Virus record (IMG/VR): IMGVR_UViG_3300027796_000011
Location: 1 to 41,849 of that record
DNA: 41,849 nt
DNA from: a virus
Reading direction: 5' to 3' (one strand)
Shown here in pieces: positions 1-41,849 of the stretch. Below the pieces are notes generated by a model. The model had not been told where the DNA came from, searched no databases, and was given only the letters and a program-made list of their open reading frames with translations. A program made the translations under genes and the position numbers. Every line of letters begins with the position of its first letter. Positions within the stretch are counted from its first letter, which is position 1.

Positions 1-15
1 ATCTTCTGCTTTCAC
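1..15 (-). CDS. start of a leftward gene, partial
   Basis: On the minus strand a GTG codon at 13-15 is preceded by GGGAGGG (21-27) at ribosome-binding distance, and a promoter (85-113) points at it. Only five codons (V/M-K-A-E-D) lie in the window, so no function can be given. It would be the first gene of a leftward unit adjoining the candidate regulatory region. Confidence 0.35.
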
Positions 16-54
16 TGTTTCCCTCCCGATTTTTTAGTAGTTCCCTACCCCATT

Positions 55-73
55 TTTTGAAATCAACTTCACT
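55..73 (+). promoter_or_regulatory. dispersed palindrome, site 1
   Basis: TTTTGAAATCAACTTCACT is a member of the dispersed TTTTGAAGTYRAYTKCA family. It lies about 12 bases downstream of the -10 of the leftward promoter at 85-113, where a bound protein would block initiation or early elongation. Binding is inferred. Confidence 0.5.
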
Positions 74-84
74 CTTCGGGAGAC

Positions 85-113
85 AACTTAATCACTTTCT
101 CTAGGTTTGTCAA
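85..113 (-). promoter_or_regulatory. sigma70-type promoter, leftward
   Basis: On the minus strand TTGACA (108-113) is followed after 17 bases by TAAGTT (85-90). The -35 is perfect and the -10 is weak. It would transcribe the partial gene at the left edge, and palindrome site 1 sits in its initial transcribed region. Confidence 0.5.
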
Positions 114-136
114 GTCATTTTTTCAAAGTTTTTTGT

Positions 137-160
137 GGCGGGAAGGCAGTCCCTCCCGCC
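137..160 (-). other. GC-rich stem-loop after a gene
   Basis: The arms GGCGGGAAGG and CCCTCCCGCC pair with one mismatch around a four-base loop, 15 bases after the stop of the leftward gene 176-685. No T-run follows on the minus strand, so it is not a standard intrinsic terminator. It may be a transcript 3' end or a processing structure. Confidence 0.4.
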
Positions 161-175
161 AAACTGCAAGAATAC

Positions 176-685
176 CTATTCAGGGATGGTGTAGAGGCTA
201 TAGTGACTCAAATCCAGTTTAGGATGCCCTGCTTTTTCATGCAATCCAGCAATCACCTTGAAACCAGAGTACTCAAAAAACACTTCCCCTTCAGGCATAC
301 CATCATAAATAAATGCGCCACTAGGCACATCCAAAGCGGCTACAATGGCCTCCTCAAACTCCTTCCGCCGCTTCGCACTACAAGACAGGTGCGCCGACAC
401 CTTCAAGCATACGGCGGGTAGGAACTCCACCAAAGAACCGTTAAGGCCACCAATAATAGCAGGGATAGCCTTTCCGGCAAACGTAGACTTAACTCGGATA
501 GCGTCAACAGCAACACCCGTCACTGCCATTTTCTCAAACATCTTCGGAGAAAAAGCGATAGGTGCGTCAGGAACCTCGGCAACAAAACTTGCAGTGAACC
601 AATGCGCCGGGGAGTCTTCCCGCAACGCAGCACGTTCTTCAATAACATCCAAGTCCTCCACAAACAAATAGACAATACTTTTCAT
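176..685 (-). CDS. unknown phage protein, 169 aa
   Basis: This is a soluble, acidic 169-residue protein without a signal peptide, membrane segment or motif that I recognise. The start is ATG at 683-685, with GGAG about ten bases upstream. An overlapping plus-strand reading of 108 residues was rejected because it has no ribosome-binding site, while this gene has one plus a promoter at 771-799. Its place, leaving the regulatory region against the replication genes, is where temperate phages keep lysogeny or host-interaction genes, but no function can be assigned. Confidence 0.7.
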   Translation of the reverse strand: MKSIVYLFVEDLDVIEERAALREDSPAHWFTASFVAEVPDAPIAFSPKMFEKMAVTGVAVDAIRVKSTFAGKAIPAIIGGLNGSLVEFLPAVCLKVSAHLSCSAKRRKEFEEAIVAALDVPSGAFIYDGMPEGEVFFEYSGFKVIAGLHEKAGHPKLDLSHYSLYTIPE

Positions 686-711
686 CTCCCACTCCTACGG
701 TTATAGGGTTA

Positions 712-732
712 TTTTGAAGTTGATTGCAGAAA
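712..732 (+). promoter_or_regulatory. dispersed palindrome, site 2
   Basis: TTTTGAAGTTGATTGCAG and the following AAA match the dispersed family. The site lies between the leftward promoter 771-799 and the start of gene 176-685, inside the untranslated leader. Confidence 0.55.
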
Positions 733-770
733 TTGCTGGCGGGTGGGTAGGCACTCAAAAACCATCAAAT

Positions 771-799
771 ATGCTAAGACCAAAAGCAACAAGTGTCAA
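771..799 (-). promoter_or_regulatory. sigma70-type promoter, leftward
   Basis: On the minus strand TTGACA (794-799), a 17-base spacer and TAGCAT (771-776). It is oriented to transcribe gene 176-685, with palindrome site 2 about 40 bases downstream of the -10. Confidence 0.5.
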
Positions 800-846
800 G
801 AGGGAATCCAAAGAAAAAGAAAATATCTTGGTATCCGCAGAAAACC

Positions 847-875
847 TTGACTTCCCGAAGCGGGGTGGCTACCTT
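847..875 (+). promoter_or_regulatory. possible promoter for the RHH gene
   Basis: TTGACT (847-852), a 17-base spacer and TACCTT (870-875), 37 bases upstream of the ribbon-helix-helix gene. The -10 is poor, so this is a weak or activated promoter at best. Confidence 0.3.
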
Positions 876-911
876 CTACCCAACAATTAAACACATACAG
901 GAGAAATCGGG

Positions 912-1133
912 ATGGCAACACAGAAGAAGAAAAAAGCAGATATATACACGAAAGAGATCATGCTGTCCTATACCCCAGAGACACATGCCAAAATCAAGTT
1001 CATAGCCAAACAGAACAAACTCACCCTGTCTGAACAACTCAGGCGCTTCATCACCAACCTGATCGAAATTTATGAACGAAAATACGGTGTTATAGATACC
1101 GAAGAGAAAAAGGAAGAAAAACCAGATAGTTAG
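912..1133 (+). CDS. small ribbon-helix-helix DNA-binding protein
   Basis: This 73-residue, lysine-rich protein has the layout of the Arc/MetJ ribbon-helix-helix fold. A short strand (about residues 11-20, YTKEIMLSYT) is followed by helix A (PETHAKIKFIAKQ), a turn, and helix B beginning LTLSEQLRRFI, then a charged tail. Such proteins dimerise and bind palindromic operators through the strand. The start is ATG at 912 with AGGAG eight bases upstream. It lies between leftward genes and the rightward replication block, a position typical of a control gene. It is a candidate binder of the dispersed palindromes, but nothing in the sequence shows that directly. Confidence 0.75.
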   Translation: MATQKKKKADIYTKEIMLSYTPETHAKIKFIAKQNKLTLSEQLRRFITNLIEIYERKYGVIDTEEKKEEKPDS

Positions 1134-1158
1134 CTAGTCACCTCTAAAACGCATCAGA

Positions 1159-1232
1159 ATGCCCTGTGAGACGTTCTAGTATTGAAAATGACCTACCATG
1201 TGGTTTAGTAGCTAGAACGTCTCCTGGGGCAT
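1159..1232. repeat. 21-base inverted repeat, long hairpin
   Basis: The arm at 1159-1179 (ATGCCC, three bases, GAGACGTTCTAG) is matched by 1212-1232 (CTAGAACGTCTC, three bases, GGGCAT). Eighteen of 21 positions pair, and the inner 12 pairs are perfect. The 32-base loop can form a small inner hairpin around CCATGTGG. Suitable as a protein-binding cruciform or the core of a structured RNA. Confidence 0.7.
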
Positions 1233-1388
1233 CCTGGTAAGAATCAGAGGCATGTATACCCAACACTGAGAGCGTACAAACAACTGCCAGGAGAACCCCT
1301 GTGTTAGAGAAACTATTCCATACCAAATTACTAGGAAATGTGTTAATACGTTCTGTTGCCTTTCTCAAGTGCCTTCGTTGGAATCCGT

Positions 1389-1412
1389 GGCTGTTCTCTT
1401 GGCTGTTCTCGA
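1389..1412 (+). repeat. tandem direct repeat, 12 bases
   Basis: GGCTGTTCTCTT is followed directly by GGCTGTTCTCGA, so ten of twelve bases repeat. It lies in the non-coding region before the replication genes. Confidence 0.55.
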
Positions 1413-1432
1413 CGACAGTCGGCCAACTGGGG

Positions 1433-1453
1433 AATTTTCCCGAAGGGAAAATT
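1433..1453. repeat. short perfect hairpin
   Basis: AATTTTCCC, loop GAA, GGGAAAATT: nine perfect pairs with a three-base loop, so very stable for its size. No T-run follows, so it is not a terminator. Confidence 0.6.
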
Positions 1454-1464
1454 TTCCAGCTCTT

Positions 1465-1499
1465 CTCACCGAAGGCTTTCAGCGAAAGCCGCAGGTGAG
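1465..1499. repeat. hairpin with internal loop
   Basis: The outer pairing is CTCACC (1465-1470) with GGTGAG (1494-1499). The inner pairing is GGCTTTC (1474-1480) with GAAAGCC (1484-1490). Symmetric three-base internal loops separate them. Both stems are perfect. Confidence 0.6.
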
Positions 1500-1705
1500 C
1501 TTTCTTTATTCCTATTAGCTTCTCAGAGAAGATTCCAGATATCTTAAGGAACGGGTTTTCTCCTTGAAGTTTGAAACCACCCTCCCACTTTTTTACCAGG
1601 GTTTCAACCCTGCGGCAAAAAATTTCTCCTACCCCTCCAACCCCCATTTTGGGTCTGTTTCGAGGTCGTTTTTGATGCTTTTTTCAAGTATTTTTGATGT
1701 GCCTC

Positions 1706-1734
1706 TTGACAATCTCTTGGTTTGTGATTATCAT
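1706..1734 (+). promoter_or_regulatory. promoter of the replication operon
   Basis: TTGACA (1706-1711), a 17-base spacer and TATCAT (1729-1734). Initiation would fall near 1741, about 30 bases before the first gene. This also shows that in-frame codons upstream of ATG 1772 are not translated from this transcript. Confidence 0.75.
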
Positions 1735-1771
1735 ATACGCTTACGAAAAACGTAGAAGGAGGGTTTTGAAG

Positions 1772-2956
1772 ATGGGTACGTTTACTCGACCTTGGGACAT
1801 CGTTGCGGGGAGCCTCCCCGCTATTTTTGAAGTTGACTGCACAAAAGAACGTCCGGTGTTCTATCTTATGGATGATCTGTTGATGGGCATGGGCATGTTG
1901 AACACCTCTGTTTTTTATGGCGTTGAGGAGTTCAAGACTGACGGCCAAAGGTTGGCTGGGTTGGAAGTCCTTCGTCGTGTTGCCTCCCGCACCATTTCGT
2001 TCGGGAAGGCATTTGAGGTTTTGCCTCTACAGCAGATCGTTGATCCTGGTCAGTCCCGTGGGTACTTCTGCCCACTTACGTTGGAACTTGTAACCACCAC
2101 GGTAGCGAGACTCATGCGGGCCGGTCTTCTCTTGAGGTTCGGGACGGCAACCATGGGAACCGCCCCATCATATTCGCTGAACTTTCAAAAGGTGTTTGCG
2201 TCTCTGTCTGAACGTGTACCGTTGCTCGGGAAGCAGTTTAAGCAGACGGACAAGATCAAAGATGCTTTGAAGGCCGTAATCAGTCATCGACATTTCGGTG
2301 TGGCGTGTGTGTTCGCGTCTCGTTTAGGAACGGGGGTGGACATACCAAAAAGTGATATTATGGAAATTTTAGCGGGAGTAACAAAGGACATGCCTAATTT
2401 CAAAGAGATGATGGCAGCAACGACAGCGAAGGCGAAGAAGGCGGAAGCGGCCCGCCTGGAAAAGTTGCAGGAGGCTCCGATCCTGCGGTGGAAGACCACG
2501 GTGAAGAAAGACATGGATGTTGAGAATCGTGTCTTTATCTATCCTGATGCGGTGATTGCTCATTGGGATAATGTCGTGCAGAAGCATGACAAATTCAAGG
2601 ATGCCTCCCCGACTGTGATGACGAAGGGAGACAAGGCGAGTCTGAAGTCCAAGGTTATGTCCTTGGTGAAGAAGGGCATGACAGAGGATGACATCCGTGA
2701 GCATTTCCGTCTGATCGTTTTGGGGTGGTCTTACATCCGGGCACAGTCGGTCAAGACCGTAGGTGTTCGGGCTGATGGCACTACCTATTCGATGTACCTA
2801 CCCGTCCATCCCACCCTGCGACTGTTCACTTATATGTGGGATGACCTCAACCCGCAGTTGCTTAAATCCGCCAAGCGGTTCCAGCGTCCTGCTGAACTCC
2901 CCACGGATACGAAGCCGAAGCAGACTGCAACAGAGGAAGAAGTTTTCCATGTCTAA
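1772..2956 (+). CDS. putative replication protein, first gene of operon
   Basis: This 394-residue soluble protein opens the operon that continues with a loader-like protein, DnaB-like helicase and primase. ATG 1772 was chosen because AAGGAGGG lies about nine bases upstream and the promoter occupies the upstream reading. The N-terminal half is mixed alpha/beta and resembles no family I can name. A charged lysine/alanine-rich linker (about residues 212-235) leads to a C-terminal part with helical segments and aromatic residues. By position it could be an origin-binding or initiator protein, which is inference from context only. Palindrome site 3 lies within its first 25 codons. Confidence 0.75.
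   Translation: MGTFTRPWDIVAGSLPAIFEVDCTKERPVFYLMDDLLMGMGMLNTSVFYGVEEFKTDGQRLAGLEVLRRVASRTISFGKAFEVLPLQQIVDPGQSRGYFCPLTLELVTTTVARLMRAGLLLRFGTATMGTAPSYSLNFQKVFASLSERVPLLGKQFKQTDKIKDALKAVISHRHFGVACVFASRLGTGVDIPKSDIMEILAGVTKDMPNFKEMMAATTAKAKKAEAARLEKLQEAPILRWKTTVKKDMDVENRVFIYPDAVIAHWDNVVQKHDKFKDASPTVMTKGDKASLKSKVMSLVKKGMTEDDIREHFRLIVLGWSYIRAQSVKTVGVRADGTTYSMYLPVHPTLRLFTYMWDDLNPQLLKSAKRFQRPAELPTDTKPKQTATEEEVFHV
1825..1846 (+). promoter_or_regulatory. dispersed palindrome, site 3 (intragenic)
   Basis: TTTTGAAGTTGACTGCAC and the following AAAA match the family. The site lies about 90 bases downstream of the replication promoter, inside the start of the first gene. Confidence 0.5.
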
Positions 2957-3830
2957 TACTGGCAGCGGTGATAAAAAGATTATTGACCGGGTGTTGCGGT
3001 TTCCTTGGGAACTCATAGATTCAACGCATGTGTGGGGTGGGACGGATGATAAAGAGGTTATCACAAAGATGCTGGCGGTGTCTGGGGTTTCTGATGCTTG
3101 TCTTGAACCACTCGTTAAGAACACAGCGAGGTTCGCTCAGATAGCCATTCCGAATATCTTGATGTTGAACAACAGTAGGAATCCTATCCTGGCATACAGG
3201 AACTTCTGGCGTAACCTCCCGCTTAGTCGGGAGATCGACAGACCTACGGATGTTTTGGGGCCGGAACTCACACAGGATGAACAGTACACAGTGATGCGTG
3301 CGTACAAGTTTGATGCACCGTACCGCACTGTGTTTCATTTTGCGAAGGACAAGGAGTCTGTTGATAGCCTTGCCAGTTACATTGTCGGGACGGCTATGCT
3401 GACTTCCTATGTCTGCTGCTTGTCTACGACTGTGGGCAACGCTTTTGATGTGAGCCGTGATAACTCCTTTTCACAGCAACCCCTAGAAGAGTTTGAAGCC
3501 TTGAGGCGTACCCCCATGTTGGTGCTGACTGATCTTGTAGACGGCACTAAGATATCCGGTGATAGATTTGAAAAGGGATATGGCACCTTGAGTTCCTTGT
3601 TATATGACCGCTATCATAACGGACGTACCACTGTGTTCATTGATGATGTGGCATGGCCTTTAATTGCTGATCCTGATGAGGGGGCACCCCGCTTTGACAT
3701 GCAAGGTATCAAGGCAATCACAGATGAATGGCCTGCTATTTTGAAGAAGTATCTCATGGACACACGAACCCGCATCCATTGCGATTTGGACAAGAAGTCG
3801 AACAAGGGGGTTTGGCATGTCAGTCGGTAG
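2949..3830 (+). CDS. DnaC-like helicase loader, degenerate ATPase
   Basis: This 293-residue protein starts at ATG 2949, overlapping the previous stop by eight bases. A Walker-B-like strand (TPMLVLTDLVD) is followed by SSLLYDRYHNGRTTVFIDD, which is the DnaC/IstB arrangement of acidic strand, helix with arginines, then strand. No GxxxxGKT loop can be seen where the P-loop should be; the region around IVGTAMLTSY is where it would align. It could therefore be a helicase loader that has lost ATP binding. The immediate downstream neighbour is the DnaB-like helicase, which fits a loader role. Function is inferred from fold-level resemblance and gene order. Confidence 0.5.
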   Translation: MSNTGSGDKKIIDRVLRFPWELIDSTHVWGGTDDKEVITKMLAVSGVSDACLEPLVKNTARFAQIAIPNILMLNNSRNPILAYRNFWRNLPLSREIDRPTDVLGPELTQDEQYTVMRAYKFDAPYRTVFHFAKDKESVDSLASYIVGTAMLTSYVCCLSTTVGNAFDVSRDNSFSQQPLEEFEALRRTPMLVLTDLVDGTKISGDRFEKGYGTLSSLLYDRYHNGRTTVFIDDVAWPLIADPDEGAPRFDMQGIKAITDEWPAILKKYLMDTRTRIHCDLDKKSNKGVWHVSR

Positions 3831-5385
3831 ATACTTCCTTCAATCTTTATTGCAGGGATCAGATTCCAAAGCAAAGAAAGCACGGTTTCTTCAGTCCAAA
3901 CTCGATGGGGTGGATGAGAACGCTTTTGAACGTGTTGAAGAGCGTGACGCATTTACATACTTGAATGAGTTCTTTGAACAGTATGGTGTCCTCCCTTCTA
4001 TCAATGTTGCACAAGCGGATACTGGTATTATTTTCACCGCAGCGGAACTTGAAGAGCCTTTTGAGTTCTGGTGTACTGCTTTGAAGGAATATCGTAAGGA
4101 AACGCTGATTGGTGATTTGGTTGCGGAGGCATCCCGCCTGCATATTGAGGGTAAAGTTGATATCCGCAACAAAAAGATAGAAGAGGCTTTGGAAGTTCTG
4201 CGTAATTTCGGGGAGGGCAAGAAGCACATCAAGAAATTGAGTGAACTTGTCCCAGAGATTATGGAGAGACACAACGCCATTCGCAGTAACGAGCGTGTGA
4301 CTGGTGTTCGTTTTGGGCTTCCATATCTGGATGGTTTGACCGGAGGTGGGCAGGCATCTGACCTATGGGTCATTGCCGGTAACACAGGATCAGGTAAGAC
4401 CTTCTTGCAGTGTCGCATGGCCCTTGGTGCTGTGATGGGTAGGAAGCCTGAACATTTTTTTGTGGGGATGGAGAACCTTCCCGAAATCTTTGAGCGTCGG
4501 CAGATTGGTCGGTTGCGGGAAGGTGAAGAACTGGAGACTTGGGAACCAGCTACAGCACTTTTCATTTCAATGGAGATGTCGAATCTTCAGATCGCTTCCA
4601 GGGCATTGTCCCTCGGGACTCTGACCAGTGGGACGCAGTTACGTCGTGGTGAGATGACCATGTTTTCTGAGCAATTCATTCAGGAGTTCAGTTCTCGTTG
4701 GAAGGCGTGCGGGGTGGACGAACGCCTGATTCTCATCGAAGGTAATATCAACATGACGGTGAACGATGTCTTATACTATATCCGTCAGTACCGGCCAGCT
4801 ATCGTGTTTGTTGATGGTGCTTACCTCCTCAAGATGAAGGGCGGGCATGGTGATAAGCAGTGGGAGAGGATTTCAGAAATCTTGGAATTGTTGAAACGTA
4901 TAGCGATGGCGGAACAGATTCCTATTATTTGCACCTTCCAGTTTAACCAGAAGGCCAAAGACCAGCAGGTTCACGACATCATGGGTGGTCAGGCCATTGG
5001 TCAGATAGCCTCTGTCATCATTAAAATATCTGACGACACTGAGGACATGACCGGGAAGGCGTTTACAGTAGCCGATATGGATGCCAAAGTCGCTACCCTG
5101 CTTAAAGGGCGTTCAGGTGAAAGAGGCCAGATCAAGTTGTTGTACAACATGACATCCACGCAAATCACAGAGACATCTGTCAGTGGTACGTCTGTTGACT
5201 TCGAGATGCAGACGCGGGGGGCAGACCCTATGCAGGCATTTGTATCCAGTAATCGTCCAGACGATGCCGATGACTTCATCATTGACATTCCAGAAGTTAG
5301 GAGTACCGATGATTCCAATACGGGTAGCCCTAATAGTACGTCCTCTTCCGGGGAACGGACACTTTCTAGTTTGTTAAGGCCCTAA
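3817..5385 (+). CDS. DnaB-like replicative helicase
   Basis: This 522-residue RecA-fold hexameric helicase would unwind DNA at the phage fork. The Walker A motif GNTGSGKT is at about residues 187-194, ISMEM at 250-254 and Walker B IVFVDG near 329-334. A later FQFNQKAKD segment fits the motif H3 region, and GQAIGQIAS resembles motif H4. Residues about 205-245, between Walker A and the ISMEM strand, form an extra charged segment of roughly 33 residues that DnaB lacks. The last 50 residues are low-complexity Ser/Thr/Asp. ATG 3817 overlaps the previous stop and has AAGGGGG upstream. The N-terminal region is shorter than in bacterial DnaB. Confidence 0.88.
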   Translation: MSVGRYFLQSLLQGSDSKAKKARFLQSKLDGVDENAFERVEERDAFTYLNEFFEQYGVLPSINVAQADTGIIFTAAELEEPFEFWCTALKEYRKETLIGDLVAEASRLHIEGKVDIRNKKIEEALEVLRNFGEGKKHIKKLSELVPEIMERHNAIRSNERVTGVRFGLPYLDGLTGGGQASDLWVIAGNTGSGKTFLQCRMALGAVMGRKPEHFFVGMENLPEIFERRQIGRLREGEELETWEPATALFISMEMSNLQIASRALSLGTLTSGTQLRRGEMTMFSEQFIQEFSSRWKACGVDERLILIEGNINMTVNDVLYYIRQYRPAIVFVDGAYLLKMKGGHGDKQWERISEILELLKRIAMAEQIPIICTFQFNQKAKDQQVHDIMGGQAIGQIASVIIKISDDTEDMTGKAFTVADMDAKVATLLKGRSGERGQIKLLYNMTSTQITETSVSGTSVDFEMQTRGADPMQAFVSSNRPDDADDFIIDIPEVRSTDDSNTGSPNSTSSSGERTLSSLLRP

Positions 5386-5393
5386 GTTTCTAC

Positions 5394-5422
5394 TTGACAG
5401 TTTTAGAACTTGTTGCTATCTT
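5394..5422 (+). promoter_or_regulatory. promoter for the primase
   Basis: TTGACA (5394-5399), a 17-base spacer and TATCTT (5417-5422), right after the helicase stop. It gives the primase and the genes beyond it their own start of transcription. Confidence 0.75.
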
Positions 5423-5458
5423 AGGTATCCCAAACGTGAGAATGGAGGGAACACACAA

Positions 5459-5512
5459 ATGCTGCAAAAACTTTTCAAAATGGTGGGAGTACCGTGGACA
5501 CCAAAGACGTAA
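5459..5512 (+). CDS. possible 17-residue leader peptide
   Basis: An ATG at 5459 follows GGAGGG (5444-5449) at nine bases, a better ribosome-binding site than the primase itself has. It encodes MLQKLFKMVGVPWTPKT and stops at 5510-5512, 19 bases beyond the primase GTG start (5494) in another frame. The layout is that of a coupling leader: ribosomes ending here can restart on the primase. There is no direct evidence that the peptide is made. Confidence 0.4.
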   Translation: MLQKLFKMVGVPWTPKT

Positions 5513-6582
5513 AGACTTTCTTGGAACATGCCGGTCTGAAGAACATTCAGATCGACCAGGACCGGGGGTGGGTTCGTGCCAGTTGTCCTTTTGCTCCGTA
5601 CAAGCATCAGAAAGGTACGGACTCCAACCCCTCCTTTGGGGTGAGGGTTCCTGATGAGGAGGTCAAGACTCCGTATTATACCTGTCTGTCTTGTGACTCT
5701 TCTGGGAGCCTCCCCGCCCTGGTGGCATCATTGCAGTTTCTTACTGGCAAGTCTTTGCGGGAAGCCAGTCTGTATATACAAAGTTTTCCAGAGGCATTCC
5801 CGTTCAATGAAGCGAACGGTGAGCATAAGAAAAAGCGTGTCAAGGTTGATAAGTACCTTGATGTGTATGAGCAGGAAAGGCACAACAATGTTCCCATCCC
5901 GCAGAAGACATTGGATAACTACCCATTGATTTGGGAGATAGACTCCGCTGCGGCAGAGGAGGCCAAGGATTACTTGAAGAGTCGAAAGATTTCAGAGCAG
6001 GTTGTTAAGGATTACCAGTTGCGCCTTTACGTTGACTATCTTGGGCGGGTGGGAATCATTACTCCCATCATGGCACAGAGCGGGAAAGACACATTAGACC
6101 TGTGGGTTAGGATGGTAGCCTCTAAGAGGTTCTTCAGGCTCACAGCAGAGATGACAGGATGTGTTGTCAACTATAAGGCCACAGGGAAGTGGTTCGGTCA
6201 GCAGTATTTGGGACAGAGCCAGACGGTCATCCTGGTGGAGGGGGCGTTTGACCTCCTACGCTTGGTGTCCATCGTTCCCAATAGGGATAAGGTGGTGGTG
6301 CTGGCATCTTTCGGGATGCCTTCCAAGGAACAGATTGATGGACTATACGCAACCAACGTGTTCGTGGGTTTCGATGCGGATGATGCCGGGAAGGCTATGG
6401 CAAGTAAGGTTATTCGTAATATAACGGTTCCGTTTCTGGCCGTACTGTATTGGGACTTGGTTGGGGTTAAGGATGCCGGTGATCTTTCGGATTCCAGCCA
6501 GTTCGTCAAGGTGTACAACGGGATGATTCATATCGACAAGAAGACCTTCACTGATGTTGAAAATCTTAAAAAATCTTCTTGA
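5494..6582 (+). CDS. DNA primase with zinc finger and Toprim domain
   Basis: This 362-residue DnaG-type primase makes RNA primers for lagging-strand synthesis. The N-terminal zinc site is C31, H38, C64 and C67 (CPFAPYKH and CLSC), with the family's NPSF after it. The Toprim domain shows ILVEGAFD with catalytic E249, then VVVLASFGMP, then FVGFDADDAG with D294 and D296. It is shorter than bacterial DnaG and lacks a separate helicase-binding C-terminal domain. The start is GTG 5494 with GGGAG four bases upstream, overlapping the small leader reading frame. It follows the DnaB-like helicase and probably works with it at the fork. Confidence 0.88.
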   Translation: MDTKDVKTFLEHAGLKNIQIDQDRGWVRASCPFAPYKHQKGTDSNPSFGVRVPDEEVKTPYYTCLSCDSSGSLPALVASLQFLTGKSLREASLYIQSFPEAFPFNEANGEHKKKRVKVDKYLDVYEQERHNNVPIPQKTLDNYPLIWEIDSAAAEEAKDYLKSRKISEQVVKDYQLRLYVDYLGRVGIITPIMAQSGKDTLDLWVRMVASKRFFRLTAEMTGCVVNYKATGKWFGQQYLGQSQTVILVEGAFDLLRLVSIVPNRDKVVVLASFGMPSKEQIDGLYATNVFVGFDADDAGKAMASKVIRNITVPFLAVLYWDLVGVKDAGDLSDSSQFVKVYNGMIHIDKKTFTDVENLKKSS

Positions 6583-6607
6583 CATTTTCTAGGAAAGTGC
6601 TTATTAT
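6579..6607 (+). promoter_or_regulatory. upstream promoter of the SSB gene
   Basis: TTGACA (6579-6584), a 17-base spacer and TATTAT (6602-6607). This is one of the best promoters in the window, and the primase stop lies within it. Palindrome site 4 begins three bases after the -10. Confidence 0.82.
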
Positions 6608-6609
6608 TG

Positions 6610-6632
6610 TTTCTGAAGTCAATGTGAAAAAA
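6610..6632 (+). promoter_or_regulatory. dispersed palindrome, site 4, over a start site
   Basis: TTTCTGAAGTCAATGTGAAA and the following AAA lie over the expected transcription start of the promoter 6579-6607. The right half (ATGTGA) is the variant shared with sites 6 and 12. The position is that of a classical operator. Confidence 0.6.
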
Positions 6633-6666
6633 GTTTGGGGGAGGAAAGAAAAATGCCATATTTTGC

Positions 6667-6694
6667 TTGACAAAACTAGAAAAAGTCGTATATT
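6667..6694 (+). promoter_or_regulatory. downstream promoter of the SSB gene
   Basis: TTGACA (6667-6672), a 16-base spacer and TATATT (6689-6694). It is a second promoter in tandem, about 70 bases before the SSB start. The -10 region GTATATTA is shared with the DNA polymerase promoter. Confidence 0.78.
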
Positions 6695-6699
6695 AGTAC

Positions 6700-6716
6700 T
6701 GACACCTGGAGTGTCA
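6700..6716 (+). promoter_or_regulatory. inverted repeat over a start site
   Basis: TGACAC, five bases, GTGTCA: perfect six-base arms starting six bases after the -10 of promoter 6667-6694, so across +1. It is a likely operator, or a leader hairpin. It differs from the dispersed palindrome family. Confidence 0.5.
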
Positions 6717-6762
6717 AACAACCCATGTAAAGCCCCAGAGCGGGCGATAGGAGAAGACAGTT

Positions 6763-7581
6763 ATGTCTGGTATTCTTTATGGTGACGATGGTTGGAAGCG
6801 GGATGCGGAAGAGCGTGAACGTGCAGCCGCACGCAAGATGGGAGGGGATGACTACCAGCCCTTCCGGTTCTTCCAGAAGGTGGGTGACTCCGCTTATCTG
6901 CTGTTTCTGGATGACCCGATTGCCTTTGTCGAGGAGCATGGTCTGTACCAGCCGGGGGCCAGCCCGCCCATTTCGTGGCATACCTGCGGAATGGACTTTT
7001 TCGGGAAGTGCCCTCTCTGTGATGGTGCCAAGCAGTACCCCGACAAGAAGGCCGGGAAGTCTCTCACCCTGTACGGGTCTGTTCTGAACCTGACCGGGTA
7101 TCGAAACAAAAAGGGTGAGGAAGTCAAGATGGCGAAGAACCTGATCCAGTTGAAGGCGAAGGTTCGCGCCAAGGTTCCCGACAAGAAGGCTCTGGCGGGG
7201 GGTTCGATGGCTTGGTCGATTTGGAAGTTTACCCGCTACGACAAGCAGTCGGGGACGGGGGAGGATTTCGACTTCATCAAGAAGGTGTCGCCTGCTGATC
7301 TCCAGGCTGACCCCGAACTGATGCGGTTCCTTCCCCAAGGCATCCCCTTTGAGGATTTCATCCAGCCGTTTGACTACGGGAAGATTCTGGCCCCTCAGAG
7401 TCTTGAAGCTCTGGAGGACGCCGCGAAGCGTTTCTTCGGTGGTGGTGTGACCAGTTACTCTCAGCCTGCTCCTGCCCCGATGGCGGCTCCCTCCCTGGTG
7501 GCCCCTTCTGAGGCCCCTGCCGACCTTGTGTCCCCTCCCCCTGCCGGTATGACCGGCCAGGACATCCGCTCCCTCCTGTAA
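6763..7581 (+). CDS. gp32-like single-stranded DNA-binding protein
   Basis: This 272-residue protein matches the layout of T4 gp32-type proteins: a basic N-terminal arm, a core with a zinc site (H73, C75, C83 and C86, in HTCGMDFFGKCPLC), and a Pro/Ala-rich acidic linker (about 228-260) ending in a short hydrophobic tail IRSLL that usually contacts replication partners. It coats single-stranded DNA at the fork and assists the recombinase encoded further on. ATG 6763 has AGGAG upstream. Two tandem promoters and a following hairpin make it an isolated, strongly expressed unit, as suits a protein needed in large amounts. Confidence 0.82.
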   Translation: MSGILYGDDGWKRDAEERERAAARKMGGDDYQPFRFFQKVGDSAYLLFLDDPIAFVEEHGLYQPGASPPISWHTCGMDFFGKCPLCDGAKQYPDKKAGKSLTLYGSVLNLTGYRNKKGEEVKMAKNLIQLKAKVRAKVPDKKALAGGSMAWSIWKFTRYDKQSGTGEDFDFIKKVSPADLQADPELMRFLPQGIPFEDFIQPFDYGKILAPQSLEALEDAAKRFFGGGVTSYSQPAPAPMAAPSLVAPSEAPADLVSPPPAGMTGQDIRSLL

Positions 7582-7601
7582 ACCTCCAGCCTCCTTGGGA
7601 T

Positions 7602-7645
7602 GGGAACTCACGATGGGTGGGTTCCCTCCTTTGGAGTTTCTTTGT
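7602..7645 (+). terminator. terminator-like hairpin after the SSB gene
   Basis: GGGAACTCAC (7602-7611) pairs with GTGGGTTCCC (7617-7626), ten pairs with one G-U, around a five-base loop. It is followed by a T-rich but not pure T stretch. It is probably a partial terminator that separates SSB transcription from the tRNA and helicase. Confidence 0.55.
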
Positions 7646-7651
7646 GTGTCT

Positions 7652-7728
7652 GCTGGATTAGCTCAAATGGCTAGAGCCGCTGACTTGTAATCAGCAGGTT
7701 GCGGGTTCGAGTCCCGTGTCCAGCTCCA
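7652..7728 (+). tRNA. tRNA-Thr (anticodon UGU)
   Basis: The full cloverleaf can be drawn: acceptor GCTGGAT with GTCCAGC, D-arm GCTC/GAGC, anticodon stem GCTGA/TCAGC with loop CTTGTAA (anticodon TGT at 7686-7688), T-arm GCGGG/CCCGT with loop TTCGAGT, discriminator T, and encoded CCA at 7726-7728. It would read ACA threonine codons during phage protein synthesis. It lies between the SSB hairpin and the helicase promoter. Confidence 0.95.
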
Positions 7729-7741
7729 CTAAAAATTTCGC

Positions 7742-7770
7742 TTGACAAGTTTAATAACAACAGGTATAGT
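7742..7770 (+). promoter_or_regulatory. promoter for the UvsW-like helicase unit
   Basis: TTGACA (7742-7747), a 17-base spacer and TATAGT (7765-7770), 14 bases after the tRNA. Because the promoter occupies 7742-7770, the in-frame TTG at 7742 cannot be the start of the following gene. Confidence 0.82.
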
Positions 7771-7785
7771 TAAAGCATACTTTAA
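7770..7785 (+). promoter_or_regulatory. palindrome at the start site of the helicase promoter
   Basis: TTAAAG, CATA, CTTTAA: perfect six-base arms overlapping the last base of the -10 and covering +1. It is operator-like, with a sequence different from the other palindromes. Confidence 0.45.
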
Positions 7786-7810
7786 TAGAATTGTAAGAAT
7801 AGGTAAAAAC

Positions 7811-9151
7811 GTGTTTTCAAAAGCCATTGATTCCACACACTACTTCGTTCAGAAGACAGAGATTCCGATTGACTTGGATGTCCTCCGGGGGCGTCTCACA
7901 GTACGCTCCAAGTTCAAAGATAATGAACCGATTAAGACATACAAGGAAACCGAAGATTACTTTGGTATTCCTCGTCATTATTTTGACACCGGGGCTATCG
8001 CAGACGAGATCATTGATGCCCGTTCCTTTGGGACTCCCGTAGACATTCAGTTTGTTGGGGAGCTACGTCCCCGTCAACTCCCTTTGGAGCAGAAATTTCT
8101 TGCTGGTGTAGAGGCCGGTAGCACCGGGTTCATTCTTGCTGCTTCGACAGGGGTGGGCAAAACAGTCATGTTTCTCAACTACTTAGCGCATCTCAAAACT
8201 ACAGCACTTATTGTAGTTCCTCGCTCCCGCATTGTTGACCAATGGAAGGAACGTATCCTTCAGTTCACGAATCTAACAGAAGACGATATTGGTATTGCAC
8301 AGCAGAACGTGTGCAATTATGAAGGCAAGAAGATCGTCATCGGTATGCTGCATAGTCTTGCTAAAGACAAATATCCTGAAGAGTTTAAGAAGTATTTCGG
8401 GGTGGTTTGTTTTGATGAATTGCATACGGTGGCTGCCACTACATTCTCTACGGTTGTAGGTATGTTTCCAGCCCGCTACCGTTTAGGATGCTCTGCTACG
8501 TTAGATCGTCCAGATGGCATGTCCACGGTGTTTGAGTGGGCATTGGGACAGTGTAAGATCGAACTCAAGGGTACAACCGATGTTGTGCCTAAAGTCATTT
8601 TAAGGGAATACACGACAGAAAGCACGAAGCATCCGTACCTCCATCAACTAACAGATGCAAAGAAACGCAGAGGGATCATCATTTCAGCATTGGCTGAAGA
8701 TGGAAAAAGGAATCACTTTCTCTCGTCATTCATCACGCAGATTGAACAGTCGGGAAGGCGCACATTGATGCTGTCTGATAGGACAGAGCAGTTGAAGACT
8801 GTTCAAGCCATACTGGTGCATAAACACGGTTACAATATAACTGAGGTAGGTATCTTCGATGGAAAGACTAAAACGGCTGAAAAGGAACGTGTGCTGTCTT
8901 CTTGCAAGGTTATATTGGCTACCTATGGTGTGATGAACATGGCGATTGATGTTCCTGATCTTCGGGGATTGGTGTTCGGCACCCCGACATCCCACGCAGA
9001 ACAGGCTGTGGGTAGGATACTTCGCATGTGTGATGACACGAAAGAACCTGTAGTGTTGGACTTGATTGACACGGCGTACAAGGAATGTGTTCGGTGGGCT
9101 ATTACTCGACAGAGTATGTATCGCAAGAATAAGGCAGTCCTGGTAGCATGA
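7811..9151 (+). CDS. UvsW/XPB-like superfamily 2 helicase
   Basis: This 446-residue SF2 ATPase shows all core motifs. These are motif I ASTGVGKT (about 111-118), Ia VVPRSRIVDQW, motif II DELH (about 202-205), motif III GCSATLDRPDG, motif V FGTP and motif VI QAVGRILR (about 398-405). Proteins of this kind (T4 UvsW) remodel forks and Holliday or R-loop structures during recombination-dependent replication. The start is taken as GTG 7811 with an AGG seven bases upstream, because the promoter covers the earlier TTG. The N-terminal 80 residues before motif I hold the usual UvsW/XPB substrate-binding strands. Its stop overlaps the next start (ATGA). Confidence 0.85.
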   Translation: MFSKAIDSTHYFVQKTEIPIDLDVLRGRLTVRSKFKDNEPIKTYKETEDYFGIPRHYFDTGAIADEIIDARSFGTPVDIQFVGELRPRQLPLEQKFLAGVEAGSTGFILAASTGVGKTVMFLNYLAHLKTTALIVVPRSRIVDQWKERILQFTNLTEDDIGIAQQNVCNYEGKKIVIGMLHSLAKDKYPEEFKKYFGVVCFDELHTVAATTFSTVVGMFPARYRLGCSATLDRPDGMSTVFEWALGQCKIELKGTTDVVPKVILREYTTESTKHPYLHQLTDAKKRRGIIISALAEDGKRNHFLSSFITQIEQSGRRTLMLSDRTEQLKTVQAILVHKHGYNITEVGIFDGKTKTAEKERVLSSCKVILATYGVMNMAIDVPDLRGLVFGTPTSHAEQAVGRILRMCDDTKEPVVLDLIDTAYKECVRWAITRQSMYRKNKAVLVA

Positions 9152-9804
9152 GTGAAAACGGTAAGACTGTTTCTTACGAGCCTAAAAGTCTTCAGCGTGT
9201 CCACCCCCATTTACGGACACGAAATCGAGAGTATGATCGTCAGAAGTTGTCAGGCCAACTTGCAGAATTGGAGAGGTTGGAGAACACTCCAGAAGAATCG
9301 TTGACTGATGAAGAGAAGATCAGATTCAAGATGTTGCAGGGGAATAAGTATAGGATTGGCTGGTATCGCATCCCGCACATGCGGGAGTTGATTGACAGGA
9401 AATTGCAGTACGATAAACTCAGGTCTGAACTTGAACAAGTACGCAAGAAAAATGCGGAGGCTATTTTTGAAGCCGAAAGCATGATACAGGACTTAGGCAA
9501 TCGAGGTAATCCGTATGCTATATTCACTATTAAAGATGTTGCTGGTGCAGTTGGTAATGGTGTTCGTGTTGTCAAGATGATTAAGGAAGGTATCATTCCT
9601 GAACCGTATAAAGTTGAGACAGAGAAGCGGACGTATCATTACTTCGATGAGTTGCAGATAGCGTTATTGTGTGAAGCGGTTGAGCATTGTGGAAAGGGTG
9701 ATTGGGAATGTATCAGGAACTATTTACGTCCCAGATGGGGATGGAGGGTGTATGACAAAGGGAACGGCACTTACAAGTTCCAACGGCTTGGTGACGGTTC
9801 GTAG
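9148..9804 (+). CDS. unknown protein with MerR-like C-terminal domain
   Basis: This is a 218-residue protein starting inside the previous stop (ATGA), so probably translationally coupled. Residues about 35-110 are highly charged and helical, likely a coiled coil (SELEQVRKKNAEAIFEAESM). From about 125 on, FTIKDVAGAVGNGVRVVKMI followed by YHYFDELQIALL looks like a MerR-type winged helix-turn-helix: a first helix pair, then the YF(D)ELQ wing end. It could be a DNA-binding accessory factor for the neighbouring helicase and recombinase. That role is inferred. Confidence 0.7.
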   Translation: MSENGKTVSYEPKSLQRVHPHLRTRNREYDRQKLSGQLAELERLENTPEESLTDEEKIRFKMLQGNKYRIGWYRIPHMRELIDRKLQYDKLRSELEQVRKKNAEAIFEAESMIQDLGNRGNPYAIFTIKDVAGAVGNGVRVVKMIKEGIIPEPYKVETEKRTYHYFDELQIALLCEAVEHCGKGDWECIRNYLRPRWGWRVYDKGNGTYKFQRLGDGS

Positions 9805-10093
9805 GACTATGTTTGGTCAGGAGGCGGTGTCTGAAGAGACTATTGATATTCGCCCGTTTGCTACCGATCCCGCCCGGATTCGGGTTGGACGGGGCCTGAC
9901 CATTGGGCTGCCGAATTACAGTTCTGCCAGGGTTGATGTCTCCATTGAGCTTCCTTGCTACGTGGAGGAGGCTGTGAAGGTCTATGAGGAACTGACGCAG
10001 AAGGTGGAGGTCTTGGTTGAAGAAGAGGCTAAGAAAATTCTGCAATTAACTTCAAAGTCCGACCAGCCCGCCAAGGCTGCAACCCTTTTCTAA
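9752..10093 (+). CDS. small conserved phage protein
   Basis: This 113-residue protein starts at ATG 9752 within the end of the upstream gene (53-base overlap) with a good GGAGGG upstream. The core RVGRGLTIGLPNYSSARVDV followed by a predicted helix (VEEAVKVYEELTQKVEVLVE) resembles small single-domain proteins found beside phage recombination genes, but I cannot name the family or its activity. It lies just before the RecA-like recombinase and is likely co-expressed with it. Palindrome site 5 lies in its last codons. Confidence 0.65.
   Translation: MTKGTALTSSNGLVTVRRTMFGQEAVSEETIDIRPFATDPARIRVGRGLTIGLPNYSSARVDVSIELPCYVEEAVKVYEELTQKVEVLVEEEAKKILQLTSKSDQPAKAATLF
10037..10057 (-). promoter_or_regulatory. 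dispersed palindrome, site 5 (intragenic)
   Basis: On the minus strand CTTTGAAGTTAATTGCAGAA matches site 2 almost base for base. It lies at the end of the small gene, about 50 bases upstream of the recombinase start. Confidence 0.4.
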
Positions 10094-10104
10094 ACGGAGG
10101 AACC

Positions 10105-11352
10105 GTGGCGAATTTCAACGATGTGTTGTCTTCCAGTGCCCGTCTCAAGAAGATGTCTTCCTTGGTGTCCCCGATGTTCAAGGATGAGGTATACCGGGAT
10201 TACCCACGGCTCCCGTCCTATGTATTCGGATTTGACTTTGCGACTGCTGGAGGGCTTCCCTGTGGCGTCATGACCCATCTCTACGGACTCCCCGCCTCTG
10301 GCAAGAGTACGTTCACGCACCTGATGGCGAAGGCTGTCCAGAAGACCTGTATGAATTGCCTCAAGCCGCTGTCCATGTGCAGTTGTGAGAATCAACAGGT
10401 CGGGAAGGTTCTCTACGTCCTCACTGAAGGGAACAGCATTGACGAATCTTACCTGTTGAAACTTGGGGTGGATGTGAAGTACCTCCCCGATGGTTCGTGG
10501 GATGAAGATCGGAACAACATCATCAGGGCCATGCCGGAATACGGTGAGCAGGCGTGTGACATCATCATGGCTGCTGTCCAGGCTGACGATATCTCGTTAA
10601 TCATTGTGGACAGCATTGTGGGTATCACCTCCAAGGCCATTTTGGAGTCTGACTTTGAAGATCGTCAGTATGGTGGGGACGCCCTCCTGATCGGGAAATT
10701 GACTAAGAAGTTGAATCTGCAAATGATCCAAGAGACGAAGCGCGGACACAAAGTGTCCATCATTTTCCTCAATCAGTTACGGGCGAAGATGAACGCCTCT
10801 CTGTATGAGGAGAAGGAGCAGACTCCTGGTGGTTATGCGCTGCGTCATGCTTGTCGTTTGTCCATCAACGCCTCGCGTCTTTCTGCTGACCCCAAGGAGC
10901 GGGATGCAGACGCCAAGGTCAACTATGCTGACAAGTTCAAGCTCTCAATGGTGGGCCAGACATCCAAGCAACAGATTTTTTTGATTGCTGGTCAGGCTGA
11001 TTATCGTGTCGTGCAACGCCCCTTCGATGGCTATGAAGAAGGGACTATCCTTGATGCAAATGAATGTCTGGCTGTTGCAAAAGACCGACTTGGTATCTTT
11101 GTTAAGGAAGGTGGAGTCTATACATTGATGGGGTTGGATTGGAAGTTTCTCAAGCAAGACGACTTCAAAGAGGTCTTTAGAACAGGACAGTACATTGACC
11201 CGGATACCGTGGAGGTCACAGAGGGTGCTGACGACATCATCAAGTACACCCTGGTGCAGGTTGCTCGAAGCGTTGCGCGTAGGAATATCGAAGAGAAGTA
11301 CAACAAAAAAGTTATAACCATCGGTAGTAAAGACGCCCCTATTGAGGACTAG
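10105..11352 (+). CDS. RecA/UvsX-like recombinase
   Basis: This 415-residue strand-exchange ATPase has Walker A GLPASGKST (residues 61-69), Walker B LIIVDSIVG and a later IIFLNQLRAK segment where RecA-family proteins bind DNA. An unusual cysteine cluster, C82, C85, C92 and C94 (CMNCLKPLSMCSC), follows the P-loop helix and probably binds zinc. It would form filaments on single-stranded DNA coated by the gp32-like protein and drive recombination-dependent replication together with the UvsW-like helicase. The start is GTG 10105 with GGAGG upstream. The C-terminal extension of about 100 residues is helical and uncharacterised. Confidence 0.86.
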   Translation: MANFNDVLSSSARLKKMSSLVSPMFKDEVYRDYPRLPSYVFGFDFATAGGLPCGVMTHLYGLPASGKSTFTHLMAKAVQKTCMNCLKPLSMCSCENQQVGKVLYVLTEGNSIDESYLLKLGVDVKYLPDGSWDEDRNNIIRAMPEYGEQACDIIMAAVQADDISLIIVDSIVGITSKAILESDFEDRQYGGDALLIGKLTKKLNLQMIQETKRGHKVSIIFLNQLRAKMNASLYEEKEQTPGGYALRHACRLSINASRLSADPKERDADAKVNYADKFKLSMVGQTSKQQIFLIAGQADYRVVQRPFDGYEEGTILDANECLAVAKDRLGIFVKEGGVYTLMGLDWKFLKQDDFKEVFRTGQYIDPDTVEVTEGADDIIKYTLVQVARSVARRNIEEKYNKKVITIGSKDAPIED

Positions 11353-11358
11353 ATTCTG

Positions 11359-11712
11359 ATGGACATCTGCAACTATGAAGAACTTTGTGGACTACTGAAT
11401 ATAAGTCCAAGTTCCTTTCGGAGAATGGGGTGGCGTCGGCTGCCCCATTTCTTCGCAGGGGGCGGGAAGGACTTGCGCTCTGCCCGTTTCATGATTAACG
11501 ATGTCATGGCAGTTTTTCAGGAGGAGGCCCATGACAATCGAAGGCTACAAGACCAAAGACGGGCAGCGGTATCGGGCGGTGTTCGAGTTCCAGGGACAAA
11601 GGCACAAGCAAAGAGGATTCCAGACGCAAAGGGAGGCCGACGCCTGGATAGTGGACGAAAGGAGACGCTTAAACTCCGAGATGGAACGGAGCTTGTGCTG
11701 CCACATTTCTGA
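11359..11712 (+). CDS. excisionase-like helix-turn-helix protein
   Basis: This 117-residue reading frame has a convincing first half. CNYEELCGLLNISPSSFRRM is a helix-turn-helix of the HTH_17/AlpA/Xis kind, followed by LPHFF, a glycine-rich turn and a RFMINDVMAVFQ wing end. The last 60 residues overlap the integrase gene by 182 bases and are arginine-rich. Such proteins bend DNA to steer integrase toward excision. ATG 11359 has GAGGA upstream in the end of the recombinase gene. The long overlap means the true C-terminus could be shorter if frameshifting or a sequencing error is involved. Confidence 0.6.
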   Translation: MDICNYEELCGLLNISPSSFRRMGWRRLPHFFAGGGKDLRSARFMINDVMAVFQEEAHDNRRLQDQRRAAVSGGVRVPGTKAQAKRIPDAKGGRRLDSGRKETLKLRDGTELVLPHF

Positions 11713-12583
11713 CTTTTCTAAGAAGTATTTTGAGGCAGAGGCATCCCGCATTTCAGCACAAACGCTCAGTTACAAGATGAAGTATGTTCAGGATTTCTTT
11801 GCATTTTTGGGGAAGGATACCCCTATTGAGGACATCACCAGGGAAGTGGCTATTGCTTTTCAGAAGTACATGCTCAGAACCACCAACCCTATCAATGTGA
11901 ATCGCTACATTAGAGAGTTACGAGTCCTTTGGAATTGGCATATCACTAACACAGGGATCGTGTCTTCCAACCCTTTCAAGGTTCCTAGTCTACCTGAATC
12001 CAAGTACGTTCCGTACATCCCACCCAAAGAAGATATTGAAAGAGTTCTTGATACTGCCGAAGGGTGGATCAAGGACTTTTTGCTTTTGGTGTTAGCGACT
12101 GCTGCCAGGAGAAGTGAGATACGAAAACTCACTTGGGATGATATTGATTTTCAGAAGAAGATCATCAGGCTAAAGACTAAAAAGAGACGGGGTGGCGGGG
12201 AGGAATGGGACAACCTTCCGATGAATAGCATCGCTGAAAGCGTCCTTCTCCGTAGACATCTAGAGCGGGAGGGGGATGGAATCGCGGTATTCCCTCCCAA
12301 GTATCGTACCAAGAAAATGACGGCATTTCGTCATATCAATACTGTTTCCGAGATACTTCATAAGTTATGTGTGAAGGCTGGAGTCAAGCCTTTTTCCTTC
12401 CATCCCCTCCGTCATTATGTCGCTTCCATCCTTCGGGACAAGCACCAAGCCAGCCTGTTTGAAATCCAGCACGTTCTCCGGCACAAGAAGCCTGGAACCA
12501 CGGCTATCTACCTAGACACGTTGAAGACTCCTGTTGAAAGACCTCTCAACTCCCTGTCAGATGAGTTCTCTGCCTTCCTGTGA
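11531..12583 (+). CDS. int: tyrosine integrase
   Basis: This 350-residue site-specific recombinase inserts the phage into the host chromosome. It has an N-terminal arm-binding domain (GYKTKDGQRYRAVFEFQG, then basic residues), a core-binding domain (about 60-150) and a catalytic domain with R193 (AAARRSEI), a lysine in the KTKKRRG hairpin, H291 and R294 (HPLRHY), H318 and nucleophile Y327 (AIYLDT). ATG 11531 is chosen for GGAGGAGG just upstream. It is the last gene of the rightward block and ends beside repeated GTGGGGTGG words that could be its arm sites. Confidence 0.93.
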   Translation: MTIEGYKTKDGQRYRAVFEFQGQRHKQRGFQTQREADAWIVDERRRLNSEMERSLCCHISDFSKKYFEAEASRISAQTLSYKMKYVQDFFAFLGKDTPIEDITREVAIAFQKYMLRTTNPINVNRYIRELRVLWNWHITNTGIVSSNPFKVPSLPESKYVPYIPPKEDIERVLDTAEGWIKDFLLLVLATAARRSEIRKLTWDDIDFQKKIIRLKTKKRRGGGEEWDNLPMNSIAESVLLRRHLEREGDGIAVFPPKYRTKKMTAFRHINTVSEILHKLCVKAGVKPFSFHPLRHYVASILRDKHQASLFEIQHVLRHKKPGTTAIYLDTLKTPVERPLNSLSDEFSAFL

Positions 12584-12584
12584 T

Positions 12585-12826
12585 CTGTGGGGTGGGCTGT
12601 GGGGTGGATTCTCTGGGGTGGTATGAAAATCATTGAAGATTTTTGGGAGGAAAGCCCACCCGCCGAAACAAAAAAGTAAGCAATTCAAGGGTTATATCTG
12701 AAGATTTTGGGATGGCCGTGTTGCTAGGTTAGCCAGTCACGCGAAACATAGAGCATAAGAAAAGGGAGCAAGTCTAACGACTTAACTCCCTTTTCGGTTT
12801 TTTGTGGGGTGACTCTGCGGGGTGGA
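12585..12826 (+). repeat. cluster of GTGGGGTGG repeats, candidate attP arm sites
   Basis: CTGTGGGGTGGG (12585-12596), CTGTGGGGTGGA (12597-12608) and CTCTGGGGTGGT (12611-12622) are near-tandem copies right after the integrase stop. TGTGGGGTGA (12803-12812) and CTGCGGGGTGGA (12815-12826) recur 190 bases on, beyond a terminator. An inverted copy, AGCCCACCC, is at 12653-12661. Tyrosine integrases bind such short direct repeats on both sides of a core. The core itself was not identified. Confidence 0.45.
12760..12803. terminator. bidirectional intrinsic terminator
   Basis: AAAAGGGAG (12760-12768) pairs with CTCCCTTTT (12786-12794), enclosing a second stem AAGTC/GACTT with loop TAAC. On the plus strand a run of six Ts follows (CGGTTTTTT); on the minus strand the stem ends in Ts. 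It ends both the rightward early unit and the leftward small unit, which converge here. Confidence 0.85.
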
Positions 12827-12832
12827 TTTATT

Positions 12833-13090
12833 TTAGAGGCGTCCTTCCCGCATCTCCTGGTTCAGAAAGAGGACTTCTGCTTCCAGGGCATCTTTTCGTT
12901 TGGCGTAGGTGGCGGGAAGGAAACACCCTGCGTACTGTCCCACCAAGAACTCCACTGTCCAACCGCCCTCATCCTCGTTAAACTCCACACGGGAAGCACG
13001 TTGAACTTGGGTGGTCCCCACCCCCGCCAGGAGGTCATCGTGGAGTCCTTCAATCGAACCGTCAGGGTGAATACGGTATAACTTTTTCAT
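12833..13090 (-). CDS. small phage protein, 85 aa
   Basis: The start is MKKLYRIHPDG (ATG 13088-13090) with AAGGA upstream. The pattern ASRVEFNEDEGGWTVEF followed by KRKDALEAEVLFLNQEM is one I recognise from many small phage and bacterial proteins: two or three strands carrying an acidic turn, then an alpha helix. No function is known to me. It is the last gene of the five-gene leftward unit started by the promoter at 14409-14436. Confidence 0.7.
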   Translation of the reverse strand: MKKLYRIHPDGSIEGLHDDLLAGVGTTQVQRASRVEFNEDEGGWTVEFLVGQYAGCFLPATYAKRKDALEAEVLFLNQEMREGRL

Positions 13091-13109
13091 GGCGTTTCCT
13101 TCCCGCTTT

Positions 13110-13298
13110 TTAGCGGCTGACGGTGATGCCAGCACCTTCGGTTTTGTAGTAGTCAGCAGTCAACTTCTGATCCGTAGTGGTTCCAAGAGAGTCCATGAAC
13201 TTCTTGGCAGTCTCCACACAACCCTTACCAGCAAACCCTTCGGCCTTGACTTCGATGTTCGTACCGTCAGGGGAGATGATGAATTTCACTTTCTTCAT
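13110..13298 (-). CDS. DUF2997-family protein
   Basis: This 62-residue protein begins MKKVKFIISPDGTNIEVKAE and continues GFAGKGCVETAKKFMDSLG. It matches the DUF2997 pattern of a strand pair with a (D/E)G turn, then G-x-x-G-x-x-C before a helix. Members are often encoded next to DUF1257 (Ycf35-like) proteins, and here the neighbour upstream looks like one. The conserved C could bind metal or a partner. The biochemical role is unknown. Confidence 0.7.
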   Translation of the reverse strand: MKKVKFIISPDGTNIEVKAEGFAGKGCVETAKKFMDSLGTTTDQKLTADYYKTEGAGITVSR

Positions 13299-13299
13299 G

Positions 13300-13653
13300 T
13301 TAGCGAACCTCAATTTCAAGAACAAGGTTTCCTTTCGCATCCACACCGCAGTTACGGAAAGCAGCCCCGGACATGATAGCCTTCTGCTTCAGGATGTGTT
13401 GGGTGTATTCCTGATTGAACCTGTAGTAGTCGCGGGCCATAGACCACTCGTCCACCACAGGAGTGCCGTCCACCCCGATCACGTACTTGACCTTTCCGCT
13501 CTTGTCTCGCAGGACAGTAGCATTTTTGACTGTTTCTTTGGAGTAGGAGTTGGTGAAGTCCTGCTTCTGCATGGCCCATTCCATAGCCTTGGCAGCAACT
13601 TCAATCGCCTTCGCATTGGTCAACTTGATCGACACTTTACTCAAATGGCTCAT
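13300..13653 (-). CDS. DUF1257/Ycf35-like protein
   Basis: This is a 117-residue protein whose start MSHLSKVSIKLTNAKAIEVA resembles the DUF1257 opening (MSHF, strand, helix). It has a central DKSGKVKYVIGVDGTPVV hairpin and a YYRFNQEYTQH helix. The family includes plastid and cyanobacterial Ycf35, and it is commonly paired with DUF2997, which is the next gene here with one base between. The function is unknown; known contexts include AAA ATPases, none of which is seen in this unit. ATG 13651-13653 has GGAGG seven bases upstream. Confidence 0.65.
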   Translation of the reverse strand: MSHLSKVSIKLTNAKAIEVAAKAMEWAMQKQDFTNSYSKETVKNATVLRDKSGKVKYVIGVDGTPVVDEWSMARDYYRFNQEYTQHILKQKAIMSGAAFRNCGVDAKGNLVLEIEVR

Positions 13654-13829
13654 TTCTTTTCCTCCAAGTACTTGTTAGAACACTCCTCACATCTAATCAC
13701 ACTATCAAAGAAAGTCCACCCCTCATTCTGACACCTAAGTACAACTTCCGTCTCTGAGGTTACAGCGTACACAGTTATGAGCACACCACATTCGTCACAC
13801 TCTGCTGTCATATCAGAAGGAAAAATCAC
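13650..13829 (-). CDS. small zinc-ribbon protein
   Basis: A 59-residue frame begins at GTG 13827-13829 with GGAGG 11 bases upstream. An inner ATG at 13809-13811 has no ribosome-binding site. It encodes ECDECGVLI, then LRCQNEGW, then IRCEECSNKYLEEKK, that is two CxxC knuckles with a cysteine between, typical of a zinc ribbon. Its stop overlaps the start of the DUF1257-like gene (ATGA), so they are coupled. Confidence 0.6.
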   Translation of the reverse strand: MIFPSDMTAECDECGVLITVYAVTSETEVVLRCQNEGWTFFDSVIRCEECSNKYLEEKK

Positions 13830-13836
13830 AGTAGCC

Positions 13837-14379
13837 TCAACCTCCTTGTTTCATTCGGATAAACCGAACAGCGTTTTGTTGTTCAATTTCCTTTGGCAAC
13901 GTGATGGTCAACATCTTCTGGTGCGTATCCAACGAGATGGGTTGCGTGTTCAGTAGAAGTTTGTAACTCAAACTGTCCTGTTCCACCACCCCGCTTTCAA
14001 TGACTTCCTTCTTCGTCAGGATACGCCCACGGGTCTTGAAGAACCACTTCTGCTTCCGCACCAGATCGTTGTACGACTTGACCTCTACGGTCTGCGGGCG
14101 GGCAGGAACCTCAAACTTGATGTAGTATGAATACGTCAGTCGAGGTTTCGCAAACTCTGCTTCCAATATGAATATCTTTGCAATAGGGATATCCGTCTCA
14201 AAAGCATACTTCCCAGACACACCAGCGGGCAGGACATCCGGCTTCAGTACCCATCCGTTTTTCTGTGCTTCCCATACCGGGATTTCCTTCCCACCAGAAA
14301 CCAGGAACAGCAGAAACTTTGCTTGCGCTCCAGGCTTGAAGCTGTTCGTCCCACCGTTGTACTCGAAAAAGTATGACAT
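13837..14379 (-). CDS. unknown protein, 180 aa
   Basis: This is the first gene of the small leftward unit. The start MSYFFEYNGG (ATG 14377-14379) was chosen because GGGAGGGAAGG lies just upstream and the promoter covers earlier in-frame codons. Beta-rich first half (KFLLFLVSGGKEIPVW, TYSYYIKFEVP), helical and charged second half. No motif recognised. The strong ribosome-binding site and promoter suggest an early or constitutive product. Confidence 0.7.
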   Translation of the reverse strand: MSYFFEYNGGTNSFKPGAQAKFLLFLVSGGKEIPVWEAQKNGWVLKPDVLPAGVSGKYAFETDIPIAKIFILEAEFAKPRLTYSYYIKFEVPARPQTVEVKSYNDLVRKQKWFFKTRGRILTKKEVIESGVVEQDSLSYKLLLNTQPISLDTHQKMLTITLPKEIEQQNAVRFIRMKQGG

Positions 14380-14408
14380 CCCTTCCCTCCCCGTCGTTGT
14401 TGAAATAG

Positions 14409-14436
14409 ATAATACCACTTTCTTTGGTTTTGTCAA
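14409..14436 (-). promoter_or_regulatory. promoter of the small leftward unit
   Basis: On the minus strand TTGACA (14431-14436), a 16-base spacer and TATTAT (14409-14414). It drives the five small genes down to 12833. Palindrome site 6 begins three bases upstream of the -35. Confidence 0.8.
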
Positions 14437-14439
14437 GGG

Positions 14440-14461
14440 GTTTTTCACATTGACTTCAAAA
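14440..14461 (-). promoter_or_regulatory. dispersed palindrome, site 6
   Basis: On the minus strand TTTTGAAGTCAATGTGAAAA then AC. It lies in the gap between the terminator of the polymerase-portal unit and the -35 of the next promoter, and is nearly identical to site 12. Confidence 0.6.
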
Positions 14462-14490
14462 AAAGCCCACCTTTTTGGGGTGGGCTTCTT
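14457..14490 (-). terminator. intrinsic terminator of the polymerase-portal unit
   Basis: On the minus strand AAGCCCACC (14479-14487) pairs with GGTGGGCTT (14463-14471), with loop CCAAAAA, followed by a run of Ts (14457-14464). It sits six bases past the stop of the last gene of that unit. Textbook form. Confidence 0.88.
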
Positions 14491-14492
14491 GG

Positions 14493-14846
14493 TTACTTCG
14501 CGTTTTCCAGCGTTTGTCGGATGTGGGGTGGAATGTCCAGGGTGATCTTCAGATGTCCTTCAGACATCGCTTCGATCTTGGCAGCAAAGTCCAGAACTGA
14601 TTGCCACCCCCAAGCTACGACATTCGTTTTATCGACACCCTCAACAGCGGACAAGCAGAACTCCGTTTGAGTCCTAACGGTAGCCTTACGCACAGGGGCA
14701 CCGGGCTTGAACTCCCAATCAGGAAACAGCCCTGTGTCGTACTGTTCCATCCCGGTTTCTTGAGGCTCAATCTCTGCCAGGATAGGAGCATCCATCACAG
14801 CCACCTCCTCCACGACATCTTCTTTCACTTTACGCGGCCTTCCCAT
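14493..14846 (-). CDS. unknown small protein after the portal
   Basis: This 117-residue protein starts at ATG 14844-14846, 17 bases inside the portal gene, with GAGGGG upstream. It begins MGRPRKVKEDVVEEVAV, like an AT-hook-style basic start followed by an acidic helix, and later has a conserved-looking tryptophan segment and IPPHIRQTLENAK. Being last in the polymerase-portal unit, it may be a virion or packaging accessory, but I recognise no family. Confidence 0.65.
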   Translation of the reverse strand: MGRPRKVKEDVVEEVAVMDAPILAEIEPQETGMEQYDTGLFPDWEFKPGAPVRKATVRTQTEFCLSAVEGVDKTNVVAWGWQSVLDFAAKIEAMSEGHLKITLDIPPHIRQTLENAK

Positions 14847-16533
14847 CAGTCCCCTCACTAGTTTCGGGTTTATTGCCTTCGTCCTCTCCACCCCCAACAG
14901 CAGGCTCCTGACCTTGAGGATTCTGAGGATCACCTTCGCCTTGACCGTAGATCGTGCCGTAGTTGTAGAGAGACTTGCTGAAAGCAAGCGGGGAGTCCGC
15001 CCACTCTTCATGCTCACCCACATACGGACGAAGTTGTGCATTAAAGTTCTCGTTAAAGAACTCAATGAGTTCATTGGGAGACAGGACACCTGTGTTGACG
15101 ATGTGGGGGAGAAGACCCATAAGGTCAGCATTGGACTTGATAACAGGATCAACGGTGTCAAAAATCCACTCAGAAACGCCAAGGGCTTTTACGATGGTGT
15201 TGTTGATAACGTCATCGAACTTGTTGCGGGCCGGGATGAACACCTGATCTTCTGTGGCGATACGCAGAAGGTTGGCACTCGCGTAGTTCAACCCCGTATG
15301 CTCACCAAGGAACATGGCGGGGAGGCGGAAGCCAAAGGAACGGATAGCCCCCCGGCTGTCTTCGAGATACTTCTGGAAGGTAAGGTCATCCTTGCGGTAT
15401 TCAGTCAAACTGGTGACGTTGAGTTTGGGTGGGGTGTCCTTCCCCTGGAGGTTGAAAGATGTACCAGAGGCTTCCAGCAGCAGGGGCTTATTGAACTTAC
15501 CGATGTCCTCTGTATGGCCCTTCAGCATCGCCAGGAGGTCATTCATGGACTCTTCGGTGAGTTCCCCGCCAGCAATCGTAATCAAGAGGGGCGGGATGCC
15601 CTGCGACTCAAAAAGGTTGTGGTTGATGAAGTCAGCCTTGGTGATACCCATGACATTGAGAAGCGTTCCAATCCAACGTGGGATACCATAAGTACCGTTG
15701 CCGTACTTGAAGTGAATAACCTCAGTAGCATTTTCCCAGACATCATCTGAGTTATCTTTTTCCTCTTCCGTATGCCCGGTAAGAGCATTGATGTTACGCG
15801 GATCACCGAACTCTTTGAAGAAGCGAACGTCCTTCCCTAGAGTACCAGTGACCGCCTTGGGGTTGGAGATGCCCATAACGAACTTACGGAACCTTTTGCG
15901 GGAAGGAATCTTGATGTCCTTCCCATCCCGAGTCACATCCAGCACGATGTTAGTGAAATCACGATCCAAAGGGGTGAGACGCATACGCTTGGCGTCCAGC
16001 CAGAACAGTAGGGTAGGCTCCCCTTTCAGGTTACGCACAACTTCGATGTAACCATTTCCGGTGACACTGTAGTCACGATCCACGAACTCACGCAGGGCAC
16101 TGAAAGACTCCTGCCCATTCGGGCAGTCAAATAGATTCTCCAGTTTCACTTTTTCGGGGTGGGCCTCATACTTCTCAGCGGGAGGGAGGTTATCAACTTC
16201 CGACCCACTTTTAGGCTTGATCTTCCACCCATAACCACCCACGTTGAAAATGAAAGCATCAACACATGCCTGGAGACAGCCACACTCCTCATAGAGTTCA
16301 TACATACGCTCTGGCGAGTACGGGGGCTTCAGGACAAGTTTCGTCTCGTAGTGAGTCTCATAGAAGTCGTCATAGGCAACCTGACGGGAGAAGGCTTTGA
16401 CGCTATCTCCCTGTTTTGAAGTCAACTGCGAAATCTCAGCCATGATCCTTTTCCGAAAAGCGGACTTGTGCTTGGCCTCTTTCAGTCCCTCTTTGAAACC
16501 TTCCGCAAACGGGTCGGTTGTCACTTTTGCCAT
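14830..16533 (-). CDS. portal protein
   Basis: This 567-residue portal forms the dodecameric ring through which DNA enters and leaves the head. Recognised segments are an N-terminal YELYEECGCLQACVDA helix, a central VIHFKYGNGTYGIPRWIGT, then the diagnostic FESQGIPPLLITIAGGELTE and the C-terminal LRIATEDQVFIPARN. These fit the phage portal/PBSX family. The C-terminal 35 residues are Gly/Glu-rich. ATG 16531-16533 was chosen for AGGAG eight bases upstream, which overlaps the DNA polymerase stop; a longer upstream reading lies inside the polymerase. Its place directly behind the polymerase and far from the capsid gene is unusual. Confidence 0.85.
   Translation of the reverse strand: MAKVTTDPFAEGFKEGLKEAKHKSAFRKRIMAEISQLTSKQGDSVKAFSRQVAYDDFYETHYETKLVLKPPYSPERMYELYEECGCLQACVDAFIFNVGGYGWKIKPKSGSEVDNLPPAEKYEAHPEKVKLENLFDCPNGQESFSALREFVDRDYSVTGNGYIEVVRNLKGEPTLLFWLDAKRMRLTPLDRDFTNIVLDVTRDGKDIKIPSRKRFRKFVMGISNPKAVTGTLGKDVRFFKEFGDPRNINALTGHTEEEKDNSDDVWENATEVIHFKYGNGTYGIPRWIGTLLNVMGITKADFINHNLFESQGIPPLLITIAGGELTEESMNDLLAMLKGHTEDIGKFNKPLLLEASGTSFNLQGKDTPPKLNVTSLTEYRKDDLTFQKYLEDSRGAIRSFGFRLPAMFLGEHTGLNYASANLLRIATEDQVFIPARNKFDDVINNTIVKALGVSEWIFDTVDPVIKSNADLMGLLPHIVNTGVLSPNELIEFFNENFNAQLRPYVGEHEEWADSPLAFSKSLYNYGTIYGQGEGDPQNPQGQEPAVGGGEDEGNKPETSEGTDGKAA
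16414..16434 (+). promoter_or_regulatory. dispersed palindrome, site 7 (intragenic)
   Basis: TTTTGAAGTCAACTGCGAAA then T. It lies inside the first 40 codons of the portal gene. Confidence 0.45.
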
Positions 16534-16543
16534 CTGATTGCTC

Positions 16544-19168
16544 CTAGAGTTGATAGTCTTCAAGGGTTGCCAGGGTTTTACCTGTCTGGATATCCGACCC
16601 GAACGGGATGGGAAACTCAATCCCAAATTCTTTCTTAATCGGCGGGTTGACCATGCACTCATACAGGCGGGGTGCAAACGTCGGGATGAAGTCATCCCTA
16701 ACCATGTAGATAAGTTCGTCGTGGATGAAGCAAACCAACTTCGCTTTATCTTCACAGATGTTCTGTCTGTGGGCAGTCAACGCAGAGAACAAAACAGTAT
16801 CATTACTAGCAGACTGAATCGGCGTGTTGATTGCAGCCCGCTCATCTTCAGACCGTTTAGAGAAGTCCTTGGAGTTGATATTAGCAAGCCTACGAATAAA
16901 CCCATAGTCTGTACGGACAAACCCCTGCTCTTTGGCTTTAGCTATTTCGTCTCTATGCCATCCTTCTAGAGCGGGGTAAGCAGTGAAGAACCCTTTTCTA
17001 AAGGCTTCTGCCTCTGCGAGTGTGATCTTAACCCCGTACTCATCACGAGCATATGCTTGCAACTTTTTCGCCTGCATACCGAAGAGCAACCCGAAATTCA
17101 CAGCCTTCGCCTTGGTGCGGTAACTCTTCATCTCAGATGCAGACATATCCTGCGGGTTGCGTCCGTCCATAGCAATCAGCATTTCTGCTGTATGTGTGTG
17201 GACATCTTTGCCCTGCACGTACAGCCCTCGCAGAATCTCATCGAAGGCTCTGACAGCAGCCCAACGCAATTCTGCCTGTGAAGCATCGGCAGTGACGAAG
17301 GAGTAGCCGGGGTCAGCAATAATCAAAGAGCGAATGACATTGGCGATGTCTTTGTTACGCTTGGGAATCTGCTGCAAGTTGGGGTTGGAAACCGCAGTCC
17401 TACCCGTGGCTGTAGCACATTTACTGATGTTGGGATGGAACCGCCCATCAGGAAAGACGCATTTAGGAAAGCCATTGAGATAGGTGGAGTACAACTTCTG
17501 GTATGGTCCCCACTCTATGTAGGTTGAAATCAGTTCCTTGGCGGGATGGTCATCATCCAATTCATCCCGCATACGCACCAGGAGTTTCCGGCCCACCCCA
17601 TCCCCACCGGCAGGGGTCTTCTCCAGAGGATTGAGATTGAAGCCTTCCTTGGAAAACAAAACATCCCGCAGAAGGTCAGTACGAGACAGTTTAAGTCCCT
17701 TCTCCCGCTGGCGTTCAAGAACTTTTCTGGGCATGAGCGAGATGAACTTGTTCGTCTGCTGATTCAGGAAATCTGCCACCTTCTCTTTAGCGGCGGGAAG
17801 GCGTTCCTGGTCGAACAATACACCGTTCTTCTCAATCTCATAAAGCACTTCTGTCGTAACCGGATGCACCAACTTGATGTAGTATTCAGCAAGTCTCATG
17901 TCGGTACACAGACGATCTTTCAAGATAGTTGCACAATCAAAAGTAGAGGCAGTGTCACCACAAGCGTACTGCGAGTGTCTTTCGGGATTCTCTTTTGCAG
18001 CAGCAAGCATGTCAGACTTATCAACTTCCTGTGCAAACTTCGCTTTATGGTCAACACGATAAGGAGCAACTGCGGATTGAATGTCTTGCAAAGATGCTCT
18101 CTTGTACATGTCAGGATCGAGTGTGTGCATCACTGATTGGACATCAAGTGTGTACGCTTTGACTTCCTCCCGCTCAATGCCTAACTGACGAAAACGATGA
18201 AGGTCATAGTTACCGTTCATCATGTACTTTTTGATGGTCGGGTCGGAAAGAATCGTGCGAAGTTCTTCCACCTTTTCATCATAGTGTGCTGCTTTCTTCA
18301 CAAAAACATCAACAAGTTCTTCCTTCCTCCCCACTTTACGGGGCCATTTGATAACAAGTTCATGTTCCCCTTCCACCACCTCTGTAGCCAGCCAGATATT
18401 GTATCCATTGGTCGGGCTGGTACTCACAGAGTACGAAATCACAATGGAGTTGGGGTTGGCGAAGTCCTTCCCCTGCGTCTCCGTGTCCACCGCAACCGCT
18501 TCAGGATTTGAAGCGATTAGAGATTTAATCGACTCAACGTCACGATAATCCAGTTCTCCTGTTTCCATCAACTGATATCCGTTCTTCATGAACTGGAACA
18601 TCTGGGAGATGTCTGGACGCCACTTTGCAAACTGCTTCTGGTCACGGAGGCAGAAACCAGTGGCATACGTTGGCATGACCCAACACTGAAAGTCTTCTGA
18701 ATACTGGAGCATCCCGCGACGTTTGGAGATGCCTGTCTGGTTGAGGACTTGCTTGAAAGCAGTATCCCCAAGGGTGAGGATCATTTTGGGTTGGAGGTGC
18801 TTGAGAACATCATTAACGTAAGGCTTACAATGCTCAAGCACACTCTTCACCAGTTTCTTGTTCTGCTTCTCTTCAATGGTCAGGTGGCAACGGTGAGCAG
18901 GCATGTAATACGCCTTGTTGCCATCAAATCCGTTGGCAGCAAGCTCGTTGGCAAGTACAGTACGCTGATCCCCGGTCATTATTAGGCTCTTAGCCAAGTC
19001 CTCTGCCGATGGCCCGTCAGTCACCACCACAATTTCGGGGTGGTCTGTATTACCGAATCCTTTGAGATTGGTGAACAGACCCTCCCCGACCTTGCGACGG
19101 TATGGACCCAAAACAGGAACCTTCTCTTTTCCGATCTTTTCAAAGAGCGGACATCCCTCGCAGTGCAT
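16544..19168 (-). CDS. DNA polymerase, family A, with N-terminal uracil-DNA glycosylase-like domain
   Basis: This 874-residue replicative polymerase has an N-terminal UDG-like domain with four cysteines (C3, C6, C94, C114) in the iron-sulfur pattern of family 4/5 glycosylases and DGPSAED in the active-site loop. It is followed by a 3'-5' exonuclease (VDTET near 225-229, NYD near 318-320) and a Pol I core. In the core are motif A DASQAEL (near 626), motif B KAVNFGLLFG (near 686-695) and motif C HDE (near 814). Motif A is altered from the usual DYSQIEL. The UDG-PolA arrangement is known from phages such as SPO1. ATG 19166-19168 has AGGAGGG upstream and its own promoter. It is on the strand opposite the other replication genes. 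Confidence 0.92.
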   Translation of the reverse strand: MHCEGCPLFEKIGKEKVPVLGPYRRKVGEGLFTNLKGFGNTDHPEIVVVTDGPSAEDLAKSLIMTGDQRTVLANELAANGFDGNKAYYMPAHRCHLTIEEKQNKKLVKSVLEHCKPYVNDVLKHLQPKMILTLGDTAFKQVLNQTGISKRRGMLQYSEDFQCWVMPTYATGFCLRDQKQFAKWRPDISQMFQFMKNGYQLMETGELDYRDVESIKSLIASNPEAVAVDTETQGKDFANPNSIVISYSVSTSPTNGYNIWLATEVVEGEHELVIKWPRKVGRKEELVDVFVKKAAHYDEKVEELRTILSDPTIKKYMMNGNYDLHRFRQLGIEREEVKAYTLDVQSVMHTLDPDMYKRASLQDIQSAVAPYRVDHKAKFAQEVDKSDMLAAAKENPERHSQYACGDTASTFDCATILKDRLCTDMRLAEYYIKLVHPVTTEVLYEIEKNGVLFDQERLPAAKEKVADFLNQQTNKFISLMPRKVLERQREKGLKLSRTDLLRDVLFSKEGFNLNPLEKTPAGGDGVGRKLLVRMRDELDDDHPAKELISTYIEWGPYQKLYSTYLNGFPKCVFPDGRFHPNISKCATATGRTAVSNPNLQQIPKRNKDIANVIRSLIIADPGYSFVTADASQAELRWAAVRAFDEILRGLYVQGKDVHTHTAEMLIAMDGRNPQDMSASEMKSYRTKAKAVNFGLLFGMQAKKLQAYARDEYGVKITLAEAEAFRKGFFTAYPALEGWHRDEIAKAKEQGFVRTDYGFIRRLANINSKDFSKRSEDERAAINTPIQSASNDTVLFSALTAHRQNICEDKAKLVCFIHDELIYMVRDDFIPTFAPRLYECMVNPPIKKEFGIEFPIPFGSDIQTGKTLATLEDYQL

Positions 19169-19194
19169 ATATTCCCTCCTAGTGTCAAAGGGAT

Positions 19195-19222
19195 AATATA
19201 CATCATTTTCGAGATTTGTCAA
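19195..19222 (-). promoter_or_regulatory. promoter of the polymerase-portal unit
   Basis: On the minus strand TTGACA (19217-19222), a 16-base spacer and TATATT (19195-19200); TATTAT two bases on is an alternative -10 with an 18-base spacer. It is of the same type as the early promoters (compare 6667-6694). Palindrome site 8 lies about 23 bases upstream of the -35. Confidence 0.78.
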
Positions 19223-19245
19223 GGTAAAATGGGGACTTTTCTTGG

Positions 19246-19265
19246 TTTTGAAGTCAACTTCAAAA
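19246..19265. promoter_or_regulatory. dispersed palindrome, site 8, perfect copy
   Basis: TTTTGAAGTCAACTTCAAAA is a perfect 20-base inverted repeat (nine-base arms around CA). It lies one base beyond the stop of the last late gene (19267) and upstream of the polymerase promoter, so a bound protein could stop late transcription and affect the promoter. It is the best-formed member of the family. Confidence 0.65.
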
Positions 19266-19266
19266 A

Positions 19267-19542
19267 CTATTTCTCTGCCACGGGCAGGGTGACGGTCTGC
19301 TCCATCTTTCTTCCGTTGGCAGTGGTGACTGCACACTTAACGCTGTACTTCTGTTTTGCCGTCCCGCCAGACAGCCAGACAACCGCTTTGGTGGTGTCGT
19401 TTGTCTGACTCATTTTTGTAATGCCTGTGGGAACAGTCCAGGTAACTGCGGAAATGGTGTCCCCTGTGACAAGACGGGCAGCCCAATCAACAGTGTAGTC
19501 CAATTCTTCTTCGGGGTCTTTAGAAGGCCATAACAGTGCCAT
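19267..19542 (-). CDS. phage structural accessory, fibre-tail adaptor type
   Basis: This 91-residue protein opens MALLWPSKDPEEELDYTVDW and continues AARLVTGDTISAVTWTVP to VKCAVTTANGRKMEQT. I know this pattern from small beta-sandwich proteins encoded with phage fibre genes in many proteobacterial phages, where it is often described as a fibre-tail adaptor or head-tail accessory. It is the last gene of the long late unit. ATG 19540-19542 has AAGGAG upstream. Confidence 0.65.
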   Translation of the reverse strand: MALLWPSKDPEEELDYTVDWAARLVTGDTISAVTWTVPTGITKMSQTNDTTKAVVWLSGGTAKQKYSVKCAVTTANGRKMEQTVTLPVAEK

Positions 19543-19553
19543 ATCTTAACTCC

Positions 19554-19829
19554 TTACGCTTGAACGGTTCTATTTTCAGAGGATACAGAAACAGAGCGTG
19601 TTTCCGACCCGACAACCACGACTCTAACTTCTTCACCTAGGGTTACTACCCTGTTTTCCATATCAACCTCTGCTAGTTGTAGGTATCCAGAATCCCCCTC
19701 CCCCACTGCACCGTTGGTGCCCGACACAGCGGGGGGAGGGACTTCTAAAGCCCTGGAAGCGGAAACCACGATAGTGATTATTCTATCGCCGCCGCCAGTA
19801 GCCATAAAAGCGGGAAGGAGAACGCTCAT
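19554..19829 (-). CDS. unknown small protein, 91 aa
   Basis: The sequence is rich in beta strands (AEVDMENRVVTLGEEVRVVVV, then SETRSVSVSSENRTVQA) after a glycine- and proline-rich first half. ATG overlaps the preceding stop (ATGA at 19826-19829). It is probably a small virion or fibre-associated protein by neighbourhood. No family recognised. Confidence 0.6.
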   Translation of the reverse strand: MSVLLPAFMATGGGDRIITIVVSASRALEVPPPAVSGTNGAVGEGDSGYLQLAEVDMENRVVTLGEEVRVVVVGSETRSVSVSSENRTVQA

Positions 19830-21022
19830 AAAGGAGTCCTAGTCGTACCATCCAAGCTCAAGTCAAAGGAGAATATGGGTGTAACACCGTCGTCTTCGTA
19901 GATAGTGATACGCTGTCCACCTTCAGCGGTTACTGTGATTATTGCTTTATTGACGGATGCTTTTCTTGCTGAAGAAGACTCTTCCGCCGCTTGTTGTAAC
20001 CAGTTCTCTTGCTCTGTCGTAAGTCCTCCAGCCCCTCCATCATTTATCTTCTTGCCCATAGTACCTGTGACAGTGAAGGCTTCTGCTTGGCAAGACCACA
20101 CAGCATCCGCTAACGCCTGTGGGGACAACTCTGTGTAAGGTAGGGCAGACCCCACCATATGCCCCAGAGCATAGGGGTCGAGATTGCCAGAAAAGGACAT
20201 ACCAGCAAATGCTGTCCTAGCAGGAGGTGAATCATCCAAAGGTAACATGGCAGCCGTTCCCGTAACAGTGAGCGTGGACGTAGCATTTCGTGCGGGAGGG
20301 GAGTCATTAACAGGCAGTATGTTCACTACAGGGACATTTAGGTGTATAGTGCCCGTAGCGGTGTATAGTTGGATTTCCATGTTCAACGGACGCGGGGTGG
20401 CTTCCCCGTATATAGAAACTTGAGCAGAACCATCTGCATCAAGCACCGCCCCCAACAGAGCAGTTGTGAGCATCCCTATAAGTGCCTCACCACTACGACT
20501 AGGGGGAGAATCGTCTAGAGGATAGGCATCAGCGTCACATACCAACTCTAATTGGGAGTGCCCTGTGCGGGCAGGAGGAGAATCGTCTAGGGGGAGGATG
20601 TTTGCGGTAGCACTAAATGTTATTGCAGAGGAACCAGCCCCTTTGACGTTTGCTTCGAGTTTAATGCTACCGGGCTGCATGGTTATGGTACAGGTGCCGG
20701 TGCCCCAAGCAATCAACTGCCCGTCTAAAGAGGCAGGGGTTATGCTCAAGGCAATAACGCCCGTGATCGGGACGCCCATCAGGCCGTTGGCGGTGGCCGT
20801 GATCGTGTTGCTGAAAACGCGCCCACACAGGTCGCCGCCTGTGATCGGTGGCACGAACCCGGACATGCCGTAGCCCACCGGCACAGCCGACTGCCGCCGG
20901 ACACCCGCCCATCCGGTGTAGGCCGCGAGGCCGTCGCCGTTGAGACGGTGCGGCTCGAAGGAGGTGAACCCCGTGTCCAAGGTTTGCGCGGTGCGGAGAT
21001 AGTTGCCGTTTGCGATCAACAT
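19826..21022 (-). CDS. fibre-like protein with LPLDDSPPAR repeats, mosaic gene
   Basis: This 398-residue protein has a globular N-terminus (about 1-90) encoded in GC-rich DNA, and a lower-GC remainder carrying four copies of a P(L/V)(D/N)DSPP(A/S)R motif (about 142-152, 166-176, 235-245, 259-269). Its C-terminal part (LSPQALADAVW, LTTEQENWLQQ, ITIYEDDGVTPIFSF) is typical of phage structural proteins with a terminal beta domain. It probably forms part of a fibre or virion surface appendage. The composition step near 20745 suggests the front was gained by recombination. Confidence 0.65.
   Translation of the reverse strand: MLIANGNYLRTAQTLDTGFTSFEPHRLNGDGLAAYTGWAGVRRQSAVPVGYGMSGFVPPITGGDLCGRVFSNTITATANGLMGVPITGVIALSITPASLDGQLIAWGTGTCTITMQPGSIKLEANVKGAGSSAITFSATANILPLDDSPPARTGHSQLELVCDADAYPLDDSPPSRSGEALIGMLTTALLGAVLDADGSAQVSIYGEATPRPLNMEIQLYTATGTIHLNVPVVNILPVNDSPPARNATSTLTVTGTAAMLPLDDSPPARTAFAGMSFSGNLDPYALGHMVGSALPYTELSPQALADAVWSCQAEAFTVTGTMGKKINDGGAGGLTTEQENWLQQAAEESSSARKASVNKAIITVTAEGGQRITIYEDDGVTPIFSFDLSLDGTTRTPL
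20216..20599 (-). repeat. internal protein repeats (DSPPAR motif)
   Basis: Four copies of (I/A/M)(L/Y)P(L/V)(D/N)DSPP(A/S)R lie at residues 142, 166, 235 and 259 of gene 19826-21022. The spacing is 24, 69 and 24, so a pair of motifs has been duplicated at a 93-residue period. Each motif is followed by a short beta-strand stretch. Confidence 0.75.
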
Positions 21023-21025
21023 GGA

Positions 21026-22138
21026 TTAACCCCAGGCCGTCTCAAGATACCCGTAAAGGCTTGTCGCCGCAGTGGTTGCGCCGCCAGCGTACATCAGGAA
21101 GTCCAAGCACGCACCGTCGTAAATGCGCGGGAGCGACGGCATCTGGAACATTAAATTGCGCTCACTCGCGACGCCCGCTGCCGGGATCGGAATGGAGGCA
21201 ATCGGACGGGCCAGCACCAGCGCGGCGGCAGCAGACGCCCCCGTGTAGGCCGTGCCGCCAGAGAAGGTGAACGACTGCACCGAACGGATGCCCGTGTCAC
21301 CGGCCTGGAGCGGGATGAAGTTCAGCTTGTTCGCACCAGCAGCCGTGTGGATGATCTGTCCGGCGGGGGGAGTCGCGTTCATCGACAGCGTGGCAATCGG
21401 GCATTTGCAACCGGATGTGCCTGCTTGGTTGGTGTAGGTGAACTCGGTCAGGTTCGGCCCGCCAGCCGTCGCGGCGACGGTGGAGACGAAGAAGGCCCGC
21501 ACCCCGGCCCCGGTGGCGTAACGCGGCAGGGTGATGGTGTTGACCAGGGTACGCTGCGACGTGCTTATAAGGTCGGCGGACGCAATCGGATAGTACAGGA
21601 GGTGGTCCATCAACATGAGCCAGGACGGCCCATAAGCAGCGGCAGTCACAGCCGCGCCCAGGTTGACGAGGTGCTTCTGGTCGGTGGAAACGTCGCCGCC
21701 ATGCCAGATGGTCGGGAAAGCACATGTCAAGGTGGGCGTTCCGGTGCTGGAGCCACCCGTGACTGCCGAGATCGTGAACGATGTCCCCGCGCTGATAGCC
21801 GTGATAAAGGCGTTGGCCGGGATTGTGACCGTGCCCGCCGACCCGGAAACCAGCATCCCGATGGCAAGCCCGGAGGTCTGCGTGGTTGAGATTGTCGCGC
21901 TGGCGGCGGTGGCCGTGCCCGTGGTGATGTTGACCGGCGTGGAGGACATCGCCACAGCGGTCTTGGTCGTGCCGCCGAAGAGGAACGCCGGGGGCGTGCC
22001 TCCAGCAGGCAGGAGGCTGTACCAGACCGACGCAACCTGAGCAGCGGCGTTGGTCACGCGGGCGAAATCCTGACGCCACATCTTGCCTTGTGTCGTGACT
22101 TCAGACACAAAATCGTCTATTGAACTGAATCCAGCCAT
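21026..22138 (-). CDS. virion-associated protein, paralogue A
   Basis: This 370-residue protein is clearly related to the next gene upstream (22151-23032). The N-terminus MAGFSSIDDFVSEV has a GK-x-W motif, then GGTPPAF, IWHGGDVSTDQK and a C-terminal YDGACLDFLMYAG, all with counterparts in the other protein. Between PPAFLF and IWHGG it has an extra segment of about 65 residues, Ser/Thr/Ala-rich, containing TTQTSGLAIGMLVSG and ISAGTSFTISA, a small beta-domain common in phage structural proteins. Probably a structural or receptor-facing protein; function unknown. ATG 22136-22138 has AAAGGAG. Confidence 0.65.
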   Translation of the reverse strand: MAGFSSIDDFVSEVTTQGKMWRQDFARVTNAAAQVASVWYSLLPAGGTPPAFLFGGTTKTAVAMSSTPVNITTGTATAASATISTTQTSGLAIGMLVSGSAGTVTIPANAFITAISAGTSFTISAVTGGSSTGTPTLTCAFPTIWHGGDVSTDQKHLVNLGAAVTAAAYGPSWLMLMDHLLYYPIASADLISTSQRTLVNTITLPRYATGAGVRAFFVSTVAATAGGPNLTEFTYTNQAGTSGCKCPIATLSMNATPPAGQIIHTAAGANKLNFIPLQAGDTGIRSVQSFTFSGGTAYTGASAAAALVLARPIASIPIPAAGVASERNLMFQMPSLPRIYDGACLDFLMYAGGATTAATSLYGYLETAWG

Positions 22139-22150
22139 GTTGTATCTCCT

Positions 22151-23032
22151 TTAGGACCACACGAAAGTGAGTTCTGCCGCGCTCAAAGGAGTCGTGGCGG
22201 ATGTTGAACGTGCGATAAAATTCAGGTATGCACCGTCTCCAACCTGTGACAAGAAGCCCTTCTCAAGTGTAAAATCGATCTCGTTGACGGTTTGTGTGGC
22301 GTTGTAAGACGGCGCACCTGCCGCCCAAGAGTTTGCGTTTGGGTACATAGTCGGGATATGCACAACAGGTTTGACCCACACCAGGGCGAAGACGCCGCCC
22401 ACCGCAGACTCAAGTTGGATTCCCGTTACAGTTGACGGGAAATCGCCAGGATGCAACTTGATGAAAGGGTCATCCAGACCAGCCGACGAACTGTATGACG
22501 AAAGCACAGACCCCGGGGCAAGCGAGAAGCCCGCAAGATTGCGTGGAGATGTCCGCTCCATGCCGTGCTGGTTGACGTAGGTGATCGTGAAATAGGCACT
22601 GCCCGTGCCTGCGCCCTGGCCGACCAGCATCAGCCGGATGCCATTCCCTCCAGCGTGGCGGGCATACGCCAATTGCGATATACCCTGCACGCCGGTTTCG
22701 TCGCCGTCCAAGAAAGGCACGTACATTTCGTAATCCAGCAAAACATACGCCACCCCCGCGCTCGTCGCGGTGCCAGACATCGAGATGCTTTTGACATACT
22801 TTCGGGCCGGGGCGACATCCGGCCCGTGGTAGATACCGTCCACCGCAGCCAGCCTACTGCACACACCGGGTGCGCTGGCGTAGTAGTTCGCAGGGGGGCC
22901 GCCGCCTCCATAAGACATGTCCACGAAGTTGTACTGCGATAACGCGGGCGCAGTACGTCGCCACATGGAAGTCCATGCCTTCCCGGCCTCAAGAGCGCGG
23001 GTTATCTCGTCAACGGCGTTGAATCCTGGCAT
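22151..23032 (-). CDS. virion-associated protein, paralogue B
   Basis: This 293-residue protein starts MPGFNAVDEITRALEAGKAW. It shares the order GxPPAN, YHGPDVAPARK, YVLLDYEMYVPF, GDGAYLNFIAR with paralogue A but lacks the inserted beta-domain. Composition is GC-rich like its neighbours. It probably belongs to a decoration or fibre module acquired as a block. ATG 23030-23032 has GGAG about 11 bases upstream. Confidence 0.65.
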   Translation of the reverse strand: MPGFNAVDEITRALEAGKAWTSMWRRTAPALSQYNFVDMSYGGGGPPANYYASAPGVCSRLAAVDGIYHGPDVAPARKYVKSISMSGTATSAGVAYVLLDYEMYVPFLDGDETGVQGISQLAYARHAGGNGIRLMLVGQGAGTGSAYFTITYVNQHGMERTSPRNLAGFSLAPGSVLSSYSSSAGLDDPFIKLHPGDFPSTVTGIQLESAVGGVFALVWVKPVVHIPTMYPNANSWAAGAPSYNATQTVNEIDFTLEKGFLSQVGDGAYLNFIARSTSATTPLSAAELTFVWS

Positions 23033-23035
23033 GGC

Positions 23036-23440
23036 CTAGTCCGCTCCAACGCTCAAGGCCCCAATGGCGAACTGCGGCTGAATGCCAGCACTCACGTTCA
23101 GCGTTGCGGACAACGCACCACTCACGAGCATCGCAACGGCCCCGCTTGCGGTGTCCACCACGGCGAAATGCGTGACGGCGTTCGTCCCGGCAGTGCAAGC
23201 CCCGAACTGGATCAGCGCGGCATTGGTGAAAGTCGAGCCACCATCAGTCCAGGCGGAAGCCTTGGTCAACGCAACACGAGCGTAGCCGGTGTAGGTGGCC
23301 TCGTTGGCAATGCTACCGGCCTCGCCCGGGTCAGCAGTGAACAGCGCAAGGTACTGCGTGGCCCCGGTACGCCAGGAGGGGTCTTCCCCACCAAGAACCA
23401 TGCTCAAAACCGCATTTTCAGTATCATTGGACATAGACAT
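23036..23440 (-). CDS. phage fibre/virion protein, 134 aa
   Basis: The segment QYLALFTADPGEAGSIANE followed by TYTGYARVALT is a signature I recognise from small phage proteins annotated as fibre or virion components. Then come FTNAALIQFGACT, AVTHFAVVDTAS and a beta-rich end. It is GC-rich. It begins the four-gene fibre-like block downstream of the endolysin. ATG 23438-23440 has CAGGAG upstream. Confidence 0.7.
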   Translation of the reverse strand: MSMSNDTENAVLSMVLGGEDPSWRTGATQYLALFTADPGEAGSIANEATYTGYARVALTKASAWTDGGSTFTNAALIQFGACTAGTNAVTHFAVVDTASGAVAMLVSGALSATLNVSAGIQPQFAIGALSVGAD

Positions 23441-23462
23441 GCTAGAGTCTCCTGTTTAAGAT

Positions 23463-23482
23463 GGTTGAAGTTAATTTCAAAA
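23463..23482 (-). promoter_or_regulatory. dispersed palindrome, site 9
   Basis: On the minus strand TTTTGAAATTAACTTCAACC begins one base after the endolysin stop (23484-23486) and lies in the 43-base gap before the fibre-like block. Confidence 0.55.
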
Positions 23483-23483
23483 A

Positions 23484-24062
23484 CTAAAGGGCAAATATTA
23501 AAGCCTCCAAGTCAGCACAACGTCTGAACCAGCCTTTCTTGAACTTCTGAAGCACGGGGTTATTGGCTATGATGCTGTTGTAGAACTTCCGCCTTTCCTC
23601 GATGAAACGTATGGCAAATGTCCTATCTGCTTCCGGGTTGGAACAGATAGCCTTTACAGCCTTTATGGTTTTAGGCCCGATCTTGCCGTCAATGGCTACC
23701 GTATGCCCAGAGTAGAAGTTACAAATCTGCTGAAGGATGCGGGACGCCCTCCCGCCACCGGCGTTGATAGCCGTGTCATAGAAGACGATGGACGCAAAAA
23801 ACGGGAAGGAATCAAGATCGTAGTTATCCCAGAAGAAGTCTTTGTAGAGACGAAGCGCATCCTCTTTGGTCAGATGCTTGATGTCAGCCTTATCAATGTC
23901 TCCATCACCGTCGATATCTCCATCTTTAAGAGGTAGACCAGATAGAAACCGAAGACTGATACCCATATTAGTAGCCCCACCAGAATCTCCAGCCACATCA
24001 CAATAGCCGCCTTCCCACTTGAAGACAAAATCTTGTGCGAGTTCATAGCTACTCTTGTCCAT
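23484..24062 (-). CDS. endolysin, GH108-type muramidase with calcium-loop insert
   Basis: This 192-residue peptidoglycan hydrolase cleaves the glycan backbone at lysis. The GH108 motif KWEGGY places catalytic E17, followed by GDSGGATNMGIS, and the FFWDNYDLDSFP and DTAINAGGGRA segments fit the family. The C-terminal half holds the peptidoglycan-binding domain (DGKIGPKTIKAV). Residues 49-60 (DIDGDGDIDKAD) form a perfect 12-residue EF-hand/dockerin-like calcium loop inserted in the catalytic domain. No signal peptide or anchor is seen, so it depends on a holin. It is the last gene of the lysis cluster. Confidence 0.87.
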   Translation of the reverse strand: MDKSSYELAQDFVFKWEGGYCDVAGDSGGATNMGISLRFLSGLPLKDGDIDGDGDIDKADIKHLTKEDALRLYKDFFWDNYDLDSFPFFASIVFYDTAINAGGGRASRILQQICNFYSGHTVAIDGKIGPKTIKAVKAICSNPEADRTFAIRFIEERRKFYNSIIANNPVLQKFKKGWFRRCADLEALIFAL

Positions 24063-24074
24063 CTTACACCCCCA

Positions 24075-24335
24075 CTATTCATTGGTGGTTTTATCAAGTT
24101 CTTCGTACTTTTTGCTTACAACCTTGAAGAGGATAGCTATGACAGAGGTTGCCAAAGTGCTTACCTCCCCAATCCCTAGTGGGATGAAAGTCTGGGACAT
24201 AAGAGAAAGATATGCCCAAATAGACAGAATGAGAGTAGATGCCAAGACACAATAAGCAACAACGCCAGCCACAAGGATTCTCGTAGACGATGGGTTGCCA
24301 TTATCATCCTCAAACACCTGTCTCCAGAAGCCCAT
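24075..24335 (-). CDS. holin-like membrane protein
   Basis: This 86-residue protein has two hydrophobic segments (about 21-43 and 52-73) and charged ends (KKYEELDKTTNE). It is encoded 12 bases before the endolysin. Class II holins have this size and layout. The start ATG overlaps the preceding stop (TAATG). It would form membrane lesions that release the endolysin. The sequence family was not recognised, so the call rests on topology and position. Confidence 0.65.
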   Translation of the reverse strand: MGFWRQVFEDDNGNPSSTRILVAGVVAYCVLASTLILSIWAYLSLMSQTFIPLGIGEVSTLATSVIAILFKVVSKKYEELDKTTNE

Positions 24336-24790
24336 TACTTCACCCCTATCTGGTCAAGTGTGTATTTCAGGTAGCCAAACATGGTCAGCCCTATTGCCGA
24401 TATAGCAGTGCCCAACCACAGCACTTTCTTGTAAGCTGCGTGCATCTCTTTGACGGGGGTGGACGCCTCTTCCACGGCCTCTTTGAGGCTCTTCAGGAGG
24501 TCTTCCTCCCGCCTGATTTCGCGCTCTACAGCCAGGGCGGTGCGGGAAGAGCACTCTCTGTCATGTGTCTGGAAACACACAGAAATGGTTTCTTCATGCT
24601 CACCGATATGCTCTTTCAGTAGTTTTCGGATGTCCTCATTTTCGGGGACGGTATCCAGGGTTTCCAGTATTCTCACAACGCTGTTAGAGATGCCTGCCAA
24701 TGCTTGGGTGTTTCTAGCCACCTCTTGGGCCAGGGAATCTGTAACCTCCTTCACTAGAGAAAGGAGTTGCCGTGCCTGCTCAATATCCAC
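24335..24790 (-). CDS. coiled-coil protein with C-terminal membrane anchor
   Basis: This 151-residue protein has long amphipathic helices (VKEVTDSLAQEVARNTQALA; EEDLLKSLKEAVEEA) and one membrane segment near residues 123-141 (LWLGTAISAIGLTMFGYL). The layout recalls haemolysin XhlA-type lysis partners, which anchor to the membrane next to a holin. GTG start at 24788-24790 shares a base with the response-regulator stop (TAGTG), with GAGAGAGG upstream, so these two are coupled. Role in lysis inferred. Confidence 0.6.
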   Translation of the reverse strand: MDIEQARQLLSLVKEVTDSLAQEVARNTQALAGISNSVVRILETLDTVPENEDIRKLLKEHIGEHEETISVCFQTHDRECSSRTALAVEREIRREEDLLKSLKEAVEEASTPVKEMHAAYKKVLWLGTAISAIGLTMFGYLKYTLDQIGVK

Positions 24791-25668
24791 TACTGACCTC
24801 TCTCTAGGTTCTGAATCTTCACCTCATTCTCCTTGAGAATTTGGTGTGTCTTTTCAGTGGCCTTGAACAACGCATCTTTCATTCTAGCCACTTCCACCTG
24901 TGCCAACTGCAACAACTCTTCTGCTTGCTGATGCCTGTATGTGACATCCCGTCCGATGGTCTGTACCTCAAGAAGTCTTCCCTGCCTGTCAAAAATGCCG
25001 ACCTTCTTCCATAGCACCCATCTGTTTGAGAGTTTCGTTTCCACACTTTCAGAGGTGGGGTTCTCCAGTGTGAGGGCTTCCACTTTATCATTGTGCATGG
25101 ACATGAACTTGCCGCGCATGTAATCAGAAAGATTTGTCCCAAGAACATTCCCCAAAGACATATTCAATAAAGCACAGATGGCTTTGTTGGCGAAAGTAAT
25201 GGTGCCATCGGGACGGAAACGAACAATGTAGTCAGGGGAGAGGTCAACCACAGAGTTGTACAGGTCACACTTGGATTGAAGTTCCTGTCTAAGACGGTAC
25301 TTCTCTGCGGTAAGCAGTAAAACAAGCGGGAGGGTCTTCTGTTCCGTCTTCAGGACGTATGAGTCCGCCCCCGCTGCTATGGTTTCTTTGGCCGTATGCA
25401 AGTCATCGTCACTAGTGAGAACAACGATGGGGATATTCGGGCACAGGGCTTTAACGGCATCAACACTCTGTGTGCCATAACTGTCGGGAAGGTGCAGATC
25501 GACAAGAGCTATGTCAAAGCAGCCTTCCGACAATTTGTATTTAGCATCTTCCAGGGAGCGGACGGCAGAGTACATGTAGTCTTCATCCCCCAGGCTGCGC
25601 TCTAGGAGTTTTTGGACTACAAGGATTTGTGTCAGATCGTCTTCTATGTGCAGTACGCGAAAGCTCAT
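24790..25668 (-). CDS. response regulator: REC domain, PAS domain, coiled coil
   Basis: The first 120 residues of this 292-residue protein are a complete receiver domain: acidic pair D10/D11, phosphoacceptor D57 (ALVDLHLPD), T85 (VVLTS) and K107 (YVLKTE). All key residues are kept, so it can probably be phosphorylated. A PAS domain follows (about 133-250; VDLSPDYIVRF, FANKAICALL, IGRDVTYRHQ), then a C-terminal coiled coil. There is no histidine kinase, cyclase or DNA-binding output. It lies between spanin and holin-type genes and is coupled to the next gene. ATG 25666-25668 has AAGGGGA upstream. Two-component regulators are rare in phages. Confidence 0.88.
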   Translation of the reverse strand: MSFRVLHIEDDLTQILVVQKLLERSLGDEDYMYSAVRSLEDAKYKLSEGCFDIALVDLHLPDSYGTQSVDAVKALCPNIPIVVLTSDDDLHTAKETIAAGADSYVLKTEQKTLPLVLLLTAEKYRLRQELQSKCDLYNSVVDLSPDYIVRFRPDGTITFANKAICALLNMSLGNVLGTNLSDYMRGKFMSMHNDKVEALTLENPTSESVETKLSNRWVLWKKVGIFDRQGRLLEVQTIGRDVTYRHQQAEELLQLAQVEVARMKDALFKATEKTHQILKENEVKIQNLERGQ

Positions 25669-25686
25669 GCCGTCCCCTTAATGGTT

Positions 25687-25706
25687 TTTTGAAGTTGACT
25701 TCAATC
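25687..25706. promoter_or_regulatory. dispersed palindrome, site 10
   Basis: TTTTGAAGTTGACTTCAATC contains a perfect 16-base inverted repeat (TTGAAGT, TG, ACTTCAA). It lies against the stop of the outer spanin gene (25707) and upstream of the response regulator, in a 38-base gap with no clear promoter. Confidence 0.6.
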
Positions 25707-26021
25707 CTACTTGTTTGTGGCTTCCCGCAACTCTTTGAGTCTGGTGTTCTGTGCCCTAGCAGCCTCGTACTTTACGAACAATTTTTCAGCCCAATCCTTC
25801 AACTTCGTTATGTTTTCCATAAAAATTTCAGAGTTCAGTTCGGACTCTAGAGGTTCGTCCTGCACCATCTCCTGGTACTGCGGGCGGGGAATTTCGGGAA
25901 GGTCAAGCATCGCCTGCCCGATTTCAATCTTAGCCGGGCCGGTGGTGGGCACCCCCGCGCAGCCACTAATTGAAAATGTGAGTACGAAGATAACCAACAA
26001 GGTCTTTACTAGACTTTTCAT
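25707..26021 (-). CDS. outer-membrane spanin (Rz1-like lipoprotein)
   Basis: This 104-residue protein has a signal peptide MKSLVKTLLVIFVLTFSISG ending in a lipobox ISGC, with the lipid-bearing cysteine at residue 21. A proline-containing middle (PEIPRPQY) and helical end follow. It would sit in the outer membrane and fuse with the inner membrane through the partner spanin at lysis. It overlaps the end of the inner spanin gene by 56 bases in another frame, as Rz/Rz1 pairs do. ATG 26019-26021 has AAGGAG. Confidence 0.78.
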   Translation of the reverse strand: MKSLVKTLLVIFVLTFSISGCAGVPTTGPAKIEIGQAMLDLPEIPRPQYQEMVQDEPLESELNSEIFMENITKLKDWAEKLFVKYEAARAQNTRLKELREATNK

Positions 26022-26361
26022 CTAGGACTCCTTTCTCTATCGCTTCCTTGGCGGGGATGTAAGTCCGCTTTTCAATTACAGTTGTTTTAGCAGACGCCCT
26101 ATCAACCCGCTTATCACATTCAATATCCATCTTCCCAACAAGTTCCTTCAGGCTGGTGACATCAATGGTCAACTCTTTCTTCCTGATTTCAGCTAGATTC
26201 AACTTCTCCTGCAAGGACACTTTTTGGGCTTCAAGTTTGTCGATAGATGCCTTGAGGTTGTCAATGGTATTCCCCTGCTGGTAGGCTCGAAATACCAGAA
26301 AGAGAATAACTAGGACAACTGCCGCGTACCCCATGAGTTTTGCATTTGTTATTCCGAACAT
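25966..26361 (-). CDS. inner-membrane spanin (Rz-like)
   Basis: This 131-residue protein has one N-terminal membrane segment (about residues 9-26, MGYAAVVLVILFLVF) and a long coiled coil (DNLKASIDKLEAQKVSLQEK onwards), then a basic end. It is typical of Rz spanins, which cross the periplasm to meet the lipoprotein partner. ATG 26359-26361 was taken as start; a GTG nine bases upstream (26370) is possible. It overlaps the Rz1-like gene. Together the pair argues for a Gram-negative host. Confidence 0.75.
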   Translation of the reverse strand: MFGITNAKLMGYAAVVLVILFLVFRAYQQGNTIDNLKASIDKLEAQKVSLQEKLNLAEIRKKELTIDVTSLKELVGKMDIECDKRVDRASAKTTVIEKRTYIPAKEAIEKGVLDEKSSKDLVGYLRTHIFN

Positions 26362-26370
26362 ACTACCCAC

Positions 26371-27267
26371 CTACCCTATAAGTGTTCCAGTTATCCTAGA
26401 AGATGCAAAGACTGAGGAACTGGCCGCCGTTTGCTGTCTATAATACAAACTGAGTGTTCTTTTTCCAGTAGTCAACACGGGGCTGTGAATAGCTGCGACA
26501 CTTAAATAGTCGCCACTCGCGTAGCCAGTCGCAATCGTATCAGGAAGAACTTTTGTAGCAGACACCATATCATAGACTGAAAAGATACTCTTAAAGCTGT
26601 TGTTTGCATATTGGGCATACACATTTATCCCTATGGTAGTGGCTTCTTCACCCCAAGATAGGATATCTATTCTGTCTACAGCATCAAATACTTCAATATC
26701 CACACTAGCAGTTGTGATATTGGTACGATCTATGGATTTAAGGGCACCAAACCCAACCGAACGCCTATTGTAGTAACTAAGGACGAGTCGCTGTTGTTCA
26801 GTGTCGGCCCAGGCGGGTCCGGTGATGGGGTAGGCCATCCCGACAAGCGTCTTGGCAGCAGTGACAGAACTAACCATCACCGTGCCGGTAGCATCCAGGG
26901 TGGGGGTGTCTGTCAGAAACTCAAGAGTCGGGCTGGAAGCGTTAGACACATAGATATAGTACAGGATGTTTGGGGTAGCTCCAGTAGGTGCCAATGTGAT
27001 ACCAGCAGCAGGAATCTGAACCATAACGCCATTGATGTAAATCCAGCCCCCATTGTAGCGGGACAACAGGAGGTTGGCTCCAGACTTCGTGAGCCGAACG
27101 CTTCCGTTAGGACGGAACATCGTGGCATTGGCAGGGGTCAGAAACTTGTCATTGCTAGTAGCCGCAAGAATCTCGGCAGAAGATGCAGGAACCGCCCCCG
27201 TAAACGCCTGTTTCGGGAGGGCAGCAGACAACTCCCTACGAAACCAGTTTCTCAAATTGATAGCCAT
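26371..27267 (-). CDS. tail fibre or virion protein
   Basis: This 298-residue, beta-rich protein contains a segment that looks like a short phage-fibre unit (PANATMFRPNGSVRLTKSGA, then YNGGWIYINGVMVQIP) and AAGITLAPTGATPN, all frequent in small tail-fibre proteins. The end (SRITGTLIG) is hydrophobic. It lies between a membrane protein and the spanins. Probably a receptor-contacting or accessory fibre protein. ATG 27265-27267 has only a weak GGGGG upstream. Confidence 0.6.
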   Translation of the reverse strand: MAINLRNWFRRELSAALPKQAFTGAVPASSAEILAATSNDKFLTPANATMFRPNGSVRLTKSGANLLLSRYNGGWIYINGVMVQIPAAGITLAPTGATPNILYYIYVSNASSPTLEFLTDTPTLDATGTVMVSSVTAAKTLVGMAYPITGPAWADTEQQRLVLSYYNRRSVGFGALKSIDRTNITTASVDIEVFDAVDRIDILSWGEEATTIGINVYAQYANNSFKSIFSVYDMVSATKVLPDTIATGYASGDYLSVAAIHSPVLTTGKRTLSLYYRQQTAASSSVFASSRITGTLIG

Positions 27268-27271
27268 CGCG

Positions 27272-27568
27272 CTATACCCCCAGATAAGTGATTATGCCAG
27301 ACATGATAAGACAGGCACAAAAGGGCCACATAAAATCGTTTCTTCCATCCAAATCGTACTCTATTGGAGTCCAACCCCGCCACCAGCGAAGGTCTTTGGA
27401 GTGTATCTCGAAGTCACGTTTCTCCCTCCCCCAATAAAAGCCAATACCCAAAGCCGCACCGGCCCACCAATTACCAGTGGAGAAGCCAACTATCAGTTGC
27501 AGCAGCAAGGCAATAGCGGCGTGAATCACGCCATTCAGAAGTAGTTTGCTTGTCATGGCTAGGCCCAT
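27272..27568 (-). CDS. small membrane protein in the lysis/fibre region
   Basis: This 98-residue protein has two or three hydrophobic segments (about 11-30, 32-45 and 80-97). It has a charged stretch YWGREKRDFEIHSKDLRWW between them. It may be a second holin or an antiholin, which phages often encode apart from the main holin, but I recognise no family. The start may be ATG 27566-27568, which overlaps the preceding stop region, or ATG 27554-27556. Confidence 0.55.
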   Translation of the reverse strand: MGLAMTSKLLLNGVIHAAIALLLQLIVGFSTGNWWAGAALGIGFYWGREKRDFEIHSKDLRWWRGWTPIEYDLDGRNDFMWPFCACLIMSGIITYLGV

Positions 27569-27879
27569 GTCCCAACATTCGGGGGGCGGTCAACGATCTC
27601 GACACCACAGGTCCGAACGGCGTCCGCAAGTTCAGTGTCGTAACACCGCAAGGCAGCATAGACCCCAGGAAGAAACGTCGTGGGGGTCAGTTCGTTGCCC
27701 TCTTCATCATAGGTGCCCGGAACGTCCACGACGGCTCCCAGGTAGTGTAGGGCGTGTCGCGGGGAGGCAGTCACAAATTCCCCCTCAAATGTCAGGCCGG
27801 GGGCTGGCAGGATAGTCACAGACGCCAGTGCGTCGTACATATCCTCGTAGTCAAGTGTTCCAATATAGAGGTCAATCAT
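27559..27879 (-). CDS. small protein after the tail fibre
   Basis: This 106-residue acidic protein (MIDLYIGTLDYEDMYDALAS; PGVYAALRCYDTELADAV) is encoded directly downstream of the large fibre gene. Proteins of this size here are often fibre-assembly chaperones or accessory parts. That is inference from position. ATG 27877-27879 has AAGGAG six bases upstream, so translation should be efficient. Confidence 0.6.
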   Translation of the reverse strand: MIDLYIGTLDYEDMYDALASVTILPAPGLTFEGEFVTASPRHALHYLGAVVDVPGTYDEEGNELTPTTFLPGVYAALRCYDTELADAVRTCGVEIVDRPPNVGTWA

Positions 27880-27889
27880 TATCCGCTCC

Positions 27890-29986
27890 TTACAGGGTCA
27901 ACGCCTGGAGTTGGGAAGATGTTAAGGCACGGGGGTAGTAGACAACACTGGCAATAGTACCCTGCCACATATTTGCTGCTGTGGTGGGGCTGCCAAGACG
28001 CAATGTTGTCAGTCCTGTGGGAACACCCCCGGCGGTGTCAGTCAACACTGTGGCTCCATTGATTGTAAACTTGAAGTCGTTTGCCTTCCATGAGAAAGCA
28101 CAGAAGAACTCCGTATTATTTGGGATAACCGTGGTGCCGAGTGAAACAACGGTGGAACCACCAGTGACAACGGAAGCCGTGACTGCTTTGTTGGTGCCTC
28201 TGTTGATGTATATTCTATTACTTGTGGTTCCATCATCCAAGTGAACAAGGAGTTCGTTGCTCACCGGGGCGTTCATTGGTGTTCTGGCCCGGACAACAAC
28301 AGTACCTTCGGAGGTGTTAAAATCTATGCCTGACAGCAGGACAGTAGCGACATCCGCAGCCCTAGTAACAGTCGCATACGTGGTGTCTATGTAACTGGTT
28401 GGGATGGAGCCAGACTCAATCTGCGCTTGCGAGGCATAAACACCATAACCAACGGTGCCCGCATAAGTAGCCACACCATAAGTCGTGACAGTTGTACCAT
28501 TATACATACTCAGTGTGCCACGCAATTGCGTTGAGGTAGCATCGACGATACAGGACACAGAGCAAAGCCAGTAGCCATCCCCCGCATAACGCATCTTAGC
28601 GGTGGGGAGAGTGCCACTGCCAGCGACGGTAGCGACATCCCAAGTGGCTGCATCCGTCCCGGCAGCACTACAAGTACCAGTGGTGAGGTCAAAAAAAGCA
28701 TTGACACCATTTGTCCAACCGTTATGCACCAGACCAAGACGCACAACATTTCTCTCAGCGGCTTTCAGTTTGACGCTAAAAACCTGTAGTGTGTTAGCGG
28801 TAACGATCACTAGGGGGGTTGCCCAGGAATACGCTAAGGTTCCAGTTGTTTCACAGATTTTTTCGGCGTTTGTTGCGCCGTCCGGGCCTGTGGTAGCGTT
28901 GGGAGTGACAGTTGTATTTGTGGGGAGGTGCATGTCCACAATGGCACTGTAGGTACCTGACGCTGTAGACGTATCACCAGTGACAGTCCCAGAGAAAGTG
29001 CCGGTAACAGTCTTGAGTCCCAGATAAGTGGTGGTTCCAGCAGTCACATGGACAACAACACCAGCAGCCCCCCCGCCGCGCACAGTCTCACCCACCTGGA
29101 AAGTGCCAGTAACACTGGTGAGGGCCAGACGCTTGGTGACTTCCAGCATATTGGAGTACGGGCACAGATTTGTGGCAGCCGCTTCGATGAGCAGCCCATC
29201 ACAAGTACCGGCGGTGACATCGAACGGAAACCGTGGGACATCCACGGCCTTGCTGGTGATAAGTCCGTTCTGGTTGATATCCGTCCCGGTTGACGCCCTG
29301 GAGTATCCAACAATCGCGGGAAGGGCCTTCGCATCAGCAAAAGGCAGCACCATAGCAGGGGTCACGGTGGGAAGGTCAGGGACCAGAGAAGCCAACCCGG
29401 CGGGGTGGATAGCTAGAGCCGAAGACGTTCCATCCAACGTCTCAGCAGCAGTGGCGAGTTCCACCAAACCAGTGCGTGTCTCATTGGCAGTCCTGTCGAG
29501 AATAGCCTGGATGGACGGGGGGAAGAACACCTCTGTGCCTGTGGGGGTGTCGGTGAAATCATAGACAGAGGGGATGGTAAAAATAGACCAATCTGCAAGG
29601 GTAGCAGCCTCCCCCACCATGCCAGAGACAGCCACAACCAGAGTTGTCACAGAATAACTGGTGACACTCCCGGTCATGCCTTTCTGGTTAGTCTCGTTCC
29701 AGATGACCACCTGAATACCAGGAACAAAGGATTTTCCAGAAGCAATCGTGAGAGTCACACTGCCAGAGGACACCATAGCCAACGAGGTGGTGGAGGCAGC
29801 AGTCAGCCCGTTACCGCCGCTGGAAGCGGACAGCGTAGCCAGACTGTTGATCTCGGTAATGACAGCATTGATCTGTTCCGTCAGGACAGGCAACGCCCCC
29901 AAAAAGGCATCCGCTTTGGTAGCAAAATTGGAGGGGTTACTTTTGGAAGGCGGATCAATCAGTTCCGTGATTTGAGCAATAGCCAT
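27890..29986 (-). CDS. large tail fibre with lectin-like C-terminus
   Basis: This 698-residue protein is probably a receptor-binding fibre. The N-terminus (MAIAQITELIDPPSKSNPSN; KADAFLGALPVLTEQIN) matches the attachment region of many phage fibres and is followed by Thr/Ser/Gly-rich beta repeats. The last 200 residues (EGTVVVRARTPM, LVHLDDGTTSNRIYINRG, TLRLGSPTTAANMWQGTIAS) fit a concanavalin/LamG-type lectin jelly roll that would bind surface sugar. ATG 29984-29986 has GAGGAGG. It is the last large structural gene before the lysis cluster. Confidence 0.75.
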   Translation of the reverse strand: MAIAQITELIDPPSKSNPSNFATKADAFLGALPVLTEQINAVITEINSLATLSASSGGNGLTAASTTSLAMVSSGSVTLTIASGKSFVPGIQVVIWNETNQKGMTGSVTSYSVTTLVVAVSGMVGEAATLADWSIFTIPSVYDFTDTPTGTEVFFPPSIQAILDRTANETRTGLVELATAAETLDGTSSALAIHPAGLASLVPDLPTVTPAMVLPFADAKALPAIVGYSRASTGTDINQNGLITSKAVDVPRFPFDVTAGTCDGLLIEAAATNLCPYSNMLEVTKRLALTSVTGTFQVGETVRGGGAAGVVVHVTAGTTTYLGLKTVTGTFSGTVTGDTSTASGTYSAIVDMHLPTNTTVTPNATTGPDGATNAEKICETTGTLAYSWATPLVIVTANTLQVFSVKLKAAERNVVRLGLVHNGWTNGVNAFFDLTTGTCSAAGTDAATWDVATVAGSGTLPTAKMRYAGDGYWLCSVSCIVDATSTQLRGTLSMYNGTTVTTYGVATYAGTVGYGVYASQAQIESGSIPTSYIDTTYATVTRAADVATVLLSGIDFNTSEGTVVVRARTPMNAPVSNELLVHLDDGTTSNRIYINRGTNKAVTASVVTGGSTVVSLGTTVIPNNTEFFCAFSWKANDFKFTINGATVLTDTAGGVPTGLTTLRLGSPTTAANMWQGTIASVVYYPRALTSSQLQALTL

Positions 29987-29999
29987 CGAATCCTCCTCG

Positions 30000-30947
30000 T
30001 TATATCAGACCTTCAACGGTCAGGCTGCACTCATCAATAGAGCCGGGATGTTTTGTCTTGATGACCACCCCGAAATCCTTAATAAACCCATAAACAATCA
30101 GGGCTTGCATGGAGTCGTTATAACTATCTTCGTTGTCGAGAATCCAAACACAGGGTTTGGCACGAAGACTCTTCATAAACTTTGAGATGGTGTCCGTAAC
30201 GGAGTTCGAGATGTAGAGCATCACATCCAAAACATCTCTATAAGCCCCCTGCTTCAAGTAGATATCTCCGAAACTGTTCTCTTCCTTAACGGAGAAGTCG
30301 ATTATTCCAGAACTGATATCTTGCCCGACATCACCGATATACTTGGTCATCCCGTGCTTGATGATACCCGCACTAGAAGTACCTCCGGGGGTGTTGACCT
30401 GAATGAACAGGTGTGTCCCATACCCAGGGGGGTAGTCCCAAAGTATTTTGTCTTTATAAGTGCTGTCCGTAAAAAAGTAATCATACCAATCAACTATGTT
30501 TGAGTCATCTATGAGAGATATCGTCTCCCATTTAATGGCTCCTGACATGTCCGCAGGGTACAGACTTAAAGATACAGAGGCACCTTCCAAGTTCAGCAGT
30601 GCAACAGATGAGGTGCGTGTTGCGTCCAACTCATACTGAACACGCTCTGACTGCACAGTAGTGGTGTTGACGTAGGGATCGAAGGCTTTCCATCTGTTGG
30701 TGTACCCGACTTCAGCCCACTTCGGGGTGTCAGCAAGGACATCCGTGGGGGGGTAGTTTCCAACATTACCAGCAGTAAGAGACTCGTATATCTTGTGTGT
30801 AGCCACGACACAGACGCGGGCTTCGTTCGCATAGGTGGTTCCTGCTACATAGATAGCAGGATCACCATTTGCAGTGTCCGGTTCTGGGATGTTAGAACTG
30901 AGAAGTATCGCATCAGTGACATCAACCGGGTTGATTACGGTAGCCAT
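30000..30947 (-). CDS. minor tail protein with carbohydrate-binding-like N-terminus
   Basis: This 315-residue protein has an N-terminal segment (IYVAGTTYANEARVCVVATH; NYPPTDV...TPKWAEVG) that matches the small carbohydrate-binding-like module seen in many phage tail proteins: Y-x-x-G-x-x-Y, then N-x-P, then W. The rest is beta-rich, ending with a helix-strand pattern (PCVWILDNEDSYNDSMQALI). It lies directly behind the tape measure gene, where distal tail or minor tail proteins are encoded. ATG 30945-30947 has GGAGG. Confidence 0.65.
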   Translation of the reverse strand: MATVINPVDVTDAILLSSNIPEPDTANGDPAIYVAGTTYANEARVCVVATHKIYESLTAGNVGNYPPTDVLADTPKWAEVGYTNRWKAFDPYVNTTTVQSERVQYELDATRTSSVALLNLEGASVSLSLYPADMSGAIKWETISLIDDSNIVDWYDYFFTDSTYKDKILWDYPPGYGTHLFIQVNTPGGTSSAGIIKHGMTKYIGDVGQDISSGIIDFSVKEENSFGDIYLKQGAYRDVLDVMLYISNSVTDTISKFMKSLRAKPCVWILDNEDSYNDSMQALIVYGFIKDFGVVIKTKHPGSIDECSLTVEGLI

Positions 30948-30950
30948 GCT

Positions 30951-33900
30951 CTAAGCCTCCGTCAGTTCGGCGGCGTAGTTGGACCGCTCAATGGCTTTGT
31001 TGGTTCTGTAGGTGTGCCCGGCAATGGCCGCTGTGTTATCCACAACCTTACGGGTCAATTCGGCCATGTCCTGATTCATCTGGTAGATAGCAGCCACAAC
31101 ATCTTCACTGCTGCCCCCTGTCATTCCGTTGATCCTGACCGGGATAGCTCCCCCGGACAGGGGCACAATGGCTTCCGGGCCAGCCTCCCCGACTGTAGCC
31201 AGGGTGCGCTCGTACACAATCCCGCCTGTAGCATATTCGGGAAGGTCAACAACAAGGTTCATCCAGTAGTTCAACTGATTCTGGAGGGAGTTGACCTGAT
31301 TCATGATCTGCTGGTATTCCTGCATGTACATCATGAAGGCCATCGGAACACCCATCATCATAGCCATCATAGCCATCTGCTGCTTAGAAGCGGCCTGACT
31401 CTGCAACCCCGCAATAGACTGCGAAAGGGCCTCAATGTTGGTCTGCTTCAGCAGGTAGGTGGAGATAGCCTGGAAGTAACTAGCCATCTGATCGGCAGCA
31501 GCGTTCTGCTCCTCTTCCAAGGCATACAGGCGTTCAGCCTCCTTCCTGCGTTCGGCTATATTCAACTCCAGCCAGGAGATGTACTCTTCCTGCCCGACTT
31601 CGATCTGGTCAATCAGGGCGTCCCACTGCGACTGATCGGTAACACCAGCAGCGATAGACTCCAGTTTGAGAACCATCTTATCGGAGACATCAACATCCTG
31701 CCCGGTGTACTTCTCCAAGGACTCCAACGCATCCACAGAAGACAGCAGCAGTCTGGCCTGATCCTGCGACAAGTTGTCGGTGTTCAACGTACCAGCCAAC
31801 AACTGCTTCAGGTCAGAGGAGGACATCAAATCATTGTACGTTGACTTAGCCAGGGCCTTAAACGAGGCTTCTGTCATGTCTCCTTCAGCGGTGTCCTTGG
31901 CGGCATCGGACATCTTAGCCAACTTCTCAAACAGCGCATTGGCATCGGCCACGAACTTGGAATCCGGGCTGTCCGACTGAAGTTCTTCCTGCACACGAGT
32001 CAGCAAATCAGACTCGTTGGTGTAAAGGTCGCTGGCGACTCCCCCGTACTCACCCTGCAACTCAGAGCGGGTGGCAGCGTTCCCAAGGCGGGAAAGCGTT
32101 CTGGCCTCAAGGACGTTGTAGTCGCTGTACGACATGGTTTTCTTGGCGGATTCCAACATCTTCTCCGCAAGTTCGGGGAGGTTCCCCATGGCCTCTTGGG
32201 CATCCGCACTAAAGTCCTTCATAGCAGTGCTGAAGTCAGTGTTGAACTCTGCACGCGCTTTGGTGAACTTCTCAAGCGGGGTGGTGGTATCTTCTGTGAT
32301 GCTTTCGATAGCATCCCGCAAAGACTTGCCAAAGGCTTCAAACGCGGTAGCCGAAGCAGACGCCTCTGCGGCCAAATCCTGCAACGCGGCTATCTGGTGT
32401 GCAACAGAATCCTTCAGCTTCTTGGTCAGGGAGGTAAGGTCATCCTCATCGCTTTCCTGCCCGCGAAGTTCACGCAGTTTGGCTTCCATCTCATAAATCT
32501 GAGTCTCAACCAGGGCAGCTTGCTGTGCGTAGGTAGCATTGTTCTTGCGTGCATCCGCAAGTTCCTGCTCCATCGTGATAGCCCAACGGGTCATCTCAGC
32601 ACCCGCAGTCTGCTCATCAGCAATCTGCCTACGGTACTTCAGTTCTGCATCCCAAGCGTAGTTGGAGAACTCAATATCAGCCAACGCCTGTTCGGCCTCT
32701 TCCAGGTTGGCGACATTCTGAGCAATCGCAACCCAATCGTCGAAGATCGAGGCAGGCATAGACTCGTTCATCGCCGCAGCATACGCAGCCCAGAAAGCGT
32801 CGGTGTTGTCCCCAATCCAATCCGTGTCAAAATTGGGAAGGAGACTCCCAAGGTCGGTAAGCCCGGAAGTGAACTGCGACTTGTAGTAGTTCACATTGGC
32901 ATTAGCTCTAGCTTCATTCCCCATCGCGTAGTTGGAGAACACGGTCATGGCCTGCTGGAAGGCATCCTCCCCGCCAGCAGCATCAATCAACTGTTCGGAA
33001 TACTGAGCCAGGACGATGTTGGTCAACTGCTTGCGGTACTGCTCAAAGTAACGAACAACTTCAGCACCAGACTCGCCAACGGCCCGAAGGCTATCAGTGA
33101 GTTCGTCCGTGGTGTCCGCTTGGTTCTGCATAGCCTCTGTGATGACACCCACCCCGGCATTAAAGCCGGTAGCAATGGCAGCATAAGACAGGATCACCGC
33201 GTCGGTGGCACCGGCCATCTTGGCTAAGTCGATACCAAGAGGCTCAACCAGGGGGGAGACAGTACCGAAGGCTTTAGCCAACCGAATCAAGGTCTGGTCC
33301 AGGCTTTCCATGCCCTGCTTGAACAACTTGACCATGTAACTCATCTCGCCCATAGCCTGTGCAGCCGCATTGTCCTTCATGTTGTAGGACACCATCGGGG
33401 CCAGTTTATCAGGAACGCCCATAGCCTGGAAGGAGAAGTTACGGTCCCAATTCTGGTTGAAACCGATATCTAACACCTTCATGGACTGATTGATGTCTTT
33501 CACTGTTTTTTTGAAACGCAGGCGTTCCTCTTCCATCTCCATCGGATCAAGACCAGATGTTTGGGTGCTGCCGTCACTCATCTGGGTGACACCAAAACCA
33601 GAGAAAGAGCCGTTGGAGAACATCAGAGACTTACCAGACCACACTTCGGAGGGTGGCTTCTTCTTCTCTTCTTCGGCCATCGAACTGAAAAGGGTCACAA
33701 GGCCACCAACGGCCATCGTTATCCCACCAATTAACTGCCCACCGGGGATCATGGAGATGATGCCACCAGCAGTCATCAACCCGCCCCCAATGCTCTGCAT
33801 GGCGTTACCAGAGGTCAGCCCACCGATGGCTGTACCAGCCCCGGCGGCAACGGCCATCACGTTGGCACCATTGACATTCCAACCGCTACCAGCAGACTTC

Positions 33901-36900
33901 CCACCGTTAGAGAACGCATTGCCGCCATAACCTGCCGTCAGGGTGCTGCGCCCATCATGTGTAGAGTATCCCCCATTATAGAGGGATGTATTGGAACTAC
34001 CCCTCCCCAGGAGGCCAGCTATATCGAAACTACCACCACCAGAACTAGCACCACCTGACGAGGTGGAAGGACTCATGAGAGATGTAAGGCCACTCTTAAC
34101 CCAATTAGCTATGATCTGCTGCACGGCAGAAGCAAAAGAGTCCAGCATGGAAGCCAAGAAACTCTTCCACAGGTCTTCCAGGTTGGCAGTGCCCGCCCCA
34201 AACCCGCGAATCAAATCACCAATCCCAGAAGTCACATTGCTAGAGACATCCTGTGTCAGCCCGATCATGATGTCGGCTGTAGCTACGGCCTCTTCCCGCT
34301 TCCGCGTCTCGTAGGACTTGTAGGTATCAAACTCCAAAGACCAACGGGCACCAGCAGCAGCATCCGGGGAGCCGCGTTTAACTGTGTCCTCAAGACCCTG
34401 GCGTAAGGTATCTTCCTTCCCAAGTTGGGCAAAGGCTTTGAGTTCAGCGTTTCCAGCCCGCTCTGCTTCGGCAATCATCTTGTCATACGCATCAAGGCGG
34501 GAAGACAACATCTGCTTAGAGTTATCTTCAAAGTCTTTCAGGATAGAATCCCAAACGTCCTGTTCACCCTTCCCGCCCGCCTTGGTGAGTTCATCCATCT
34601 TGGCGTTGCTGGCAGCCAACTTTTCGGGGAGGGTGGTCGCAACCTCTTGCAGTTCTTGCAACCGCTTGAGGGTGTTTTCTGAAGTCAACTGCAAAATCTT
34701 GTTCTTAAACAGTTCTGTCTGTTCCGCAGACCACCCCAAAGCCTTGGCAGCCGCATCCAGATTGTCCGTCATGGCCTGAAGGTCTTCAGCCTCTTTAGCC
34801 GAAGGGAACATGCCTTCAAACACGTTCTTATACACAGCGATAGACTTGATACCCTTCTCGTAGGTATTCCAGTATTTCGCTATTTCGGTATCCTGCCCCT
34901 TGATACTGTGGCTCTCTATCTCGCGCTCTTGCTGATTAAATGTCTTCTCGATCTTAGCCATCTGGGACGCAATGTCATTACCAGACAGAGATTCCTGCAA
35001 CACCATAGCGTTGTCACGGATTTTTTCTGTCAACTTCTCGTAAGCATTCTCTTGAAGAGCCGCTGTCTTTGCGCCAGCCTCACCTTTTTTATTGGCGCGG
35101 TCCTGCGCCTCAGCTATGTTTTTAAGGGCACCCTCCCTCTCAGCGTACATAACTTGCACGCCGGTCCAATAGGCTTGTTCATTAACCATCCCCTTTTGAG
35201 CACGAGCATCAAGTGCTGCAAGTTTTTCACCAAACTTCAGCACGGCAGCGTCCGCCTGACTGATATCCCCATAACGAGGCAACTTGCTCAAGTCTATGGA
35301 GGCGTCTCCGTACTTGGCCTTATATGCCTTACTTTCAGCAGAATGGTCTGCCATGTCCTTAGCGAGGGCCGCTTGAGCCTTCTCGACTTCGGATATGGCT
35401 TCCCGCTTGGCGGCTGGAATGTCTTTAACGATCTTTTCCAGGCGTTTAAGGTCTTCCATTGCCTTGGGATCAGCCTTCCCGCCCCGGCGGGCTTCTTCCT
35501 TCGCCATCTCTCTGGCGTTATCCCGCTGAACTTCCAGTTCCTTTATATAGTTAGGATTGTTCAGGAGTTTTAACTGTGCATCGGCCTCCTGCATCTTCAC
35601 TTCTGCGGAGTTTTTAGCCAACTTACCTATGGTAGCGATGAGCAGATTCACCTGACTCATATCAACAGCAGTGTAAATCTGCACCACATACTGCTTTCCG
35701 GTCAACTGCGTGATTAGGTTAGATAACTCATTAACCTTGGTATTGTTTGTTTCGGTGTTTATGCCTTGGGCAGCCATCATTTGGGCTGTCTTGATCTTAT
35801 CGATCAAGTCCTCAATGATTTTCTTTCCCGCTTCAGAAGACCTGAACTGTTCCTGATACTTCTCCAGCCCAGACCCATCCATGTTATTCCCGCGCTGTTT
35901 AGCCCCTTGAAGTTCTTCAATGGTCTTCTTCAACTCCAAAGCGCGTTCCACAGAGTGTTCTATGGTGGACAACTGCTTCTGAGAGTTTTCAATATCCTTG
36001 TTAGATGTGAGTAGAGCCTCCCCCAACATGCTAGTCAGCGGATTGCCAGAAAGCACACCAGCAGTCAGCCCGAGTATGCTCTGACCTGAGATGTCTGAAA
36101 AGTTTGTAACTCCAGTTAAGAGGGCTTTCTTGAGGTCTTTAGTGCGCTCACTCTTTGAGAGGGTTCCGCTGATACCATCAAGAATGGCGGTGGCTATCTT
36201 TGCTCCAACAGACACGAGGTCGGCTAGCGTCTGGTCGTCAGCAAACTTCATGAAACTGTTTTTCATGCGTTCAAGGTTGGCGGTAGCGGTGTCCGCAGCC
36301 TTCTCCCAACCAACCCCAAACTTCTCAAGTTCAGGCACAAACTTTCTCAAAAAGTCGATGGAATCCAGATCGCCTGCTTTCATCAACTCTTTGAACTGCG
36401 CGACAGTAACCCCCATCGCGTCAGCACCCATTTTCATGGCACCGGGGATGCGTTCAGCAAACTGTAATCGAAATTCTTCCGCAGAGACAGTTCCCTTGGA
36501 AATCATCTGAGTCAGAGCGGTAAGGGTTCCCCCCACATCGTCAGAGGAGCCACCCATCTTAACAATGGCAGCGGTGACAGCCTCAAAGATACGTTGAGAC
36601 TCTTTGGCGGACATCCCCACATAGTCAGTAGCCGCAGAAAACTTTCTGTAACCGCCAGCAACAGACTCAATGTCCTTCCCAAACTTATTAGCAGTATCCA
36701 TGACGTAAGTGAGGTGTTTGGCCCCGGCCTCTGCCGAACCAAAAACCCCCTCAAAAGACTTGCGTAATACTTCCATCTTGAGGCTGACGCCAATGATAGC
36801 CCCAGGCATCTGCATGAGGATGTTTAACAAGGTGTAAGCACCAGAATAGAGAGCCGTGTTGGTGAATATCTGGCTGATGGATTTGATGCCAGTGATGCTC

Positions 36901-38306
36901 TTGACGATGTTGTTAAACTTTGTGCCCATGCTGGAGGGATCGGCTTCAGCAGCCTTCAACTCCTGACGGAGTTTTCTAAGGGCGGCTATCTGGCCGTTAA
37001 GGGCCGCGTTGGCGTCCCCACCACTCAGATCGCGGCGGGACAGTCTGCCATAAGCGGCCTCAACTTCGGCCATCTCTTTCTTGATAGCAGAAGCAGAGCG
37101 CCTACCAATAGTGGCCCAATCATCCAAAGGCTTGACAAGAGCCTCCCGCATACCCGAGGACGCCTGCTTGGCAGAAGCAGCGACTTTGGACATGTTAGCA
37201 TCTGCGGCAGCAAAGGCTTTCTGTAACGAGGCTTCTGCCCCGCCGAACATGGAGTCGTAGACAGACGACGCCCCCACATATCCATGCCCAGGAGCAATGG
37301 TCTGCGAGGTGGTTGTCCCGAGATTTTGTGTCTGAATCTGCTTCAGGCGCTCTTGCAGTTGCTTGGCCTGTAACTCCTGACGAGTGATTAAGGCTTGCGC
37401 CTTCCCGCTTGCCTGCTCAATAGCCTTATCCAGATTACCATACATGCTCTGGTAAATGGCTTCGCTGGAGATAGTGCCCTGTCCGTGGGGGGCTATGAAA
37501 TTCGGGCCGGTGGTCAACTCCTTCATAATGCGCTGATTCACCATATCACTGCGCGTGACCAACTCCTGCGCCTTGACTGTGACAGCGTTCAAAGCGCGTT
37601 CCATCGGTCCCCAGAAGGAATTGTACACAGCGTCCGAAGAGACAGACCCCTTACCAGGGGCGATTGTTCCAATCCCCTTACTGGTGAGGTTCTTTGTGCC
37701 AGAGAAAGCGTTAGCTATCTCTTGAGATTTGGTGTAAACTTCAGCAGCCAGCGTGTTGAGTTGGGCGCGAATACCTTCCGTGACTGCCTTTAAGTAGTCA
37801 CTTTTGTGCTCTCCTCCCCGCTTGTTTTTGCCAACAGCGTCCAGAGCCTTGTCCAGGTCAGTGATCTGCTTGATGATCCCAGGCATGTTGCCAGTGTTAC
37901 CAAGGTTCTTGAAAGACCCTTCCAGAGCGCGAACTTGCCCCTGTAGCTTCTGGACGTTACCAGTGAAATGGTTGGTTGTGGCCCCGAAACGGCTGGTCAC
38001 TTCCGAGTTGAATCTGCCCAACTGATCGTAGAAAGACTGAAACCCACGAAGAGCGTTGAGCCTGTTGGTCTGCCGCTCAAGAGCCTGAATGTCCTGCGTC
38101 ATCTTCTGAAGAGTGCTGATGAAACCCTTACCCTTACTCCCATTCTCCAGAGCGTCCATAGCCCCACTAATCCGCTTCGTGGTGTTAGCAAGCGTTTTGG
38201 TAGCCTTCTCGGCCTCCCCGACAGACTTCACATACTGCTGTGCATCCTGCACAACATTCTGCGTACCTGTGGAAGAGAAGGAAACGGATAATTTGGCTAA
38301 ATCCAT
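30951..38306 (-). CDS. tape measure protein
   Basis: This 2451-residue protein sets tail length and is injected with DNA. It is mostly helical. The tape-measure N-terminal domain includes SLKMEVLRKSFEGVFGSAEA, GGYRKFSAA and LTALTQMISKGTVSAEEFRL, around residues 510-630. A Gly/Ala/Met-rich hydrophobic zone (about 1475-1550) could span the membrane, and a C-terminal part has GGIVYERTLATVGEAGPEAI, which is typical of the family. Three related blocks near residues 215-374 are listed separately. ATG 38304-38306 has AAAGGAA. By the usual 0.15 nm per residue a tail of about 370 nm is expected. Confidence 0.9.
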   Translation of the reverse strand: MDLAKLSVSFSSTGTQNVVQDAQQYVKSVGEAEKATKTLANTTKRISGAMDALENGSKGKGFISTLQKMTQDIQALERQTNRLNALRGFQSFYDQLGRFNSEVTSRFGATTNHFTGNVQKLQGQVRALEGSFKNLGNTGNMPGIIKQITDLDKALDAVGKNKRGGEHKSDYLKAVTEGIRAQLNTLAAEVYTKSQEIANAFSGTKNLTSKGIGTIAPGKGSVSSDAVYNSFWGPMERALNAVTVKAQELVTRSDMVNQRIMKELTTGPNFIAPHGQGTISSEAIYQSMYGNLDKAIEQASGKAQALITRQELQAKQLQERLKQIQTQNLGTTTSQTIAPGHGYVGASSVYDSMFGGAEASLQKAFAAADANMSKVAASAKQASSGMREALVKPLDDWATIGRRSASAIKKEMAEVEAAYGRLSRRDLSGGDANAALNGQIAALRKLRQELKAAEADPSSMGTKFNNIVKSITGIKSISQIFTNTALYSGAYTLLNILMQMPGAIIGVSLKMEVLRKSFEGVFGSAEAGAKHLTYVMDTANKFGKDIESVAGGYRKFSAATDYVGMSAKESQRIFEAVTAAIVKMGGSSDDVGGTLTALTQMISKGTVSAEEFRLQFAERIPGAMKMGADAMGVTVAQFKELMKAGDLDSIDFLRKFVPELEKFGVGWEKAADTATANLERMKNSFMKFADDQTLADLVSVGAKIATAILDGISGTLSKSERTKDLKKALLTGVTNFSDISGQSILGLTAGVLSGNPLTSMLGEALLTSNKDIENSQKQLSTIEHSVERALELKKTIEELQGAKQRGNNMDGSGLEKYQEQFRSSEAGKKIIEDLIDKIKTAQMMAAQGINTETNNTKVNELSNLITQLTGKQYVVQIYTAVDMSQVNLLIATIGKLAKNSAEVKMQEADAQLKLLNNPNYIKELEVQRDNAREMAKEEARRGGKADPKAMEDLKRLEKIVKDIPAAKREAISEVEKAQAALAKDMADHSAESKAYKAKYGDASIDLSKLPRYGDISQADAAVLKFGEKLAALDARAQKGMVNEQAYWTGVQVMYAEREGALKNIAEAQDRANKKGEAGAKTAALQENAYEKLTEKIRDNAMVLQESLSGNDIASQMAKIEKTFNQQEREIESHSIKGQDTEIAKYWNTYEKGIKSIAVYKNVFEGMFPSAKEAEDLQAMTDNLDAAAKALGWSAEQTELFKNKILQLTSENTLKRLQELQEVATTLPEKLAASNAKMDELTKAGGKGEQDVWDSILKDFEDNSKQMLSSRLDAYDKMIAEAERAGNAELKAFAQLGKEDTLRQGLEDTVKRGSPDAAAGARWSLEFDTYKSYETRKREEAVATADIMIGLTQDVSSNVTSGIGDLIRGFGAGTANLEDLWKSFLASMLDSFASAVQQIIANWVKSGLTSLMSPSTSSGGASSGGGSFDIAGLLGRGSSNTSLYNGGYSTHDGRSTLTAGYGGNAFSNGGKSAGSGWNVNGANVMAVAAGAGTAIGGLTSGNAMQSIGGGLMTAGGIISMIPGGQLIGGITMAVGGLVTLFSSMAEEEKKKPPSEVWSGKSLMFSNGSFSGFGVTQMSDGSTQTSGLDPMEMEEERLRFKKTVKDINQSMKVLDIGFNQNWDRNFSFQAMGVPDKLAPMVSYNMKDNAAAQAMGEMSYMVKLFKQGMESLDQTLIRLAKAFGTVSPLVEPLGIDLAKMAGATDAVILSYAAIATGFNAGVGVITEAMQNQADTTDELTDSLRAVGESGAEVVRYFEQYRKQLTNIVLAQYSEQLIDAAGGEDAFQQAMTVFSNYAMGNEARANANVNYYKSQFTSGLTDLGSLLPNFDTDWIGDNTDAFWAAYAAAMNESMPASIFDDWVAIAQNVANLEEAEQALADIEFSNYAWDAELKYRRQIADEQTAGAEMTRWAITMEQELADARKNNATYAQQAALVETQIYEMEAKLRELRGQESDEDDLTSLTKKLKDSVAHQIAALQDLAAEASASATAFEAFGKSLRDAIESITEDTTTPLEKFTKARAEFNTDFSTAMKDFSADAQEAMGNLPELAEKMLESAKKTMSYSDYNVLEARTLSRLGNAATRSELQGEYGGVASDLYTNESDLLTRVQEELQSDSPDSKFVADANALFEKLAKMSDAAKDTAEGDMTEASFKALAKSTYNDLMSSSDLKQLLAGTLNTDNLSQDQARLLLSSVDALESLEKYTGQDVDVSDKMVLKLESIAAGVTDQSQWDALIDQIEVGQEEYISWLELNIAERRKEAERLYALEEEQNAAADQMASYFQAISTYLLKQTNIEALSQSIAGLQSQAASKQQMAMMAMMMGVPMAFMMYMQEYQQIMNQVNSLQNQLNYWMNLVVDLPEYATGGIVYERTLATVGEAGPEAIVPLSGGAIPVRINGMTGGSSEDVVAAIYQMNQDMAELTRKVVDNTAAIAGHTYRTNKAIERSNYAAELTEA
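34675..34697 (+). promoter_or_regulatory. dispersed palindrome, site 11 (intragenic)
   Basis: TTTTCTGAAGTCAACTGCAA then AAT. It lies in the middle of the tape measure gene, far from any gene boundary, and could act as an elongation roadblock or be a chance copy. Confidence 0.4.
37185..37664 (-). repeat. three internal repeats in the tape measure protein
   Basis: Residues about 215-254, 271-311 and 337-374 share IAPGxGxxSSxxVYxSMxG, then a helix ending KAQxLxTR in the first two. Periods are 56 and 66 residues. The repeats lie ahead of the canonical tape-measure domain. They may bind the tube or gpG/GT chaperones, which is inference. Confidence 0.8.
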
Positions 38307-38316
38307 GAATGTTCCT

Positions 38317-39119
38317 TTACTTTGACTTGGTTTTCGACTTGCTCTTCAGTCGTTTGGCTGCGTCTCCAAGGAAGACATCATCCAACTTTGTGACTACATC
38401 TACTTCCCAAGCGGTTAAAGGGAACTTACGGAGGCGTGTCCAACTTTCAATCTCTGTATAGGTTATGGGGGAGGGTCCGAATCCGTTGCTACCCCGCTTC
38501 CTGCTCATCTCGAAAAAAGCGACTAGAAGATAATCAAGTTCGTGCGGGATATCGGCTTCTTCGTCTAAGTCTCTGATTGCGGGGTTGGAGGCTTCAAACA
38601 GTAACCTCTCACCCTCTGGCAACCCCTTCATCTGGTCACGAACCTGCTCAAGATGCTCACGCATGGTGTTTCCATCTTCCTGGATAACATCATACGTGAG
38701 CTTCTGTGCAAGAGCTTCTTCAAGTCGCTCTATTAGTTTCCCAGGAAGTTACCCCGATCACCAATAGCCATATCAACCTGCTCCTTCATCCAGGGGTAGG
38801 TACGATACACCTTCTTGGCATTGTCCACGGTGAAGGGAACGGTGACACCATCCTCCTCAACACCCTCCCACGCCATAGTGCAGTGGGCCAGGAGGTCAAT
38901 GGCCTCATTCTCCAGTTCTTCAGCGCGGGTCTTGAACTTCTTGTCGTTCAGACGCTTGTTCAGCAGCTTGCGCTGCGCCTTGCGGTACAGGTCGGAGTCC
39001 GACCCGGCCACAGTGATGGTGATGCCCAGAGGATCGCCGGTCACAGGATGCACAACGTCAACAGTCGTACCAGCGTTAGCCAGAGTCACCACATCCAGGT
39101 TCTTCAGATCAAATCCCAT
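38317..39119 (-). CDS. tail assembly chaperone GT, made by -1 frameshift
   Basis: The upstream G frame (ATG 39117-39119) can pass into the downstream frame by slipping at GGGAAAC (38736-38742), six bases before its stop. The shifted frame runs LIERLEEALAQKL straight into the downstream T frame without a stop, giving a fusion of about 267 residues. The T part (ITYTEIESWTRLRKFPLTAW) matches the gpT-like segment of tail chaperones. As with lambda gpG/gpGT, it would load tape measure protein for tail tube growth. A separate T start at 38664 exists but lacks need. Confidence 0.85.
38733..39119 (-). CDS. tail assembly chaperone G
   Basis: This 128-residue protein (MGFDLKNLDVVTLANAGTTV; VVHPVTGDPLGITITVAGSD; LYRKAQRKLLNKRLND) has the pattern of gpG-like chaperones, with a beta-rich front, then a basic helix region. 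It sits directly before the tape measure gene via the T frame. ATG 39117-39119 has GGGAG upstream. A longer in-frame reading to 39200 is rejected because it runs through the structured element at 39166-39225 without a ribosome site. Confidence 0.82.
   Translation of the reverse strand: MGFDLKNLDVVTLANAGTTVDVVHPVTGDPLGITITVAGSDSDLYRKAQRKLLNKRLNDKKFKTRAEELENEAIDLLAHCTMAWEGVEEDGVTVPFTVDNAKKVYRTYPWMKEQVDMAIGDRGNFLGN
38736..38742 (-). promoter_or_regulatory. slippery site for -1 frameshift
   Basis: On the minus strand CTG GGA AAC TAA contains G GGA AAC, a canonical X-XXY-YYZ heptamer in the right phase, one codon before the G stop. This is the conserved G/GT frameshift position of long-tailed phages. 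Confidence 0.85.
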
Positions 39120-39165
39120 TTTCTCTTCTCCCATCAGAATGTTTTTCCATCGCTTTGTGGATTTC

Positions 39166-39225
39166 TTGGGGCGGCTGGATGAGCGATGGGTTCCATCCAC
39201 GGTCTAGAGCCGTTTGCCGCCCCAA
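39166..39225 (-). other. branched RNA structure between tail genes
   Basis: Perfect ten-base arms TTGGGGCGGC (39166-39175) and GCCGCCCCAA (39216-39225) enclose two small hairpins: GATGG/CCATC (39185-39197) and ACGGT/GCCGT (39199-39213). A three-way junction forms on either strand. No T-run follows on the minus strand, so it is not a simple terminator. It may stabilise or partly terminate the transcript of the upstream, probably abundant, tail gene. Confidence 0.65.
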
Positions 39226-39235
39226 CTTTTATGAT

Positions 39236-41849: not shown

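What the first reader, a model, noticed from the sequence alone, without database searches (positions are those of the whole stretch)
14830..19168. Portal gene in an operon with DNA polymerase
The polymerase has its own sigma70-type promoter (19195-19222), and the portal starts ten bases after the polymerase stop, its ribosome site overlapping that stop. A terminator follows at 14457-14490. The portal would be made from an early-type unit, some 24 kb from the capsid, connector and tail genes, which lie upstream in the late unit. Portal genes normally sit next to terminase and protease. An early portal would nucleate procapsids before capsid protein appears.
Basis: seen in the sequence. Interest (0 to 1): 0.7.

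Follow-up and report, generated by a model that had tools for sequence, protein, structure and literature searches.

The report
Displaced portal gene behind DNA polymerase
In this 106-kb tailed phage the only gene for the portal (the gate through which DNA enters the virus head) sits directly behind the DNA polymerase gene and far from the other head genes; the same order already exists in sequenced Vibrio phages, and the sequence suggests it is switched on with the virion genes rather than early.

Summary
PolA (16544-19168, -) and the portal (14830-16533, -) are adjacent, the portal start codon lies ten bases after the polymerase stop, and a Shine-Dalgarno overlaps that stop. A promoter and a terminator flank the unit, which also holds a third small gene. 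The portal is single-copy in the 106-kb record (near-identical 165-bp end repeats); TerL is at 83.7-87.0 kb, protease at 46.5 kb, capsid at 42.5 kb. So there is no second portal. The gene order is not unique. PolA directly precedes the portal in two deep clades of related phages, including Rhizobium, Rhodobacter and Vibrio isolates. In Vibrio phages (Ares1, VHS1, 29Fa.3, PG28, 1.215.A, KarBoss) and contig G001 the pair also lies 32-50 kb from the capsid gene. A published phage, R21Y, has it too. The 'early portal' reading is not supported. Near-consensus sigma70-type promoters occur genome-wide. The polymerase promoter belongs to a six-member subclass (TTGACA-N15/16-TATATTA) that also precedes the protease/capsid/tail unit and the TerL unit, not the small-ORF class. 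No convincing terminator separates the tail genes from the polymerase. The likeliest reading is a displaced portal expressed with virion genes, its dose perhaps limited by coupling to PolA. Expression timing was not measured.

The parts
14830..16533 (-). portal protein gene (567 aa), only copy in the 106-kb record
   Evidence: phrog_12 E=3.7e-30, PF04860 above cut-off, one match in the record, portal fold in PDB search
16544..19168 (-). family A DNA polymerase (874 aa) with 3'-5' exonuclease and N-terminal uracil-DNA-glycosylase-like domain
   Evidence: PF00476, PF03167, PF01612
16531..16548 (-). junction: TAG stop overlapped by AGGAG Shine-Dalgarno, ATG of the portal 10 nt after the stop
   Evidence: sequence
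19193..19222 (-). promoter TTGACA-N16-TATATTAT upstream of the polymerase (subclass A)
19246..19266 (.). palindrome TTTTGAAGT-tg-ACTTCAAAA just upstream of the promoter; its half-site TTGACTTC recurs about 25 times in the genome
14493..14846 (-). third gene of the unit (117 aa, unknown), overlapping the portal end; homologue in L009 (40%)
14457..14490 (-). intrinsic terminator closing the unit; comparable hairpin and T-run at the same place in L009
14409..14436 (-). promoter of the next unit (gene 13837-14379); a similar promoter at the same place in L009
19267..19542 (-). fiber-tail adaptor-like gene (PF23148), directly upstream of the polymerase promoter: virion genes run up to PolA
30951..38306 (-). 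tail tape measure gene, in the same-strand unit upstream
40164..41739 (-). neck/connector genes (tail completion/Neck1 at 40164-40772, head-tail adaptor Ad1 at 41140-41739)
3817..6582 (+). DnaB-like helicase and primase genes lying next to each other; relatives with PolA away from the portal have PolA between them

Best explanation
This is a real displaced portal gene. An ordinary portal protein is encoded in a PolA-portal-small-gene cassette at the far 3' end of the long minus-strand virion unit (protease - scaffold - capsid - connectors - tail - lysis - fibres - PolA - portal). The most likely working is as follows. The cassette is switched on together with the head/tail and terminase units, through a shared promoter subclass and probably also by read-through of the late transcript. 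The portal is translated by ribosomes that finish PolA and re-start at the overlapping Shine-Dalgarno, so portal output follows PolA output and stays low. That suits a protein needed in about 12 copies per virion, against hundreds of capsid subunits. Shown: gene order, single copy, shared promoter subclass, absence of a convincing separating terminator, the same order in relatives. Inferred: timing, translational coupling and the dose argument.
For: Single portal and distant TerL, protease and capsid genes. Six TTGACA-N15/16-TATATTA promoters in the genome against 0.0 expected from a Markov model; they include those of pol-portal, protease/capsid/tail and TerL. The AACAAAT start motif of the other class is in 17 of 21 of those and 0 of 6 of these; chance that the portal, capsid and TerL units all fall in the six is about 0.002-0.007 (classes were defined after seeing the sites, and the 21 were hand-picked). 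On the minus strand between 47.1 kb and 14.5 kb only two weak in-gene terminator candidates were found. PolA-portal junctions of -1 to 31 nt in 16 phages or contigs of both clades. Portal-capsid separation of 32-50 kb in Vibrio phages and G001. Published phage R21Y lists MCP ORF58, TerL ORF94, PolA ORF104, portal ORF105 (PMC10671443). A homologous portal was detected in DLP3 virions by mass spectrometry (PMC7326821).
Against: No transcript or protein data were available. The TATATTA subclass also precedes PhoH, an unknown gene (6763-7581) and the unit at 47.5-51.7 kb, so it may mark middle rather than late genes. The promoter upstream of PolA is not found in relatives, so its role is lineage-specific. 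Re-initiation on the polymerase mRNA cannot be told from independent initiation by sequence. Two hairpins inside genes (41650, 27439) could attenuate read-through.
Confidence: 0.6

Rival explanations
1. One reading: PolA-portal is an early unit with its own promoter; portal rings accumulate before the capsid protein and nucleate procapsids.
For: Own near-consensus promoter; polymerases are usually early or middle genes (general knowledge); in phages with PolA far from the portal, PolA sits in the replication module.
Against: The promoter subclass is shared with the protease/capsid and TerL units and differs from the small-ORF class. The promoter is absent upstream of PolA in relatives. Virion genes run up to the promoter with no convincing terminator.
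Confidence: 0.12
2. Neutral relic: PolA and the portal became neighbours in an old rearrangement and the order is simply inherited; neither timing nor dose matters.
For: The arrangement follows two clades of the portal tree with few changes. AU tests do not reject a single origin (portal p=0.40, pol p=0.10). Many phages of the group do without it.
Against: The pair stays together, with tight junctions, in lineages where the portal has separated from protease and capsid.
Confidence: 0.25
3. Artefact: chimeric assembly, or the real portal lies elsewhere.
For: The window comes from a metagenomic virus record.
Against: Identical order in contigs from other samples and in a 74% relative; only one portal in the record; the model folds as a portal.
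Confidence: 0.02

Closest known systems
Vibrio siphophages of the VHS1/Ares1/R21Y group (MG720309, JF713456, OP547478, MG592585, MT735630, PQ758715)
   Same: PolA directly before the portal (junction -1 to 4 nt), portal 32-50 kb from the capsid gene
   Different: PolA lacks the UDG-like domain region; portal about 30% identical; portal followed by a ParB-like or head-morphogenesis gene and a methyltransferase; no promoter directly before PolA in the two tested (Ares1, 1.215.A)
Rhizobium phages RHph_TM16 and RHph_Y1_11, Rhodobacter phage RcZahn
   Same: PolA directly before the portal
   Different: protease, scaffold-type gene and capsid follow the portal directly, so the portal is not displaced. 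Stenotrophomonas DLP5 is similar, but with three small ORFs (about 1.7 kb across the record ends) between PolA and portal
IMG/VR contigs L009, L018, L019, L098, L099 (G001), L101
   Same: same clade in portal and pol trees; PolA (UDG-like domain confirmed in L009, L018, L101) directly before the portal; in G001 the capsid gene is 37.6 kb away
   Different: in L018, L099 and L101 a Mu F-like minor head gene follows the portal (in L099 after one intervening gene), which the window genome lacks; no promoter before PolA in those tested
Rhizobium phages RHph_I4, P11VFA/L338C, Agrobacterium JP1, Rhodobacter RcDurkin
   Same: homologous UDG-type PolA; homologous portals found in I4, L338C, P11VFA and JP1
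   Different: PolA lies behind the DnaB-like helicase in the replication module (with primase just downstream in I4, P11VFA and RcDurkin); where checked (I4, L338C, JP1) the portal lies with protease and capsid

Membership tests
phage portal protein (PF04860 / phrog_12) | profile match above the curated cut-off | tested here: met
   47.6 against 39.1 bits; phrog_12 E=3.7e-30
phage portal protein (PF04860 / phrog_12) | portal fold | tested here: met
   PDB matches are portals of phage 812, GTA, SaPI1, HK97, T5; model confidence moderate, pLDDT 70
phage portal protein (PF04860 / phrog_12) | dodecameric ring in virions | not testable with these tools
   only a homologue, DLP3 gp1, is reported in virions (PMC7326821)
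family A DNA polymerase | PF00476 match with motifs A, B and C intact | tested here: met
   E=3.5e-66; DASQAELR, KAVNFGLLFG and IHDELIY read from the sequence
PolA-portal gene pair of Vibrio/Rhizobium-type phages | PolA stop within about 35 nt of the portal start, same strand | tested here: met
   10 nt here; -1 to 31 nt in 15 others
PolA-portal gene pair of Vibrio/Rhizobium-type phages | single common origin of the pair | tested here: inconclusive
   trees show two clades, AU p=0.40 and 0.10
displaced portal (portal far from protease and capsid) | no portal beside protease/capsid or TerL anywhere in the genome | tested here: met
   record ends repeat
early transcription unit | promoter of the class used by early genes | tested here: not met
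   promoter is of the subclass shared with head and TerL units; that the small-ORF class is early is itself an inference
early transcription unit | transcripts appear before head gene transcripts | not testable with these tools
   no expression data

The most novel reading that the evidence does not exclude
The polymerase-portal linkage is functional: tying portal synthesis to replication polymerase synthesis sets the number and timing of procapsid start sites relative to genome copies, and selection for this keeps the pair together even when the portal leaves the head gene cluster, possibly gained twice.
Probability: 0.15. Interest if true: 0.7.

Novelty: new member of a known kind. Interest (0 to 1): 0.36.

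Why it matters
Head genes of tailed phages are usually treated as one block. Here is a phage group, including cultured Vibrio phages, in which the portal has left that block but stayed with PolA. It can be used to ask how portal dose and timing are set and whether one-portal-per-head assembly depends on operon position. The cultured relatives make the test practical.

Tried and rejected
The terminase search with PF03237 hit only the DnaB helicase weakly, because TerL is split by an intein; relatives' TerL found it. The terminator tool did not list the 14457-14490 hairpin; a folding scan did. A search of bacterial genomes found no portal relative. An alignment request failed on a stop codon. 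Claiming two independent origins of the pair was rejected because AU tests do not exclude one. The VHS1 genome paper is not held. No paper found discusses the PolA-portal order; PMC11348598 on polymerase swapping does not describe a polymerase-portal pair in the passages found. My first guess that the Ares1 methyltransferase-annotated gene was the protease was wrong: the protease is at 5.7 kb there.

Full report
What is there. The window is the first 41.8 kb of a 106,007-base virus record whose ends share a 165-base repeat with one mismatch, so it is probably a complete phage genome. On the minus strand lie PolA (16544-19168), the portal (14830-16533), a 117-aa gene (14493-14846) and a terminator. 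The portal is supported by profiles and by fold. The junction ctcTAGGAGcaatcagATG puts the Shine-Dalgarno across the polymerase stop.

No second portal. A profile search over the whole record finds one portal. The capsid gene (42529-43458) and protease (46521-47078) lie at the head of the same minus-strand unit. TerL is at 83679-87029, interrupted by an intein. So the portal is 26 kb from the capsid gene, 30 kb from the protease and 67 kb (34 kb across the joined ends) from TerL.

Contigs and relatives. IMG/VR contigs L007 and L008 are 100% identical over their overlap and give the same order; L009 at 74% keeps PolA-portal-117-aa gene with a terminator and next promoter at the same places. A survey of 80 IMG/VR portal relatives shows protease and/or capsid downstream of the portal within the locus in most cases, and PolA directly or closely upstream in a minority. 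The closest PolA relatives L018, L019, L098, L099 and L101 all have PolA directly before the portal. In G001, the record of L099, capsid is at 49.6 kb and portal at 88.1 kb on the same strand.

Cultured phages. PolA directly precedes the portal in Rhizobium RHph_TM16 and Y1_11 and Rhodobacter RcZahn, each followed by protease and capsid. It also does in Vibrio Ares1, 29Fa.3, 1.215.A, PG28 and VHS1 by annotation (in 1.215.A the polymerase is annotated only as a ribonuclease H-like protein), and in KarBoss by homology. In these Vibrio phages the capsid gene is 32-50 kb from the portal. The R21Y paper lists MCP ORF58, TerL ORF94, PolA ORF104 and portal ORF105 without remark in the passages read (PMC10671443). 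So the displaced arrangement is already in public records. I found no discussion of it in the literature I could search.

History. The portal tree puts PolA-adjacent phages in two clades separated by well-supported branches, and the polymerase tree agrees. The AU tests do not reject a single origin (p=0.40 and 0.10), so one old arrangement with losses is as possible as two gains. In phages with PolA elsewhere (I4, P11VFA, RcDurkin, JP1) PolA follows the DnaB-like helicase, with primase just downstream in the first three. In the window, helicase (3817-5385) and primase (5494-6582) are neighbours. This fits PolA having moved out of the replication module, but the direction of change was not tested.

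Is it early? Near-consensus sigma70-type promoters lie upstream of genes all over this genome. Two kinds can be told apart. Six sites are TTGACA-N15/16-TATATTA: 6667(+), 19222(-, pol-portal), 47148(-, protease/capsid/tail), 51787(-), 51841(+, PhoH) and 89009(-, leading through two genes into TerL); a first-order Markov model expects none. The many promoters of the 53-81 kb small-ORF region have CATACT, CATAAT or TAGGAT and mostly a downstream AACAAAT, which none of the six has. The polymerase promoter thus groups with head and packaging units. The classes were drawn up after looking, and the subclass also serves genes of unknown timing. Between 47.1 and 14.5 kb on the minus strand the folding scan finds only two in-gene candidates before the final terminator, and a fiber-tail adaptor-like gene lies directly before the promoter, so late read-through into PolA-portal is plausible. 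In the relatives tested no near-consensus promoter precedes PolA. Early portal synthesis is therefore not supported, though only expression data can settle it.

How it probably works. I think the cassette is expressed with the virion units, and that portal translation follows PolA translation, keeping portal low relative to capsid. The order, junction, promoter subclass and lack of a convincing separating terminator are shown; timing, coupling and dose are inferred.

Verdict. Real, well-placed observation; ordinary portal and ordinary PolA in an unusual order that other phages share; interpretation of early synthesis not supported.

Noticed in passing
record G000 83679-87029 (-), outside the window (L004): TerL carries an intein of about 447 aa (84981-86321) just before a CLDEVNF (Walker B-like) motif. 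Inside it an overlapping 377-aa ORF in another frame (85046-86179) has a ROS/MucR-type zinc-finger match and a weak phage endonuclease I match, and looks like a homing endonuclease. The TerL frame stays open through it, which 0 of 2000 synonymous shuffles reproduce. An overprinted endonuclease inside an intein deserves its own look.
   Followed up: partly
whole record; for example 14436, 19222, 47148, 69921, 72431: About 40 promoters share an extended pattern (c[tg]c TTGACA .. CC[tc][ag]GAAA ..), many with an upstream gaagtcaatgtgaaaaa element; the 8-mer TTGACTTC occurs about 25 times on both strands against about 3 expected. It looks like a genome-wide operator or regulator system.
   Followed up: partly
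16544-19168; L009, L018: The PolA has an N-terminal UDG-like domain, weak in the window (36.5 bits) and strong in L018 (77.7 bits); L009 PolA also carries an intein with a LAGLIDADG domain.
   Followed up: partly
record G000 98257-101070 (-): Ribonucleotide reductase large subunit with a short intein-like insert (weak Hint_2 match).
   Followed up: no
record G000 43482-44441 (-): HNH endonuclease gene inserted in the head unit between the capsid gene and a tail-tube-like gene.
   Followed up: no
11531-12583 (+): Tyrosine-type integrase (phrog_1, E=4e-42) in a phage with a full replication set, beside a UvsX/RecA-like gene; the phage may be temperate.
   Followed up: no
7652-7728 (+): Single tRNA-Thr gene (anticodon TGT) just before a helicase gene.
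   Followed up: no
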